Source: Branchiostoma floridae
Taxonomy: Eukaryota; Chordata; Leptocardii; Amphioxiformes; Branchiostomatidae
Direction: 5' to 3'
NCBI RefSeq assembly: GCF_000003815.2
Contig: NC_049997.1
Coordinates: 1,243,493-1,307,492 of the forward strand
DNA length: 64,000 bases
Shown one piece after another: positions 1-64,000 of the stretch. Numbering within the stretch: position 1 is the stretch's first letter; the number at the start of each line of letters is the position of its first letter. A program made the translations under genes and the position numbers. The notes below the pieces were generated by a model, which made no database searches, was not told the origin of the DNA, and was given only the letters and a program-made list of their open reading frames with translations.

Positions 1-1975
1 TTGTTTACGCAAATAACAATAACATCGAATGTGCTATTGTCTCCCTTGATCAAGCAAAAGCCTTTGACCGTGTCAACATCTCCTTTCTACAACAGACTCT
101 CGCACGAATGGGATTTGGACCTTCCTTTCGGAAGTGGGTTTCAATACTTTACAACGACATCTCCAGTTCCGTTTTGGTGAATGGCTCCCTGTCGTCTCCC
201 TTCGCCCTAACAAGGGGAGTGCGGCAGGGATGCCCACTTTCGCCACTGTTGTATGCAATCTCTCTTGAGCCGTTTGCGGCGACAGTCCGCAAAGACTCTG
301 AGGTGCATGGAGTAAAACTCCCAGGCGGCTACGAAGCAAAAATGTCTCTGTATGCAGATGATAACTCTGCCTTCCTGACATCAGACGACTCTATCGTCAG
401 GCTGTTTGACCTTGTCGGGCTGTACAACAGAGGCTCAGGCTCAATGTTGAACCTAGACAAGTGTGAGGGGTTATGGCTGGGGAAATGGAGAAATAGACCA
501 GACACCCCTGTACAAATAAAATGGACATCTGGGTCCATCCGTCTGCTTGGTGGGGTCTTTGGCAACATTGACATGCCCCTAACCAACTGGAAGGAAGGTA
601 AACGCAAATTTGTTGAAACCTTACAAGGATGGGGAGCCAGATCCCTCTCCTTTACAGGCAAAGTGACAGTGGCAAACTCTCTAGCCACCGCCAAACTGTG
701 GTACCTGGCGTCGGTGTTCACCCCTCCTGATTCGGTCATGAAGGAAATCAATACCGCACTGTTCGCCTTTTTCTGGGACAAAAAGCGTGAGATGATCAGC
801 CGAAATACCATCTACCTTCCTCCTGAGAAGGGCGGCTGGGGCCTAATCGACATAGCAAAGAAGGCAAAATGTCTGTACAGTCGGCCTTTCTCGGACATCA
901 TGTCCCAGGAAGACTTACCTTGGGTGCAGCTCGCCAGGTACTGGCTCGGTATTTTCATTAGACGTTTCGACCCGTCAACATGGTCCAATAACATGCCCCA
1001 CTCCCCGAATGCCCCTCCCCACTACAAAGCTCTACAGTCCCTGGTATCTGAACTCGTAGAGGCATCCCCCTCTAAAAAGTGGGACCCCGGGTGCACTACG
1101 CGGTCTCTATACGACAGCCTTCTAAAGAAGGATGCTCACATTCCAAGTGTCTGTCTTAACAAGCGTTCTGTTCCCTGGCCATTAACCTTCCAATCTGTTC
1201 AACACCCACTCCTGGAGAACAGACTGAAGGACACTGCATGGCTGGTTGCACACCACGCCCTCAAAACGAATGCCCTGCTCTGCTCGAACTGGGGTTACAT
1301 TCGCTCGGGAACTTGTCCAAGGCAGAATTGTAAAGGCCACGAAACTGTAGAGCACGCCATGTGGTACTGCAGCGAAGTGCTGCTAACATGGACTTGGGTG
1401 GAGGGTTTTCTCAGGAGGTGGGTCATGTCAGACTTCCGAATAAATAAACAGATGGTTATCTATGGCATCCTGCCACCCTCATGGAAAAAATGCAAGATAG
1501 ATGCTATCACCTACACCCTGGCCGTCACGAGGAAACGCATATGGTCCTCACGTTGTGAAGCACTCTTTGACAAGACCTTTTCGACTCATGTCGAGATGGT
1601 CCCATACATCAAGGAGTGCCTCCGCTCAAGAATAAAGCTTGACTTTGTATGTCTGAACGAAACAACGTTTATGTCTCTGTGGTGCTCAGTGCAGTGGGCG
1701 AGGGTCGACGGGGGAAAACTGCGACTACGCTTTTAATCCCCTGCTTCCCCCCTGTAGTCGTATCAGTCTGGTATGAACTGTCTGTCTTGTACGTTTCGTA
1801 TGTCTTTTTATTTGGATGTGTCAAGTTGGCAGGAGTGGGTTGGTGGGAGCTCGGCGGACAAGTAACCTGTTGTGGGTAGCTTGACACATCCCTTTTTCTT
1901 TCCTTCTTCTCTTGTATGTTCTTTGAAATGATGTAAAAAAAAATGAAAACAGTGAAAAAACGTCTTGTCTCTCTG
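1..1975 (+). mobile_element. L1/Tx1-type non-LTR retrotransposon, 3' part
   Basis: This is the 3' end of a LINE; the 5' part lies outside the window. It consists of a long open reverse-transcriptase frame (3-1736), a roughly 200-bp 3' untranslated region, and an A-rich end near 1936-1960 (runs of A interrupted by TG and GTG). The intact frame suggests a young copy. The right border is not exact because a 100-base assembly gap begins at 2001. Confidence 0.88.
3..1736 (+). CDS. LINE ORF2 C-terminal part: reverse transcriptase and zinc knuckle (partial at 5' end)
   Basis: Reading from base 3 there are 577 codons with no stop until TAA at 1734-1736, so the frame runs in from the left edge. The visible reverse-transcriptase motifs are LDQAKAFDRV (motif A, codons 15-24), GVRQGCPLSPLLYA (motif B, near base 217) and LYADDNSAF (motif C, catalytic YADD, near base 350). 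A Cys/His cluster CPRQNC...H...C near base 1312 resembles the zinc knuckle found near the end of L1-clade ORF2 proteins. The GVRQGCPLSPLLYA form and the downstream layout are typical of the L1/Tx1 clade. The endonuclease domain should lie upstream, outside the window. The enzyme copies element RNA into chromosomal DNA at a nick. No frameshift is visible. Confidence 0.93.
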   Translation, partial: VYANNNNIECAIVSLDQAKAFDRVNISFLQQTLARMGFGPSFRKWVSILYNDISSSVLVNGSLSSPFALTRGVRQGCPLSPLLYAISLEPFAATVRKDSEVHGVKLPGGYEAKMSLYADDNSAFLTSDDSIVRLFDLVGLYNRGSGSMLNLDKCEGLWLGKWRNRPDTPVQIKWTSGSIRLLGGVFGNIDMPLTNWKEGKRKFVETLQGWGARSLSFTGKVTVANSLATAKLWYLASVFTPPDSVMKEINTALFAFFWDKKREMISRNTIYLPPEKGGWGLIDIAKKAKCLYSRPFSDIMSQEDLPWVQLARYWLGIFIRRFDPSTWSNNMPHSPNAPPHYKALQSLVSELVEASPSKKWDPGCTTRSLYDSLLKKDAHIPSVCLNKRSVPWPLTFQSVQHPLLENRLKDTAWLVAHHALKTNALLCSNWGYIRSGTCPRQNCKGHETVEHAMWYCSEVLLTWTWVEGFLRRWVMSDFRINKQMVIYGILPPSWKKCKIDAITYTLAVTRKRIWSSRCEALFDKTFSTHVEMVPYIKECLRSRIKLDFVCLNETTFMSLWCSVQWARVDGGKLRLRF

Positions 1976-2000
1976 TCTAGTTTCTTCTTTTTTGATTTTG

Positions 2001-2100
2001 NNNNNNNNNNNNNNNNNNNNNNNNNNNNNNNNNNNNNNNNNNNNNNNNNNNNNNNNNNNNNNNNNNNNNNNNNNNNNNNNNNNNNNNNNNNNNNNNNNNN
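2001..2100. other. Assembly gap of 100 N
   Basis: Exactly 100 unknown bases, the usual placeholder for a gap of unknown length. It separates the LINE tail from the rest of the window, so linkage across it is less certain. Confidence 0.99.
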
Positions 2101-2523
2101 GTAAGCCTTGCCTGGCGGCAAGGCAAAAAACTGCTAGGGGTCCAAGACCTACACTTACTCTCTACCACACAAATATCATGTCAAAACTGGTGTCTGCTTA
2201 AAAAGCCACAAGGAGGCACTCTTAAACCGCTGCCCACCTGCCAAATATCATAAGGCTCCATGCACTACTTCTGGAGCTATCCTAGTGACAAACACACCTA
2301 GATATAAAGACACACATTCAAGCAAACCGCACTGGAAACATATCAACCTTCTTGGCAAAGGTATTAACAAGTGAGTCTTTTTATCTTTATAAGCTGAAAA
2401 CCATGTGTGAAATGTGATGAAAGAGGACGGCTTGAACTTTGGTAAAATCCTCATCACATCTTTGAAGATTGTCACCTGGGCTGGGGAGATGGGCTTAGTT
2501 GTACATTTGTACATGATATATAC

Positions 2524-2852
2524 CAGGGCTCGAAATACGTGAGCTGCATATGCAGGTTAGTGCAGGTAAAATAAGAGCTGTGCAGGTATTTCTGATGTCT
2601 ACCTGCACCTAACCTGCACTGGTCCATGTACTGCGTTTTATACATTTCAAATAATGTCCTTTGATGAACAGTTTGTATGTGCATGTGGATTGTTATTAGC
2701 TGCATTGGCTGTTACCACCTATAAAGTAGGAAAAGAAAGAATACCAATGGTTCCTGAACAATTTGAATATGATCAATACTTTCTAAATTTAGTGTGCAGG
2801 TCTGGTGCAGGTAATTTTCAATGTTACCTGCACTAGTGCATTTCGAGCCCTG
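2524..2852. mobile_element. Non-autonomous DNA transposon, CAGGGCTCGAAAT family, full-length copy 1
   Basis: The ends are inverted: CAGGGCTCGAAATACG on the left and TTTCGAGCCCTG on the right. The sub-terminal DNA is rich in the motif TGCAGGTAA and its complement. There is no coding capacity. The flanks (TACATGATATATAC left, TACATGTATAC right) are similar but not a clean target-site duplication. Other members are at 18793, 24810, 39140 and 51006. Confidence 0.8.
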
Positions 2853-5797
2853 TACATGTATACAGATCACACAACACAGGAATCAAACAAAACAAGGTAC
2901 TGTGACTGTGAGGCATAACTTGAACACTGTACATTTGACAGAACAACATCATACAATGGCAATGTGGATAAAAAAAACTGATGAGAGTAATCTAAAAAAA
3001 CCTAAACAATTAGAAAAAAGAAAAAGCTGCCTAAAAACAACACAAAATAGAAATTAAATAATGTCACAATGATAGAAAAAGGAAGCAAGCAAGTCAGCCA
3101 TAAACACTTGTGATACAAACATTGTATGGCACAGGGGATATACAAAAATGTAGTACTCCATGGTTGTATGATGAAAGATCATCTGATTCAAACATACAAT
3201 CCTACTGACCAATGACCACATGTAACATTTAATTTGTCAATCATAAGGTTTTAGCCATGTGTAGTCATTGGTCTTCCAGTATGGGTGATTGCTGTCTGCC
3301 ATACTAGCTATATTACTTCAGAATCTGCCCTTTCATTCCCTTAGTACAGTAGAAGCCAGTTAATTGCACACCGGATAACCACACATTTCGGTCAATTGCA
3401 CAGAATCCCCAAATCCCAAACTGGTTCCAAATCACTGCATGAATATTTGTTAGTCATGACTTTGCATGACAATGAGATAACTGCACAAAATTTGTCAAAC
3501 ATCATCAACAAATTGATTGGCAGTGCACGCTAAAAATTGGCATACGCTGTAAAAATGACCTGAAAACTGCCAGTGTGTAAAATGCACACAGTATGAAATT
3601 GTTATTATCAACAGAAAGTGATTTTGCGGGAGATCCTGGCCACGCACACGTCCAGGGCATGTCGGCACCAAAAAGAGTCGTACAACCGGCAAAGCATTTT
3701 ACATTACGCTTTGGCAGACAATCTGGCCTGTACTCAATGAATATTGGTTTCTATCTTGTTCTTTGTGTAATATTACAGTAACTGTACATTATTTTTAACG
3801 AGATTGCTCAGAGCAAGGTCATTGGACCACTTCAAGGCAATGAACTAAAAATTTGGAAATAATTGTGCACGGAGATAACGGTTGTTTCGAAGGCTGATAA
3901 GTTGTAGACATTAGGGAAACAGTTGTCGTCGAGAGAGTTTGAATTCTTACAATCATGTAAATGATCATGGGGAAATAATTGTGTGGTAAAAAGAAAATAT
4001 TTGGCAGCCTGAGTCGGAAACCACACAGCAACTAGGGTCCTACAGACGGATGGACATAGCTCAGTTGCTTTTGGCATGTGGTACTTTCCTGATCATCAAC
4101 TGTCAGTGTCACTGACTCACTGATCTAACCATAATCTACCATCTGGATATGTTGTACAGTAAAGTACAGTGCGTTAAGAGTACTTGCCTGAAAATTAAGA
4201 AATGAAATTCATTATTTCAACTACAAGTAGAGTTTTGTTTGTCTTTGATGATTCCTTCAGAAATTTCAGCAAAAGATGTTCTTCTTTAATTCCAACACCC
4301 AAATTTTCTTTCTCTGCATGACATAATGTACGTATCAGACTGATACAAACATCATTTGTTACTTGTACAAATGGCATTTAACATGTATGTAAAACTTGCA
4401 GTTAGAAATGCGTTTGATGTTCTCCTGTATGGTAGAGATATCGGTGCGCAAGTACTGTTATGCTAGTGGTAAGAACTCCTATCCGTATCATTCTTTGAGT
4501 CTGAAAAAAAAACAAGCACACATCAGATTTTTGTTAACATGAATTCACATTGATTTGTTCCACTTATGAATAAGGCCATGTAAAAAAAAAACTACAAGAC
4601 TTAGTACAATTCACATTGTGTGTCTGTTCTCTCTGTATCAATGTTTCTGACCTCCCAACCCACCTCTTGGCCCCTCATCCTGTCTTGGCCCCTCAACCTA
4701 TGCACCGACAAACCCTGGATCCCTTCCTCTGCAAACTTCCTTTGCCAGCATAGGAGAACCTATCCAACATTGTCAGTATGAGTGTGCAAAATGTGACGGA
4801 AAGGCTATTAGCAAGAGTGCCATAAAGCTTGTGACTATACTAATTCCTGCTGAAATCCTGTCAAAATACCAGCCTACAGAAGCAAGCCTAATACATCTCG
4901 CACTCCATACATATATCTACAAGCCGCGTGTTGAAGAGGGATACAGATGCAACCTACTAAAAAGTATGGTTAATTGGCCAGCACATTGCTAAGGAGACGT
5001 CGCACACAAACATGCATGCCTACTGTGCTGAAAAAGATCAGGTAAAAACTGTTAGAATAAGAAAGCTGCAAGGAAAGCAGAGCCAAAGGCCTTAAGGTCT
5101 GATGAAAACACCTGCTACACAGTGAAAAATGTAAAGGAACGTAAGGGTCTATAAATTTTTGGCTAATTTTGCCGAATTTGCATTTTCTCCCATGGTTCCA
5201 CAGCTGCACAGTTGAAGTTACTCATCTTTTTTTCAAAGACTGGGAGAAAATTGTTTTTCTTCCTGATGGATTGTATTTTAATCTTATTTGTGTGGCAGGG
5301 TCGAAAATTCACATGGAATTAAAGGAAATTGTCCTGGAACTACAATGTATAATGAGGTTGTTGGTAGAGATCGCACTGGCTTACTGCAAGCAAGATAAGC
5401 CAAATAGGTCAGAAATACTTATTCTCTGAGCAACCAAATAAGATAGTTTCCTACACTTTTTAAATGTGAACAAGCGTGGCAATAAATTCTTATTCAATAC
5501 TCGGAAAGGAGCTCCAAACGCTTGACAATGTGAATATTACGCAATCGTCGAAAGGCTAAATCATTGGGAAAACTTTGTGTTGCTGCCAGAAATTGAGAGA
5601 ATTTGTATTGACCGCACAGTTGTGAGATAGAAACATTGAACATTGCTCAAATAGTATACACTTGAACTGTACCTCTTGGGATAAAATGTACTGTACAAGT
5701 CATATATGTGGTTGGTTATTGGGTGGGCTGACTTAAACTTTCTCATCCCAGCAAGGGGCTGAATTGCAAGAAGCTTTCAATAGGCGGGGCTAAATCA
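2853..5797. other. Non-coding stretch with one candidate exon
   Basis: No convincing gene except the weak candidate at 4664-4728. Near 3349 there is a start resembling the CAGTAGAAGCC end of pogo/Tigger-type elements, without a matching right end. The rest is AT-rich single-copy-looking DNA. Confidence 0.5.
4664..4728 (-). CDS. Candidate internal exon, unidentified
   Basis: This 65-bp segment is bounded on the minus strand by an acceptor (GTTTGCAG) and a donor (GAG then GTGGGT). One frame is open: two bases plus 21 codons, starting EGIQGL and ending RGQE. It contains a short internal repeat (GGGGCCAAGA twice), which could also explain the open frame. The product is not recognised and it is weakly supported. 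Confidence 0.22.
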
Positions 5798-7214
5798 CAA
5801 GTGTCGGAGTGATCTGCAATTTGGCGCCACTCAGGTGACCTTAATACAACTATCGCAAGTTTCTGGAGCGAGCTGCCATTCGGTGCTGCTCAGGTAACCT
5901 TAATACGATTGTTGCAAGTGTCTGGAGCGAGGTGCCATTCAGCGCCACTCAGGTGACCTCGATATAACTGTCTCAAGTGTCTGGAGCGAGCTGTCATTTG
6001 GCGCCACTCAGATAACCTTAATACGATTGTCGCAAATGTCTGTCTGAAGCTGCCATTTGGCGCCACTCAGGTGACCTCGATTGTCGCAAGTGTCTTGAGC
6101 GAGCTGTCAATCAATGCCACTCAGGTGACCTCAATACGATTGTTGCAAGTGTCTGGAGCAAGCTGTCAATCAATGCCACTCAGGTGACCTCAATACGATT
6201 GTCGCAAGTGTCTGGAGCAAGCTGTCAATCAATGCCACTCAGGTGACCTCAATACGATTGTCGCAAGTGTCCTGAGCGAGCTGTCAATCAATGCCACTCA
6301 GGTGACCTCAATACGATTGTCGCAAGTGTCTGGAGCGAGATGTCAATCAATGCCACTCAGGTGACCTCAATAAGATTGTCGCAAGTGTCTGGAGCGAGCT
6401 GTCAATCAATGCCACTCAGGTGACCTCAATACGATTGTCGCAAGTGTCTGAAGCGAGCTGTCAATCAATGCCACTCAGGTGACCTCAATGCGATTGTCGC
6501 AAGTGTCTGGAGCGAGCTGCCTTTCGGCGCCACTCAGGTGACCTCAATACGATTGTCGCAAGTGTCTGAAGCGAGCTGTCAATCAATGCCACTCAGGTGA
6601 CCTCAATACGATTGTCGCAAGTATCTGGAGCGAGCTGCCTTTCGGCGCCACTCAGGTGACCTCAATAAGATTGTCGCAAGTGTCTGGAGCGAGCTGTCAA
6701 TCAATGCCACTCAGGTGACCTCAATACGATTGTCGCAAGTATCTGGAGCGAGATGTCAATCAATGCCACTCAGGTGACCTCAATAAGATTGTCGCAAGTG
6801 TCTGAAGCGAGCTGTCAATCAATGCCACTCAGGTGACCTCAATAAGATTGTCGCAAGTGTCTGGAGCGAGCTGTCAATCAATGCCACTCAGGTGACCTCA
6901 ATAAGATTGTCGCAAGTGTCTGGAGCGAGCTGCCTTTCGGCGCCACTCAGGTGACCTCAATAAGATTGTCGCAAGTGTCTGGAGCAAGCTGTCAATCAAT
7001 GCCACTCAGGTGACCTCAATACGATTGTCGCAAGTATCTGGAGCGAGCTGCCTTTCGGCGCCACTCAGGTGACCTCAATACGATTGTTGCAAGTATCTGG
7101 AGCGAGCTGCCTTTCGGCGCCACTCAGGTGACCTCAATACGATTGTCGCAAGTGTCTGAAGCGAGCTGCCATTCAGCGCCACTCACAAGTGTCTGGAACG
7201 AGCTGCCATTCGGA
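5798..7214. repeat. 59-bp minisatellite, about 24 copies
   Basis: The unit is about 59 bp and occurs about 24 times without interruption. Two unit versions alternate irregularly: one contains GTCAATCAATGCCACTCAGG, the other GCCTTTCGGCGCCACTCAGG. The first few units on the left are the most diverged; the central ones differ by only one or two bases. Every good unit holds CAGGTGACCTCAAT, which combines an E-box (CAGGTG) with an overlapping TGACCT half-site. Confidence 0.97.
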
Positions 7215-8149
7215 CAAAAGCTGCAGTGTTACATTATTGGGTCTCAGTAGGAGGTAAGCTTCCATGGAAATGTTTAAAATAATAAAATAACATAAGTACA
7301 AAAATGGACAGATAAAATAGAAGGAAAGGCTGGGCTGTGTTTATAATGTAGTAGTATGGCAGGATCTGCGCTGTCCCTGGTGGTCAATGCATCTAAGGTT
7401 TGTCTGCTGATTTAGGCTTAGTTTTTGCATTTAAATGGCAGGATAGATGAAAAGATTTAGAATCTAAATGGACTGAAACGGTCACCTGGTGTTAGTACAA
7501 AACTTCATCATATGGATGACAGGAATGAACGTTTGGGGATAACAAATGTGGTAACCACAGAACAAAAGACAAATTCACGACAAAGTCATCTCCGCTGGGT
7601 GCGACCAAAACAAATCTACTTCCTGCCTGCAAAGGCGTAACCCATCAACTAGTAGCAGTAGCCAGTAGCAGTCCTCTTGCAGCACATTTCACTCATGACT
7701 TTCAGTTTTTTTTTTAAGTTTAAAAGACTCACTTGTCACTGCTAACAAAAGCTGAAATGTTTATGGAAACATACACACAATCTTGCCATCGTTCCCTGTC
7801 CAACACTTGCACACTGCTTCTATGTTGTACACAACTGTTCTGTCAAGGATATCGGATGACCCATGTTCCCAACCCTGCGCTGACAGTGGCTTCAGAACAG
7901 CTTCTGTCTCCTGTTATCTGGAGCCATCCCAACAACAGCAATGACGACAGTAGCACCTTCATCATGCAGACCATTAACCATTTCAGAAAAACCTGTTTCA
8001 TCAGATATTTGTATATAGACATACATATACATCGATTTCTCCATAATTATACATGTAAAACACCTAACTGACTCATTAATTTGAACATAATTATACATGT
8101 ACATAACAATATATGGCATATAAAACAACAGTCAGCAAAGAAGGACACT
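7215..8149. other. No gene seen between two arrays
   Basis: This 0.9-kb spacer separates the 59-bp and 53-bp arrays. It contains short open stretches without splice support and a T-run near 7711. I see no gene or recognisable element. Confidence 0.5.
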
Positions 8150-8745
8150 TCCTCAAATATGAAGACCCGTGTCATATCAAACACCAGTCTCCAAAAACAA
8201 CACGCAATCTTCGAATTCGAATATAAAGACCTGGCATACAATGTATCAAAAAACCAGTCCCTCAAAATTTAAATATGAAGACCTGACGGTCATATCAAAC
8301 ACCCGTCACCAAAAACAGGCAATCTTCAATTATAAAGACCGGGCATACAATGTATTAAACACCAGTCACCAAAAAAGGACATTCCTGACAGTATAAAGAC
8401 CTGGTATATCATACACCAGTCACCATAAAAGGACATTCCTGACAGTATAAAGACCTGGTATATAAAACACCAGTCACCATAAAAGGGCATTCCTGACAGT
8501 ATAAAGACCTGGCATATAAAACCGTGGTCACCAAAAAAAGGACATTCCTGACAGTATAAAGACCTGATATATAAAACACCAGTCACCATAAAAGGACATT
8601 CCTGACAGTATAAAGACCTGATATATAAAACACCAGTCACCATAATAAAAGGGCATTCCTGAAGGTATAAAGACCTGGTATATAAAACACCAGTCACCAT
8701 AAAAGGGCATGGAAGTATAAAGACCAGTGGCATATAAAACAAGTA
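8150..8745. repeat. 53-bp minisatellite, about 11 copies
   Basis: The unit is about 53 bp, carrying GACATTCCTGACAGTATAAA, then GACCTGGTATATAAAACACC and CAGTCACCATAAAAGG. Left-hand copies (8150-8390) are diverged; copies from about 8390 to 8700 are nearly identical. Because 53 is not a multiple of three, the minus-strand open stretch across it changes frame each unit and is not a gene. Confidence 0.93.
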
Positions 8746-9009
8746 GCAATATTCAGTATAGAAAAATATGCATACAACAATGGGAAGACAGCATATATCA
8801 TGGTAATGAGACGTCCTGTGCCTCCATATGTTGAGTGGTAAGGTGCACCTACATGTACATACATCACTTAAACTGAAGGCAGAACTATTAAATCCATTAA
8901 TGATCACATTGTTAAGTTTTTTGTAATTGAAATGGGATAAGGCATATGTGCAGCATCTTTTTCTAGTCTGAATTTGTTATCCTCAAGGAACAACAAAAAA
9001 GATAAATTT

Positions 9010-9332
9010 TGAAATTTCCAAAACTAATTTTACATTTTCTTTCACAAATTCCCAAGATAGCAGTTTCTCAACAAATTTCGAAAAATAATTTTATATTTTC
9101 TTTCTCAAAAATTCCCAAGATAACAGTTTCTGAACAAATTTTCAAAAATAATTTTACATTTTTTCAACAAATTCCCAAGATAACAGTTTCTCAACAAATT
9201 TCCAAAAATATTTTACTTTGTTCTTTCAAAAATTCCCAACTGAAGATAACAGTTTCTCAACAAATTTCCAAAAATGATTTTACATTTTTTTTTTCACAAA
9301 TTCCCAAGATAACAGTTTCTCAATAATCTGGA
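9010..9332. repeat. AT-rich tandem repeat of about 61-66 bp, about 5 copies
   Basis: The unit contains TTTTACATTTTCTTTCACAA followed by ATTCCCAAGATAACAGTTTC and TCAACAAATTTCC. Copies differ in length by small indels in T runs. The plus-strand open stretch across it is a by-product of the repeat. Confidence 0.9.
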
Positions 9333-9493
9333 CAGACTCTGTAATTTGCCATTTTTAAAGTTCTGATATCTTTCCGTATATATAAATTTACACTAAACTG
9401 GTCTTCAATCAAAACATGGGTGAATATAATTCAAATATAGTACAAACATTTATGTGTAACACAGGGAGGGCGGAAGGTGCAAGACTTCGGGGA

Positions 9494-10096
9494 AGTCCTA
9501 GACAGACCTGCTGCTCCTACGGTGGGTGAGGTGAGGAACACAGCAACCCTGTACAGTCCTAGACAGACCTGCTGCCCGTAAGCTGCTGAGGTGAGAAACA
9601 CAGCGACCCTGTACAGTCCTAGACAGACCTGCTGCTCCTACGGTGGGTGAGGTGAGGAACACAGCAACCCTGTACAGTCCTAGACAGACCTGCTGCCCGT
9701 AAGCTGCTGAGGTGAGAAACACAGCGACCCTGTACAGTCCTAGACAGACCTGCTGCCCGTAAGCTGCTGAGGTGAGGAACACAGCGACCCTGTACAGTCC
9801 TAGACAGACCTGCTGCCCGTAAGCTGCTGAGGTGAGGAACATAGCGACCCTGTACAGTCCTAGACAGACCTGCTGCCCGTAAGCTGCTAAGGTGAGGAAC
9901 ACAGCGACCCTGTACAGTCCTAGACAGACCTGCTGCCCGTAAGCTGCTGAGGTGAGGAACACAGCGACCCTGTACAGTCCTAGACAGACCTGCTGCCCGT
10001 AAGCTGCTGAGGTGAGGAACACAGCGACCCTGTACAGTCCTAGACAGACCTGCTGCCCGTAAGCTGCTGAGGTGAGGAACACAGCGACCCTGTACA
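9494..10096. repeat. 60-bp minisatellite, 10 copies
   Basis: The period is exactly 60 bp, with 10 copies. Units 1 and 3 are the version CTGCTCCTACGGTGGGTGAG; units 2 and 4-10 are the version CTGCCCGTAAGCTGCTGAGG. The right-hand copies are almost identical, which suggests recent homogenisation. Two minus-strand frames stay open through all copies because the unit is a multiple of three, but no start, domain or flanking exon supports a gene. Confidence 0.96.
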
Positions 10097-11823
10097 AATG
10101 TAGACATGAAACTTAATGTTGATCACATCACCACAATCATGCAGACTCCTGTTGGCACTAAGGTCTGGTCCATTTGATTATAAGGTTGACATTTCATTTA
10201 CTACGATATTGCCTTGCACATAAATTGTTCCAGTAAAAAAATATTGCAACCGTACTGTAAATCATGCAGAGCAGCAGCAAGAAGTAAATAAATGACATAA
10301 ATTATTAATGAAAGGAAAAAAGATTACTACTAACATAGTACAATTATGCCAAAGTCAATTCCAAAGTCAAAGAAGAAGATATGATTGTGCGATATGCCAA
10401 TATGCTTAACTTTTTTCTTTACATGCTCACATTAGTTTTTTTGGTTCTGATAGCAACCTACAGGTATTAAAGAGCTACATGTGCCCATGTTCAAGATCTG
10501 TTGAAGAATAAAAAATGGCTTCATTTCATTTTGAAATAAACACAAATTCTTTGTGGTACTTTTGTCTACTTGTCTAAGCACAGTAGTAGCTAACAATAGT
10601 ATACAAAGGTACATGTCGCACCTCTATTTTCTCCTCATCCTGCCTCCCACCCTCTTCCAGGAAGCTGGGCCTGTAATGAGATTTGTATTTTTCAATTCAT
10701 CACATTGTAATAAAAACTATAGGCAAGGTGTTACAAATTCCCTGATAAACAATATTAGAAAGGCCAACATTTGCTCTTGTGCAAATACAGCATATTTCAA
10801 TCCATCTCCGTCCAAATACAAAAATGTACTGTTTCAAATCAACCTTTTGCTGAAATTGACCTATTCCAAAACATCATCCCACACCAAAAATGGCTTTTTA
10901 AAATTCTTTTCAATATATGTATGAGGCTGATAAATGCCATGCTTATTGTAATATAAAATATATATTGAAATATAAAAACTCAAAACACTACTAAAAGAAT
11001 GGTACTGTTAGCAATTACAACATTAGGTAACATCAAAATTATGCTCTCAAGTGCCTACTACAGCAGTACAACATTCAGCACCACAGACAGGGGTTGGTCC
11101 TTCTCTAGTGTAAACACCAAGAACTAGAAAGGCCAACATTTGCTTGGGAGCAACTACAGCATATTTCAAGCCATCTTCATCCCCATTCGAAATGTACTCT
11201 GGCGAAAATGCATATTTTGGCCCAAAATATGCATTGTTGTCAAAAATGGCCCAAAATCCCCAAATAACTCATTTTTGAAGTGATGTTTTCAAAAAGTGTT
11301 GATGGTGTCCTGTGGGCATATGTCAAATGCACCTCTGTGCCACATTTCAGGTCATTAGGTTGTAATACCAGGGCACAAAATATATATTTTTAGTCTAAAA
11401 AATGATCTAAATGCCTAAAGAAAGTAATTCTTAAGGCCCCTGCCAAAAGAAAGTGAAAAAAAACGCCTGGGGGTATTTGCTATTTCTATCTCCATGCCAA
11501 ATTTCAGCTCACTTATTCCAAATATGAAAAAGTTGAATCCATTTGAAGATTTGTCAGGAGAAAGAGGAGGAGAAGAAGAAAAGACATGACAAAAGACAAC
11601 ATATTGCATACTATGAATGGATTGAAATATAGATTTTCATGGATGCAGTTTAAATCTCAACCTAACTATGAGTTTAGCTTCTGGTGCTTCTCCCTGTGTT
11701 AGCTACATAGGTTGACTACTAGTAGTATTTGATGCAGACATCTTGCCATGGTACTGGCACCACCAAAGTACATAAACCAAACAAGTTTACTTAGTATTGT
11801 ATACAGTGACTAGAATGGCTTTA
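10097..11823. other. Mostly non-coding stretch
   Basis: AT-rich DNA with one candidate exon (10622-10670). A phrase (AGAAAGGCCAACATTTGCT followed by an ATTTCAA...CCATCT stretch) occurs at 10757-10812 and again at 11127-11180, indicating an old dispersed repeat or local duplication. Confidence 0.5.
10622..10670 (-). CDS. Candidate internal exon, unidentified
   Basis: A 49-bp segment on the minus strand between a good acceptor (AATCTCATTACAG) and a donor (ATAGAG then GTGCGA). One base plus 16 codons reads PSFLEEGGRQDEEKIE, charged and mostly ending codons in G or C, as the firm exons do. It needs an upstream exon ending in phase 2. The firmest neighbour at 13.7 kb ends in phase 0, so an exon between them would be missing. 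Confidence 0.35.
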
Positions 11824-12450
11824 AGGTTCCGGTTCGGAGTTTTTTTACGATTTGGGGCCGATTTGACTGTCTCTGAGAAAAGCACTAGCGCTTCTCAAAA
11901 CATCGTTTTTCGGATAATTCAATGTTTCCGATAGAAAAGGGTGTCTTGTCGCTGACCGACAGACTCATTTGACATTTTCTGTAGAAATGTTATATTTGGT
12001 AAAAACCATCAGTAAAATACCATTTTCACTTTTTACGTTCCGCTACACGGAAAAAATGAATTTTCCTGGGATAATGACTAATATGGCAATGACGGTCAAG
12101 AGTTCTTCTGTATACTGAGCAAAAAGGAAGAAAAGTTATCCAAACACTTTCCGCAAGCTCCAATGGCGCTTAAACAACCAAAACGCACGTAGAATGCACG
12201 ATCTGGGTAATCAGGCGACGAAACGCTTTACGGCTATCGCGCTACCAGGAAGTGTTCGCCCCACGATCAAATCTCCGACACCACAAAACACTACGAACAA
12301 CAAGTATTTGGAGAAGTATAAAAGATTATACATTGCTAATGCGATAGCCGGAAAATCTAGAGCCAAAACTATAGAGACAACCTCTGATTTGCGTCTTATT
12401 CTTAGGAACTATTTGGTCATCTGGTCACTTGAAATTCTGAACCGGAACCT
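11824..12450. mobile_element. 627-bp MITE with TA target duplication
   Basis: The inverted ends are AGGTTCCGGTTCGGA and TCTGAACCGGAACCT. They are flanked by TA on both sides (11822-11823 and 12451-12452), as expected for Tc1/mariner-type insertion. A plus-strand open stretch inside shows no transposase motif. Non-autonomous. Confidence 0.82.
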
Positions 12451-13714
12451 TATATGTATATCAATATTGTGTAATAGGATATTCCTCAGATCTTGGCATG
12501 AAAGTTCATCTCTGATGGTAAATGACATTATGGACAAACTCAACTTTAACTAATCAACACTACAAATAAGTTTGGACTCCAAATTTTGCAAAAAGTATGG
12601 GGAGAATTGGGGTGACATAGGTTATCTGACATTTATGACCCTCTGCTGCAGTCATGTGTCTCTGACGTCACGGTCCAGAAGCTACATGTACAGTAGATGG
12701 GTCCATTCCGTGAAAAGGCAGCCAAAAATTTCGGGTACTAGTCCCAACTTGTTTGAAGTGTTGGTTAGTTAAAGTTTAGTCTATCCATAAATTTTCTCAG
12801 ATTAAGTAACTTGACCAGAATTCCTTAATCGATAGGTCCTCATAACTGTTTTAGTGACTTTCAACATTATTTCCTGTGGTGTAAAAGAGGGCGTCCTGAG
12901 ATGACAGCTTGAGGTGTGGCTCTTCAACCACAGGACCTCCATTTAATGTCCTGTCTGAAGGATCATGGCCCTAACCAAAGCTAGATACTTATTTTTTCAC
13001 GTGCCTTTCCCAAGGGCACAACATTGTAGCACATCAGGGGACTGAAACCAACTGTAGGACCTTTGGTCTTTGAGGTAAACAGTGGTACCTCACTGTTCAC
13101 AGTTACGCTATGCGATGTCACACAGGGAGTAAGGGAGGGAGGGAGTGAGTGAGTAAAGGAGTGAGGGCTGCAGCACTAAAATAAATGAAAATATATAATA
13201 TTATACAAATTGCTAGTCTGATAGAAGAAGGCAGAGTGAATAGTCCAAGGTTAAAAAATAAGAGCAGAGACAAGATTTTAATCACCATATGCTGAGTTTT
13301 TATTCAAAACATATTGTGCACAGCATGATTAGGCATCAGGGAGGGAAGGGTAGTAATTATAATGCTCTTTAACTACAGCAGCAAGTGAACAAGGAAGAGA
13401 ATAATGAGTGTCAAAGAAAAGCTACTGGGTAAACTTGGAATTGAAAAGCTTACTACCAGTACACGGTGCTATATACATCACTGAGTCAAGTTAACACTCG
13501 TTTCACAGACAATGTAATGGTTCAAAGCTCGAAAAGCTCTATTATCACATGTATGAGAATTGGTTGGGAAGTGCCTCTTAACTGACACCACCAAATTCAG
13601 ACATGTGCAGCCATCAGCACAGCGCAAGTGTCAATTATGAGAGCCAAGTACTGCTCGTGAAATGGTGGGGGATAGGGGTCACCTCATACTTTCCCCCAAT
13701 GAAAGCAATCTTAC
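12451..13714. other. No gene seen; purine-rich simple repeat near 13128
   Basis: Single-copy-looking DNA with a short GGGA/GAGT purine tract near 13125-13160. No supported exon. Confidence 0.5.
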
Positions 13715-13790
13715 CACTCTCTCCGACTTCGTGGATGAAGTAAACGAGGCTATCTGGGCCCAATATGCCTTAACAGCCTCACTCTTGGAC
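13715..13790 (-). CDS. Probable internal exon of an unidentified minus-strand gene (gene C)
   Basis: This 76-bp exon has a T-rich acceptor (a T tract, then AAG) and a strong donor (GTG then GTAAGA). Entered in phase 2 it reads SKSEAVKAYWAQIASF and on to KSERV, leaving in phase 0. Entered instead at an internal acceptor (right edge 13768) in phase 1 it reads ILGPDSLVYFIHEVGES, which also looks coding. The first option matches the phase left by 16764-16820 in its best frame. The product is not recognised. Confidence 0.5.
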
Positions 13791-16763
13791 CTTAAAAAAA
13801 AAAAGATAAAACTTCATTAGTACATGTAAAGCCGCAGGCACCCTTTCTACTTTGTGCAATCATGTAATATGGTAACTTTAACTCTCCTGATGGACGAACA
13901 TGGAACACACGAGCGATCGCTGTTTTTGTTTTTATACGAGGTATGATGCCTACCAGGACGTCAGTCAATTGGATTAAAAATTGACATTTAAATCCGCATA
14001 TCAAATTACCGATTAATATGTAAATCAATCGTTTGCCTGCTTTTTGCCTACCACTGCGTCACCGTGACATCATCGCAATCGCTCGTATTGTTCTGGACAA
14101 AAATTTTCCCATGATTGTACATGTATATCATGCACGGCTTGAAATACTCACCTGTGGCCTACAATTTGTAGTAAAGATATATATATTATATCCTTATTTC
14201 ATTAAAAGTAACTTGCAGTCTGGCAGGGTATAAGTGATACAGACTCAGCCTCAGGAATCCCGAATTATTGCAGAAACAGTAAAAACAAAAAGGATTTCGA
14301 GCCCACATTCAGTCTGGAGGAATAACAATTTGAAAATGCCAGCTTAAGTCCATCAATACCATTATATCCATGCAAATATTAGTCACATTAGTCAAACAGT
14401 AATGAACCCAGTGTTAGTATAAGCATAACACTAGAAGTATGTTTGTTAATATGGTTTATATTGTCACAACTGTGACGACAAAAACTTGTTTCAAACAAAA
14501 CTTTGAAAACGATCATCAAAAATGACTTCATACGTCAACTTACCAGCAGTTTGGACATGCTGCAAAAAAAGCTGTAGACTCATGCAGCCAAAACAAAATC
14601 TGCTGGGAGGGTTACACAATATCTGTCTTGTTACTCTTATTCATTTACTCTTACTAGTGTGCAACATCATTAAGAGCAAAACAGGTTAACAGTGAATAGT
14701 TAGTTAACAACAGAGCAAATTTATTTATTCATTTATCTATTAGAGTAAATGATTTTACCGGTATATCAAGTGTTACAAGTCATGTTTATCACTCCATCTA
14801 CTTATTTAGAGTAAATGATTTTAGATTAATTTTTTTTCATTCTATTGCATTATTTCCAATTCTGACCAATTCGTGCAAAGATGCGTCATGAGAGATTAAC
14901 AGTCTTGACTGTGGTGAGCTAAAGCACAACTAGATTACATTTCTAGTAGTCGCTGTCAATACACTCACATACAGCTAGGAAAACTGAGATTCAATTTTTT
15001 TCTTAAAGGATTACTCAAACAATGCCTCTTTGATCCTTGATACAACTACATGTTGTCAAGGAGGGATTCCGAGTGTGCTTTACATAATGAGTGTGATCCT
15101 GTGTGAGTGTGATAGGGGCATTTAAGTGTAGTGGTGTAACAGTTGCATGGTTTAAATCCCAGTACCAGGCTCCAATGTTGTGCTCTTGGGAAGGCCACAT
15201 TTTCCCCACTTAAGTCTCAAATGAAATTATTTAGCTTTGATTAATGTACTTCAGATGGGACATAAAATGTACATAGCCAACATATTATGTTAATTAGGAT
15301 TAGGTTATGACTCTTGACCTCCGGGTCATGCAGTGGCATGCTTCTTGTCTGCCATCTTTGTCTTCATTGTGAGCACGGTTAAAGATCGCATTAAACAGTA
15401 CCCGTGACGAGTCGTCTTTAGTGTCCGTAAACTGGCAACGGGCTATGTCAAGCTAATTTTGGATCCAGTGAAATAAAGTCAAGTCGAGTCATGTTTGGGC
15501 ACGCCTCAAGAATGTTAGGGAACCATCAAAGTCTTACTGATGAGTGTGGTCCATCCCGGTAAGAGTGGAAAAAATGTACCAGTCTGATCTACTGCAGACA
15601 GTACTTGCTGTTACAGTACAAAACTGGACAGGTTTGTGACCCTTTCAGGCACTTAACCGGTTAAACAAACCAACTAACAAACAAAAGCTGTGTTGGATGT
15701 GTGGGCTCTTTTCCTATTTTACATGCAGGTACCTGACGGATTCAACTTCAACCCCGACATTTTGTTCTTAATTACTGTTGACAAGCTTCATTACCTCCCA
15801 GAGCATGCTTTGCAGTGGCCTTAATGGAGGAAACGGGACTCTGTTGTACAGTAGTTGGCATCAGGTAAATGAATAAAAAAGCTTCCTCCCAAAGCTATCT
15901 TTTTTTATCCTAAGCATGCATGAAGCTGTTATAGTTAATATACACTCCACCAACAAGGTGGAAGACCTGTCATGAATATATCAGCCCCTGCTGGGTTACT
16001 TTGTCAGCGAGTAAGGCTATGGAGCACCTCCCAGTTCTTTCACTGAAATCACATTGCTCTTACCGCAACTATATCTACCCCCTCATCAAATAACTTAACT
16101 CAGCGGATGTTAGCCTTCAACAAAGAAAGCATGGCCTTTTTCTTTTAGCAGTACTACCTGTTTTGACGGGTTTTAAAGGCCAAGAAAATCAAATCGAAGA
16201 CATGTCTGTACAATTAACACCATTTTCATCCGACAAGCGCTGTTTTTCACTAAAGGTGTTTGAAATAGAACAATTTTTCTTTATCAAGGTGGCTTTAGGA
16301 CAAAGCTTTATGCACTTACATTGTGCATGTAGTAATTTTTCAATGTGTTTGCACAGGTGCACCCAGATATTAGTGTAGAGTTGCCATTAATCCACCACAT
16401 ATGCACATGTGCTGCATGTCAATATCTGACAATTATCATAATGGGCAACAACAAACGATAAACTAGATAGTGAGTGAATGTGGTTATGTAATGTATGTAT
16501 AATGAAGACAGATAGAACTAGACAGAAACATGGAATTTCTTGACATGGACTTAGTTTTAAGTATCATCAGAAAACATTTGTTGTGTTAAGTGAGCTAGAA
16601 TTTCAGATTCAAGCTTTGAAGAGTCTGAGACAGTAAACAATATTCTGCTTTCATTCATTTTATGTTGTGGACACAATTTTCTATGCAAGTAAATTCTGGG
16701 TTGGATGCACCTTATCCACAAAATGAATTTTGAGTCTTTTAAGTCTCAAGATCTCTTCCTCAC
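13791..16763. other. Intron or intergenic DNA, nothing recognised
   Basis: About 3 kb of AT-rich DNA. The phrase TTTAGAGTAAATGATTTTA occurs twice near 14740 and 14810. No exon or transposon with clear ends was seen. Confidence 0.45.
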
Positions 16764-16820
16764 CTCTTGCTCTTGTTGGGCCCCTTGGCCTCCCTCTCCC
16801 TCTCCTTCTGGCCACTAGAT
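16764..16820 (-). CDS. Probable internal exon, Lys/Glu-rich (gene C)
   Basis: A 57-bp exon with acceptor CTTTGTTCTTCAG and donor AAGAG then GTGAGG. In the preferred frame it reads SSGQKEREREAKGPNKSK, with nearly every codon ending in G or C. In another frame it reads ARRRGRGRPRGP, which resembles an AT-hook. I prefer the first because of codon ending bias and phase agreement with both neighbours, but the AT-hook reading also stays open. Confidence 0.55.
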
Positions 16821-17588
16821 CTGAAGAACAAAGTGGTAAAGTCACATGTCAGAAAAGATAGAGGGAAACATTTTGCACTTTCTAGTCTCCTTTTTGTCTT
16901 GAGATCTGATTTTTGCTCATTATCTGTCAGTTTACTACTATTACTCAGACCCCTTCATGAAGCAAAAATGATTTTATCCATTTTGGTAAGCCAAAACGGA
17001 TAAATTTTTCATCATGCATGAGCGCTCCAAAACGGATTCCGAATAGAGTTCCTGAACATCCTGGGGAGGTGGTTTTGAATTCAGTTTCTTATATCTGGAT
17101 TTGCAAGTCATAATAAATGCAAAAGCACTGTGAACTGTGGGGTTATCGTTTGTGGCATCACTTGGCAAAAGTGGAAGGTGAATTAGGTGAAAATCCATTT
17201 CCATTTTTGTTATGGTTGCAAACTCAAGTTCTCCCTGGTTGACTGTGGAACTAAAAGTCCTGATATCTGTATGTGGGGTTGAGGGGGGGGGGGTTCACAT
17301 GAGGGAGGGGAGTGCCAGGAGATCCAGAGTAAACATGGGATATGGATGGAACCAGGATGTGTTCAGAGGTTTTTCCAAGGCCATGAAGGAGAGTGGTTTG
17401 AGCAAGATACAAAATGTAGCAGTGCAGTGATGATGATTAAACTACGAATTTGACTCAGAAGTACAGTGCAAACCTGTGTAGGATCACAGCAACCTATCGT
17501 ATTAACATGCCTTTTTCAAATAACTGAAACAGTTGGTGAATGCAAAGTTTACACCGTGAACGCAAAACGCAAATGTACTAGGTCTTAC

Positions 17589-17627
17589 CTGGGGTATGGG
17601 GTGAGCTTGCATCGATATCCAACAGAG
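17589..17627 (-). CDS. Probable 39-bp exon (gene C)
   Basis: A 39-bp exon between a strong acceptor (TTTTTTTTCTCAG) and a strong donor (CCCAG then GTAAGA). In the phase that matches the next exon it reads SVGYRCKLTPYPR. In the phase left by a possible internal donor in the terminal exon of gene A (DEG stretch near 19380) it reads ALLDIDASSPHTP. It could therefore belong to a separate gene or be an alternative 3' extension of gene A. Confidence 0.5.
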
Positions 17628-18319
17628 CTGAGAAAAAAAACACAAACTTGTAAAGAACGTCTCAACCTTGGCTGCAAGTTTCAAGCATTACAATGATTAA
17701 TTTTTTGTTGTCTGGATCACACTGAATTTCATTTAAATAATAGCACTGAAAAACACACTGCCGTATTTTCTCAAATAAAGTATGCACCCTAGGCTAATTA
17801 AAGTACGCACCCCTGATTTGGGGCAAGTCTCAGACAAATGTGTGGGGCTGAGTAAAATGGTAAAACTCAAATAACGTATGCACCACTTCTCGATCAATTT
17901 TGAATAGACCGTGAACTATATAAATTTGCGGTGGTTTTATGTTTGCAGTTTTCACGGTGGCCACTTTAACACGAAATAAAAACCAACGCAAACATTTTTC
18001 CATTATATTATTTTTACTACTCTTTGGTGCTACCGCAAACTTAAAACCACTGCAAACACTCCATTTCCCGGCTATAATGGACTGGGAGGAAACATTAAAT
18101 CTTTGATTATCATAGTAGGGAGGATTGAAACTCTTAACCTTCAGGCCGAATTAGTGTCAGGGTCAGACTCTGTTCACACATGATGAAAGAGTTTCGACTG
18201 AATGCAGAACAGGAACTGATCAATGGGGCATTCCAAAAAGGGGGTGATGTCATACCCCCTCAGTCCTGAGCCCTAACGCTTCACCCTCCCCCCCTAATAA
18301 GTGGGACCTAACCGAAGAT

Positions 18320-18350
18320 GTCTACTCTACTCTACTCTACTCTACTCTAA
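18320..18350. repeat. (CTCTA)n microsatellite
   Basis: Five perfect copies of TCTAC/CTCTA. Confidence 0.9.
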
Positions 18351-18792
18351 CGGAAGTCCTTAAAGTAATTTAAGTCCCAACAACTTCTACCAGTACCTTC
18401 TGTTCTGAAGTTTTTTTCATCCACCTAAGCCTTAATGTCCTAACCTAGTTCTCAACCCCCTTTAACAAGAGTCCTGTCTGCTTGTAAGTCCTGTCATCAC
18501 CCCCCTCTATTGGGGGGGGGGGGGCAGAGAAAAACACCTACATGTAAGAAGGAACTGTTTGCATACTAGTCAAAATGTAAGTTGAAAAGAGAACAAAACA
18601 TGTTTATGTAAGACTACATGTAACACACTTCCACAACCCCATATCTTTGCACTGTTATCATTTGCATAAATTATATAACTAGACCATCTCCTCCACCAAA
18701 CATTAGATGTATCTACTAATTAGCTTTAAATAGTGGGTAACAGTGAATGCAGCTGGTTTAAGTCCATATCATGAAACATGTATATCTAAACA

Positions 18793-18892
18793 CAGTACTT
18801 GGACCAGTGCAGGTTAGGTGCACCAGAAATACCTGCACATCTTTTATTTTACCTGCACTAGCCTGCATATGTAGGTGGTATTTCGAGCCCTG
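18793..18892. mobile_element. CAGGGCTCGAAAT-family fragment (one end only)
   Basis: About 100 bp matching the right third of the copies at 24810 and 39140, ending TATTTCGAGCCCTG. The other end is lost. Confidence 0.75.
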
Positions 18893-18957
18893 AATTTGTA
18901 GGATTGTGTTTTACTAGCAACATGAAGACATTCAGCTTTCATCAAGGATGTGAAAAT

Positions 18958-19295
18958 CAGGGCTCAACATTCATTTTTGGGATTAGGCGCACTGTTGCAC
19001 CCAACCTAGAAAATTTGGTGCCAAAATTTTTTGGGTGCACCACATAAAATAATTAAAAGTAGAATGTCAGAAAAACCTAATTTTGATGCACCCAAATTCC
19101 AACTTGAAATTCTTAAACAAGTACTACGAGAAACATTTTATTATCTTTCTAACACTTAGATGTCAAGAATATGGTGTATACCAGTATACTTTGATATCTT
19201 TACATATTACATAACCCTACAAACTATTTGGGTGCACCCACAGAAAAAAAATTGGGTGTACCTGGGCGCACATGCACCCAGTATATCGAGCCCTG
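18958..19295. mobile_element. Non-autonomous DNA transposon, GGGTGCACC family, copy 1
   Basis: Inverted ends CAGGGCTCAACATTC and TATATCGAGCCCTG; sub-terminal DNA rich in GGGTGCACC. It is flanked by GAAAAT on both sides (18952-18957 and 19296-19301). It lies 14 bp beyond the stop codon of gene A, so it would supply that gene's 3' untranslated region. A second copy in inverted orientation is at 20965. Confidence 0.82.
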
Positions 19296-19308
19296 GAAAA
19301 TGCAATCT

Positions 19309-19571
19309 TTACAACTGCTTCAAAAGATAGCTAAGGATGTTATGCAGAATAAACTTTGAATTATTTACAACCAATGTCCCACCTTCATCCTCCTTCTCCT
19401 CATCTTCTTCCTCCCTCTCCTCATCTTCATCCTCCTTCTCATCTTCATCCTCTTTCTCCTCTTCTTCATCCTCCATCTTCTCCTCCTCCTCTTCCTCCTC
19501 CTCCTCTTCATCTTCATCTGCCTCCTCCCCATTATCATCATCACTTAATACACTGACAACATTTTCTTCTC
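19309..19571 (-). CDS. Gene A terminal exon: Glu/Asp-rich tail
   Basis: Acceptor CCCCCTGCAG; entered in phase 1. It reads EENVVSVLSDDDNGEEAD, then about 50 almost unbroken Glu/Asp residues with Lys, then GGTLVVNNSKFILHNI and a stop (TAA at 19309-19311). The final hydrophobic stretch differs from the rest in composition. A usable donor (GATGAAG then GTGGGA, near 19383) sits just before it, so the native transcript may splice on instead of stopping here. Confidence 0.8.
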
Positions 19572-22500
19572 CTGCAGGGGGAACAAATGGTACAAATGTA
19601 TGCTCATTTGAGAAAATACATGCAAGTCCCTTAGCACCCCATAGATGTACTTACCTGGGGAAAGTGTCCTTTCCTCATCCAACAAATATATTAAGTATAG
19701 AATGTTGAATTTTAAATTTTGGGTCACTGAAAAGGTTTGGGCCAGTGGGAATGTCTAAATAGTGACACTGTACTAAATGCCTTATATGGCACCATGATTT
19801 CACAATCATATATTTTTTTATACTTTAATCAACAGAAAGCTACAATCCGATAGAAAAATGCAAGACAAGAAAAGATCATGTACCTAAGAATTGAGGGAAC
19901 GCAAACTGCATCCTCTCCATCCGCCTGATTGTTCCTGAGGAATAGACATTGCTAAATGATTAAGATCTGTTTAAGATTCTATCTATTGTATAATGTCATC
20001 ACTCATAACTTATAACTGTTACAGAAGCTAAACAATGTCTTTTTTGTTTAATATGTCTTCAATATCATATGACCGACACAACAACTACAAAATTATGCAT
20101 GTTAGTTCTTGATAAAACCTTCTTGGTCTTTAATAAATCACTTTGGAAACAATCTTCAAGAAAGAAAAGGAGTTGATAATCTACAGCTATATGCATGGGG
20201 CTTTCATCACCACACTGTTGGGAAATTGCATTGGCTTCAACAACACAGCAGTTAACAAGATATGAAAACTAGACAATGAACAAAAGAGCAGGTACCGATA
20301 CAGGATGCAAATAAGCACAAGCTAATGAAGTTAAGTACATGGAAATTAATATAAGCATACAAGCGCATATGCATGATGTACATTCACCTCAAATAGTAAC
20401 ACTGTTATACATTTGTACACGCCTATGGCTATACCCCACTGCATAGAAAATGAGTGGATTAGTAATCTTACAGACTCATATAAAGAATTTGACATACCCC
20501 TGTCCTCGACCAGCCCTAAACTCCAGTCTAAAATGTCACAGTCCTCCCCCATGGACTTGTACCTCTCTGCAAACTGAAACAGTGATGACATTGACACTGG
20601 AATCAAACTGATATTATATGACAATGCAATTCAATTCACACAGTGTGTCTGAGATGCAACACTTTTAAATGGAGGATGTCTGCATAATGATATCCATCTT
20701 AATGGGATATCAACTTGATTAAATTCTACTGTTTTCATTAAATTTCAACTAAATCTGCATACATTGTGTACTGTGTAACCTACATGTACACTGTAGAACA
20801 GGTATCCATGATAAGACTGTATTGTACTAAAGCTAGCTAAGTTAAAGTTGCCATGATAATACATCACATTGTGATGCGTCGGCCCGGCACTCATCTCCGT
20901 TTTATAGCCCTGGGGTCACACATACATTTCGTAGGTCACTACTCCAGGGGGCTTAGTCCACTGGCAGAGCTCAAAATACTGGGTGCATGTGCACCCAGGT
21001 GCACCCAAAATTGGAGCTGTGCACCCAATTATTTTCTGTGGGTGCATAGGGTGCACCCAAATATTTTCTTGCGTTTATATAAAAAGATTATGTAAAGATA
21101 TCAAAGTATACTAGTATACATCATATCATCATATTCTTGACATCTAAGTGTTAGAAAAGATAATAAAAATGTCTGTCATGGTACATGTTTAAGAATTTGA
21201 TAATTGTAACTAAGTTTTATTATTTGGATATTATTTGAATTTAAGTGGTGCATGCAAAAACTTTTTGGTGCACCCAATTTTTTGAGCTGGGTGCACCAGT
21301 GCACCTAATCCCAAAATTGAATTTCAAGCCCTGACTGGTAATTGAAGTGTGTTAAGCTTCCATACTCTTCCTCTTAGCAGAGAAAGAATATGTACCATTT
21401 TTGTAGTCTTTGGTATGACCTAGCCACAGCATCTGGTCTTCCTTGGTGGTCTCCCATCCAAGTAATGACCGGACTACACGTTGCTTAACTTTCGAGGTCA
21501 GAGGAATTGGGTGTATAATCAACGCGCCATGGCTGTAGCTCATGCTGTGTTGTACTAGGCATCATAAAATGAAGTTCTGACTGTGCCACTGTACATTTTG
21601 TATATCACTAAGGATAAAAAATGTACCAATATCTAAGTATGTTATTGTGTAACATTACAGGGTAGAGGTAACGTAATATATATTACCTTTGCAAATCCAC
21701 GAATCCTCGATTCGTTTCTTTTCCTGATCTCTGCAACACAATTACAAAAAAAAAGACTTAAATCATTCAAACAACCGGACAACACTGACAGCAACTGAAG
21801 ATTTTCATAATCTCCAAGCAGATCCTACAATGGCATAGGATAGTACCAAACTGGCCAAGGAGTGTAGTCAGCCAAGAGGTGTCCATTTGCCATGTAGAAG
21901 TAGCAAAACACACTCCTAAGCCGGCTTCACTCCTCTAGCAACTTTGGATACTATCTTATGCCCCCGTATGATTTGCTTGGAGATTAGATTTTCAAAACTT
22001 GCTGCCAGTTTAATCTGTGAATGGGTGTGTCTGATCATCTAATAAGGCATCCTACCAAAAATTCACTATACTTTTAATTATCTAATTATCAGATAGTAGA
22101 ACAGTCTCTTCCTGCCCAGAATAATTATTTCATTGCAGTTCCACACCCAAAGAATAATGAAATGTCCCAACTCTTAAACCTGCCATAATTCATGTATAAG
22201 TTTGTGCACAAGTGTTCAACACTATAATTCCAGAGCAGGTACATCTGAAAGATAACAAGATCTTAACAGGAAAAATTGATTCTAGACAGAAAATTGAAGT
22301 CTTACCCTCCTCCTCCTCCCTCATCCTTTGATAAGCTGTCAGTGTCTCCAGCTAGGAAAATAAAGTTACCAAAGAAGTTAATTTTGTAACCTATAGCTAT
22401 GTAATATCATCATGTTTTTATAGCTGAAAATACAGAGTGCCCGCTGCATCATAGCAAGGAAGTTGAACTGAAACTACCTTTAGTCATAGGGAAAATATAG

Positions 22501-25500
22501 GACTGCAATCTGATGTAGAGACTAGCATTTTGTCAAAAGATTGACGAAGAGAACGCGGAGCAAAATACTGTCCGTTTTCTTGAGCACCATCTCTCACATC
22601 TGCCTACTGTTGACACACAATATACTATAAATGCATTTAAGTTCACGGAGATTTAATTCCGCGGTAGCGGGAAAATGAACTTTTCGCGGTGGTTTTAATT
22701 TTGCAGTAGCACCATTCACTGTACGTTAAGTCTCTTACAGTAACTGTTATGGAAAAATATTCGCGGAGCAGCAGCCGCCGCGAACATTAATAAAACCACC
22801 GGGAAAGTTTCTGCATTTACAGTAGTATAAAATAACCTATGTATGTCCAGATATAACCTCCTTGACTGGATGTACTAAATTTCTGTACTCGGTTATAATT
22901 CTTGATTGTACAAACGAGGAGGTTAAAATTCCTATTTTCAACCTCATTGTTTGTACTGATCTTTAAGCTGTTGATAATCACAGCGGCATGTTTTACATCT
23001 TTCTGGGCAGGTATTATTTTATTGTGAAATATGGGTAATCATGACTCAAACATGACTCTGAAAGCATTTCTCCTCGCACAACTATAAGGCCAAACTTTGG
23101 GCCACTTGAAACATAACATTTCTGGCAAAAGTTATTACCATTATGATAATGACTTGTTGGCTTATAATGATACCATGTTTTGCAAATTCTAGCTTAAAAT
23201 TTATTGTCTATATTTTCCAAATCTTGGTTCTTTTTGAACTCTTGCATAAGATTTGGAGTCTTCTGTATCCTAAGTTATCACAGATGCTAATGAAGTCATG
23301 ATGTAATGTCTATGATATAACACTACATTACCTTTGCCCTTTTAGGAGGAGGGGGTGGATCTGGAATGGGCACTTTCCGCTTCCTAGTGTAGGCCGAGTC
23401 TGGTATGGAGGAACAACCCGGCTGACGCTCATCATAGGGGTGGGGACGGTTGGCAGTCTGTTCCACAGGGGTTGGGGTATGATTAACAGGGGGTAAGTTA
23501 TTCTGTCATATTCTATGTTAACATTGCCTATAATCTTAACTTGAAAGTTCATTTTGTATCATGCTAGGGAAGTTGAACTGTAATTTCCAACACAAACACT
23601 TAGTGGACTTACCCAAATTGTCGACTTATCAGCTCCAGTCCTTGTCAAGGAATAAACAATCCACTGCTTCTGTGATGTTACAGTATGCAGATGGCACACG
23701 TGATCTGGCGAGCAGTGGATTGTTAGTTGCAGGAAGTCTATAGCGCCCACTGCCTCTGTATAGGGATGGTTGTTAATCTCTGAGGTACATGTAGATGGCT
23801 TTTTTTATCTGTCTAGTAGCAGAAAAGTCTGGTACTCAGTCTAGGATTTTCACTTTGTCCAGTGTGACTCTACTGTGTTGAGAAACTTCTGAGGTTGTTG
23901 AAGTCAGGTGTTTGTGCTTATGAAACCTGGTTTTAAGTTATCTCTCAGTCTCCTTAATGTAGGTCTCTTTGCACAGGTCTATGATGCTGTTTTGACCTTG
24001 GCACTTTGTTTGATACACAACACTACACTTGTTTTCACTCGGGATTTTGTCTTTGGTGCTACCAGGATGTTGAGACTTCTGGACAGCCTGAAGCAGGTTT
24101 TAATCATGTGACCTGAAAATCCTTCAAAGCCCTACTGACACCCCTTTCATGTAAGGAAGCACAGACCTTTCACATAAGGATTTGCAAAACAATTTTTGAG
24201 CACAAACACTTGAATCAACCTCAGAAGTTTCTTAACACAGACATATAAAGAGTCAGTTGAACACTCGGTCACACTGTACAAAGTGAAAATCTTCAAGGAC
24301 ATAGAACCAGACTTTTTTGCTAGAGGGATCAAAGATTCCATCTACATCAGAGCTAAATTATATTAACCATTCCTAGAGATGGTGGGCCATAGACATCCTG
24401 CAACTTACATGTCACGATCCACTACTCACCGAGTCACATGTACTCTCTACATAACATGACATCCTGAAGCAGTGGATAGTTCATTGCTTGACAAAGACTA
24501 TTTTTTTCAGTAAACACAAAACACATCTAGACAGAACTCCCTTAAAGCAACATCAGACTGGTAGAAACCAACTGCAATGTCACAGGTATAGCAGGGCAGA
24601 TAATATACCCATGTCTGGAACATCTGTATCTATATCGCTGGTATAACCGCCGTTCGGCGTAACACACCAGTGCGGTACATCTCTGAGTACATTCTGGACA
24701 GGGGTATATTCTGGCCTGCTATACCTGTGCTGATGCTGAAAACACAACATGTACCATTTGCTCGGAAAGTGTACAATCCATAATAGGTATGTTGGTCACA
24801 GAGTGATTCCAGGGCTCGAAATACATTTCCTGCATACCTGCACTGGTGCAGGTAACATTGAAAATTACCTGCACCAGACAAATTTTACCTGCACCACTCT
24901 AAATTTAGAAAGTATGGATCATACTAAAATCATTGAGGAATAATTTTTATGTTTCTTTTATTCTTAATAGTTAGGTAACATTCAAAGCAGCTAATAACAA
25001 TCCACATACACCTACACCTTAGGACATTTATGTATAAACCCCAGTACATGGACCGGTGCAGGTTAGGTGCAGGTAGACACCAGAAATACCTGCACAGCTC
25101 CAGTTTTACCTGCACTAACCTGCATATGCAGGTGGTATTTCCAGCCCTGGACTCCCTATGTCAGTGAACCTTTAACGGTAGTTCACCTTTATCTGCAGAG
25201 TAACCTATATTTGTTGTGTTTACCCACATGGTATTTGGGGATATCAAGTCGATGGTTTCAACTTGTAATAATTGTTCAAACTATTGTAGTTTGAAACTAT
25301 CGTCCGTCGACTTCCTATCCCTAAATACCCATTTTTGAAAGCAACAGATATACGTTACCCTTTGGATAAAGGGGAAGTAGCGTTACATAGAAAGAGCTGT
25401 AAGACTTCTCGGGGACTGACCTCTTCTACACCTTCCTTCATTCCATCAGCCACTCCACCTGACAGTGAAACATGGATAATCAGTTTATAATAGACAACAT

Positions 25501-28500
25501 ATGACTTGCCGGCAACATGTATATTTAGTCTTTTATACATTAAGAAGACCTAAAATGACAGCTGAGGACTGTGGTGCGTACCGGTTCGCCGAACCGGACT
25601 TGGACTTGCTATAACTTTCGGTTCAAGTCCGGTTAAAACCGGAACGTAGAAAACCGTTTTTTTGGAAAACCGGAAATCTATTACTTGTTGTATATTAGTG
25701 TCATCTAAAAAACGCTAGATACCTATGTTACTTTATTAACTGCAGCCAACGGGCCCCAAAATAACTGTTTGCGAAAATAGATTGTCCTACCACCATGAGC
25801 GGGCCATTAGCACATGGTCGCGCCACCGTCCGCACAGAAACTTTCTTTCAAAATCCGGCAACGCGGTTTGTCGCTTGTCGGGCTACTTCACTAAAAGCAT
25901 GGGCTAGCAGTTTGTTAAAAAGAAACACAGACACCTTTATTTAAATAAATATTATGAAGTCTTAAACTTATTTTATATTTCTCTTCTTTAAATCTGTAAC
26001 GAATAAGCGTACAATTTATTTGTAAGGTTAAATGTAGAGAATAATGAAACCGCACGCATCGCTTCTACCCGCATTACAGTAGGCTATCCCAATGACCCGT
26101 ATTGACCTCAGTCGCAAACGCCATGCTGAAATTTCGGGCCGTCAAAACACAAGCCGAAAAGGCCATATTCTACCGTGATTTCCCGACAATTATCATTGAA
26201 AATCGATGTTGCTACACCTTTGAAAATGACACTGTCGTCTTCGGCAATATTTTTATCGCATGCGGCCCGATCGAGGGGTGGTCGCAGCCGCCGGATACGC
26301 TAGCTAGGGGACCTCGTATAGGGCAAGTCGCTTAATGCTTGTGTTGATGCAGAAAAATTTGGCGGCCGTCAAAAAACGGACTTATAAGTCCGGACCTGAA
26401 CCGGAATCTCTGGACTCGAGTCCGGACCTGAACCGGAATGTGAGCTCTGGTACGCACCACTAGCTGAGGATGTCTAAATATCCTTAATAATCAATCATAT
26501 ATATCTGCTTACTATTCAAAACCTTTGTTGCGTCGATGTAGGTTAGACATCCAGGTTATAAGATACACCCAAATGTAGTTACTCAAACAACTGGATATGG
26601 TTTTGGAAACGGTCAGACGTTTCGGATAGAATCCACTATCCTTCGTCAGTGACACTGATATCCCTAAATACCCATTTTTGAAAGCAACGGATATAGGTTA
26701 CCCCTCGGATAAAGGGGAAGTAGCGTTACTGACAAAGGATAGTGGGGAAGTAGTGTCACTGACGAAGGATAGTGGCCTCTGTGAAAATTCAAGCGTCTCA
26801 GACGGCGAAACGCCGTTTGCGACAACCGTCCAAGGCGTCTTAAATTGTTGGGACGCTTTGGACGGTTACGGCGGCGGACGGCATGGGACGGGCTTTTGAA
26901 CGCCCGACGAAACGTCCAAGACGGTCCGAACGGCATTACAAATGCTTGGACGCGTCTAGATTGGCACTTTAGACGCGTCCGGTCGGACGTTCGGGACGTC
27001 CGAGACGGCGTCTGAAAGCGGGCAGCCGGACGCTCCCGCGCTCCGTCGGGCGGGCCCCCCGCTGGGAACAGACGTCTCTGCGGACGGACCAGACGCCGAT
27101 TGCGACGGACGTAAATGACGTAATCCAGGCTGCTGGGACGGATCGGACGCCGATTGCGACGGGCATAAACGGCGTAATCAAGGCCGCTGGTACGGGCGGT
27201 AGCCTCCACCACGCCTTCCCACGGGGGGGTACAGATTGTAAAATTCGACAGAAAATGGAATGAAAGGCCAAGAGGCAGTCATCGCTATATTATTAAAGGT
27301 TAATATCTGGGCCAAACTCCTAGCAAAATATTTTTTCTTCAAGACACAGTTTTAGTTAGTCAGGCAGTACGGTAGAAACTCATAACGGGCCGGTGCATTT
27401 AATTTGGAACGTGCGTAGACGGCTGCCCGGACGCCGTTTCTGACGCCGTCCGGTCACGGCTATAATTTTATGGCCTGTTGGGACAAGCGTTGCCACATAC
27501 CAAACAAACAAATATTCAGCCTGAGGCAGTGGAAGACCACCCACGACCGGGCCGTCAGGTTTAGTTAAAATCAAACGCAACTTGAACAAATTTCTTCGTA
27601 AATTCAGACATACTTCGCGGCGTTTGATAAACTTTGCTACATGTATGAAATTCAATCCGACCTTCAATCGTGTCCGCGGCTCTTTGTGCCGCCGTGCCGC
27701 CCGCACTGTCACACGTCAGATAATGGACGAGCCCACATAACATCAAGGGTGAATACAGGACGTTTTATAATTCTCTATCGTACATTTTAATCGCAATAGT
27801 CTTAATTAAAGACTGGATACATTGTAAATGTGCAATACATTTTCTACAAAGCTCATATGTCATTTTTATTTCGCGGTAGCGAAACAAATTCGTCCGTTTC
27901 ATAAGTTCCCAACCCCTAGTAGTTGGGAGGGCCGATTTCATTGACGGCAAAATCGGTAGGTGCTATCTCATTATCTGTTGTCTAAATCATTATCATTATC
28001 ATTCTTAATCGAAACCACAGATATTTTTTACAAGTATTTTACATCGTGTTCATAAGTCTTTTTATGTTGTGGCATCAAAGTAAGATCCTAAATCTTATCA
28101 TTCCTTTGCGTATGTGGGGAGGGCACCGAAACTTTGCAACCGTCGTCGGCAAACTTTGCAACAACATGTTGTACAAAAATAAGAATAAAATGAGTATTCA
28201 CTTACCGGCGACAGCAAAGTATCGACAGTCAGCTAACGGAAGGACGCTGCTTCTTTTGACGGCATCTGTGATTTCTCCTGTCCGTTACGTTTCACAGTTG
28301 CTTCAGGTAAGTAGTATGATTTATCCCCCTTGTCGGCCTACGACAAATAATTTTTGAACATTCTTTTTTAGTATAAATAACGAATAAAGTCATCGCCGTA
28401 AACCCAACCTCAGCACAATGTCGTAGAAACATCAACTGCTACTTCTAGACGTGATGTCCTTGGTCTAAAAGTAAGCAAAATTTTAACAAACAGACATAAA

Positions 28501-31500
28501 ATCCACAGAAATAGTCACCTTCTGAACATATGTCCTGCAACCGCCGGATTGTTCAACGGTCTGAAATTCGAATTCACCCGCTGAAATAGGCACATGTGCA
28601 GAAGTTAAAACGTCATGTTTCCCGTGGGGATAAGGACAGACGCAAGCCGTCTGAGGGCGTCGGGTTCCTAAGTATTTTATAGCCCCATCAGTGGCCGTCT
28701 CAGACGGCCGTCTCAGACGTCTTTCAGCCGTCTGGGCGTCCAACAAAAAAACTGACAGAACGGCCCGGACGCTCACGATGTGTTCGCGGCCGTTTCTGAC
28801 GGTGATTGTCGCGTCCAGAGAGTTTGAAACGCGCTCAGACGCCTTTGGACGCTTGTAGACGCCGTCTTAGCAGTTTCGGACGCTTGGATTTTCACAGAGG
28901 GGATTCTATCCGAAATGTCTGACCGTTTCCAAAACCATATCCAGTTGTTTGAGTAACTTTGTAACTTTTTGAAAACCTTTGTTGGTTTCTATGGAAGATC
29001 TTGAAGTCTGTAGTATATAAACCTTGCTCAGGCACTGCAACCTCACCATTCTGTCCTTCCCCTGCAGCCTCTGCTGTACCATCTTCACTGACAGGCTCTG
29101 CACCAGATACTACAGACACCTCCTCCGCCTTGGCCGCAGAAACGTCTCTCTCCGCCTGCACACCTGTTGGAATGTCTGTCATCTGCTTGGACTGCTCTGT
29201 CTCCTGCTCCTCATCTTCCTCCCCACTGCCATAGCTGGGAAAACACAATCATCATCATCAGTTGACATGTTTACACACGACAGAGTTATACCGCCCCTTG
29301 CGGAGCGACATACCCTTTCACTGGCTAATTACAAGACGGGGATGCGCCAGGCCTCCCGTCTGGGTAAAATGGTGTAGATCACCGTGTGGCTGACACAAGA
29401 TAGATGTTCGCCAGACCTCCATATCGCATGCAGGTGATTTGAAGTGAATCACCAAAAACACAATCAAGTGGCCTTTAGTTTTTTAATATCACAAGATCTT
29501 AAAAGATCTTGTGATATTCAACAAGAAGCTACTACAAAGATACTTCTCAGTCAAGGGTGTAAACCACTTAAATTCTTGGGAGCATACTTTGGACTGGAGG
29601 GATAGAAATAACAACTTTGACAACAAGATATTTCCAACAAAGTTAAAGATGTATGACACCAGCTCTACTAACAACTACAACTTACAAACTGACCAAAGAT
29701 GAAGTGTATCTCATTTTGTCCAAACTGTAGAGTGTAATTTTCTTTGCTGCCTCTTTACTACCAAATAGAGAAAATATATCTCAGGAAAAGTACCCCCTAC
29801 TAACCTGGTGAGAGGTTGCAATCCACTCACTGACAGGTCAAGCTTGACAGGTGGCACATCAGGAGATATTCTGAAAAATACAACAGGAGATCAAGTTAGA
29901 TAAGCTCACATCACACAAACATAAAATAACTCATCTTGTGATGCAAGCAACAAAATAGGAAGTGAAAGTTTTACATGAAATCATCATCATCATTGGTCGG
30001 CTGCAGTTTGGACAACAGCAAGGTCCCTTCATGTTGCTGGCAGGGTCAGAGATCAGTGTTTTGGTGAGAGTTGGCCATAGTTATCTCTCAGGAGTTGCTA
30101 AATGTACTTAGAGTAGATGGTAAGCTGGAATCTGTGTTTACCATGAAAAGGGACATAGACAGCACAGTTTGACAGGTACATTTATATAGATAAAGACATA
30201 CGGAGTACACATCCAAGAAAATTGAGCTGTCTCGTTGGCACATGCTCTATCTAACAAGTAATAAATAATCCAAACAGTTGGGTACCAGGTACCGGTAAAA
30301 AAACGTTTTTTTTCTTATTGGACCTGTCCAGAAAAAACGGACCTGAAAAAAATAGGTGGACCGGATGTTGGACCTAATAGAAAATTAACAGATGGTTTGA
30401 TCAGGTATTCACACATTTGTAGGTCCCGGCAGAAAATAACAAGAGTGAAGCAGAGTAGAGTTTGTAGTCATTTCTACAAAGTTTTACAGCCAATCATACA
30501 GGACCTGGTGCAGTTATCGTTGCAGGGTTTTAAAACGTCTGAGTGTGAGTCTAATACTCCACCAAACAGATTTCTTTGTAGTGAAATGGACCATTTTCAT
30601 GAGTCATACTGAATCAGGTCCAGGTTCAGGTCCGGACCTGAACCTGATCCTCTGGACCTGAACCGGACCTGGACCGGAATTTTCTGTATTGGTACCAGGG
30701 CTGTCTCCAGGACCCGTCCTTCCGTCCCTGGACGGAAATTTACTCGTCGGGACGGAAAAAATATTCACCCATTCCGTCCCAAAAAAATCTTAATTTCATG
30801 ACACTGAAAATGCAGTTTTGTAAGCTTAAAAAGGCAGGTTCAATAACTAAAATGATGCATGCGAACGATTGAATAACTAAAATAGGCGTCCGACTTAGAA
30901 TTTAATCGATTTTTGCCTTTTCCTTCACCACGCCTCCACTTTCCAAGCCGCGAGATAAACGCGGCCCCGATATATGGATATGTGTGAAGATTAGAGATCG
31001 GCAAAACGTGCTATTCGCGTGTTGCAAAAGAAGGCGAAGCTGCGGCGTTATCTTACCTAGCCACTGTTTTATTTCGCAATACCGATCGGATTGACGGAAT
31101 CACCCGGCCCTTATACGATTTAAAATCAACATTAACGGGAAACTGTAATTCATTATGAACCTAACACGGTGGATCAGAGATTATATTTCTTTACTCGGCT
31201 GTCGTGTGTGTGTCGGAGACCTCAGTAAACCGTACACTGTACTGGCGATCTCCATAGTTCTACAACCGTCAACAAAAGAGGTTTTTCCCCTGGTGTAAAC
31301 TATAAATAGACGGCAAAAACTATATTCTCGTCGTCTGCATCTACGATGTGACAAAGCCACGGTCGATTCTTGCGAAATGTATCTTCAAAAGCACTTTTCT
31401 GCTTGGATTTGGGAGAGAGTCCGCAGCGCCGTGTTCGTAAAGTCCCGCGCTTCTTCGTGATTGACATGGTGTTACCGCTTTGTCCGCGCCGCTGCTGGCT

Positions 31501-34500
31501 GTGATTGGTGGGAAGTTGATTGGATTTATAGAATAATGACGCACGTCCTGTCGCAGGCGCTACTTCAAAAGGCTGCCGCCGAAGCTGCTACCATGGTAAC
31601 AACACGTCCAGCCACATTTTCCAACTCGCTGCTATTACAGCTTACATACATAATTTTCGGCTGCATTTAACGCTGTTTTCACGGGGAAATGTCGGGAATC
31701 GAACTTGTATACTTTTTTTGCCGACCGTCCACTAAAATCATACGGAAGTAGCCCGCCGAAAAATGTAAGTAGGAGACTATTTTTACAGTGAGCCCGCATG
31801 TTTTGACGGTTGACTGCCGACCCCATCACATGCCCCCGCATAGGTTGCCCCTTACGGAAAGTTTAGCCGTGAAAACATTTTTTGTTCTGCGTAGTTTGGG
31901 TTGAGTTTTGGAATTCGGATTGACATTTATTTTATATCAGAAAATAACTATCGGGAGACTGTTTTCTTATCGCAGTATTCTTACCCAGCGCTGTGAACAT
32001 GACCGCTGTTGGCAATTTTTCTCCGATCTTTTGCAAATCTGTACCCTTTGGACGGTACTGGACGATGAGCAGAAAGGTGTCAACTTTATCGAGAAATGTT
32101 CATTTCTTGGTGGTTAAAGAAACAGCAACACGACACCAGCAAAATGAAGAGTTATTAAGCAAAATATGGTGTAGAATTTTAATTAAGAATTAGAATTAAG
32201 AAAGTTAATTGATCATGAGCAACCAGTACCAGACAAAATAGGTGATGTAAACTTCCTTTTGATACGATCTTACGAGCTGAAATGCGTCAATGTCCCTCGG
32301 CCAATAATGCCAACACCCGCGGCGTTATCCAGTCCCCGAACTATCCACACATTATCAACAAATACGTGAAAATGACGACGTACAAGTATCATGGTAAATT
32401 TCAGAGTGTAAACGTTACACTGCTTAACGGACAAAATATTTCGTCAGTTAAATGCCCGACCAAGGGGCGGGCAGTCGGAACAAAGCCTTTTGTTTCGAGA
32501 TCGTGGGGTGTCGGTAGTCCTACTTTGCGGAATGAAATTTTGCCTCTGAAAATACGTGAAATAGCGTCTTAGAGGGTTTGAATTTTAAAATTTTCCCGGG
32601 GGAGCATGCCCCCGGACCCCCCTAGTTTGGCGAGCGCCTGCGGCGCTCGCGTCGGGCCTTCGGCCCTCCCCCACCCCACCCCCCCCCACAAAATTTGGGA
32701 CGGAAATAAATTTCAAGCTGGAGACAGCACTGATTGGTACCCACCACTACTCCTAACGGTCTTACCTGCTTCCCTGTCCTGCTCCTGTTCCCCTGGGTGA
32801 CTGAGTGCCGGCCTGCATGCCTGTGGTGTCCACCTCAGTATGCATGGTCTGGTCCACCTCACCAGACAGAACAAACAGTTTCAAATTATGTTTCACTGCA
32901 TTTTCAGAATGCGTTTGATTGTCTACTACTGATTATACAACATGTTGAAGCCTGAAGCACATCCAGTTATAACTGTTAAATGCACATACCTACGAAAATG
33001 ATCTTAACAGTACTTAAAAGTACAGTCCAAAAAGTACTATCCTTATCCTTGCTCAAAGGCCTTGTTGAAACTCACTTTGGCTATCATTTTACCAGTGCCC
33101 AATGATGAAAACTGATAAAGTATGTTTTGAAGGATCTTATCTGGTTGTCAGGGGAAAAATACTTGGGCAGAGTCTGGCAGATGATCTACTTGTCATATAT
33201 TACCACAACTCTCCTGATTCACTGAATCTTTCAGCATAATGTACAAATGGCCCTTAAAGAACCTTTTACATTAAAGACATCTTAAGGTCTAAACTAACCT
33301 GTGTGGCGCAGTCCAGGTGGATGCCCGTGTTGCCGAGGTCGATGTTAGCGGAGGGTTTAAAGCCGCCCTCAGACTGAGGGGTGGACAGGGAGCTGGCGGA
33401 TCCAGCATCTTCCATGAAGTCATACTGACCAAGAATGGTGCACCCTCTAAACTCATCTTCACCTTCATTATCTGATGTTACCATGCTGTCACTGGGGGAA
33501 GAAGGATGAAATCAGTACACATTAACACATGTTCCATGTAGTCATACTGACCAGGCATGGTGTGCCCCTCCCCTCCACCTTCATTATCTGATGTTACCAT
33601 GCTGTCACTGGGGGAAGAAGGATGAAATCAGTACACATTAACACATGTTCCATGTAGTCATACTGACCAGGCATGGTGTGCCCCTCCCCTCCACCTTCAT
33701 TATCTGATGTTACCATGCTGTCACTGGGGGAAGAAGGATGAAATCAGTACACATTAACACATGTTCCATGTAGTCATACTGACCAGGCATGGTGTGCCCC
33801 TCCCCTCCACCTTCATTATCTGATGTTACCATGCTGTCACTGGGGGGGGGGGGGGGGAAGGATTAATAAAATCAGTATAAACAATACAATCAACACTCTG
33901 TCTCCAGTCACTGAGGGGAGAATAGCAATATCAGCATACTTAAACTCTCAGAGAATGTTCAGTTAAGCGTTGACACAAGCACATTTAGATGCTTTGCTGT
34001 TGTAATGCTTACAAGTGCATATATTTACTACTAACATTAAGTTAAGACAGCTTAAATCCACAGGTGACTCCGATAAAATGTTTTGAGTCACCAAAAGAGA
34101 AGATTATATGTCTTTGAGCACCTTACAAAGAACAAGACCTAAATCTTTCAGCCACAGGAGACAATGAATGTTAAATGTTGGACCCTGACACTTACTGGAT
34201 GACCCTTCTAATTAAAATGTACACAAATTTTGATCCATTTGTTTGCTGATTCATAATGAAAAACCAAAGAAAAAGATGTTTTGATTAAAAAGATGATACA
34301 GATGAGTCAACAGAGCCAGTAGAATTAGTGGAATTCAATCAAGCTTTCACACCTGACACTACACAAACACAAAAGGGAAAGCTAGAATACCTGGGTGTCT
34401 GTTGGGAGTTTCCCCTCAGGTTGACAGGCATGCTGATGGTGGGTCTGTGCTCCATGACGCTGTCTTCTGTTGGGCACCTGTTGGGTGTCTGTTGGGAGTT

Positions 34501-37500
34501 TCCCCTCGGGTTGACAGGCATGCTGATGGTGGGTCTGTGCTCCATGACGCTGTCTTCTGTTGGGCACCTGTTGGGTGTCTGTTGGGAGTTTCCCCTCAGG
34601 TTGACAGGCATGCTGATGGTGGGTCTGTGCTCCATGACGCTGTCTTCTGTTGGGCACCTGTTGGGTGTCTGTTGGGAGTTTCCCCTCCGGTTGACAGGCA
34701 TGCTGATGGTGGGTCTGTGCTCCATGACGCTGTCTTCTGTTGGGCACCTGTTGGGTGTCTGTTGGGAGTTTCCCCTCCGGTTGACAGGCATGCTGATGGT
34801 GGGTCTGTGCTCCATGACGCTGTCTTCTGTTGGGCACCTGTTGGGTGTCTGTTGGGAGTTTCCCCTCCGGTTGACAGGCATGCTGATGGTGGGTCTGTGC
34901 TCCATGACGCTGTCTTCTGTTGGGCACCTGTTGGGTGTCTGTTGGGAGTTTCCCCTCAGGTTGACAGGCATGCTGATGGTGGGTCTGTGCTCCATGACGC
35001 TGTCTTCTGTTGGGCACCTGTTGGGTGTCTGTTGGGAGTTTCCTTTCCCCTCGGGTTGACAGGCATGCTGATGGTGGGTCTGTGCTCCATGACGCTGTCT
35101 TCTGTTGGGCACCTAGTTGCCAAGTCCTGCAGGAAACACACACAAACACATCTTCATTAGTCAGCAAAAATCCTGGACAAGTTTTCCAGACTAGACAACT
35201 GGGAAAGAGTCACATCATGCTTTCAAAGGGGGGAGTAATAATTAAGAGTACAGCCTTGTACGAGGGAGCTTTAGACATTAGCCTCAAGCATAACAAGAAA
35301 GCTTCTGAAAAAAGCTGGCCGGTGCGTATTTTGGAAAAAGTCTGGATGTTAAACAAAATCACACGAAAAAAGAGTTTTTAAACATCGAATTACTGAATTG
35401 GTTTTTCTTCTATTAAAAAAACACTACATGAGATTTGTCTAACAAAGAAAAAAAAAATTAGCAAGTGGGGTTCGAACCTACGACCTACGGAAGATAGGTA
35501 CCGTGCTGTACACCGCTCGGCCATGCTGGCTCGATTATGCAATAGCACGTATAGAAGGGCTATTTGGTTAAAGTGACCGATCCATGCATCCATGCATGCA
35601 TCCATGCAACCGCTTCTCCCGTCTCATAGCCGGTGCACCGGCAAAAAATCTAAGAATCCAAAAGACGAGTATGGGTGACCCAGTGTGATTCAGGCCAAAA
35701 ATGCAAGCCGTAGTAGGCTGCATTGCTTCACCTCAACTAAGGATGACTGCTTTACCTTACCATATGGCCTCTGTATTTAAAAGACTGATTGAAGTCCCAG
35801 CAGCAGTATAATCTAACCATGGATAGTGAGTGAGTGAGTGAGTGAGTGAGTGAGTGAGTGAGTGAGTGAGTGAGTGAGTGAGTGAGTGAGTGAGTGAGTG
35901 AGTGAGGAGTGAGGCACAATATCATGATGGTACTTACATTTCCAACTGATATTAAAGAGACATCATTAAACAAGAAGGCATTAGAGTTATCTAGCTTGAG
36001 CAAACATTCCAAAACCAGCCATCCATGGCTCACCTCTGAATCATAATGTCCACATCAAGAAAATTCAAGTACTAAAATTAAAACCCAACTTCCACGACGC
36101 CATACCTTCACCAAATGATTCTACCCTTTACCACTGCTGTATTAATTCTGTTTGCCATACATACATACATACATCAATTATGCAAAAAAGGTCCTCATTT
36201 GCATAAATTATATCAATTGATGAGTGAGTGAGTGAGTGAGTGAGTGAGTGAGTGAGTGAGTGAGGCCTAGGAGTGAGGCACAATATCATGATGGTACCTA
36301 TTTGCATAATTTATGCAAATGATGACCTCATTTCTGACACTGAACCTGCCCTGCAGTTCCAAAAAAGCCACTAGGGGGTCGAAACCTATACCTCCTTAGC
36401 TCACGGCCTCTAGGGCGCTTGCATGATGGATCAGGATCTGATGTCAATTTGATCACCTCTTGCAATTCCTACGTAAAATCTTCCATCTGAAATAAAAATC
36501 CAGTTGAAATAAAATAAAGGGAAGGGATACAAATACAGCCTAATATTACATGTATGTAATACCTGAGATACAGTGGTACTGTTGGTGGTGTTGGCCTGGC
36601 CGGGCTCCGCACCGTGCGGGGAAGCATCGTTTCGCATCTGCAGACTCAACATCTGGTTACTCAGCTGGAGAAAAGAAACAAGTTTATGTAACAAGAGTTT
36701 TAAGATCTCACACCTCGTGGGTTTTTTTGTATGTTTTGTAGTTCATGAATTATGCAAGTGAGGTTTTGATTAAAATCATATTGTGGTCAATGAAAATTTC
36801 ATGTCACTCCATTGTGTACATGTTACATGACTAGCAATTATACATAATATTTTACATACAGGGGTACAAATAGAACTGTTAAAAACACAGTCATTCAAGC
36901 AGATCTTCCTTTGGCCCAATGACCTGAAATGTCTGTCAGCTGTCAGAGAAAGATTAGAAATGACTTATTCTAGCTACTCTGAACTCTACACTTTCTGTCA
37001 CACTGACTCCTGCATCTGACCTTCACTTCCTGCCACATGTGGTGAAACATGCCCTAGAATTATTCAAACTTTAGAATCTTCAAACTTTTTCCTGTGAAAG
37101 GTCTAATTTCTCTTCATGCTATTATGCAGAAAGTGGGAGAAATTCATTAACCACTGCCTTCAAAGAAGAAGTCAAACCCTACAATTATAGTAAACTTAAC
37201 ACCTTATGGTAGATTAGAAACCAATATTATGTACTGAATGACTACTCTTATATACTTTGAGACTCATCAACATTGGTCATTGTGCAGCTGCTAATTATGA
37301 ACTTTGTGGGATAAGAAGTAACAAAGATGTAGATGAAGATGATTGATATCATTAAACACACATGCAGTTTCACAGGCTTTTACACCATGAAAGCAGTACC
37401 TTTACCTTCTCTAACTGTTCATGCAGCAGGTTGTTCTGCTTCTCCAGCTCCTCACAGCGGGTCTGAATGGACAGGATGGCCGCGTCCTGGCGTGTTTTCT

Positions 37501-40500
37501 GAGGATAAAAGTGTGTGACGTTGTCACAGTGAAAACGGTGGGTGCCATACACATATGACCTGTTCTGACCAATCCTCTCATTAATTGTGTCATGTGATAA
37601 CTGACCATTTTTACTCTTGACTTATAATTCCCAAAAGGAATATGACCAGACTTTTGGTCTGCCCGGGCTGTCATCTTGGGAATGCTGGCTTTTGATTGGG
37701 TAAGCCACACCATCGCTGTAAGTCCTGATTGATCGAGATGGGTCTTTCTTACGGGGAGACGCCAAGTCGTCCGTTATCAAGGATCCCTGTCCGACAGTGC
37801 CACCAAAACGTGCAGCCTTCCACAAGGAACTCTTCTTGGGCCCCTGACGTTTGTGGCCAACATTAACTGTGCAGATCTTAGCAAAAACATTAAGGTGGAA
37901 TTTGTGGATGATCTAAACTGGAGTCTAGAAATGCCTCTTCAACACCTTCTTCCCTGCAAAAGAACCTGAGTGACCTGGAAAAATGGTCCTGTGAGAACAG
38001 TATGATTCTACATCCTGGAATTATTTTCTACTTGTCAAGTTCATGTCATGTCATGTCCTACATGTCATGTTTTCCTGCAATCTAACCTGAAATGGAATAC
38101 CTGTGGGCTACATCTGTGCCAAATCTACCCAGCGCCTGTTCCTTCTGAGAAAATTTACAGAGTCCTCCCTAAAGGATGGAATAAGGGACTGGCCCTCCAC
38201 TATACTCCTAGCCAGCTCCACTATACTACTTCTGAAATTTAGTGTGTTTCTTCCCAATTTTCTTGGTTAGTTTTGCAAAAGTAATGAAAAATCACAGATT
38301 TTTGTGCCAAGTGGCATCACTTTTCTAGTCGGCATTGTCTGCAAAAACAGACAGTATAGTACTGTACAGACTATATAAGTTTGCTACAAAGTTGTATCTA
38401 AGTTTCAATTGTAAACTAAAGTTACCATCCTTGCTACTTGTTTGATAAACCTTTTACCGTCACTACCTGCTTAGCAATACTAAGAAATAATTAAGATACA
38501 ACTGTACCTGAGGATAATGTAAATAATGTCTGCATGTAAATATCTAATATTACAATGTATAACTGTTACATTATATGCTACAACTATATTTCAACTGTTA
38601 AATTATACGACTCTAAAGCATTGTAATGTCCTAGCAACAATTCAGCAACTTGGCTGCCTGGCAGTGGGGCACTTTTTATCTATGTTTTGTTCAAATAAAC
38701 CTGGCAAGTTGAATGATTCATATTGACAAGATGTGTTGTGTTGTTGCTTCCTGACAGTCTGTCCTTCACAGCATGTCAAGCAATAAGAAAGATTGTGGAA
38801 AAACTAAACTTTACTCAACCAACACCAAGTTTATTTGGGACTTACCCCAAAGAAGCTGACGGAGTCGGCTGAAAATTTGGGGTAAGTCCCAATTAAACTT
38901 GGTGCTGGTTAAGTAAAGTTTAGTTTTTCCACAATGTCATTTACCAAGTTGAACACAGTTGAACTTTCATGCTAAAAAAGATTGTGGACTTTCAGGACAA
39001 AATAACATTTTGGGCTTGGCCTCATTTTCTGTGTATAGCACCAGACCCACCAGCTCGGGGATTTCCGTCTCCCCTGGGTGGGGCAGCCTGGTGCTACATG
39101 TAACACATGAAACTCGGCCACTCCCATCAGTTAACTTATCAGGGCTCGAAATACTTTTTTCTGCATACGTGGACTGGTCCAGGTAACCTAGAAAATTACC
39201 TGCACCAGACAAATTTTACCTGCACCACTATGGATTTATTAGGAAGTATGGATCGTACTAAAATTGTTCAGGAACCATTGCTATTTTTTTTCTTTTATAC
39301 TTTATTGGTGGTAGCAGCCAATGCAGCTAAGAACATTATCCACATACACATATATTACATCATTTATGTATAAAACCCAGTACATGGACCAGTGCAGGTT
39401 AGGTGCAGGTAGACACCAGAAATACCTGCAAAGCTCCAATTTTACTTGCACTAACCTCCATATCCAAATGCAGGTGGTCTTTACATACTGTATCATTACA
39501 CATAGAAACACACAATATATATAAGAGTGAATTCTGGTAATACAATGTGAATCTTATATAAGGTTACATGTATATTTCAAGATACGTTACCTGATAAGCT
39601 TGCGCTATGTTGTCGCATGTCAGCTAAAAAATATGAGAGAAAAATATTAAAGAATTTAATATCAAAGCTTGTGAAAACAATAATGTTTCTGGCATTTTTT
39701 AGTTTCACCTACACAACAAGGTATCTAGATTTTGAGCATCATTCTCTGTTGACGACGGGTGTTGACTTCCTCACACTTTTTACCAATATACATGTATGAG
39801 GTCAGGTGCGACATGCAAGTGATTCATTTGAACCTGAAGAAAGCTGCAATTGGTGAGTTTTGACAAATTATCGTGTTGGGCCATGTTGAAGTACTTATAA
39901 GTCACTTATCATTATCAAAATACAAGTTACTCTAAATACACTACAGTTTCCGATTCCAAGTTGCACATTTGACTGGACTTATTGAACACCAAATCTTACA
40001 AATTAAACACCCAGTTCCCCTGAGGTAATCAAATTAACTACAAAATACAATCAGGAAATGTTGACTTCTAGTATAAGGCCAGAATATACCCATGTGTAGC
40101 ACACCAGAATGTTACCCTAGAAACCGAATATGTAACAAACCAGAATGTACCCCTGACCAAGACATTAAGTTCAATGTAGCCCACATTCTTGCCTGGGATA
40201 ATTGCATGGCCTGTTGCATAATGCCCATATGTTGGGTTTCTGGAAAAAAACTGTCCAATCCGGACAGCAGAAAAACTTGAATGTCCAGTCTGAAAACTAA
40301 CGCAGTTCAGCAGGGTCTACAACATTTAACTGTAAATTCAGGAGGTTCAACAACGCTATATTGACCCCCCTTATATTACTCCTTCATGATGTACCTGCTT
40401 GATCTTCTCCTCCAGCACAGAAATTGACTGTTCCTGGATTCTCTTCTGTTCCTCCCATGATATCTGCAGACACAAAGTTTGATGGTTAAAACCAGGGATA

Positions 40501-42959
40501 CATTGTATTGAATATGTGACTTACTAATTTTTGCGGGGATACAATTTTGTGGTAGGACTAGGTAGCAAGTTTTAGGTGTAGCTGTGTTCTACATTCAAAT
40601 GCTGAAGTATGAAATAGAGTCAAGCAAATAATTTCTTTACACAGAGAACTTCTAGCTAACCACAGTGAAGTAGGACTAGGTAGCAAGTTTTACGTGTAGC
40701 TGTGTTTTACACGTTGAAACAGTCCTACAGCACAAAAAGATACATAATTATTTTGTGGGGGCTTTGTGGTGGAGAGAAACTGTGACAACTGTGAACATAA
40801 ATCTACAGCAAATAACAAGACAAATAATTTTACATACACTGACTCCAAAAACAAAACTAATGTCTTTAATTACCTTGTTCTTTGTTTGGAAGCAATACAG
40901 TCAAACCTGTATTAGCGGCCACCTTTGCATAGCAGCCACCTGGCCATAGTGGCCACTTTTTGTCGGTCCCTTGGATTCGTAATGATTAAGACATAGGCTT
41001 AGCGGCCACCTGTCCAACGCAGCCACCGCCACACGATTTCCAGTCCCGTTGATACAGAAACACTTCCTACTGCAACCATACTGCAGCCTTATGTCACCCT
41101 GCACCGACTTTGAAATTGTAGTTTGCGAGGATTTGAAGTTAAATAAAGGTTGAAAAAAAAAAAAAAAGTTCCTGACAGGGTCATTTTGGCGGTATAGCAG
41201 AAAGTATGCGTGCCTTGAGCATTGAAGTGCAAGTCTTTGTCGGCAAATTTACCGATCGAGACAATGTTACTTGGTGAGAAAGATTAGTGGGAACTGAAAT
41301 CATGTGTAGCTTGCTCATGTCAATTGATCAACATTTTCTCTATAGTGGCCATATTTCTCCAGTCCCTTGAGTGGCCGCTATAGACACTGGTTTGACTGTA
41401 TTTCAACAGAAGATAAGGAGATGGACTAACCTTTGCCAGGCGCAGTTCTTCTTTAATGGCCTCTTCTTGAGCTGCCGACAGTTTGTTGTCAAACCTGTCC
41501 TCTAACTGTTCCTTGACAGTGGTGAGTTCTGAGACTCGTGCATCAGCAGCATGGAGGATCACTTCTCGCTCAAGTATGTCCTGTGGCTGTTAACACCACA
41601 GTGTCAATATGACTAGAACAATTGCTACTAATTACACTTGCCATGACATTGTCACTCATCATTTCTTGTCACTCATATTTTTGTCATTCATCTTGTTGTT
41701 TACCTACAGTAATACAATGTACCTGTCCCCAAAGCAGATGTCAGATAGAAATTGTACAATAGTCTGTGAGGAGTACCGTCAGAAAAAAACGCAGATCAGA
41801 AAAAGCTACATTTTGTACCCTACATCTGCTTAGATTAGAGACTATCATCAAAAAACGGATTAGAAAGTTACATTTTTCAACCCCAAATTTAGAGAGAGAG
41901 AGAAATGATTTATTGCCATTGACATTAAAAACTCAGCACATTTAAGAAATGCTGAATAGAGCACTGTCAGAGAACAGACTATAACTTTATGATCTTCAAT
42001 CCACATCTGCTTAAAGCACAAGACTGTTAGAAAAAATGAATAAGAAAGTTACGATATCATTATTAACTTGTGGTAGAGCATTTTCAGAAAAACGTAATCT
42101 TCAAGCAGATGTTGGGTTGAAAATTGTAAATTCCTGATAGTACCATCTTATACCCAACATCTGCTTGAAGATTACGACTACTGAGTGTCAGTTATGTTAC
42201 CTCAGAAGCTTGATGGACCTGCTGTTCCAGGTTCTTGCGTGTCTCCTGCTGCTTCTTGTTGGTATCCTCTGACACCTCTGTCTCCAGGGTGGAGATGCGC
42301 CTACCCTGGGTGTCCTGGGGAAGAGGAAGCCATTTTGATTTTAGGAAAACATCTCAACACATTTGGAAACTGTTTAGGCCAACCAGGGATACATTGTATC
42401 GAATATGTGATTTACTAATTTTTGCGGCGATACAATTTTGTGGTAGGACTAGGTAGCAAGTTTTACGTGTAGTTGTGTTTTACATTTGCAGTTGAAACAG
42501 TCCTGCAGCACAAGAAGTGAGTGTTACCACTACTAAGTGTCAGTTATGTTACCTCAGAAGCTTGATGGACCTGCTGTTTCAGGTTCTTGTGTGCCTCCTG
42601 CTCCTTTCTGTAGGCATCATCTGCCTTCTGTAGGGTCAAACTAACTTCCGAGTTGGAAGTCTGCAACAATAAAAAGAGATTTTCACTGACTTTTGAATGG
42701 TGAGTGACAAGTTGAACTATCGTAGAACTATCAGAGAGTGGAATTGAAAGATCACAGCGCTGGGTTATCCTAAGAGAGAAACACCAACAAAATGCTGGTT
42801 GAAAGAAAGCATCTATAGGGGTCTAAATCACAGCATAGGGGGTCCAAACCACAGCATAAAGGGTACTATGCTCTGACTATGCTGACAAGAACACTTGCAA
42901 TTGCCACCCTGAACACAAAAGGAGACTTACGCGTCGTGAAGATTGTCTCAGCCTGGCAT
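19309..42959 (-). CDS. Gene A: TPR-like coiled-coil protein with acidic tail, 19 firm exons (join of the listed exons)
   Basis: Nineteen exons from 42959 down to 19309 have canonical GT/AG borders and agree in splice phase at every junction, except for one 5-base disturbance inside the repeat exon. Exons 41431-36664 carry LEREVILHAAD, ISWEEQKRIQEQ and RCEELEKQNNLLHEQLEK followed by LSNQM. As I recall human nucleoprotein TPR, this matches in the same order its YERELMLHAAD, SWEERERM and RCEDLEKQNRLLHDQIEK/LSDKV stretch. TPR forms the coiled-coil filaments of the nuclear pore basket and has an acidic unstructured C terminus. Here the part after the coil holds a 30-residue repeat array, an acidic Ser/Thr-rich region, a basic patch RKRKVPIPDPPPPPKRAK (possible nuclear localisation signal), a segment I do not recognise, and a Glu/Asp tail starting VVSVLSDDD (resembles a SUMO-interacting motif). 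Roughly the first 1000 and a further 400 or more TPR residues are missing. It may be a truncated paralogue, a chimera or a misassembly. Confidence 0.8.
19884..19934 (-). CDS. Gene A exon (GTIRRMERMQFAFPQFL)
   Basis: A 51-bp exon, acceptor CCTCAG, donor CTTAG then GTACAT, phase 1 in and 1 out. It reads TIRRMERMQFAFPQFL. Function unknown; the composition looks like a folded or conserved segment rather than low complexity. Confidence 0.85.
   Translation of the reverse strand, partial: EQSGGWRGCSLRSLNS
20498..20573 (-). CDS. Gene A exon (FAERYKSMGEDCDILDW)
   Basis: A 76-bp exon, acceptor GTTTCAG, donor GGG then GTATGT, phase 0 in and 1 out. It reads FAERYKSMGEDCDILDW, then SLGLVEDR. Not recognised, but clearly protein-like. 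Confidence 0.88.
20965..21333. mobile_element. Non-autonomous DNA transposon, GGGTGCACC family, copy 2
   Basis: Inverted ends CAGAGCTCAAAATAC and ATTTCAAGCCCTG, with the same GGGTGCACC-rich sub-terminal DNA as 18958 but inverted. ACTGG flanks both sides (20960-20964 and 21334-21338). It sits in an intron of gene A. Confidence 0.82.
21357..21540 (-). repeat. 5S rRNA-derived SINE (or 5S pseudogene with tail)
   Basis: On the minus strand, bases 21540 to about 21421 align over the full 120-base length of 5S rRNA. AGCTACAGCCATG matches the 5' end, AAGTTAAGCA the A-box, ACTTGGATGGGAGACC the C-box (21448-21463), and GATGCTGTGGC the 3' end. It continues into a tail (CATACCAAAGACTACAAAAA and on) that is not 5S. 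Intact internal promoter boxes plus an unrelated tail are the structure of 5S-headed SINEs (SINE3/Deu-type), which are known in chordates. Several 5S stem positions are changed, so a functional 5S gene is unlikely. Confidence 0.85.
21687..21730 (-). CDS. Gene A exon (EIRKRNESRIRGFAK)
   Basis: A 44-bp exon, acceptor GTTGCAG, donor AAAG then GTAATA, phase 1 in and 0 out. With the preceding base it reads EIRKRNESRIRGFAK, a basic helix-like segment. Confidence 0.85.
22306..22351 (-). CDS. Gene A exon (LETLTAYQRMREEEE)
   Basis: A 46-bp exon, acceptor TTTTCCTAG, donor GAGG then GTAAGA, phase 0 in and 1 out. It reads LETLTAYQRMREEEE and continues a charged helical stretch into the next exon. Confidence 0.86.
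22622..22828. mobile_element. About 205-bp TA-type MITE
   Basis: Left end TACTATAAATGCATTT, right end TGCATTTACAGTAGTA, with TA at both flanks. The inside carries GCGGTAGCG/CGCGGTGG motifs. A related, more diverged copy with TGCGGTGGTTTTATGTTTGC lies near 17900-18075. Confidence 0.65.
23332..23457 (-). CDS. Gene A exon with basic patch (possible NLS)
   Basis: A 126-bp exon of 42 codons in phase 0, acceptor CCTGTGGAACAG, donor GCAAAG then GTAATG. It starts TANRPHPYDERQPGCSS and ends RKRKVPIPDPPPPPKRAK. The two basic clusters 12 residues apart, around a Pro run, resemble a bipartite nuclear localisation signal, which would suit a nuclear basket protein. A different frame across this region is a shadow. 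Confidence 0.88.
24810..25149. mobile_element. CAGGGCTCGAAAT-family copy 2 (full length)
   Basis: 340 bp between CAGGGCTCGAAATAC and TATTTCCAGCCCTG, with TGCAGGTAA-rich ends. Flanks GATTC (left) and GACTC (right) may be a 5-bp target duplication with one change. It lies in an intron of gene A. Confidence 0.82.
25421..25458 (-). CDS. Gene A exon (GVADGMKEGVEE)
   Basis: A 38-bp exon, acceptor CACTGTCAG, donor GAAGAG then GTCAGT, phase 1 in and 0 out. It reads GGVADGMKEGVEE with the preceding base. Short, but phase-consistent on both sides. Confidence 0.72.
25569..26462. mobile_element. 894-bp hAT-like non-autonomous element with perfect 8-bp target duplication
   Basis: Ends CTGTGGTGCGTACCGG and GGTACGCACCACTA (both near CAGTGGTGCGTACC), flanked by GCTGAGGA on both sides (25561-25568 and 26463-26470). 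An 8-bp duplication and a CAG-like end are hAT hallmarks. Sub-terminal DNA is rich in TCCGGACCTGAACCGGA. No transposase motif. Relatives are the outer element at 30275 and a half copy near 63530. Confidence 0.88.
26581..28960. repeat. Inverted-repeat host sequence interrupted by an inserted element
   Basis: The segment 26581-26650 is repeated inverted at 26740-26775 plus 28901-28955. The arms share ACTCAAACAACTGGATATGG, CGGTCAGACGTTTCGGATAG and AATCCACTATCCTTCGTCAG. The right arm is cut by the element 26776-28900. Confidence 0.85.
26776..28900. mobile_element. 2125-bp GC-rich element with CCTCTGTGAAAAT ends and GG duplication
   Basis: The inverted ends CCTCTGTGAAAAT/ATTTTCACAGAGG are followed inside by GACG/CGTC-rich DNA (26800-27240 and 28620-28880) around a normal-composition middle. 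Flanking GG on both sides is a 2-bp duplication: the uninterrupted inverted copy at 26581-26650 shows the empty site GATAGTGGATTCTATCC. Open stretches inside are by-products of GC richness; no transposase is recognised. The 13-bp end is shared, with one change, by 43175 and 50731. Confidence 0.8.
29023..29234 (-). CDS. Gene A exon: acidic Ser/Ala/Glu-rich region
   Basis: A 212-bp exon, acceptor TTTTCCCAG, donor GAGCAAG then GTTTAT, phase 2 in and 1 out. It begins SYGSGEEDEEQETEQSK and ends GQNGEVAVPEQ. Low-complexity acidic composition as in the C-terminal region of TPR proteins. Confidence 0.88.
29485..29518. repeat. 34-bp near-perfect palindrome
   Basis: Arms AATATCACAAGATCTT and its exact complement around two A bases. 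It lies upstream of exon 29023-29234 in gene A. Confidence 0.95.
30275..32749. mobile_element. Outer hAT-like element, interrupted by another
   Basis: Left end CAGTTGGGTACCAGGTACCG, right end TTGGTACCCACCACTA. Once the inner insertion (30696-32732) is removed, its ends and the GGACCTGAACCGGACCTGG stretch match the family at 25569. The flanks show no clean target duplication, so it is the older of the two. Confidence 0.75.
30696..32732. mobile_element. Inner hAT-like element, 2037 bp, perfect 8-bp target duplication
   Basis: Ends CAGGGCTGTCTCCAG and CTGGAGACAGCACTG, flanked by ATTGGTAC on both sides (30688-30695 and 32733-32740). GGGACGGAAAT-type sub-terminal repeats lie at both ends, and a GC-rich block GGAGCATGCCCCCGGACC lies near 32602. 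Several open stretches of under 100 codons lack transposase motifs. Non-autonomous. Confidence 0.9.
32766..32857 (-). CDS. Gene A exon (VDQTMHTEVDTTGMQAG)
   Basis: A 92-bp exon, acceptor CTGTCTGGTGAG, donor GCAG then GTAAGA, phase 0 in and 2 out. It reads VDQTMHTEVDTTGMQAG then a Gly/Ser/Gln-rich stretch. Its left border lies 17 bp from the nested transposons. Confidence 0.82.
33299..33491 (-). CDS. Gene A exon: acidic/Ser-rich region
   Basis: A 193-bp exon, acceptor TTCTTCCCCCAG, donor CACACAG then GTTAGT, phase 2 in and 0 out. It reads SDSMVTSDNEGEDEFRG, then GQYDFMEDAGSASSLSTP, and ends GIHLDCATQ. Its first part and acceptor are repeated three more times to the right (33534-33855). Confidence 0.9.
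33534..33855. repeat. 116-bp tandem duplication of the 5' part of a gene A exon
   Basis: Period 116 bp (GTTCCATGTAGTCATACTGA at 33531, 33647 and 33763). Each copy carries the acceptor CCCCCAG and a diverged beginning of exon 33299-33491 (TSDNEGGGEGHTMPGQYDYM), but no clear donor. The last copy ends in a run of 16 G. Confidence 0.93.
34391..35126 (-). CDS. Gene A exon: eight 30-residue repeats, with a 5-base frame disturbance
   Basis: A 736-bp exon, acceptor TTTCCTGCAG, donor CACCCAG then GTATTC. It consists of eight copies of a 90-bp unit encoding EDSVMEHRPTISMPVN followed by RGNSQQTPNRCPT. It enters in phase 0 and must leave in phase 2. The actual length fits only after removing a 5-base TTTCC duplication near 35044-35048 in the first unit, so the sequence as given is frameshifted. 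The recurring PTISMP/QQTP motifs are proline- and threonine-rich, as in disordered regions. The other open frames across the array are shadows. Confidence 0.85.
35459..35533 (-). repeat. tRNA-like sequence with pol III boxes (tRNA-derived SINE head)
   Basis: The minus strand contains an A-box TGGCCGAGCGG, a B-box GGTTCGAACCC 37 bases later, and then a run of nine T, a pol III terminator. The TTCGAAC loop and stem are good, but the acceptor and anticodon stems do not pair, so it is not a working tRNA. Confidence 0.65.
35825..35905. repeat. (GAGT)n microsatellite, about 20 copies
   Basis: Perfect TGAG repeats followed by GAGTGAGGCACAATATCATG. The same repeat plus the same flank recurs at 36221. 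Confidence 0.97.
36221..36295. repeat. (GAGT)n microsatellite, 11 copies, with duplicated flank
   Basis: TGAG repeats followed by GCCTAG and the same GAGTGAGGCACAATATCATG flank as 35825-35940. The surrounding CATTTGCATAAATTAT and ATAATTTATGCAAATG are inverted copies. Confidence 0.95.
36563..36664 (-). CDS. TPR: Gene A exon: end of the TPR-like coil (LSNQMLSLQMRND)
   Basis: A 102-bp exon of 34 codons in phase 0, acceptor CTCCAG, donor CTCAG then GTATTA. It begins LSNQMLSLQMRNDASPHG. It follows the HEQLEK end of the preceding exon exactly where human TPR, as recalled, continues LSDKVVASVKEG. The next TPR segment (expected to resemble LRFIRREKEIAE) does not follow. Confidence 0.88.
37406..37498 (-). 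CDS. TPR: Gene A exon: strongest TPR match (RCEELEKQNNLLHEQLEK)
   Basis: A 93-bp exon of 31 codons in phase 0, acceptor TTATCCTCAG, donor GAGAAG then GTAAAG. It ends RCEELEKQNNLLHEQLEK. Compared with the recalled human TPR RCEDLEKQNRLLHDQIEK this is 14 of 18 identical with conservative changes. A coiled-coil heptad pattern is evident. Confidence 0.92.
37660..38030 (+). pseudogene. Degenerate non-LTR reverse transcriptase fragment (CR1/L2-like)
   Basis: The plus strand reads WVFLTGRRQVVRYQGSLSDS, then SLPQGTLLGPLTFV and KVEFVDDLNWSLEMP. These are the thumb-side motifs of a CR1/L2-group reverse transcriptase, with the catalytic YADD changed to FVDD. Stops and a frame change follow. An old LINE remnant in a gene A intron. 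Confidence 0.8.
38792..38935. repeat. Long foldback sequence (144 bp)
   Basis: The arms start ATTGTGGAAAAACTAAACTT and close with its complement. Inside, TTTGGGACTTACCCCAAA faces TTTGGGGTAAGTCCCAA around a 20-25 base loop. The arms differ only by small changes, so it could fold into a strong hairpin. Probably a foldback MITE. Confidence 0.85.
39140..39480. mobile_element. CAGGGCTCGAAAT-family copy 3, right end lost
   Basis: Begins CAGGGCTCGAAATAC and follows copy 24810 closely, including GTGCAGGTTAGGTGCAGG, but ends in unrelated DNA after TGCAGGTGGT. Confidence 0.8.
39591..39623 (-). CDS. TPR: Gene A microexon (LTCDNIAQAYQ)
   Basis: A 33-bp exon of 11 codons in phase 0, acceptor TATTTTTTAG, donor TATCAG then GTAACG. 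Short, but both splice sites are good and phase is kept on both sides. Confidence 0.72.
40395..40463 (-). CDS. TPR: Gene A exon: coiled coil (ISWEEQKRIQEQ)
   Basis: A 69-bp exon of 23 codons in phase 0, acceptor TATCTGCAG reading as ...CTGCAG, donor AAGCAG then GTACAT. It reads ISWEEQKRIQEQSISVL and EEKIKQ, corresponding in order to the SWEERERM segment of TPR. Confidence 0.88.
40898..41398. mobile_element. 501-bp Tc1/mariner-type MITE
   Basis: Ends CAGTCAAACCTGT and ACACTGGTTTGACTG, with TA on both sides (40896-40897 and 41399-41400). Interior AGCGGCCACCT repeats. Inserted in the intron just left of gene A exon 41431-41580. A left-end relative lies at 51964. Confidence 0.9.
41431..41580 (-). 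CDS. TPR: Gene A exon: coiled coil (LEREVILHAAD)
   Basis: A 150-bp exon of 50 codons in phase 0, acceptor GTTAACAGCCACAG, donor GCAAAG then GTTAGT. It starts DILEREVILHAADARVSEL and ends KEELRLAK. The LHAAD motif and its surroundings match TPR at the expected place before the SWEE exon. Confidence 0.92.
42090..42176. repeat. Small foldback repeat
   Basis: GTAATCTTCAAGCAGATGTT at the left faces AACATCTGCTTGAAGATTAC at the right around about 40 bases. The word CATCTGCTTA also recurs at 41820 and 42003. Confidence 0.85.
42201..42314 (-). CDS. TPR: Gene A exon: coiled coil, duplicate of the next exon
   Basis: A 114-bp exon of 38 codons in phase 0, acceptor TTCCCCAG, donor TCTGAG then GTAACA. 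It reads DTQGRRISTLETEVSED, ending NLEQQVHQASE. Its 3' half and the following intron bases (GTAACATAACTGACACT) are nearly identical to exon 42553-42660. Confidence 0.9.
42553..42660 (-). CDS. TPR: Gene A exon: coiled coil (TSNSEVSLTLQKADDA)
   Basis: A 108-bp exon of 36 codons in phase 0, acceptor TTGCAG, donor TCTGAG then GTAACA. It reads TSNSEVSLTLQKADDAYR and ends NLKQQVHQASE. It resembles the NEV..ALQ.A..EQ.A stretch of TPR just before LHAAD. Confidence 0.88.
42931..42959 (-). CDS. Gene A short exon (DARLRQSSRR)
   Basis: A 29-bp exon, acceptor CTATGTTTCAG, donor CGACGC then GTAAGT, phase 1 in and 0 out. It reads DARLRQSSRR with the preceding base. The first firm exon seen; no TPR N-terminal exons lie to its right. 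Confidence 0.7.
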
Positions 42960-44588
42960 CTGAAACATAGTGGCAGTCATATATAAATATCCTTACAATT
43001 TCAAAACATCCAGATGAAGCCAAAACAAAAACAAACTGAATATGCTTTGTTGAGTCTCAAAAATGATGCAGCTGAAAAAGCAAGGCACATGTCAACAAAA
43101 CAATGTTGATCCCAGGGACGCAGACATAGGGCTCAAATGGATTTTTGGGAAAAGGTGCACTTGTGCACCAGTTGCCTGTGTGAAAATTTGCCCGTCCCGG
43201 ACTAGTCCGAACCGGCATGAACCGTCAGTTCGAACCATGCAATAGTCCGGGGGTCGGACGGGTCGGTCGGACGGGACGGACGCTCGACAGTTCGCAGAAC
43301 GGTTCGGACGGCCATAAAGGGTCCAGATTGGCCGCTTGGACTAGCCCGGACTACGTCCCGGACTGGTCCCGGACGGCATGGTTCGAACGCTTTCGGGCGG
43401 CGGCCTGGAGCGGGCCGTTCGAACGGTTCGAGCCGGTATAGCTCCGCCCGGGCCGGACGGCCGAACGGGCGGTTCCCATAGCAACAAAGCGATCCGAACC
43501 GTCTGGGGGCATGCAGAGCACCGCGGGGCGCCGGCTTGGACGTCTGCGGACGTCTGCGAACCACCAAATTACATGGCAACTGTACCTCCAAAACACCCGT
43601 GAAATGCGTAAAATCGTGCTGTTGTGAGGTGGAAATCGCTGCCCAAACAGTTCGGACGGTCTGAACCGCCGGAATGCCGTCACAAAATAGAAAGAATTTG
43701 AATGCAATTCATCCCTCTGCCGCCAGCGCTCCTATAGACAAAATATTAATGACGGCTTGAAGTTACAGAATGACACCAGCCGCAAGACAATCAATGTAAA
43801 TCACATGTGCCCTCACTTTGACGTTATGTGTGTGCGGAGTCCCAGGAAACATTTGATTGCCCGCACAAACCATGTACAAAGCGTAAGTAATGGATTGCTG
43901 ATCATGATGTCTTTCCGACTGAAGCGTGGTTACCAAACATGTGGCGGAGACACTATCACTAATATATGATATACATTCAAGTCCATAATCTAGAAGATTC
44001 ATTTATAACATCATTGAATGCCCTAATATATTCATGCCAACGCTAGGCACGTTACGCACCCAGCGGCGGCGAGGGTTCAGTGACCCCATCTCAAACGTAA
44101 ACAAGAAGACGATCCTATGAAGAAGCCAAACATTTTGTTGGTGTGTGTTGAACTTTATTGTATTTTGTTGAAAGAAAGTTGTATCTAAATATTGAATGGT
44201 AATATATGTTAATCTAGTGCCACAAAATATTATTCTACGTGTCTAAAATAATACTAGTTTTGATATAGGTGCTGGCCCCCATACGTGAATTGAACTCTCC
44301 CACACTTGATTGAAGCCTCCCGGTCATTTAGGACAGCCGCCCGACACGTGCGCACATGTCTATAAGTCGTTGTTTGTTGTTTAGTTTACGTTCCATGTGT
44401 TAATTTTTGGCAAAGTTTGCACATCCATTGACAGGAATACCACTAAGAATGATGTCGTCATTATACCCATTTCCTTTGTGTTTCTTGCCTTTTTTCACGA
44501 GCAAGCTATTCAAAGACGGGAAAATACGATCCAGATATCAATTTGCGAGCCAGTGGCTAGGCCACACCCACACAGCGCGAAACTTTAG

Positions 44589-44727
44589 GGAAAAATCGTA
44601 GAAATGGAACAAATCAGAGGAGTAAGCCGGCCAGAGGAATATAACCGGCCAGGAAACAGCACGGGATCGCGAGCTGTTCCCTGGCCGGTTATATTCCTCT
44701 CTATTTGTTCCATTTCTATGATTTTCC
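44589..44727. repeat. Foldback element with about 65-base arms
   Basis: GGAAAAATCGTAGAAATGGA faces TCCATTTCTATGATTTTCC, and GAGGAATATAACCGGCCAGG faces CCTGGCCGGTTATATTCCTC, around ACGGGATCGCGA. A half copy with GTTCCCTGGCCGGCTTACTC lies at 49296-49410. Confidence 0.9.
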
Positions 44728-44858
44728 AGCGATCCGGAGTCTGGTAGAGACTAAGACTGGCCGGTGTTCCCGTAAAGCTTTCCTTCTGTCCTAATCCCAG
44801 CAAAACTGGTCTCCGGGGACAGCCGCCTACCAGACCGATTCGTAGGGCAGGAATCAAA

Positions 44859-44944
44859 ATGTCACACTACAACGGGTCTCCAATTTCTGGAAGGGTGGCA
44901 AAATCACCAATTGCAACGTCCGGCCGCACCTTTGAGCTTCGGCC
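44859..44944 (+). CDS. Candidate first coding exon on the plus strand
   Basis: ATG followed by 28 codons, MSHYNGSPISGRVAKSP then IATSGRTFELR, ending at a strong donor (CC then GTAAGT). Codon use looks coding. No later plus-strand exon was found, and the segment lies inside a repeat-rich span, so it may be an unsupported match. Confidence 0.35.
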
Positions 44945-45631
44945 GTAAGTCTAGAATCTACTTAAATTATTCAGCAAAGTAAATAGGATGTAAAATCTGC
45001 TTGTCTCTAGTGTATAGTTATTGTGCATGTGATTTCATTAACTTTTGTAAAATCAACGATATTCAGAAGGCTTCAGAAGTACCACGAGTGATATCATACA
45101 ATGTTGATTGAATGAGTAGAGATTAAAAGACGTCACCCTAGAGGATTATTGTTAACCTACGCCGTAGACGTTTCAACTTTCACATCGCTTGATAGATTTT
45201 TATGCCCGTCAAAGGCACATGTGTGAATAGCAGGCGAAATCTTTACTTGCGGCACAAGTAAATAAACGCTTTTTGAAAAGTTGGTAAGGAGGAACAATGT
45301 TAAACGGGGAGGATTATTGTCGAGGAAATTCCGCTCGTGAGGACATGGATATAACGTCCTTGGGAGGAAGTTACTAGTATGCCATGGTGAGGAGAAGTAA
45401 TTCTATGGAACGTTGATATTAATATTTTTCAGTTGTAGTTGTACTCTACTCTCTCTACTCTATATGAAGCATGGACATGGACACCTCACTTCTAATTCAG
45501 ATTACGCTTAGTCTACAGTTTAGTCTTTGTTCTGTGCGTTTAGTCGTTACACAGCATTGGGCATGTACACAACCTAGATACACTTAATGAAGTACAGAGA
45601 AGAAAACAAATTCGCTGGAATTTCACAGGTT

Positions 45632-46691
45632 TTATCCCCAGGGGCAGGCAGGCGAGTTTCTAAAGCTTGACTCCCTGCTGACAATAATCCCGATAGCCCG
45701 TCCGAACGGTTCAAACGGTTCGGGATTTACTGTGGCGTGTCCAGAGATCCGCCTGGCTCCGACATGTCCGACCCGTGAGAACGTTGCCCCCAACCAGGGA
45801 GGTTTTATCAAACCCGGGACATTGAGGAAACAACTTCGTTACCTTCGTCATGGATTTAAAATTACCTCCGATCAGTGGTGTATGCGGAAATTGTAAGACG
45901 ATCATAATCACATCATTATCTTCGCCGAGAAGGTTATATTTATGATATAATTTGCAACGGTACGTGGAAACATGACTTCCTCTTTGCTGCAACAAGTGAA
46001 AATTACGTCATCATACCACTGTGTTTCCACGAAAATGGGCGCTGAAACAACATTGTGCATAATACAGCCCACAGGAGTCCCAGTAAGTGCGGAAAAATAC
46101 ATGCCTTCAGTTAGCCAGGATTTTGACTGTGCTGTTGATAATTTCACATCTAACACACTTGGTAACACAGCTAAACGATGTAAAACAGTTTCTTACCTGG
46201 TGAGTTCAGTCTTGAACATGAAGAAGGGATGTTTGCATTCCAGTCCGTTCGTATTCCACGGAAGTTTCGGCAGTCGGTTGGAACAGCACCAGAACATAAT
46301 TCCACACAAATTGTTTGTGTTGCTAGTCCTTTTCCATCTCTCCATGGCAGTTTGATGCATCCTGACCCGAAACGACAACGTACAAACCCCTCACGCGACA
46401 CCTCTTCCAACTTATCCATGATAGAAGTCATGATAGTCTGTACATTTAGCCTTAGTTACTAGTTAGTATAAGACTAAAATCGGAAAAATAACACAGGACA
46501 TCAGGAAACGGTTTACTGATGAGTTTTCAATTTGAAATGACCGCGACGCACGCGCAATGCTCATGTTATCCCCAGGGGCAGACAGGGGAGTCTTTCAAGC
46601 TTGACACCCTGCTGACAATAATCGTGATAGCCGGTCCGAACGTTCAGAACGGTTCGGGAGGCACTGTTGCGTGTCCTGAGATCCGCCTGTC
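45632..46691. mobile_element. TRIM-like pair of direct repeats
   Basis: Two direct copies of about 125 bp (45632-45755 and 46566-46691) begin TTATCCCCAGGGGCA and share CCTGCTGACAATAATC and GAGATCCGCCTG, about 810 bp apart. The layout suggests a terminal-repeat element in miniature; no primer-binding site was identified. Confidence 0.55.
46197..46431 (-). CDS. Candidate 5' exon of gene A (low confidence)
   Basis: The minus-strand ATG at 46431 opens 78 codons, MTSIMDKLEEVSREGFV and on, to a good donor (CACCAG then GTAAGA). It leaves in phase 1, the phase needed by exon 42931-42959. Another frame (MHQTAMERWKRTSNTNN) is also open. It lies between the direct repeats at 45632/46566, so it may be transposon DNA rather than a real exon. 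Confidence 0.3.
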
Positions 46692-46732
46692 CCTGGCCAG
46701 ATCCAGGGCAGTTCTCTAAGTCTAACCTTTCA

Positions 46733-49284
46733 TATTACGAAGGATGAAGCGTCCAAATTTCTCAGGGGAACATGACACTGACCCCTAGATTGTGCGTCAC
46801 CATCCCCAACCCCTATCAATTTGCGACGCACGGGTAGTGCATAGTCTCTCCTTCTGTAAGTGTAACGTGCTGGATGCAGCCATCCACGGCGTTTCTTGAT
46901 CCAGTCGTCGCTTCGACTAACGAGTAATACAGTAGAAGTCGCTTATTAGGGAAGGCCATTTGCCAGCTAAATTTTCCCGACTAACCGGCGTTCCCGATTA
47001 AAAGATGTTGCCCGAAATGACCCGAGTGGGGATGGGGGAGGGGGGCATCGGTGAACGCATCGCACGCATAATCATGTTGACACAAAGAATACAACACAAT
47101 CATTTCTACCACAAATAATCAAGTCCATAATTTCATTAAACTCCACAAATATACTTATTAGCCACTTTCAGCGGCAAATTTATCTTTTATCGGTAATTGT
47201 GATATTGTTATCACATTTTAGTGTCGAAGAACGAATCGCGATGCATCAAAAGATCTGTTACGTTTCGTCTATAGTATCGGCTTGAAGAAAACAAAGAAAT
47301 TAACACTGCTAAAACACGTTAAGCTACCGAAAAAAACGAGGTACATATGCAAACGTATTCTAAATTTGCCAAATGAACAATTGTTTTGATTAATAGAGGA
47401 CTGATCAAGGGTACAGTGCACGCGCTTACTACGTAAGATTTGTCGACATGTGATACACAGACGAAAAACATCGCTACGTTGTAGGACGAAAACGCTCTTG
47501 GTTTTCAGACAAACTTTATGTACTAGGCGAAAATACTCATGACTAACGCATAAATAAACTGTTAATCTTCATATCTACAAATTTTCCAGTTACGATGTCC
47601 ACAGATTACACTGAAATTTTGCCACAGTCGACAGCGTCATTTTCAAAACATTTCCATCACGAAAACAAAGATGGCGGACGCGGCGTCATGTGTAGTATCC
47701 CATGATTCCCTGCGGCAACCGCCGGGCCGCGCGCTAGCGACGTAAATTGAATAGAAATCGCGGCCTTTTCGGACTCAAAACAGGCAGTTTTGATACTTTT
47801 GGCGATCTGATATCTTTATACGGGAAAATTTTGGTTCATTCCTGCTGATTCTGGTGATTTGTTTGGCATATTTCGGGGTTAACATGCGTTGTAACTTGAA
47901 TTTTTTTCCCGATTAGCCGATTTGGGCTTTGCAAATATGGGGTGCTGTAAACAATAGCGCCAATGGGAAATGGTTTTGGATTCCAGAATTCTTTGCAACT
48001 AACCGATTTGTATATTTTCGAATTTTTATTGTACGTCAAAATGATAAAGTAGTTCTAACGCTTCTAACAACAATATGCATATAAAATGGTGGCGTTAGAT
48101 GTTCGGCTAACCGTTCCCCGTGTCCTGTTTTGGATACCGTACTCCAGCGTGACACAGCACTGTACTTGTTTTTAGTCCCACTTTCTTGATATAATGTCAA
48201 GGGGAATATCACTGGTCAAACTCAACACGTTTTCAGAGAGTCGATTGAAGTCTCGCTGCTACAGGTCGTCCAACAGGTGATCCAACCAGGTACTGCTCAC
48301 AAGTTCCTTTCCGGCCAAAGCATGCGCTTTGACTCCAAACGATGGTGGAAATTTTGGTAAGTGAGAAACATTCAAAATATTGCACTTCACAAATCATGTT
48401 AGGTATTGTCCACAAGGCGAGATAATGCCGGACGCCATGAAAGGCAATAAAGATGCTAAATACATTTTCAACATTATCTCCCGTATTATTGCACATTTGG
48501 ACAGAATCGTCGCTTGGTACAATGACAGTCAATCGAAACGTAGCGCAACTCAATGTCGTCTTATTTGTAAAGAGCCAGAGACAATTATTTAATCATAGGG
48601 TAGAAAGATTATATTTAGTTCTACAGAAAACAATGGTGGTCTGTAACTTTTCCCCGCCCGTTTTAACGCCGTGCGAGCATGATCAATCCCGAGTCGTATG
48701 GTGAAGACCTCAGGTGCCAGGGTGACCTACAATAGCATTGTCGTTTTTTCTTCTTATAGTACTTTATTACACTGGGCTTGGAAGACAACGATTTTATTGG
48801 CGTGGGCAATGTAGTTAGTAAATCAAACACGACAGCAGAACGGACAATATAGCGTTCGTGTGATTTAGAAACGAAATACGGCGTGCCGAATTCTTATTCG
48901 CCATGCCACTGCGACTATCCAAGCTGTATCTGCTGTTACGTGTTTAAGACTTTTTTCTCATTTACTGCTAGAGAAAAATAAAGAGACAAACAGGACTAAA
49001 ACATATTCATTCTTCATGAGAACAGACTTCGTAACAATGACTTGTTCATACCTATATAGATATTCATATGTCTGTTTAGTTATAGACCTTACGAAAGTCG
49101 CTTTACTTTTGTCGTGTCAATAAAGATTTTATATGCTGCATGCACGGCATTTGGTAGTGTACGAGATACGATACAAAGACTGGTACTTCGTGGCAGATTA
49201 CCCTTTAATAATGGTCGAGAGGATAAACATGTAGGTGTGATCCGCGTACTCAACGCTGCATGGGCGTGATGGACAATCCAAACT
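46733..49284. other. Repeat-rich non-coding stretch
   Basis: A start like a Tigger-type element (TACAGTAGAAGTCGCTTATT at 46930) lacks a matching end. CAAAGATGGCGGAC at 47667-47680 resembles a YY1 site with ATG. No supported gene. Confidence 0.5.
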
Positions 49285-51005
49285 GTGCAGGTCGCGTACT
49301 GTTCCCTGGCCGGCTTACTCTTCTATTCATTCTATTTCTACGGTTTTCCAGCGACCCGGAGTCTGGTACTGGTAGAGACTAACATTTTCCTGCAAGGAGA
49401 GAGCAAGCCGACATGCAAGTCGGCAATCAAGCCTGCCGACTTTATTAGACAAACAGGCATTTGTCGCAGTTCTCCCAGACGTATTTTCCCGTCCATAAAA
49501 CTCGGACAGGGCCCACAACCTAAATTATGTCACAAAATGTGGCAATATGTAACTGCGAAAATTTTGGCATTGTCTTAATCACGTGGTTGAACAACGTGTT
49601 TTGGCTCGCCATATTCAGATGAATATCCAAGAAACTTGATAGTGGGGCATAGGATTTCAGTTTCAGTTTCTTACAACCAATCATGTGGCTCATTATTTGC
49701 AGTGAAAATCGACGTCTCCGGCTCATTTCGTACAAATCGTAGCGATTGGCTAGCCAGTAAATAGATTGTCCCACACTGTACACATCAAACGGCTGCCGCC
49801 AGCATGGCGCCATGGCAACGGCCAATGTGTGGTGGGAAGACCACCAGAGCGCCGCTCACGTGCGCCTCACAGGCGGGATGTCAATCAACCCGCTGTTTAT
49901 TTCAGCGGGTGCAGCCTGGAACTGGGATCGCCGTGTTTTCCAAAATCATCTCGCACACTGGACAGCCGGGCTTTCTGAGCAACGTTCGCACATGCAGAAA
50001 AACTGCACTGAGTAGCGGAGCAGATTCTTCAAAGGGTGACTCAACACTGTAAGCTGGAAATTGGAAAATGAACAGCATTTTATAAGTGTATGTAAACTTT
50101 ACTAGAAGACCCATCAGTTGGTTTTTGCTACTCTATTGAGTATTGTATTATACTCTACTCTTCACTTCAGACAGCCGTGCGTGGTGACATATATGTACAA
50201 GAAAACACGTCACCCATTCATTAGTCGCGGCCAAAATATAATATAGAAGAAAAGTTGTAGATTTGAAGGTAGAAAAATCTCAATTTTTTAAATTTTCATA
50301 GTACATTTTGTATTGTTCTGGCGATAGTGCAACGCTATTACTATTAGTGTTCGCCCGCTCTGGCTGTTGCCCCGCAATAATGGACGTAATGCATGCCTCT
50401 AACAATGTCTAATAGTCTCACCTACGGACTCTACTGCTCTTCTGGCCGCTGCGCCTAGTGTACGGAAGGGGGCGCTGTCGCACGGCTTCATACAATTTAG
50501 GGACTTAGACAAAATTTGGCAGGGCGGCGGCAATTTTTTCTAAGTGTTTTACGGCGCCCGAAGCGTCCGGCGGTCCTGAACTGCCGAACGTGCTGAACCA
50601 CTTAATGACGGTTCACCGCCCGGCGCTCGGACTGGCAGCCTCGCGGGCCGGACGGCTTTGACGTAGGCGGACCGCTCGGACTGCCCTCGGACCGGTTCGA
50701 ACCGTTCGGGGCGAGTTGATTTTCACACAGGTAAACCTTGCAATATTCACATGAAGCCTTCACGTGAAAAAGTCTTGATGCAAAACATAAAATAAAGTCG
50801 AATGACAGCAAAACAAAATGACAGACCTTTAACTGTTTATACTGCTTGAATCTATTCTATTATAAGACTTCAAATTTCTAATTTAAAATGTATGTGATAC
50901 AACAAAGGTTAACTTTCATTACCATTGTTTTTATATCCTGTATACTGGTGCCTTGATATATTTAAACCTTATGGTTCAGGTTCACACGTGCATATTATTC
51001 AAATC

Positions 51006-51141
51006 CAGGGCTTTTTCTAATGTCAGGTAAGCAGTGGCCACTGGAGCCACTGGTACAAGTTTGGTCTGAGGGTACTTGCACCACACCAATTCTACATGCA
51101 CAAACTTACATAATACTATGCATGTGGTATTTCGAGTCCTG
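51006..51141. mobile_element. CAGGGCTCGAAAT-family remnant, deleted inside
   Basis: Ends CAGGGCTTTTTCTAATG and TATTTCGAGTCCTG are recognisable but diverged; only about 136 bp remain. Confidence 0.6.
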
Positions 51142-51963
51142 ATGATACACAAAGGGGGCCATGGAAACGCATTACATTAGCATGGCAAAAAGAAAAATAG
51201 CCGTGCAACAGACCAGCGTGGTGACCTTCGGTACGCACCATTGCTGCTAATGCAGAATACAGAATGTACTAATTTGCAATAATTGCTTACAAGGTGTCCG
51301 CTTAAGCTTGTGGAGGGGGCGTCTTGTGAGCACCATGCTGCTCCATGGTGTCTTGCGGAGGGGTGGTCTTGTGAGACTGTCACCGCCACATGGTGGCCAC
51401 CTACGCATCTGTATAAAACACAAGACAAATTCTTCATATTACTTGAAACAAAAAATGGAAGGTTTCTTACAGCATTTAAGACATTCTACATCTGACAATT
51501 GTTCCACAAATTATGTGTCTTAAAGACAGAACAACCAAACTAAACTAACAGGAAATGGCTGGATGAAAGTCAAACTCAAAGTACATGTAATCTAAAACCA
51601 GTTAACTCAAATGTACATGTACATGCACTTTAAGGGACAAACTTTGCTGGTAGACTATGCTAAATATTATGACATTTCTGTCAGAGAAAAAGAGTTTTGA
51701 TGGCAACGAGCGCCGGAGTGTCTTGGTTGCCTGAGGCGCAAGCCATCGCAAGGGACATCCAGACTTTAACTGGAGAAAAAATAATGAAGTCTTGACCATC
51801 TGAAACTTCATTTCCTGCACTTGAGAGGAATATTTTGCTTGTATTTACTAAGGGACCGCAGGGTTGGATAAGTCCACTAGCCCTATTGTCCAGGGCAAGA
51901 GAAAATGCTGATCGAGCAAGTGCATGACCTAAGATTTTTTCCATTGAATAAGATTTTGATATA

Positions 51964-52140
51964 CAGTCAAACCTGCCCGAGCGACCACCTCTTCTCAGCG
52001 ACCACCTGGCCATTTCGACCACTTTTTCTCGGTCCCGATTTATTTTCCCATTGACGTAAGCATTAAGCGACCTTTTCTCAACGACCACCTGGCCAACGCG
52101 ACCGGCCGAAATTGGGACCCATAACGACCGCATCATTTTC
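51964..52140. mobile_element. CAGTCAAACCTG MITE, left part
   Basis: Begins CAGTCAAACCTGCCCGAGCG after TA and continues with GCGACCACCTGGCCA repeats like 40898. The right end is missing. Confidence 0.75.
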
Positions 52141-52262
52141 AAAATTGAGGTTTTTATAAATTTTTGATGATAACTAGCACGATTTTGTGCCGAAATCGGC
52201 CAGTTTTCGTCGGATTTTGGGGTTAAATTTACAGTTTACAGTGTGCATTGGAAAAAAAACTT

Positions 52263-52333
52263 CAGACGGCGGATTCGAACCGGGGTAGGACAGTTGGCGG
52301 GTCAACGCACTAACCACTATGCCATGCCCAACA
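52263..52333 (-). repeat. tRNA-like pol III promoter (tRNA-derived SINE head)
   Basis: On the minus strand, TGGCATAGTGGTTAGTGC (A-box) and GGTTCGAATCC (B-box) are correctly spaced. The acceptor stem does not pair. Probably a SINE head. Confidence 0.65.
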
Positions 52334-52880
52334 CTCGCGATACAATTATCCAAATGTAGGGAATAACTTGAATACGTCCGTTCATTCCAAGATTCAAAGA
52401 TTCTAATGTCTAATCTTCCGAAAAATGTCTAATCAACTGTTACTTGTGACAAAAGTTTGTAATGAGACGAGAGCCTGGCAAAATAATGTCGGGAAAGGCA
52501 TGTTACAAACTCTGATTGGCTGGCTGACATCTAGGTGTGTCAATAGCCTGTTTAGGCTATAGGCACACTCAGTGTGTCAATAGCCACAGCGTTTGCGAAT
52601 TCATGCTGTGTCACCATTTATTTGATTTTATATTGTTATCATTTATTGTTATGTATGTACGGGTCCCCCCCCCCCCCCAGGGATCTTTGAAAAACGCCAG
52701 CCAGGCGACATGTAACAGTTACCCCTGGATAAATAAAAATAAACAAACAAACAAACAAATTGCGTTTCTGCAGTAACACAGTTATGTTTGTGTGGTATGT
52801 AGGTGACGTGCTGCAGAACTGCATGCATGATGATCTTCGTACGTAAACGTTACGTCTAGCAAAAACTCAGTTCAGCTTAC

Positions 52881-52889
52881 CTCGTTCAT
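52881..52889 (-). CDS. Candidate tiny first coding exon (MNE)
   Basis: The minus strand reads AACCGTTGACAATGAACGAG, then GTAAGC: an ATG in acceptable context, three codons and a strong donor, in phase 0. It would join in frame to gene A exon 42553-42660. Upstream (52945-53010) lies a short direct repeat AGAGAGCAAGGACGTTATA. Speculative. Confidence 0.2.
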
Positions 52890-53039
52890 TGTCAACGGTT
52901 GAAGTAGTTGACTAATGAAAACTCAGTCTGTGTGAGAGCCTTGGTGAGAGCAAGGACGTTATAGCTAGAGAGCAAGTACGTTATAGAGAGCAAGGACGTT
53001 ATATCGAGAGCGAGAAGTACACTCAGCTCAGCAGAGAAT

Positions 53040-54959
53040 GACAGTGGTTTCTGCTGGGTTCTGCAAACTTCTGCTATTGGTGGAACTGATCACGTGTTTC
53101 CAAACTTAATCTCAACTTTTCATTAAAAAAGTATAGTTAAATTCATTATTTGTTTTACATTGCAGTGATTTCTTTTACAAACTACAATGGTGAAACCGAA
53201 GACTGCAATGATGATTTTTTTTTTGTTTTTGGCCTCATTACGTCATCAAAGCCAGCTGACGACTGGATGATGACAGTAAAATAAGACGCAAATCACAGGT
53301 TTCCCCCATCTCATTTCCCCCGTTTTTGCTCCCAATTTTTCGGCTACCGCTATAGAAGTGTATATTCGTTTATTTTTCCCAAAAAGTCCGTTCTTCGTAA
53401 CGTTTTTTGTTTAATTGTTGTTGGCGCAGATATCGTCATACGGTCCTGATGTATCACTGCGCCATAGCGGTAACACGGTTCCAACGCCTAATTGCCCAGA
53501 TCGTACGCTGTATACCGTTATACGCTTTGTGAGTATTCTGGAGTCACAAATCAGCAAATGTTGGTTAAAAATGTCATTTCATTGGTGGTTTTTACCAAAA
53601 ATAACATTTGTACAGAAAATGTCAACTGACAGTCGGTCAGCGAGAAGGCACCCCTTTCTATCGTTAACATTGAATTGTTCAACTAGAGTTCCACGACTCC
53701 ATACTTTTGCCAATCTTTACAACTGTTGTATTAATTAAGAATAATCAGTGCGTGGTGAATATGTGTACATAACTTCCAAATGCCACAAGTAAGAAATTCA
53801 CGACAGTTACCACGATTGGATTATGGCATTTTCTCATTTATTATGCAAAGCAGGCCTCTATTCGCTTGGTATCTGTTATCTATAGTATCATTCTCTTTCT
53901 CAGTTACAAATAGCACATGTCGCAATAGGTTTAGATAATTTCTTCATCAATTATGCAAAGTAGGTTCCGATTTGCATCATTCATACATAACTACTAGTTT
54001 ATGGCATCACTTTGGCCCCATTCATGATGCAAAAAAAATGAAACGGTCCTATCCATTTAGGAACCTGAAACGGATATATCTGTCATCATGAACGTTCCAT
54101 TTCGGATACGAAATGGATTTTTTCGGAACCTCCTTGTCAGGTGTATCTGTTCCTAGTTATCTGGAATCGCAGCTTTTCATTTTATATATTATTAAGTATT
54201 AACGCAAAATCGGCGCGATTCATTTTACATCCGGGCACGTTCTTTCATAGTTGGTGGCGTCACGGGGAACAAGTAGAATTTTAGCCGGTCATTCAGCACT
54301 TCGGCAAAATATGTAATAGTAATAGTAAAATTTGTTTATATTATCGGGCCGCCTCTTGGTCGACTGAGAGCCAGCAGTCCTCGGCTATCGCAGGGGGATG
54401 TGTCAGGAGATCCAGAGAAAACGTCCTAGTATATATCGGAACGCATTTTCAAGGCCATGGTAGAACGCAGATTCAGCAAGTTCAATTCCGATCGAAGATC
54501 AATGATCTAACGCAGAAGTACGAGACTGTTCCAAGGAGGTTATATATTTAACCTCCTTGGTTGTGCAGAATCACATCAACCTCAGCGGGTAAGAGGTCGC
54601 ATTACCATGCCTTTTTGCTGTCGGATTTGTATGCCAAAACAGATAAAACCATTTTTTGCATCATGATTGGGGCCTTAAGCTATCTACACACCAAAAATGA
54701 GGACGATATGTCAACCCTTTCTTTACAGTAAAGTGGCCCCTGAAGTTCCAAAACATGCCGCCAGGGCGCCCAAACGTATACCACTTACTCTCAGTCTCAG
54801 CAGCTCCGACATTATTGTTAAAGGGTCTTGGAAAGGGGGCCACCCATTTCACATGTTGTAAAAAGTCATGCACGAGGCGGATTATCCATTTTACCAGGGA
54901 CCAAAGGTGTGGAAACAGAGCCACCATTCATTTCACCAGGGATTAAGGATGTGGGCTAT
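53040..54959. other. Non-coding stretch, nothing firm
   Basis: AT-rich DNA; ATTATGCAAA words recur near 53841 and 53951. A 17-kb-like phrase (CAAAACGGATAAA, CATCATGCATGAGCG) near 16990 resembles 54050-54100, suggesting a shared dispersed repeat. No exon found. Confidence 0.4.
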
Positions 54960-57500
54960 TGGAAAATGAAAACCGCTTGCAAAACCGGATGCTTCCTTGC
55001 CGAGATAATCTCGATCGTATGGACTCTAGTCGTGGCATAACGGCTAGTCTTAGCCGTAAGTCAGGGAACGGGTGATGCCTTAATAACGCGATTCTAAGTT
55101 AGGGTTCATATATAATTTATATACAAACTCCCGGAAGGAAATTTGTTTTCAACCAGAAATTATATAATTGCACGCATTGATATACGCCTGGGGTTAGTTT
55201 TGACCCAATACGGTGGTTTGACGGTTAACTTAATAACGCGATTCCAAGTTAGGGTTCAAGTTGCGGCCGGGCAAACTTTATATCATTCGAAAGGTCTCTT
55301 TGCGCGCTTTTGGAAGATAAAACCTCTTGTCAATCGGATGCTTCCTTGCCGAGATAATCTCGATCGTATGGACTCTAGTCGTGGCATAACCGCTAGTCTT
55401 AGCCGTGTCTTAGCCATAAGTCAGGGGTAGGGTGATGCCTTAATAACAGGGTTCCAAGTTAGGGTTTAAGTTGCGGCCGGGCAAACTTTATATCATTCGA
55501 AAGGTCTCTTTGCGCGCTATTGGAAGATGAAAACCGCTTGCAAATCGGATGCTTCCTTGGCGCCGAGATAATCTCGATCGTATGGACACTAGTCGTGGTA
55601 TAACCGCTAGTCTTAGCCGTAAGTCAGGGGTAGGGTGATGCCTTATACCCCCATTCCACTGGGACGGCGCTCTCGCGGCGCTCTCACGGCGATGGCAAAT
55701 TTGACCATCGCGGTGAGAGCGCGGTGAAATCGCCAAGGTCGCCGTGGGAGCGCCGTGAGAGCGCGGTGAGAGCGCGGTGAGAGCGCCGTGAGAGCGCGGT
55801 GGGAGTGCCATCGCCGCGAGAGCGCCGTCACCACGGCGATGGTATGGAGCCCTGCCATACCATCGCCATGAGAGCGCCGAGGATGGCGATGCAACAATGA
55901 TCGCCATGAGAGCGCCATGAGAGCGCAGAGAGAGCGCGGAGAGCGACAATAGGGCTGAACAATGGTAAATGATAGGACCCATTCCACAGGGACGGCGATC
56001 TCACCGCGCTCTCGCTGCGCTCTCAACTATAGTTCATACAATCTTTTTTCTTGAAGAAGTATATTTTGATGAATTTCTTTGTCAAATCTTACTTTTGTGT
56101 CATGAATCACTTCCTAATTAAAATCATGGGTAATACAAATTGGATAACTACACATACAATGCTTTTATTCAGCGTTTTGTATCACATGATTTCTCCAGAT
56201 TAGATATATTATATATACTATTGTAGAGTGGAATTTGTTATCACCAAGCACAGTAGGGGCGTCTTCTCTGGATAGTTTCAGAGAACACTTGCATATAGAT
56301 GTGCAAAAGTTAGGTGTGATGAGTCGTTCAGTGTAATATAACCAGCTGCTGCCGCGCCGCGTGCCTGCGAAGCTGGTGTGTTACGCCGAAGGGCGGTTAT
56401 ACCGGCTATATAGATACATATACAGATAACATAAATTGGCGAAAAAGAAATCGGAGAAATGTTTTAAAAAAGTACAAATGATGTACAATGAATAAACTGA
56501 GATTGAATAATCAAGAACACTATTATTGTGTCTTGACTTATTTTTTAAATGTCAACATAATAACATTTTACTTTTCATGTTCTTAACCTGTAGATTGAGA
56601 TTATGGAAGACTTATTTTCAATACATCAAATCGTTTCACTATCTTATAATTTACCATAATAACGTGGCATGATAATGATATTCATTTTGAATAAGTTACA
56701 TGGCAAATTTAATTTTTTTAAAGCCAGCAAATCAGACGTATGGGTTATCTTAGACTCACGCTGAGCCCTGTACAGTGAGCAAAATGGGATTTGTTAACAG
56801 CCTTCATTTTATAATTTAAAACTGCATAAGACGTAAAGGTATGAGTTAGTAGACAATAAAATACACAAAACGTAAGAAATTTCATTCTTTATCTATGAAA
56901 TTCGTTGAGTAATATTTTAAGTCTTTGGCAGCCCATAAAAGTTGCTGACTTTTAAGTTATCCGTCGCGCTGAGAGCGCGCTGGCGTCGCAGTAAAGATTC
57001 CACTAGAGCAGCTTATTCTGCCATCGCGGCGCTCTCACGGCGATGGGGCAAATTTGCCATCGCCGTCAGAGCGCCGTCAGAGCGCCGTCAAGTGGAATGG
57101 GGGCCTTAATAACGCGATTCCAAGTTAGGGTTCAAGTTGCGGCCGGGCAAACTTTAGATCATTCGAAAGGTCTCTTTGCGCGCTATTGGAAGATGAAAAC
57201 CGCTTGCAAATCGGATGCTTCCTTGGCGCCGAGATAATCTCGATCGTATGGACACTAGTCGTGGTATAACCGCTAGTCTTAGCCGTAAGTCAGGGGTAGG
57301 GTGATGCCTTAATAACGCGATTCCAAGTTAGGGTTCAAGTTGCGGCCGGGCAAACTTTATATCATTCGAAAGGTCTCTTTGCGCGCTATTGGAAGATGAA
57401 AACCGCTTGCCAATCGGATGCTTCCTTGCCGAGATAATCTCGATCGTATGGGCTCTAGATCGGCATAACGGCTTATCTTAGCCGTAAGTCAGGGGTAGGG
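54960..57500. repeat. About 206-bp tandem repeat, 5 or more copies, interrupted by an insertion
   Basis: The phrase CCGAGATAATCTCGATCGTA recurs at about 55000, 55350, 55560, 57230 and 57430, with units of 203-211 bp (one longer spacing at the left). Shared words are GTTGCGGCCGGGCAAACTTT and ATAACGCGATTCCAAG. The element 55648-57103 sits between two adjacent units. Confidence 0.9.
55648..57103. mobile_element. 1456-bp hAT-like element with GAGAGCGCC subrepeats
   Basis: Ends CCCCCATTCCACT and AGTGGAATGGGGG. Long sub-terminal runs of GAGAGCGCGGTGAGAGCGCC flank an AT-rich core. The right flank CCTTAATA matches the uninterrupted repeat unit; the left flank CCTTATA is the same 8 bases minus one A. 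A second end-like block (CCCATTCCACAGGGACGG) at 55979 suggests a nested or rearranged copy. No transposase. Confidence 0.82.
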
Positions 57501-58190
57501 TAATTTAACATCCTATGTAATTTTATGTTACATTTAAAAAAACATACTATAATCAAAACATTGGTGTAGTGTATATTGTCATCAAACACGAGGGAATATT
57601 AACCATTATAAACAGTTTCACGACACCATGCTATTTGCCATTTGAATGCATATATTTGTCCGAGACATCCTTATTTTTTTGGCATTATTGTATATAAATA
57701 TAATTGTCTTTAACTTTAAAGGTAACCTTATCAGTGTCGCTTTCCTTACCTTTACTCTTACTTTGAGACTTTACATGCAGATAACTTTCTGGCTTGGTTC
57801 TGTAAATATAACACATATAAATGTAACAAGTAAGTATGAATATAACACATATTAGAGTAGGCTATACTAATTCGGGTGGGTATTACATATTGAATAGATA
57901 TAATAAGGTGCGTTTCACGTCAACCTGGATCCCTACCCTACCTTTGGTGGGGCTGGTACTTAGGGTAAAAAAAGTTGTCACGTGGATTATGTTTTATTTG
58001 CATTTTCACAAACATGAAGAACTTGATTAGCTTCTCTGCTATGTAGATCATTATCCCACGAAAATCCGTTTTTACTAAATAGCTTCAATTAAAAAAAGTG
58101 TTAAAAATATATTTTAATATACCTTTTGGGTCCTAAATTAAAACTTGACTGCATACTCTACCCAAAATACAGAGGCAATAGACAACCAAT

Positions 58191-58242
58191 ATGAACATGT
58201 CTCCCGGAAAGAAGCAGGAAACGGCGAGCTTTCCACGTATTG
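58191..58242 (+). CDS. Candidate first coding exon on the plus strand
   Basis: ATG, then MNMSPGKKQETASFPRI, ending at a strong donor (TTG then GTAAGA) in phase 1. No following exon was found before the window ends. Plausible but unsupported. Confidence 0.35.
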
Positions 58243-59218
58243 GTAAGATTTACGTTCTACATTTCTTAGCGGAACTGTCGCCCTTCGGCCTAAGGGTCTC
58301 CGCCTAGCCAACCTCCGAAATCATAAAAGAAACTCCGGACCGAGACAATAGTGACGTTGTTCCTGACTGTATTCAGCGCTTGGAAGACCGGTCAGGGTGT
58401 AACATCGGCAATGTGGTAAAATGACCAATTACAAGTATACTGCACACGGTTTCGCCTGGAAAATTGTAAAATCGCGAAATGTCCGTACTTATTTCTCGTT
58501 ATCTGAGGGAATCTATTGTTGTTGTTTTTTACTTCTGATGAACACAGTGGAGGGCCAGGAATTCGTATCAGCAAATTGTATCTAAAAACTGTTTTAGTCA
58601 ATCACTGTAAAACTTGAGTTTAAGCTTCTCACTACCTTTTCAGATGTAATTCCTTATTCTCCGTTGATAATACATTTGTATATCTGACGATCGACTCTGA
58701 TCACAAAGGCTGTCTGACACGCATTTCGTTTTGTACATCAGACATATACCTATATCGTAGACCTATTTGTTCTCGTCCTTAATGTACTAACGAACGTCCT
58801 TAGTATCTACGACCTCTCATAGGTCGTAGATGACGACCCGAATTTGATGAAAAGTGTTTTTTAATCACAGATCACATATACTGTACACGTAAAGCAGCTG
58901 TATACTTTTAATCTCACATTTCATTAGTTAGCACACATGTATAGCGACTAGTGCTTCTGGTCATTCCTGTTAACATTTATTCCCTTTCCTATAAGCAACA
59001 GTATAATTACATATAATGAAGCTCAGGTTTTGATTTGATCCAAACAGTACGGCCAAACTTTTTTGTCGACTTTGTTGTTTGGCTTGCATTTGGAAGTGTG
59101 GCATGGGACCGTCAACGGGAAATACTTCATTGACATTGCTAAACAAAATTGTAATAAATAGATAACGCTAATGAAAGAACTTTTTTTTAGTTTTGTTCGT
59201 TTTTTTACGTAATCATCT

Positions 59219-60261
59219 GTTTGTCAAATGTCCATCGCACGCGCATCTTTCCTGCTTGTTTGGCACAGCCGTGTCGACTGACGCGTCAACCATATCGCAC
59301 AGCCCGGAGTCGGTCCAGAGGCACGGCTCGATCCACAGGTAGTTCTGGTACCTGGCCACCATGTGGTCGGGACATGTGGAGGTGGACTGTAACGGGGAGC
59401 CGGGGTCCTCCCGAACGCCGACTCTGTGGTAAGCTAGGGTGGAGCGGAAAGCTAGGGTGGCGCGGCGAGCCCGGGCTGGTCGGGGGAGGGCTGTCCTGGA
59501 CGTGCTCCAGCCCCGGGGGACGGGGACGGTATAACGGAGGAAGAGGCGGCTGTCTGCTCAGGCTATTCACCGGCTTACAGGAGTGCCACAGCCCGTCGTC
59601 TGAGCGGCTCAGGGACAGGGTTGGGGTCTCGTAGCCGTCGAAGCCGTCGTCTTTCTTTTCGTTGTAAGACGCGTCAAACACATCGACAGGCTCACAAGTG
59701 CTGTACATTAATGTTAGGCTGCTCTGCGGCTTGAACCGTTTGCCTGTACCAGTATCTGCCCCGGTGCGCGCACGCTTCTTAGACCTTTTGTCGCCAAGAC
59801 GAGTCGACTGGCTGGTAGGCAGGAGGTCCGAGGAGCTACCTCCACTGCTTTGTTCCATTTTGCCAGTACTGGTACCTGAGCTGCTCTGACCTCGCGCCTT
59901 GGGAAAAACGCTTGTGGGGGATCGTGCTGTTGTTGCCACTGGGCTGTTCACATGCACATGGAGACTTGGATCATCCTTGCTTTCAGTTCCAACTAACAGT
60001 CGTATGGCGTCTTCTAGAGGAATCCTGTCTGGCAACACTGCCGGCAAAGCTGGTGTCGCTGGTTCCGTGATTGTGTTGTTGTTGCTATCTGGTGTTGGCG
60101 TCATCAATGGTACAGCCATCGCTGTTCGGGTACTGGAGTGGTCCTGCATCGGCATCGATGCTGTCGCTGACCCCAAGATGACAGAGTTGTCGGTTTTCCC
60201 GGCTTTCACAGCAACGGGTCGGTCTGTCTTTGCGACCTGTCTGATTGTTGCTGCTCTTCTT
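59219..60261 (-). CDS. Gene B last exon
   Basis: Acceptor TTTGTCTTTTTGCAG. Entered in phase 2 it stays open for about 300 codons: RRAATIRQVAKTDRPVAV at the start, LPDRIPLEDAIRLLVGTE, then KRSKKRARTGADTGTGKR (basic patch) and YSTCEPVDVFDASYNEKKDD. Near 59450 the better frame changes, so that HMVARYQNYLWIEPCLW and DSGLCDMVD precede a stop at 59219; in the original frame the end is DRLRAVRYG at 59286. Ser/Pro-rich and probably disordered for much of its length. Confidence 0.62.
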
Positions 60262-63200
60262 CTGCAAAAAGACAAACACCAAAAGTTAATTATAGGTTAA
60301 TGACGAATTACCGAGACTAAGCCCTATTGCGTGGAATACTCTCCAAGCACAAAATCTTGTTGCAAGTCGCCTTTCCTTGATATTTTTTCAAGTGACAGTC
60401 TTTATCAATAAATGATAACTGCTGATATATAGTTTATTCCTGCTCACCTGTGTAATGTACCTTGGTTGGATGAGCTGTTGGACAGGGTACTGCTGGGCTG
60501 GTAGTCTGCCATCTGTCTCCTGGTCGCTAGGAGGCATCTCTGACTGACCCACGCCGTACCGGAGACGTTCTTCCCGACGTTTTAAGGGTTCCGATCTGAC
60601 CGACATCTCCTGTAACTCCGCTGCCGCTGCAGGCCCGCTGCTGCATGGCTCCATCACCTCCAATCTTCGCGGCCAGCGCCGCCGCCTTTTTGCGGAACAG
60701 CTTCCGGAGCTCTTGGTCTCTTCTGATCTTCTCATCCTCTCGTTTGATGAACTCTACGAGGGTCTTCCCAATGACGTCGACTTGAGCATGACGACGTCAC
60801 GTCCGTGACTTACGCCCGCGGTCTCGCCGTCTGTGCTGACATGACAGCAGGTGTTTCTTCCTTGGTTGGTGCATGGGTTGGTGCAGCGGCACTCAGCTGA
60901 GCCGCAACAGCGTGTTGCTGAACTGTGTGATAGCTCGGGTGGGGACGAGGTAGGGCGGCTTGTGGGGGCGGTCGTCTTCTTTTCTTTCATGAGGGGACAT
61001 AGCGCCTCTTTACGGGCGCGTATTGGTGACGAGACTCATACTGGCTCATCCGCCGCCGTGCTTTGATCACTCGGCGATCGGAAATTGGACTCTTCTCCGT
61101 CTCATCCGAGGTTTTGGTGCCTGTTTCTACCGTAGTTGCACTAGCGATCACGTTTCTGCTATCCCCACTCCTGCTCCTGTTAATGTACTCTACGTACGAA
61201 ATACGACGTCTGCTGTCTTTGCCCTCTTGACGACGGGACTCGTCCGAGTCCTCCAATGTAGAACGTGGTCGCTTTATGCTGCTTGAGTCGTCATGGCAGA
61301 CTTTTGAATTGGTTGATTCGTTCCTTTGTACGATAACGTACTCTTTGCTTCCGTTTGTTGCCCCAGCTGCCCCTTGGCTTTATGATAAGGAGACGGTGCG
61401 ACACGGCGGAGTGTCAGCACGACAGGCGGCGGAGACAGCCGTCTCTTCTCCTTTCCGGGCAGGACAGCGGGGACGTGAGGAGCGGTTGGAGTGGAGGACG
61501 CGATCCGTGACGACTTCTCCCTAGACAGCCGTCTCTTCTCCTTTCCGGGCAGGACAGCGGGGACGTGAGGAGCGGTTGGAGTGGAGGACGCGATCCGTGA
61601 CGACTTCTCCCTAGACAGCCGTCTCTTCTCCTTTCCGGGCAGGACAGCGGGGACGTGAGGAGCGGTTGGAGTGGAGGACGCGATCCGTGACGACTTCTCC
61701 CTAAACAGCCGTCTCTTCTCCTTTCCGGGCAGGACATCGGGGACGTGAGGAGCGGTTGGAGTGGAGGACGCGATCCGTGACGACTTCTCCCTAGACAGCC
61801 GTCTCTTCTCCTTTCCGGGCAGGACAGCGGGGACGTGAGGAGCGGTTGGAGTGGAGGACGCGATCCGTGACGACTTCTCCCTAGACAGCCGTCTCTTCTC
61901 CTTTCCGGGCAGGACAGCGGGGACGTGAGGAGCGTTGGGAGTGGAGGACGCGATCCGTGACGACTTCTCCCTAGACAGCCGTCTCTTCTCCTTTCCGGGC
62001 AGGAGAGCGGGGACGTCAGGAGCGACTGGAGTGAAGGACGCGATCCGTGAAGACTTCTCCTGGTGTGAGTCGCGCTTCTCCCGTCGCGGTCTGTCCCGGC
62101 TGGAGCTCCTGTCGTCTTCTTCGTCGTTCTGTCCTGACTCGTCTCCGGACAGTCATGAGGAGTTGTATGGTTGCCTCCTTCTGTCTCTGCGTTTTACTGT
62201 ACGCGTTCGCTTTGACACAGCGGTCTGAAAGGGTAACATCGAACAATATCATATCTGTTACTGTCAGTTTGTGGTTATGCAAATATATCATGTTGTACCA
62301 AGCAAGGAAGTCACGAAAGCCCCTGGTGTTAAACGACCATCCACACAAGGTGAATAGGCCAGCCTTTCTAATTCAATCGCGTTATTTCGCGTATGAACAT
62401 AAATACTTGTAAGCAATTACACATGTCCCTGTCACCAAAAATATCAACACACAATGAAAAGGACCCGTCCGTGGTGCTGAATTACAAAGCTGTACATGTT
62501 AATCCTGTGATATGTGGTCACTCAACTGTTTTTAAAGTTTAACTAGGGCAGTATCAGTTTGGTATCTCTTATTCAGACGGTATTGTAAGGACCCGATGTC
62601 GATACGACAAATTAGAATAATGTCTTCTGAATAATTGACTATCGAAACAATACGCCCTGTTGGCAAGTCTGTCCGTCAAACACTACTACATATCAACAGA
62701 GGATCACAAAGTTTTTAACGAGGATACGTTTAATGTTCAAGTGTCTTAATTTACCTTAAAAGAAGCGTAAGATGTGCCTTGTTGACACGACTTCAGCTGT
62801 CCTGAACCGTGCCTGTCCTGTCCCTGTCTGTCCCGGCTGGGGCTCCGATCGTCGTCCGTGAACTCTCCGTCACCGACCCGCCATGACGATCCGTACGGCT
62901 TTTTCCTTCCGTCCCTGCGCTTCTGCGTCACTGGTCGTTTCGTTAAAACCGCCTGTAAGGGTAACATTGAACAATGATACACAGTTGTAGCATGAACCTA
63001 GATCCTACAAGAAGTATCATTGAATTTGGATTAATCATGAGTTGCGAAAAGAAAGAAAGATAAAGCCAAGGTCGAGCAAAACTTAGCAAACAAAACAACA
63101 TGCTAGTATTTTTCCTTCCTTCAAGAAAGATAAGGAAACATATATAAACTTCTAAATACTAGCTAAGACCACATTGTGCTTTGGTGAGGGCACGTTAAAA

Positions 63201-63950
63201 CTGAGTGTCCGTACCTTGTCGTGAGGCCGGCTGAGAGCTCTGGTCTGCTCCTCTACACGATGTTGCAGCGGGAGGGTCATTCCGGGGGGAAGCAGAAAAT
63301 CTAAACGTGGACGAAATGAACTCTGTTGCTGTTGATAAGGATTGATCGTAGTTCTTCAAAGAGACACCATCAAGAAATAGTAATAGCACAAGTAAGGTGC
63401 ATGTAAGATAGCCAGAAAATAGTTTGTATCAACACGAGTGGTACAACTCGCTATACAGACAAAACAAATTCGTGAAATCGACCATTGTTTTGAGTATCGT
63501 CCATTCACAAGTTCTCACATACTGAATCAGGTCTAGGTTCAGGTCCAAACCTGGACCTGATCATCTGTTCCTGAACCGGACCTGAATTTTCTGTACCGGT
63601 ACCCACCCCTATTAGTAGGTGAAATACACGATTGTTCAATGTGAAGTTCTTCACTTGAGTGTTAAAAAAACTAGAGCATAAATACCATCAAACTTGAAAG
63701 TACTGACCTAGTGCTTTACATATTTCAGTAAACTGAATTATACAGATGCAGGAATAGGCAACTATGTACGTTAACAAATAAAATGGACAGGTCAGTTTGA
63801 CATAAAAAGTTGTTGATACTCACTAAACTGCTCCCTTCTGGACTCTCGCTCTTCTCTGTGAAGAGCGTCGTTCTGTCTGATTTTCGCCGACATGGCGGCT
63901 CTTTGCGTCCAATCGACACGATACTTCTTCTGTTTTCCTTCTTTTGGCAT
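59219..63950 (-). CDS. Gene B: unidentified Arg/Ser-rich protein, frame broken in several places
   Basis: A minus-strand gene starts at ATG 63950. The first exon (63824-63950), a second (63215-63328) and a third (62755-62952) are clean. Exon 62224 leftward continues the frame of the third, but meets TGA at 62153-62155, then carries seven 30-residue repeats. Further down, coding-looking stretches switch frame near 61276-61380 and again near 60800, 60560 and 59450, with another TGA at 60987-60989. Recognisable pieces are KRPRSTLEDSDESRRQEGK, VDVIGKTLVEFIKREDEK, RKLFRKKAAALAAK, MADYQPSSTLSNSSSNQ, and a tail YLWIEPCLWTDSGLCDMVD ending at TGA 59219. I do not recognise the family. It may be a decaying gene or a region with sequencing indels. 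Confidence 0.6.
60448..60813 (-). CDS. Gene B exon with helical KTLVEFIKREDEK segment, frameshifted
   Basis: The right part reads QVDVIGKTLVEFIKRED and RKLFRKKAAALAAKIGG, strongly helical and charged. The left part reads RQMADYQPSSTLSNSSSNQ to the donor (ACACAG then GTGAGC), whose phase fits the last exon. The two parts are in different frames, so at least one indel lies between. The right border is uncertain because a donor-like GTAAGT (60808-60813) and an acceptor-like AAG lie only 33 bases apart. Confidence 0.5.
60814..62224 (-). CDS. Gene B large exon with repeats and two in-frame TGA codons
   Basis: Acceptor GTTACCCTTTCAG; entered in phase 0 it starts TAVSKRTRTVKRRDRRRQ, PYNSS, then TGA (62153). 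It continues LSGDESGQNDEEDDRSSS and seven repeats. Its start is a copy of exon 62755-62952 (KRRDGRKKPYGSSW), where the stop position is TGG. After a frame change it reads RISYVEYINRSRSGDSRN and QYAPVKRRYVPS, then TGA at 60987, then KKRRRPPPQAALPRPHPS. Confidence 0.55.
61425..62062. repeat. 90-bp coding-phase minisatellite, 7 copies
   Basis: Period exactly 90 bp (GTCTCTTCTCCTTTCCGGGC at 61440, 61530, 61620, 61710, 61800, 61890 and 61980). On the minus strand each unit encodes EKSSRIASSTPTAPHVPA then VLPGKEKRRLSR. Six units are almost identical; the rightmost is more diverged. Confidence 0.95.
62755..62952 (-). CDS. Gene B exon 3 (KRRDGRKKPYGSSW)
   Basis: A 198-bp exon of 66 codons in phase 0, acceptor AACCGCC side reading TTACCCTTACAG, donor TTTAAG then GTAAAT. 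It starts AVLTKRPVTQKRRDGRKK, followed by GEFTDDDRSPSRDRQGQD. Basic and Ser/Arg-rich. Confidence 0.8.
63215..63328 (-). CDS. Gene B exon 2 (LDFLLPPGMTLPLQHRVEEQ)
   Basis: Donor GACAAG then GTACGG; the likely acceptor is TTATCAACAG (right edge 63328). It reads QQSSFRPRLDFLLPPG, then LPLQHRVEEQTRALSRPHDK, leaving in phase 0 as exon 3 requires. Exon 1 leaves in phase 1, so a small exon between 63330 and 63820 is probably missing from this model. Confidence 0.65.
63530..63612. mobile_element. hAT-like element fragment (family of 25569)
   Basis: TCAGGTCTAGGTTCAGGTCC ... CTGTACCGGTACCCACC matches the right end of the outer element at 30275-32749. Confidence 0.7.
63824..63950 (-). CDS. Gene B first coding exon
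   Basis: ATG at 63948-63950 in good context (CACAATGCC), 42 codons, MPKEGKQKKYRVDWTQR, AAMSAKIRQNDALHREER, ESRREQF, then donor TTTA/GTGAGT in phase 1. Highly charged and helical. Another frame also stays open across it but has no matching donor phase advantage. Confidence 0.78.
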
Positions 63951-64000
63951 TGTGAATACCAAATTAACTCATTAACGCGAGAAAACGGCATGGGTGAAAA

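Follow-up and report, generated by a model that had tools for sequence, protein, structure and literature searches.

The DNA analysed here (the window) is a stretch of 64,000 nucleotides from Branchiostoma floridae. Its minus strand carries copies of parts of two genes: TPR, whose near-complete parent gene lies on contig C2, and PCM1, which lies on contig C7. The copied segments and the features between them are, in minus-strand order:

E2, 42553..42660, minus strand: 5'-truncated copy of TPR exon X23 (C2:11769281-11769129), assigned by tblastn/blastn to C2
E3, 42201..42314, minus strand: second, tandem copy of TPR exon X23, 39 nt shorter than the parent
E4, 41431..41583, minus strand: copy of TPR exon X4 (LHAAD stretch); the flanking introns align too
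E5, 40395..40463, minus strand: left part of TPR exon X57 (SWEEQKRIQEQS) with a new 3' end and donor
Doubtful 11-residue exon, 39591..39623, minus strand: no TPR or PCM1 homology, splice-like ends alone
Interspersed repeat of ~340 bp, 39137..39482, no strand assigned: lies in an intron and accounts for 43 of the 46 whole-block DNA matches listed
E7, 37406..37498, minus strand: right part of TPR exon X57 (RCEELEKQNNLLHEQLEK) with the foreign 5' end KTRQDAAILSI
E8 left part, 36632..36664, minus strand: TPR (LSNQMLSLQMR)
E8 right part, 36563..36631, minus strand: 3' part of PCM1 exon P2 (NDASPHGAEPGQANTTNST...)
PCM1 non-exonic sequence, 36463..36546, minus strand: C7:8170920-8171001, 83% over 84 columns, out of order relative to the main PCM1 block
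P1, 34391..35126, minus strand: PCM1 exon DLVTRYLTED..., amplified to 8.0 tandem units of 90 bp; an insertion of 5 nt in the first unit shifts the frame, which ends in a stop at 34958
116-bp tandem copies, 33460..33846, minus strand: 3.3 copies with 100% matches, carrying the acceptor and the start of PCM1 exon P2
P2, 33299..33491, minus strand: 5' part of PCM1 exon P2, open, with a new donor; dN/dS 0.50
P6, 32766..32866, minus strand: PCM1 exon piece; acceptor CTG versus CAG on C7
P7, 29023..29234, minus strand: PCM1 exon SYGSGEEDEEQ... with deletions, open; dN/dS 0.14
Further PCM1 3' pieces, 24504..25550, minus strand: collinear
TPR C-terminal exon copy, 23332..23499, minus strand: parent C2:11757818-11757576; basic clusters RKRK and KRAK; the adjoining intron aligns

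The TPR-related exons E2, E3, E4 (with a few leading bases), E5, E7 and E8 (36664-36563) were all found to be open, in phase 0 and bounded by AG and GT. The initial annotation had assigned seven exons between 42959 and 36563 to TPR. These six were upheld as relatives of TPR, while the exon at 39623-39591 and a 29-base exon at 42959, the latter likewise with splice-like ends alone, matched neither TPR nor PCM1. The joined exon peptide, which also contained residues of these two doubtful small exons, matched the Pfam TPR coil family TPR_MLP1_2 (PF07926) with an E value of 3.4e-12 and 47 bits (cut-off 36). The DNA, with its introns, likewise matches the TPR gene on C2. On C19, the contig of the window, the region at 13.42 Mb matches the same family at 34.3 bits, below the cut-off.

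The region from 42.67 to 36.63 kb is a DNA-level partial copy, with introns, of the C2 TPR exons that correspond to human residues ~1027-1170. In a block of 579 columns that spans E4 and both its flanks, identity to the C2 gene is 72% with gaps counted; the blocks around E3 and ahead of E8 align at 69% and 68%, respectively. As introns are aligned along with exons, the TPR copy is a DNA duplication rather than a retrocopy. E2 and E3 go back to the same parental exon, copied in tandem (regions 89% alike over 100 columns), and the acceptor of E2 sits at a CAG located within the exon of the C2 parent. The intron pieces 42486-42381 and 40595-40490 resemble each other at 94%. The parental exon VSWEE...QIEK is single on C2; in the window it is interrupted by ~2.96 kb replacing ~ten bases.

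The whole-block DNA search was dominated by the repeat at 39137-39482, and the C2 TPR locus was not among the matches listed. Among the 43 listed matches to this repeat, 40 are 85-91% alike and lie on many contigs, which is a lower bound, 40 of 7061 candidates having been scored. An imperfect palindrome at 38792-38935 of the window aligns with its own reverse complement at 86% across 147 columns and is MITE-like by look alone. Tandemly repeated ORFs on the minus strand at 9498-10122 (LYRVAVFLTSAAYGQQVCLG), open in two frames, have the look of a minisatellite.

With human TPR as query, matches were obtained on the minus strand of C2 from ~11.784 to 11.748 Mb, covering residues 177 to 2221; the strong matches were collinear. 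Residues 1-176 gave no match at E <=1 in the 80 kb of C2 examined. All ten genome matches of a query made of C2 pieces for human residues ~177-765 were on C2. For residues ~1185-1608, the coil expected after the break, six of the seven matches were on C2 and the seventh, weak at 31%, was on C5. It follows from these queries that one near-complete TPR gene was found, on C2, and that what lies in the window is a fragment. The idea of a second full TPR gene was rejected, as the ~177-765 and ~1185-1608 queries matched strongly on C2 alone.

Upstream of the copied exons, from 42.7 kb to 20 kb beyond the window, 26 pieces of C2 TPR, which omit human residues ~1-176 and ~873-1026, gave no E value below 0.016 among the 30 best TPR matches, and a comparison of all C2 minus-strand ORFs of at least 20 amino acids with the window did not reveal a TPR exon upstream of E2 among its best 60 matches. 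The N-terminal coil of TPR with its NPC anchoring region was found neither in the window nor in the adjoining 20 kb. The claim that the preceding ~1000 TPR residues are absent to the right was thus confirmed to 20 kb past the window. The following coil (LRFIRREKEIAE-type), also said to be missing, was indeed not seen in the window and was located on C2. The C-terminal region of TPR is represented by one exon, at 23.4 kb. An acidic ORF on the minus strand at 19378-19590 (EENVVSVLSDDDNGEEADEDEEEE...) resembles the acidic TPR tail; this likeness is unproven because the ORF (at 19.4-19.6 kb) is of low complexity.

A separate gene-like cluster of long ORFs lies on the minus strand at 59290-62160; it has a repeated motif (REKSSRIASSTPTAPHVPAVLPGKEKRRLS) and would encode a basic Ser-rich protein. 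Three pieces of the cluster, when compared with Pfam, gave no E value below 0.07. As a source of the N terminus the ORFs at 59-62 kb were ruled out: the last long one stops at ~59.29 kb, and they showed no TPR or PCM1 match.

The gene on C7 was identified as PCM1 by its match to PCM1_C (PF15717; E 5.4e-99), and all five matches of a genome search with this profile were on C7. Thirteen blocks of the window, from 36009 to 24504, are collinear with C7:8,166,697-8,172,870 (matches above 55 bits). Two PCM1 pieces, 36630-36584 and 36546-36463, precede this main block and are out of its order. A few other C7 matches above 55 bits break the order or lie on the opposite strand (near 30.7, 28.9 and 26.6 kb; 22.6-22.8 kb) and look like dispersed repeats. 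The C-terminal exons P1, P2, P6 and P7 are present in order, the 3' part of P2 being set apart within E8. The core exons P3-P5 were found neither among the window matches above 55 bits, nor among the first 60 minus-strand PCM1 matches (to 29.7 kb), nor in the genome search with PCM1_C, a profile that the window P7 ORF by itself matched no better than at E 0.086. When P2 and P7 were used as query, all five genome matches were on C19 and C7. The next phase-compatible exon had initially been taken to be an array of 30-residue repeats. The phase-0 fit from E8 to P1 was borne out, and the array itself, whose origin had gone unnoticed, is the amplified PCM1 exon DLVTRYLTED... (P1).

TPR and PCM1 meet within E8. 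Of the 59 bases over 36690-36632, 51 agree with TPR and 13 with PCM1, whereas of the 57 bases over 36631-36575, 45 agree with PCM1 and 16 with TPR. The reading frame continues across this seam inside exon 36664-36563, and the two parents are joined there at the DNA level. Since the TPR exon at 23499-23332 lies beyond the PCM1 block, one strand carries in succession the middle of TPR, the C-terminal part of PCM1 and a C-terminal exon of TPR. The sole N run of the window is 2001-2100, with none between 2101 and 64000, which rules out that the gene order was lost to assembly gaps. Three options had been offered by the initial annotation: a shortened TPR paralogue with a new N terminus, a chimera, or an assembly that lost sequence on both sides. 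The second was correct, with PCM1 as the partner that had gone unrecognised and the seam within E8. The first holds in part, in that the window has a partial paralogue which arose as a genomic duplicate, the near-complete TPR gene being elsewhere (C2); this partial copy is fused to PCM1. The third is disfavoured by the sole N run, by the near-complete TPR gene elsewhere and by the coincidence of the break in E8 with homology to a second gene.

When the copies were compared with their parents, pooled dN/dS was 0.363 for the TPR exons (bootstrap 0.233-0.549) and 0.385 for the PCM1 exons (bootstrap 0.252-0.574). The TPR pool included the C-terminal exon and only the homologous parts of E5 (15 codons), E7 (19) and E8 (11); E3 was omitted because it is a tandem copy, and the PCM1 pool excluded the last array unit. 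Single TPR exons gave values between 0.16 (E5) and 0.92 (E3), with 0.70 for E7; among the PCM1 exons P7 was lowest (0.14) and the E8 right part highest (0.59). For an unconstrained copy beside a constrained parent, a dN/dS near 0.5-0.6 would be expected, which is at the edge of both bootstrap ranges. The compared TPR and PCM1 segments are all open in the parental frame. In neutral simulations, 230 TPR codons at d 0.28 acquired a mean of 5.5 stops, with a probability of no stop of 0.003 (0.0885 at d 0.1), and 281 PCM1 codons at d 0.2 a mean of 4.2 stops, with a probability of no stop of 0.009 (0.096 at d 0.1); these figures are somewhat too strong because openness of the frame had guided the choice of segments and some of the simulated codons are deleted in the copy.

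Identity to the parental DNA was 405/469 bases in exons and 926/1095 in alignable introns; exons are hardly more alike than introns, which weakens the case for long constraint. Gaps in multiples of three made up two of nine in the exon alignments and 11 of 76 in the intron alignments. With the human TPR sequence as outgroup and inserted residues dropped by hand, 12 amino-acid changes were placed on the window branch versus one on the C2 branch (19 unpolarised; E3 excluded). For E3 alone the numbers were nine versus one, with six unpolarised. In the TPR middle block, inherited splice sites are retained at the E3 acceptor, the E2 and E3 donors, both ends of E4, the E5 acceptor, the E7 donor and the E8 acceptor. 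E8 and P1 are compatible in phase, but the five bases inserted in the first array unit bring a stop at 34958, and the splice acceptor of P6 is lost (CTG in the window, CAG on C7). A search for TPR and PCM1 matches (the latter to ORFs of C7:8143001-8203000), taken upstream to 20 kb beyond the window, yielded no first exon. Our reading is that coding constraint probably acted in the past and has since been relaxed, with partial breakage.

We consider it probable (about 0.66) that the locus is a chimeric partial duplicate which was under coding constraint for part of its life and is now decaying or diverging fast. TPR (C2) segments with introns and PCM1 C-terminal (C7) segments are interleaved on one C19 strand, with later local tandem copies. 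The segments would have been copied as DNA rather than mRNA, may have been joined via breakage and repair within the repeat-rich region, and may once have formed a transcribed coding unit. The putative product would comprise a short coil and a PCM1-type acidic, low-complexity tail, perhaps with a TPR-type basic exon. As it would be devoid of the Nup153-binding region of TPR and of the PCM1 core, it could be at most a small coil partner, replacing neither parent. Constraint would later have weakened, and the half derived from PCM1 would be broken, at any rate in the simple splice form.

The similar identity of exons and introns and the PCM1 copy without core exons are also what would be seen if two separate dead gene fragments lay side by side and had never been part of one transcript. 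Given the TPR-PCM1-TPR order, the in-frame seam within an exon and the open parental frames in both parts, such an origin is possible but rather unlikely. It is unlikely, too, that we are dealing with a live young fusion gene, in which the TPR coil exons would be spliced via the chimeric exon into PCM1-derived exons to give a short new putative protein, whose role may be to titrate or bridge partners of TPR or PCM1. The open frames, the splice sites kept in the TPR middle block, the phase-0 fit of E8 to P1 and the low dN/dS of P7 (0.14) are consistent with such a gene, but the P1 frame stops at 34958, the P6 acceptor is lost, no first exon was seen among the upstream TPR/PCM1 matches, and amino-acid changes accumulate on the copy. 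We regard as distinctly unlikely a lineage-specific expressed TPR-PCM1 fusion that would combine a nuclear-basket coil with a centriolar-satellite tail and be kept by selection in a lancelet.

TPR-like pieces of exon E7 occur at C165:213219-213332 and 479584-479700. They lie within a repeated unit of 3.2 kb, part of which resembles DDE_3, and it is possible that a transposon captured a TPR exon fragment in this unit. The new left end of E7 (KTRQDAAILS and ~40 preceding bases) is common to these two copies, the 3.2-kb unit is repeated at 94.6%, and a stretch of it matches DDE_3 below the Pfam cut-off (E 6.2e-5). That a DNA transposon carried the TPR exon pieces of the window is nevertheless very doubtful: only a 114-bp block is shared with the C165 copies, the TPR-block matches other than the E7 piece are on C19 and C2 only, apart from one C7 match (its PCM1 end), and P2 and P7 matched C19 and C7 only. 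An assembly artefact joining unlinked haplotypes or contigs, an idea raised in the initial annotation and in keeping with a repeat-rich assembly of 431 contigs (513 Mb), is extremely improbable, as the seam is inside an exon within the N-free interval 2101-64000 and the copies differ from their parents by a pooled dS of 0.40-0.56, i.e. they are not misplaced alleles.

The locus resembles nucleoprotein TPR in the exon sequence of the middle coil, in introns and splice sites and in one C-terminal exon, but it differs in that the N-terminal ~1000 residues and most of the rest of TPR went unmatched. According to PMC3258255, human Tpr binds Nup153 via L458/M489, which anchors Tpr at the pore; this Nup153-binding part, which belongs to the unmatched N-terminal residues, is absent from the window copy. 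Metazoans are described in the same article as having a single Tpr, and one near-complete TPR gene was found in the genome searches here. To the PCM1 C terminus the locus is alike, and mostly collinear, in P1, P2, P6, P7 and non-exonic sequence; it differs in that P3-P5 were not found, P1 is expanded to an array and the frame is broken in unit 1.

Huang et al. (2014; PMC4284660) describe lancelets as having the fastest exon shuffling among metazoans. The locus agrees with that picture in its sub-genic duplication and in the joining of exons of unrelated genes. However, those authors stress 1-1 phase exons, whereas here the seam lies within an exon and phase-0 exons are joined. By Banyai and Patthy (2016; PMC4967905), many such lancelet cases are ascribed to gene-prediction errors; an error of this kind cannot account for chimerism in the DNA itself. 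Among the titles listed on amphioxus chimeric genes or exon shuffling, on PCM1 with TPR, fusions or paralogues, on PCM1 in amphioxus and on TPR in lancelets, none concerned this locus, in a coverage outside which most subscription journals lie.

Automatic annotation could report a 'TPR/PCM1 protein' at this locus, where the chimera is real in the DNA and the protein is putative. The locus provides a concrete case, at the DNA level, in which parts of two unrelated genes have been shuffled together; both genes encode scaffolds, TPR for the nuclear pore and PCM1 for the region of the centrosome. Both parents are in the same assembly, and the seam is readable within a few bases. The locus thereby bears on the dispute whether the many odd domain combinations in lancelets represent real shuffling (PMC4284660) or annotation error (PMC4967905).
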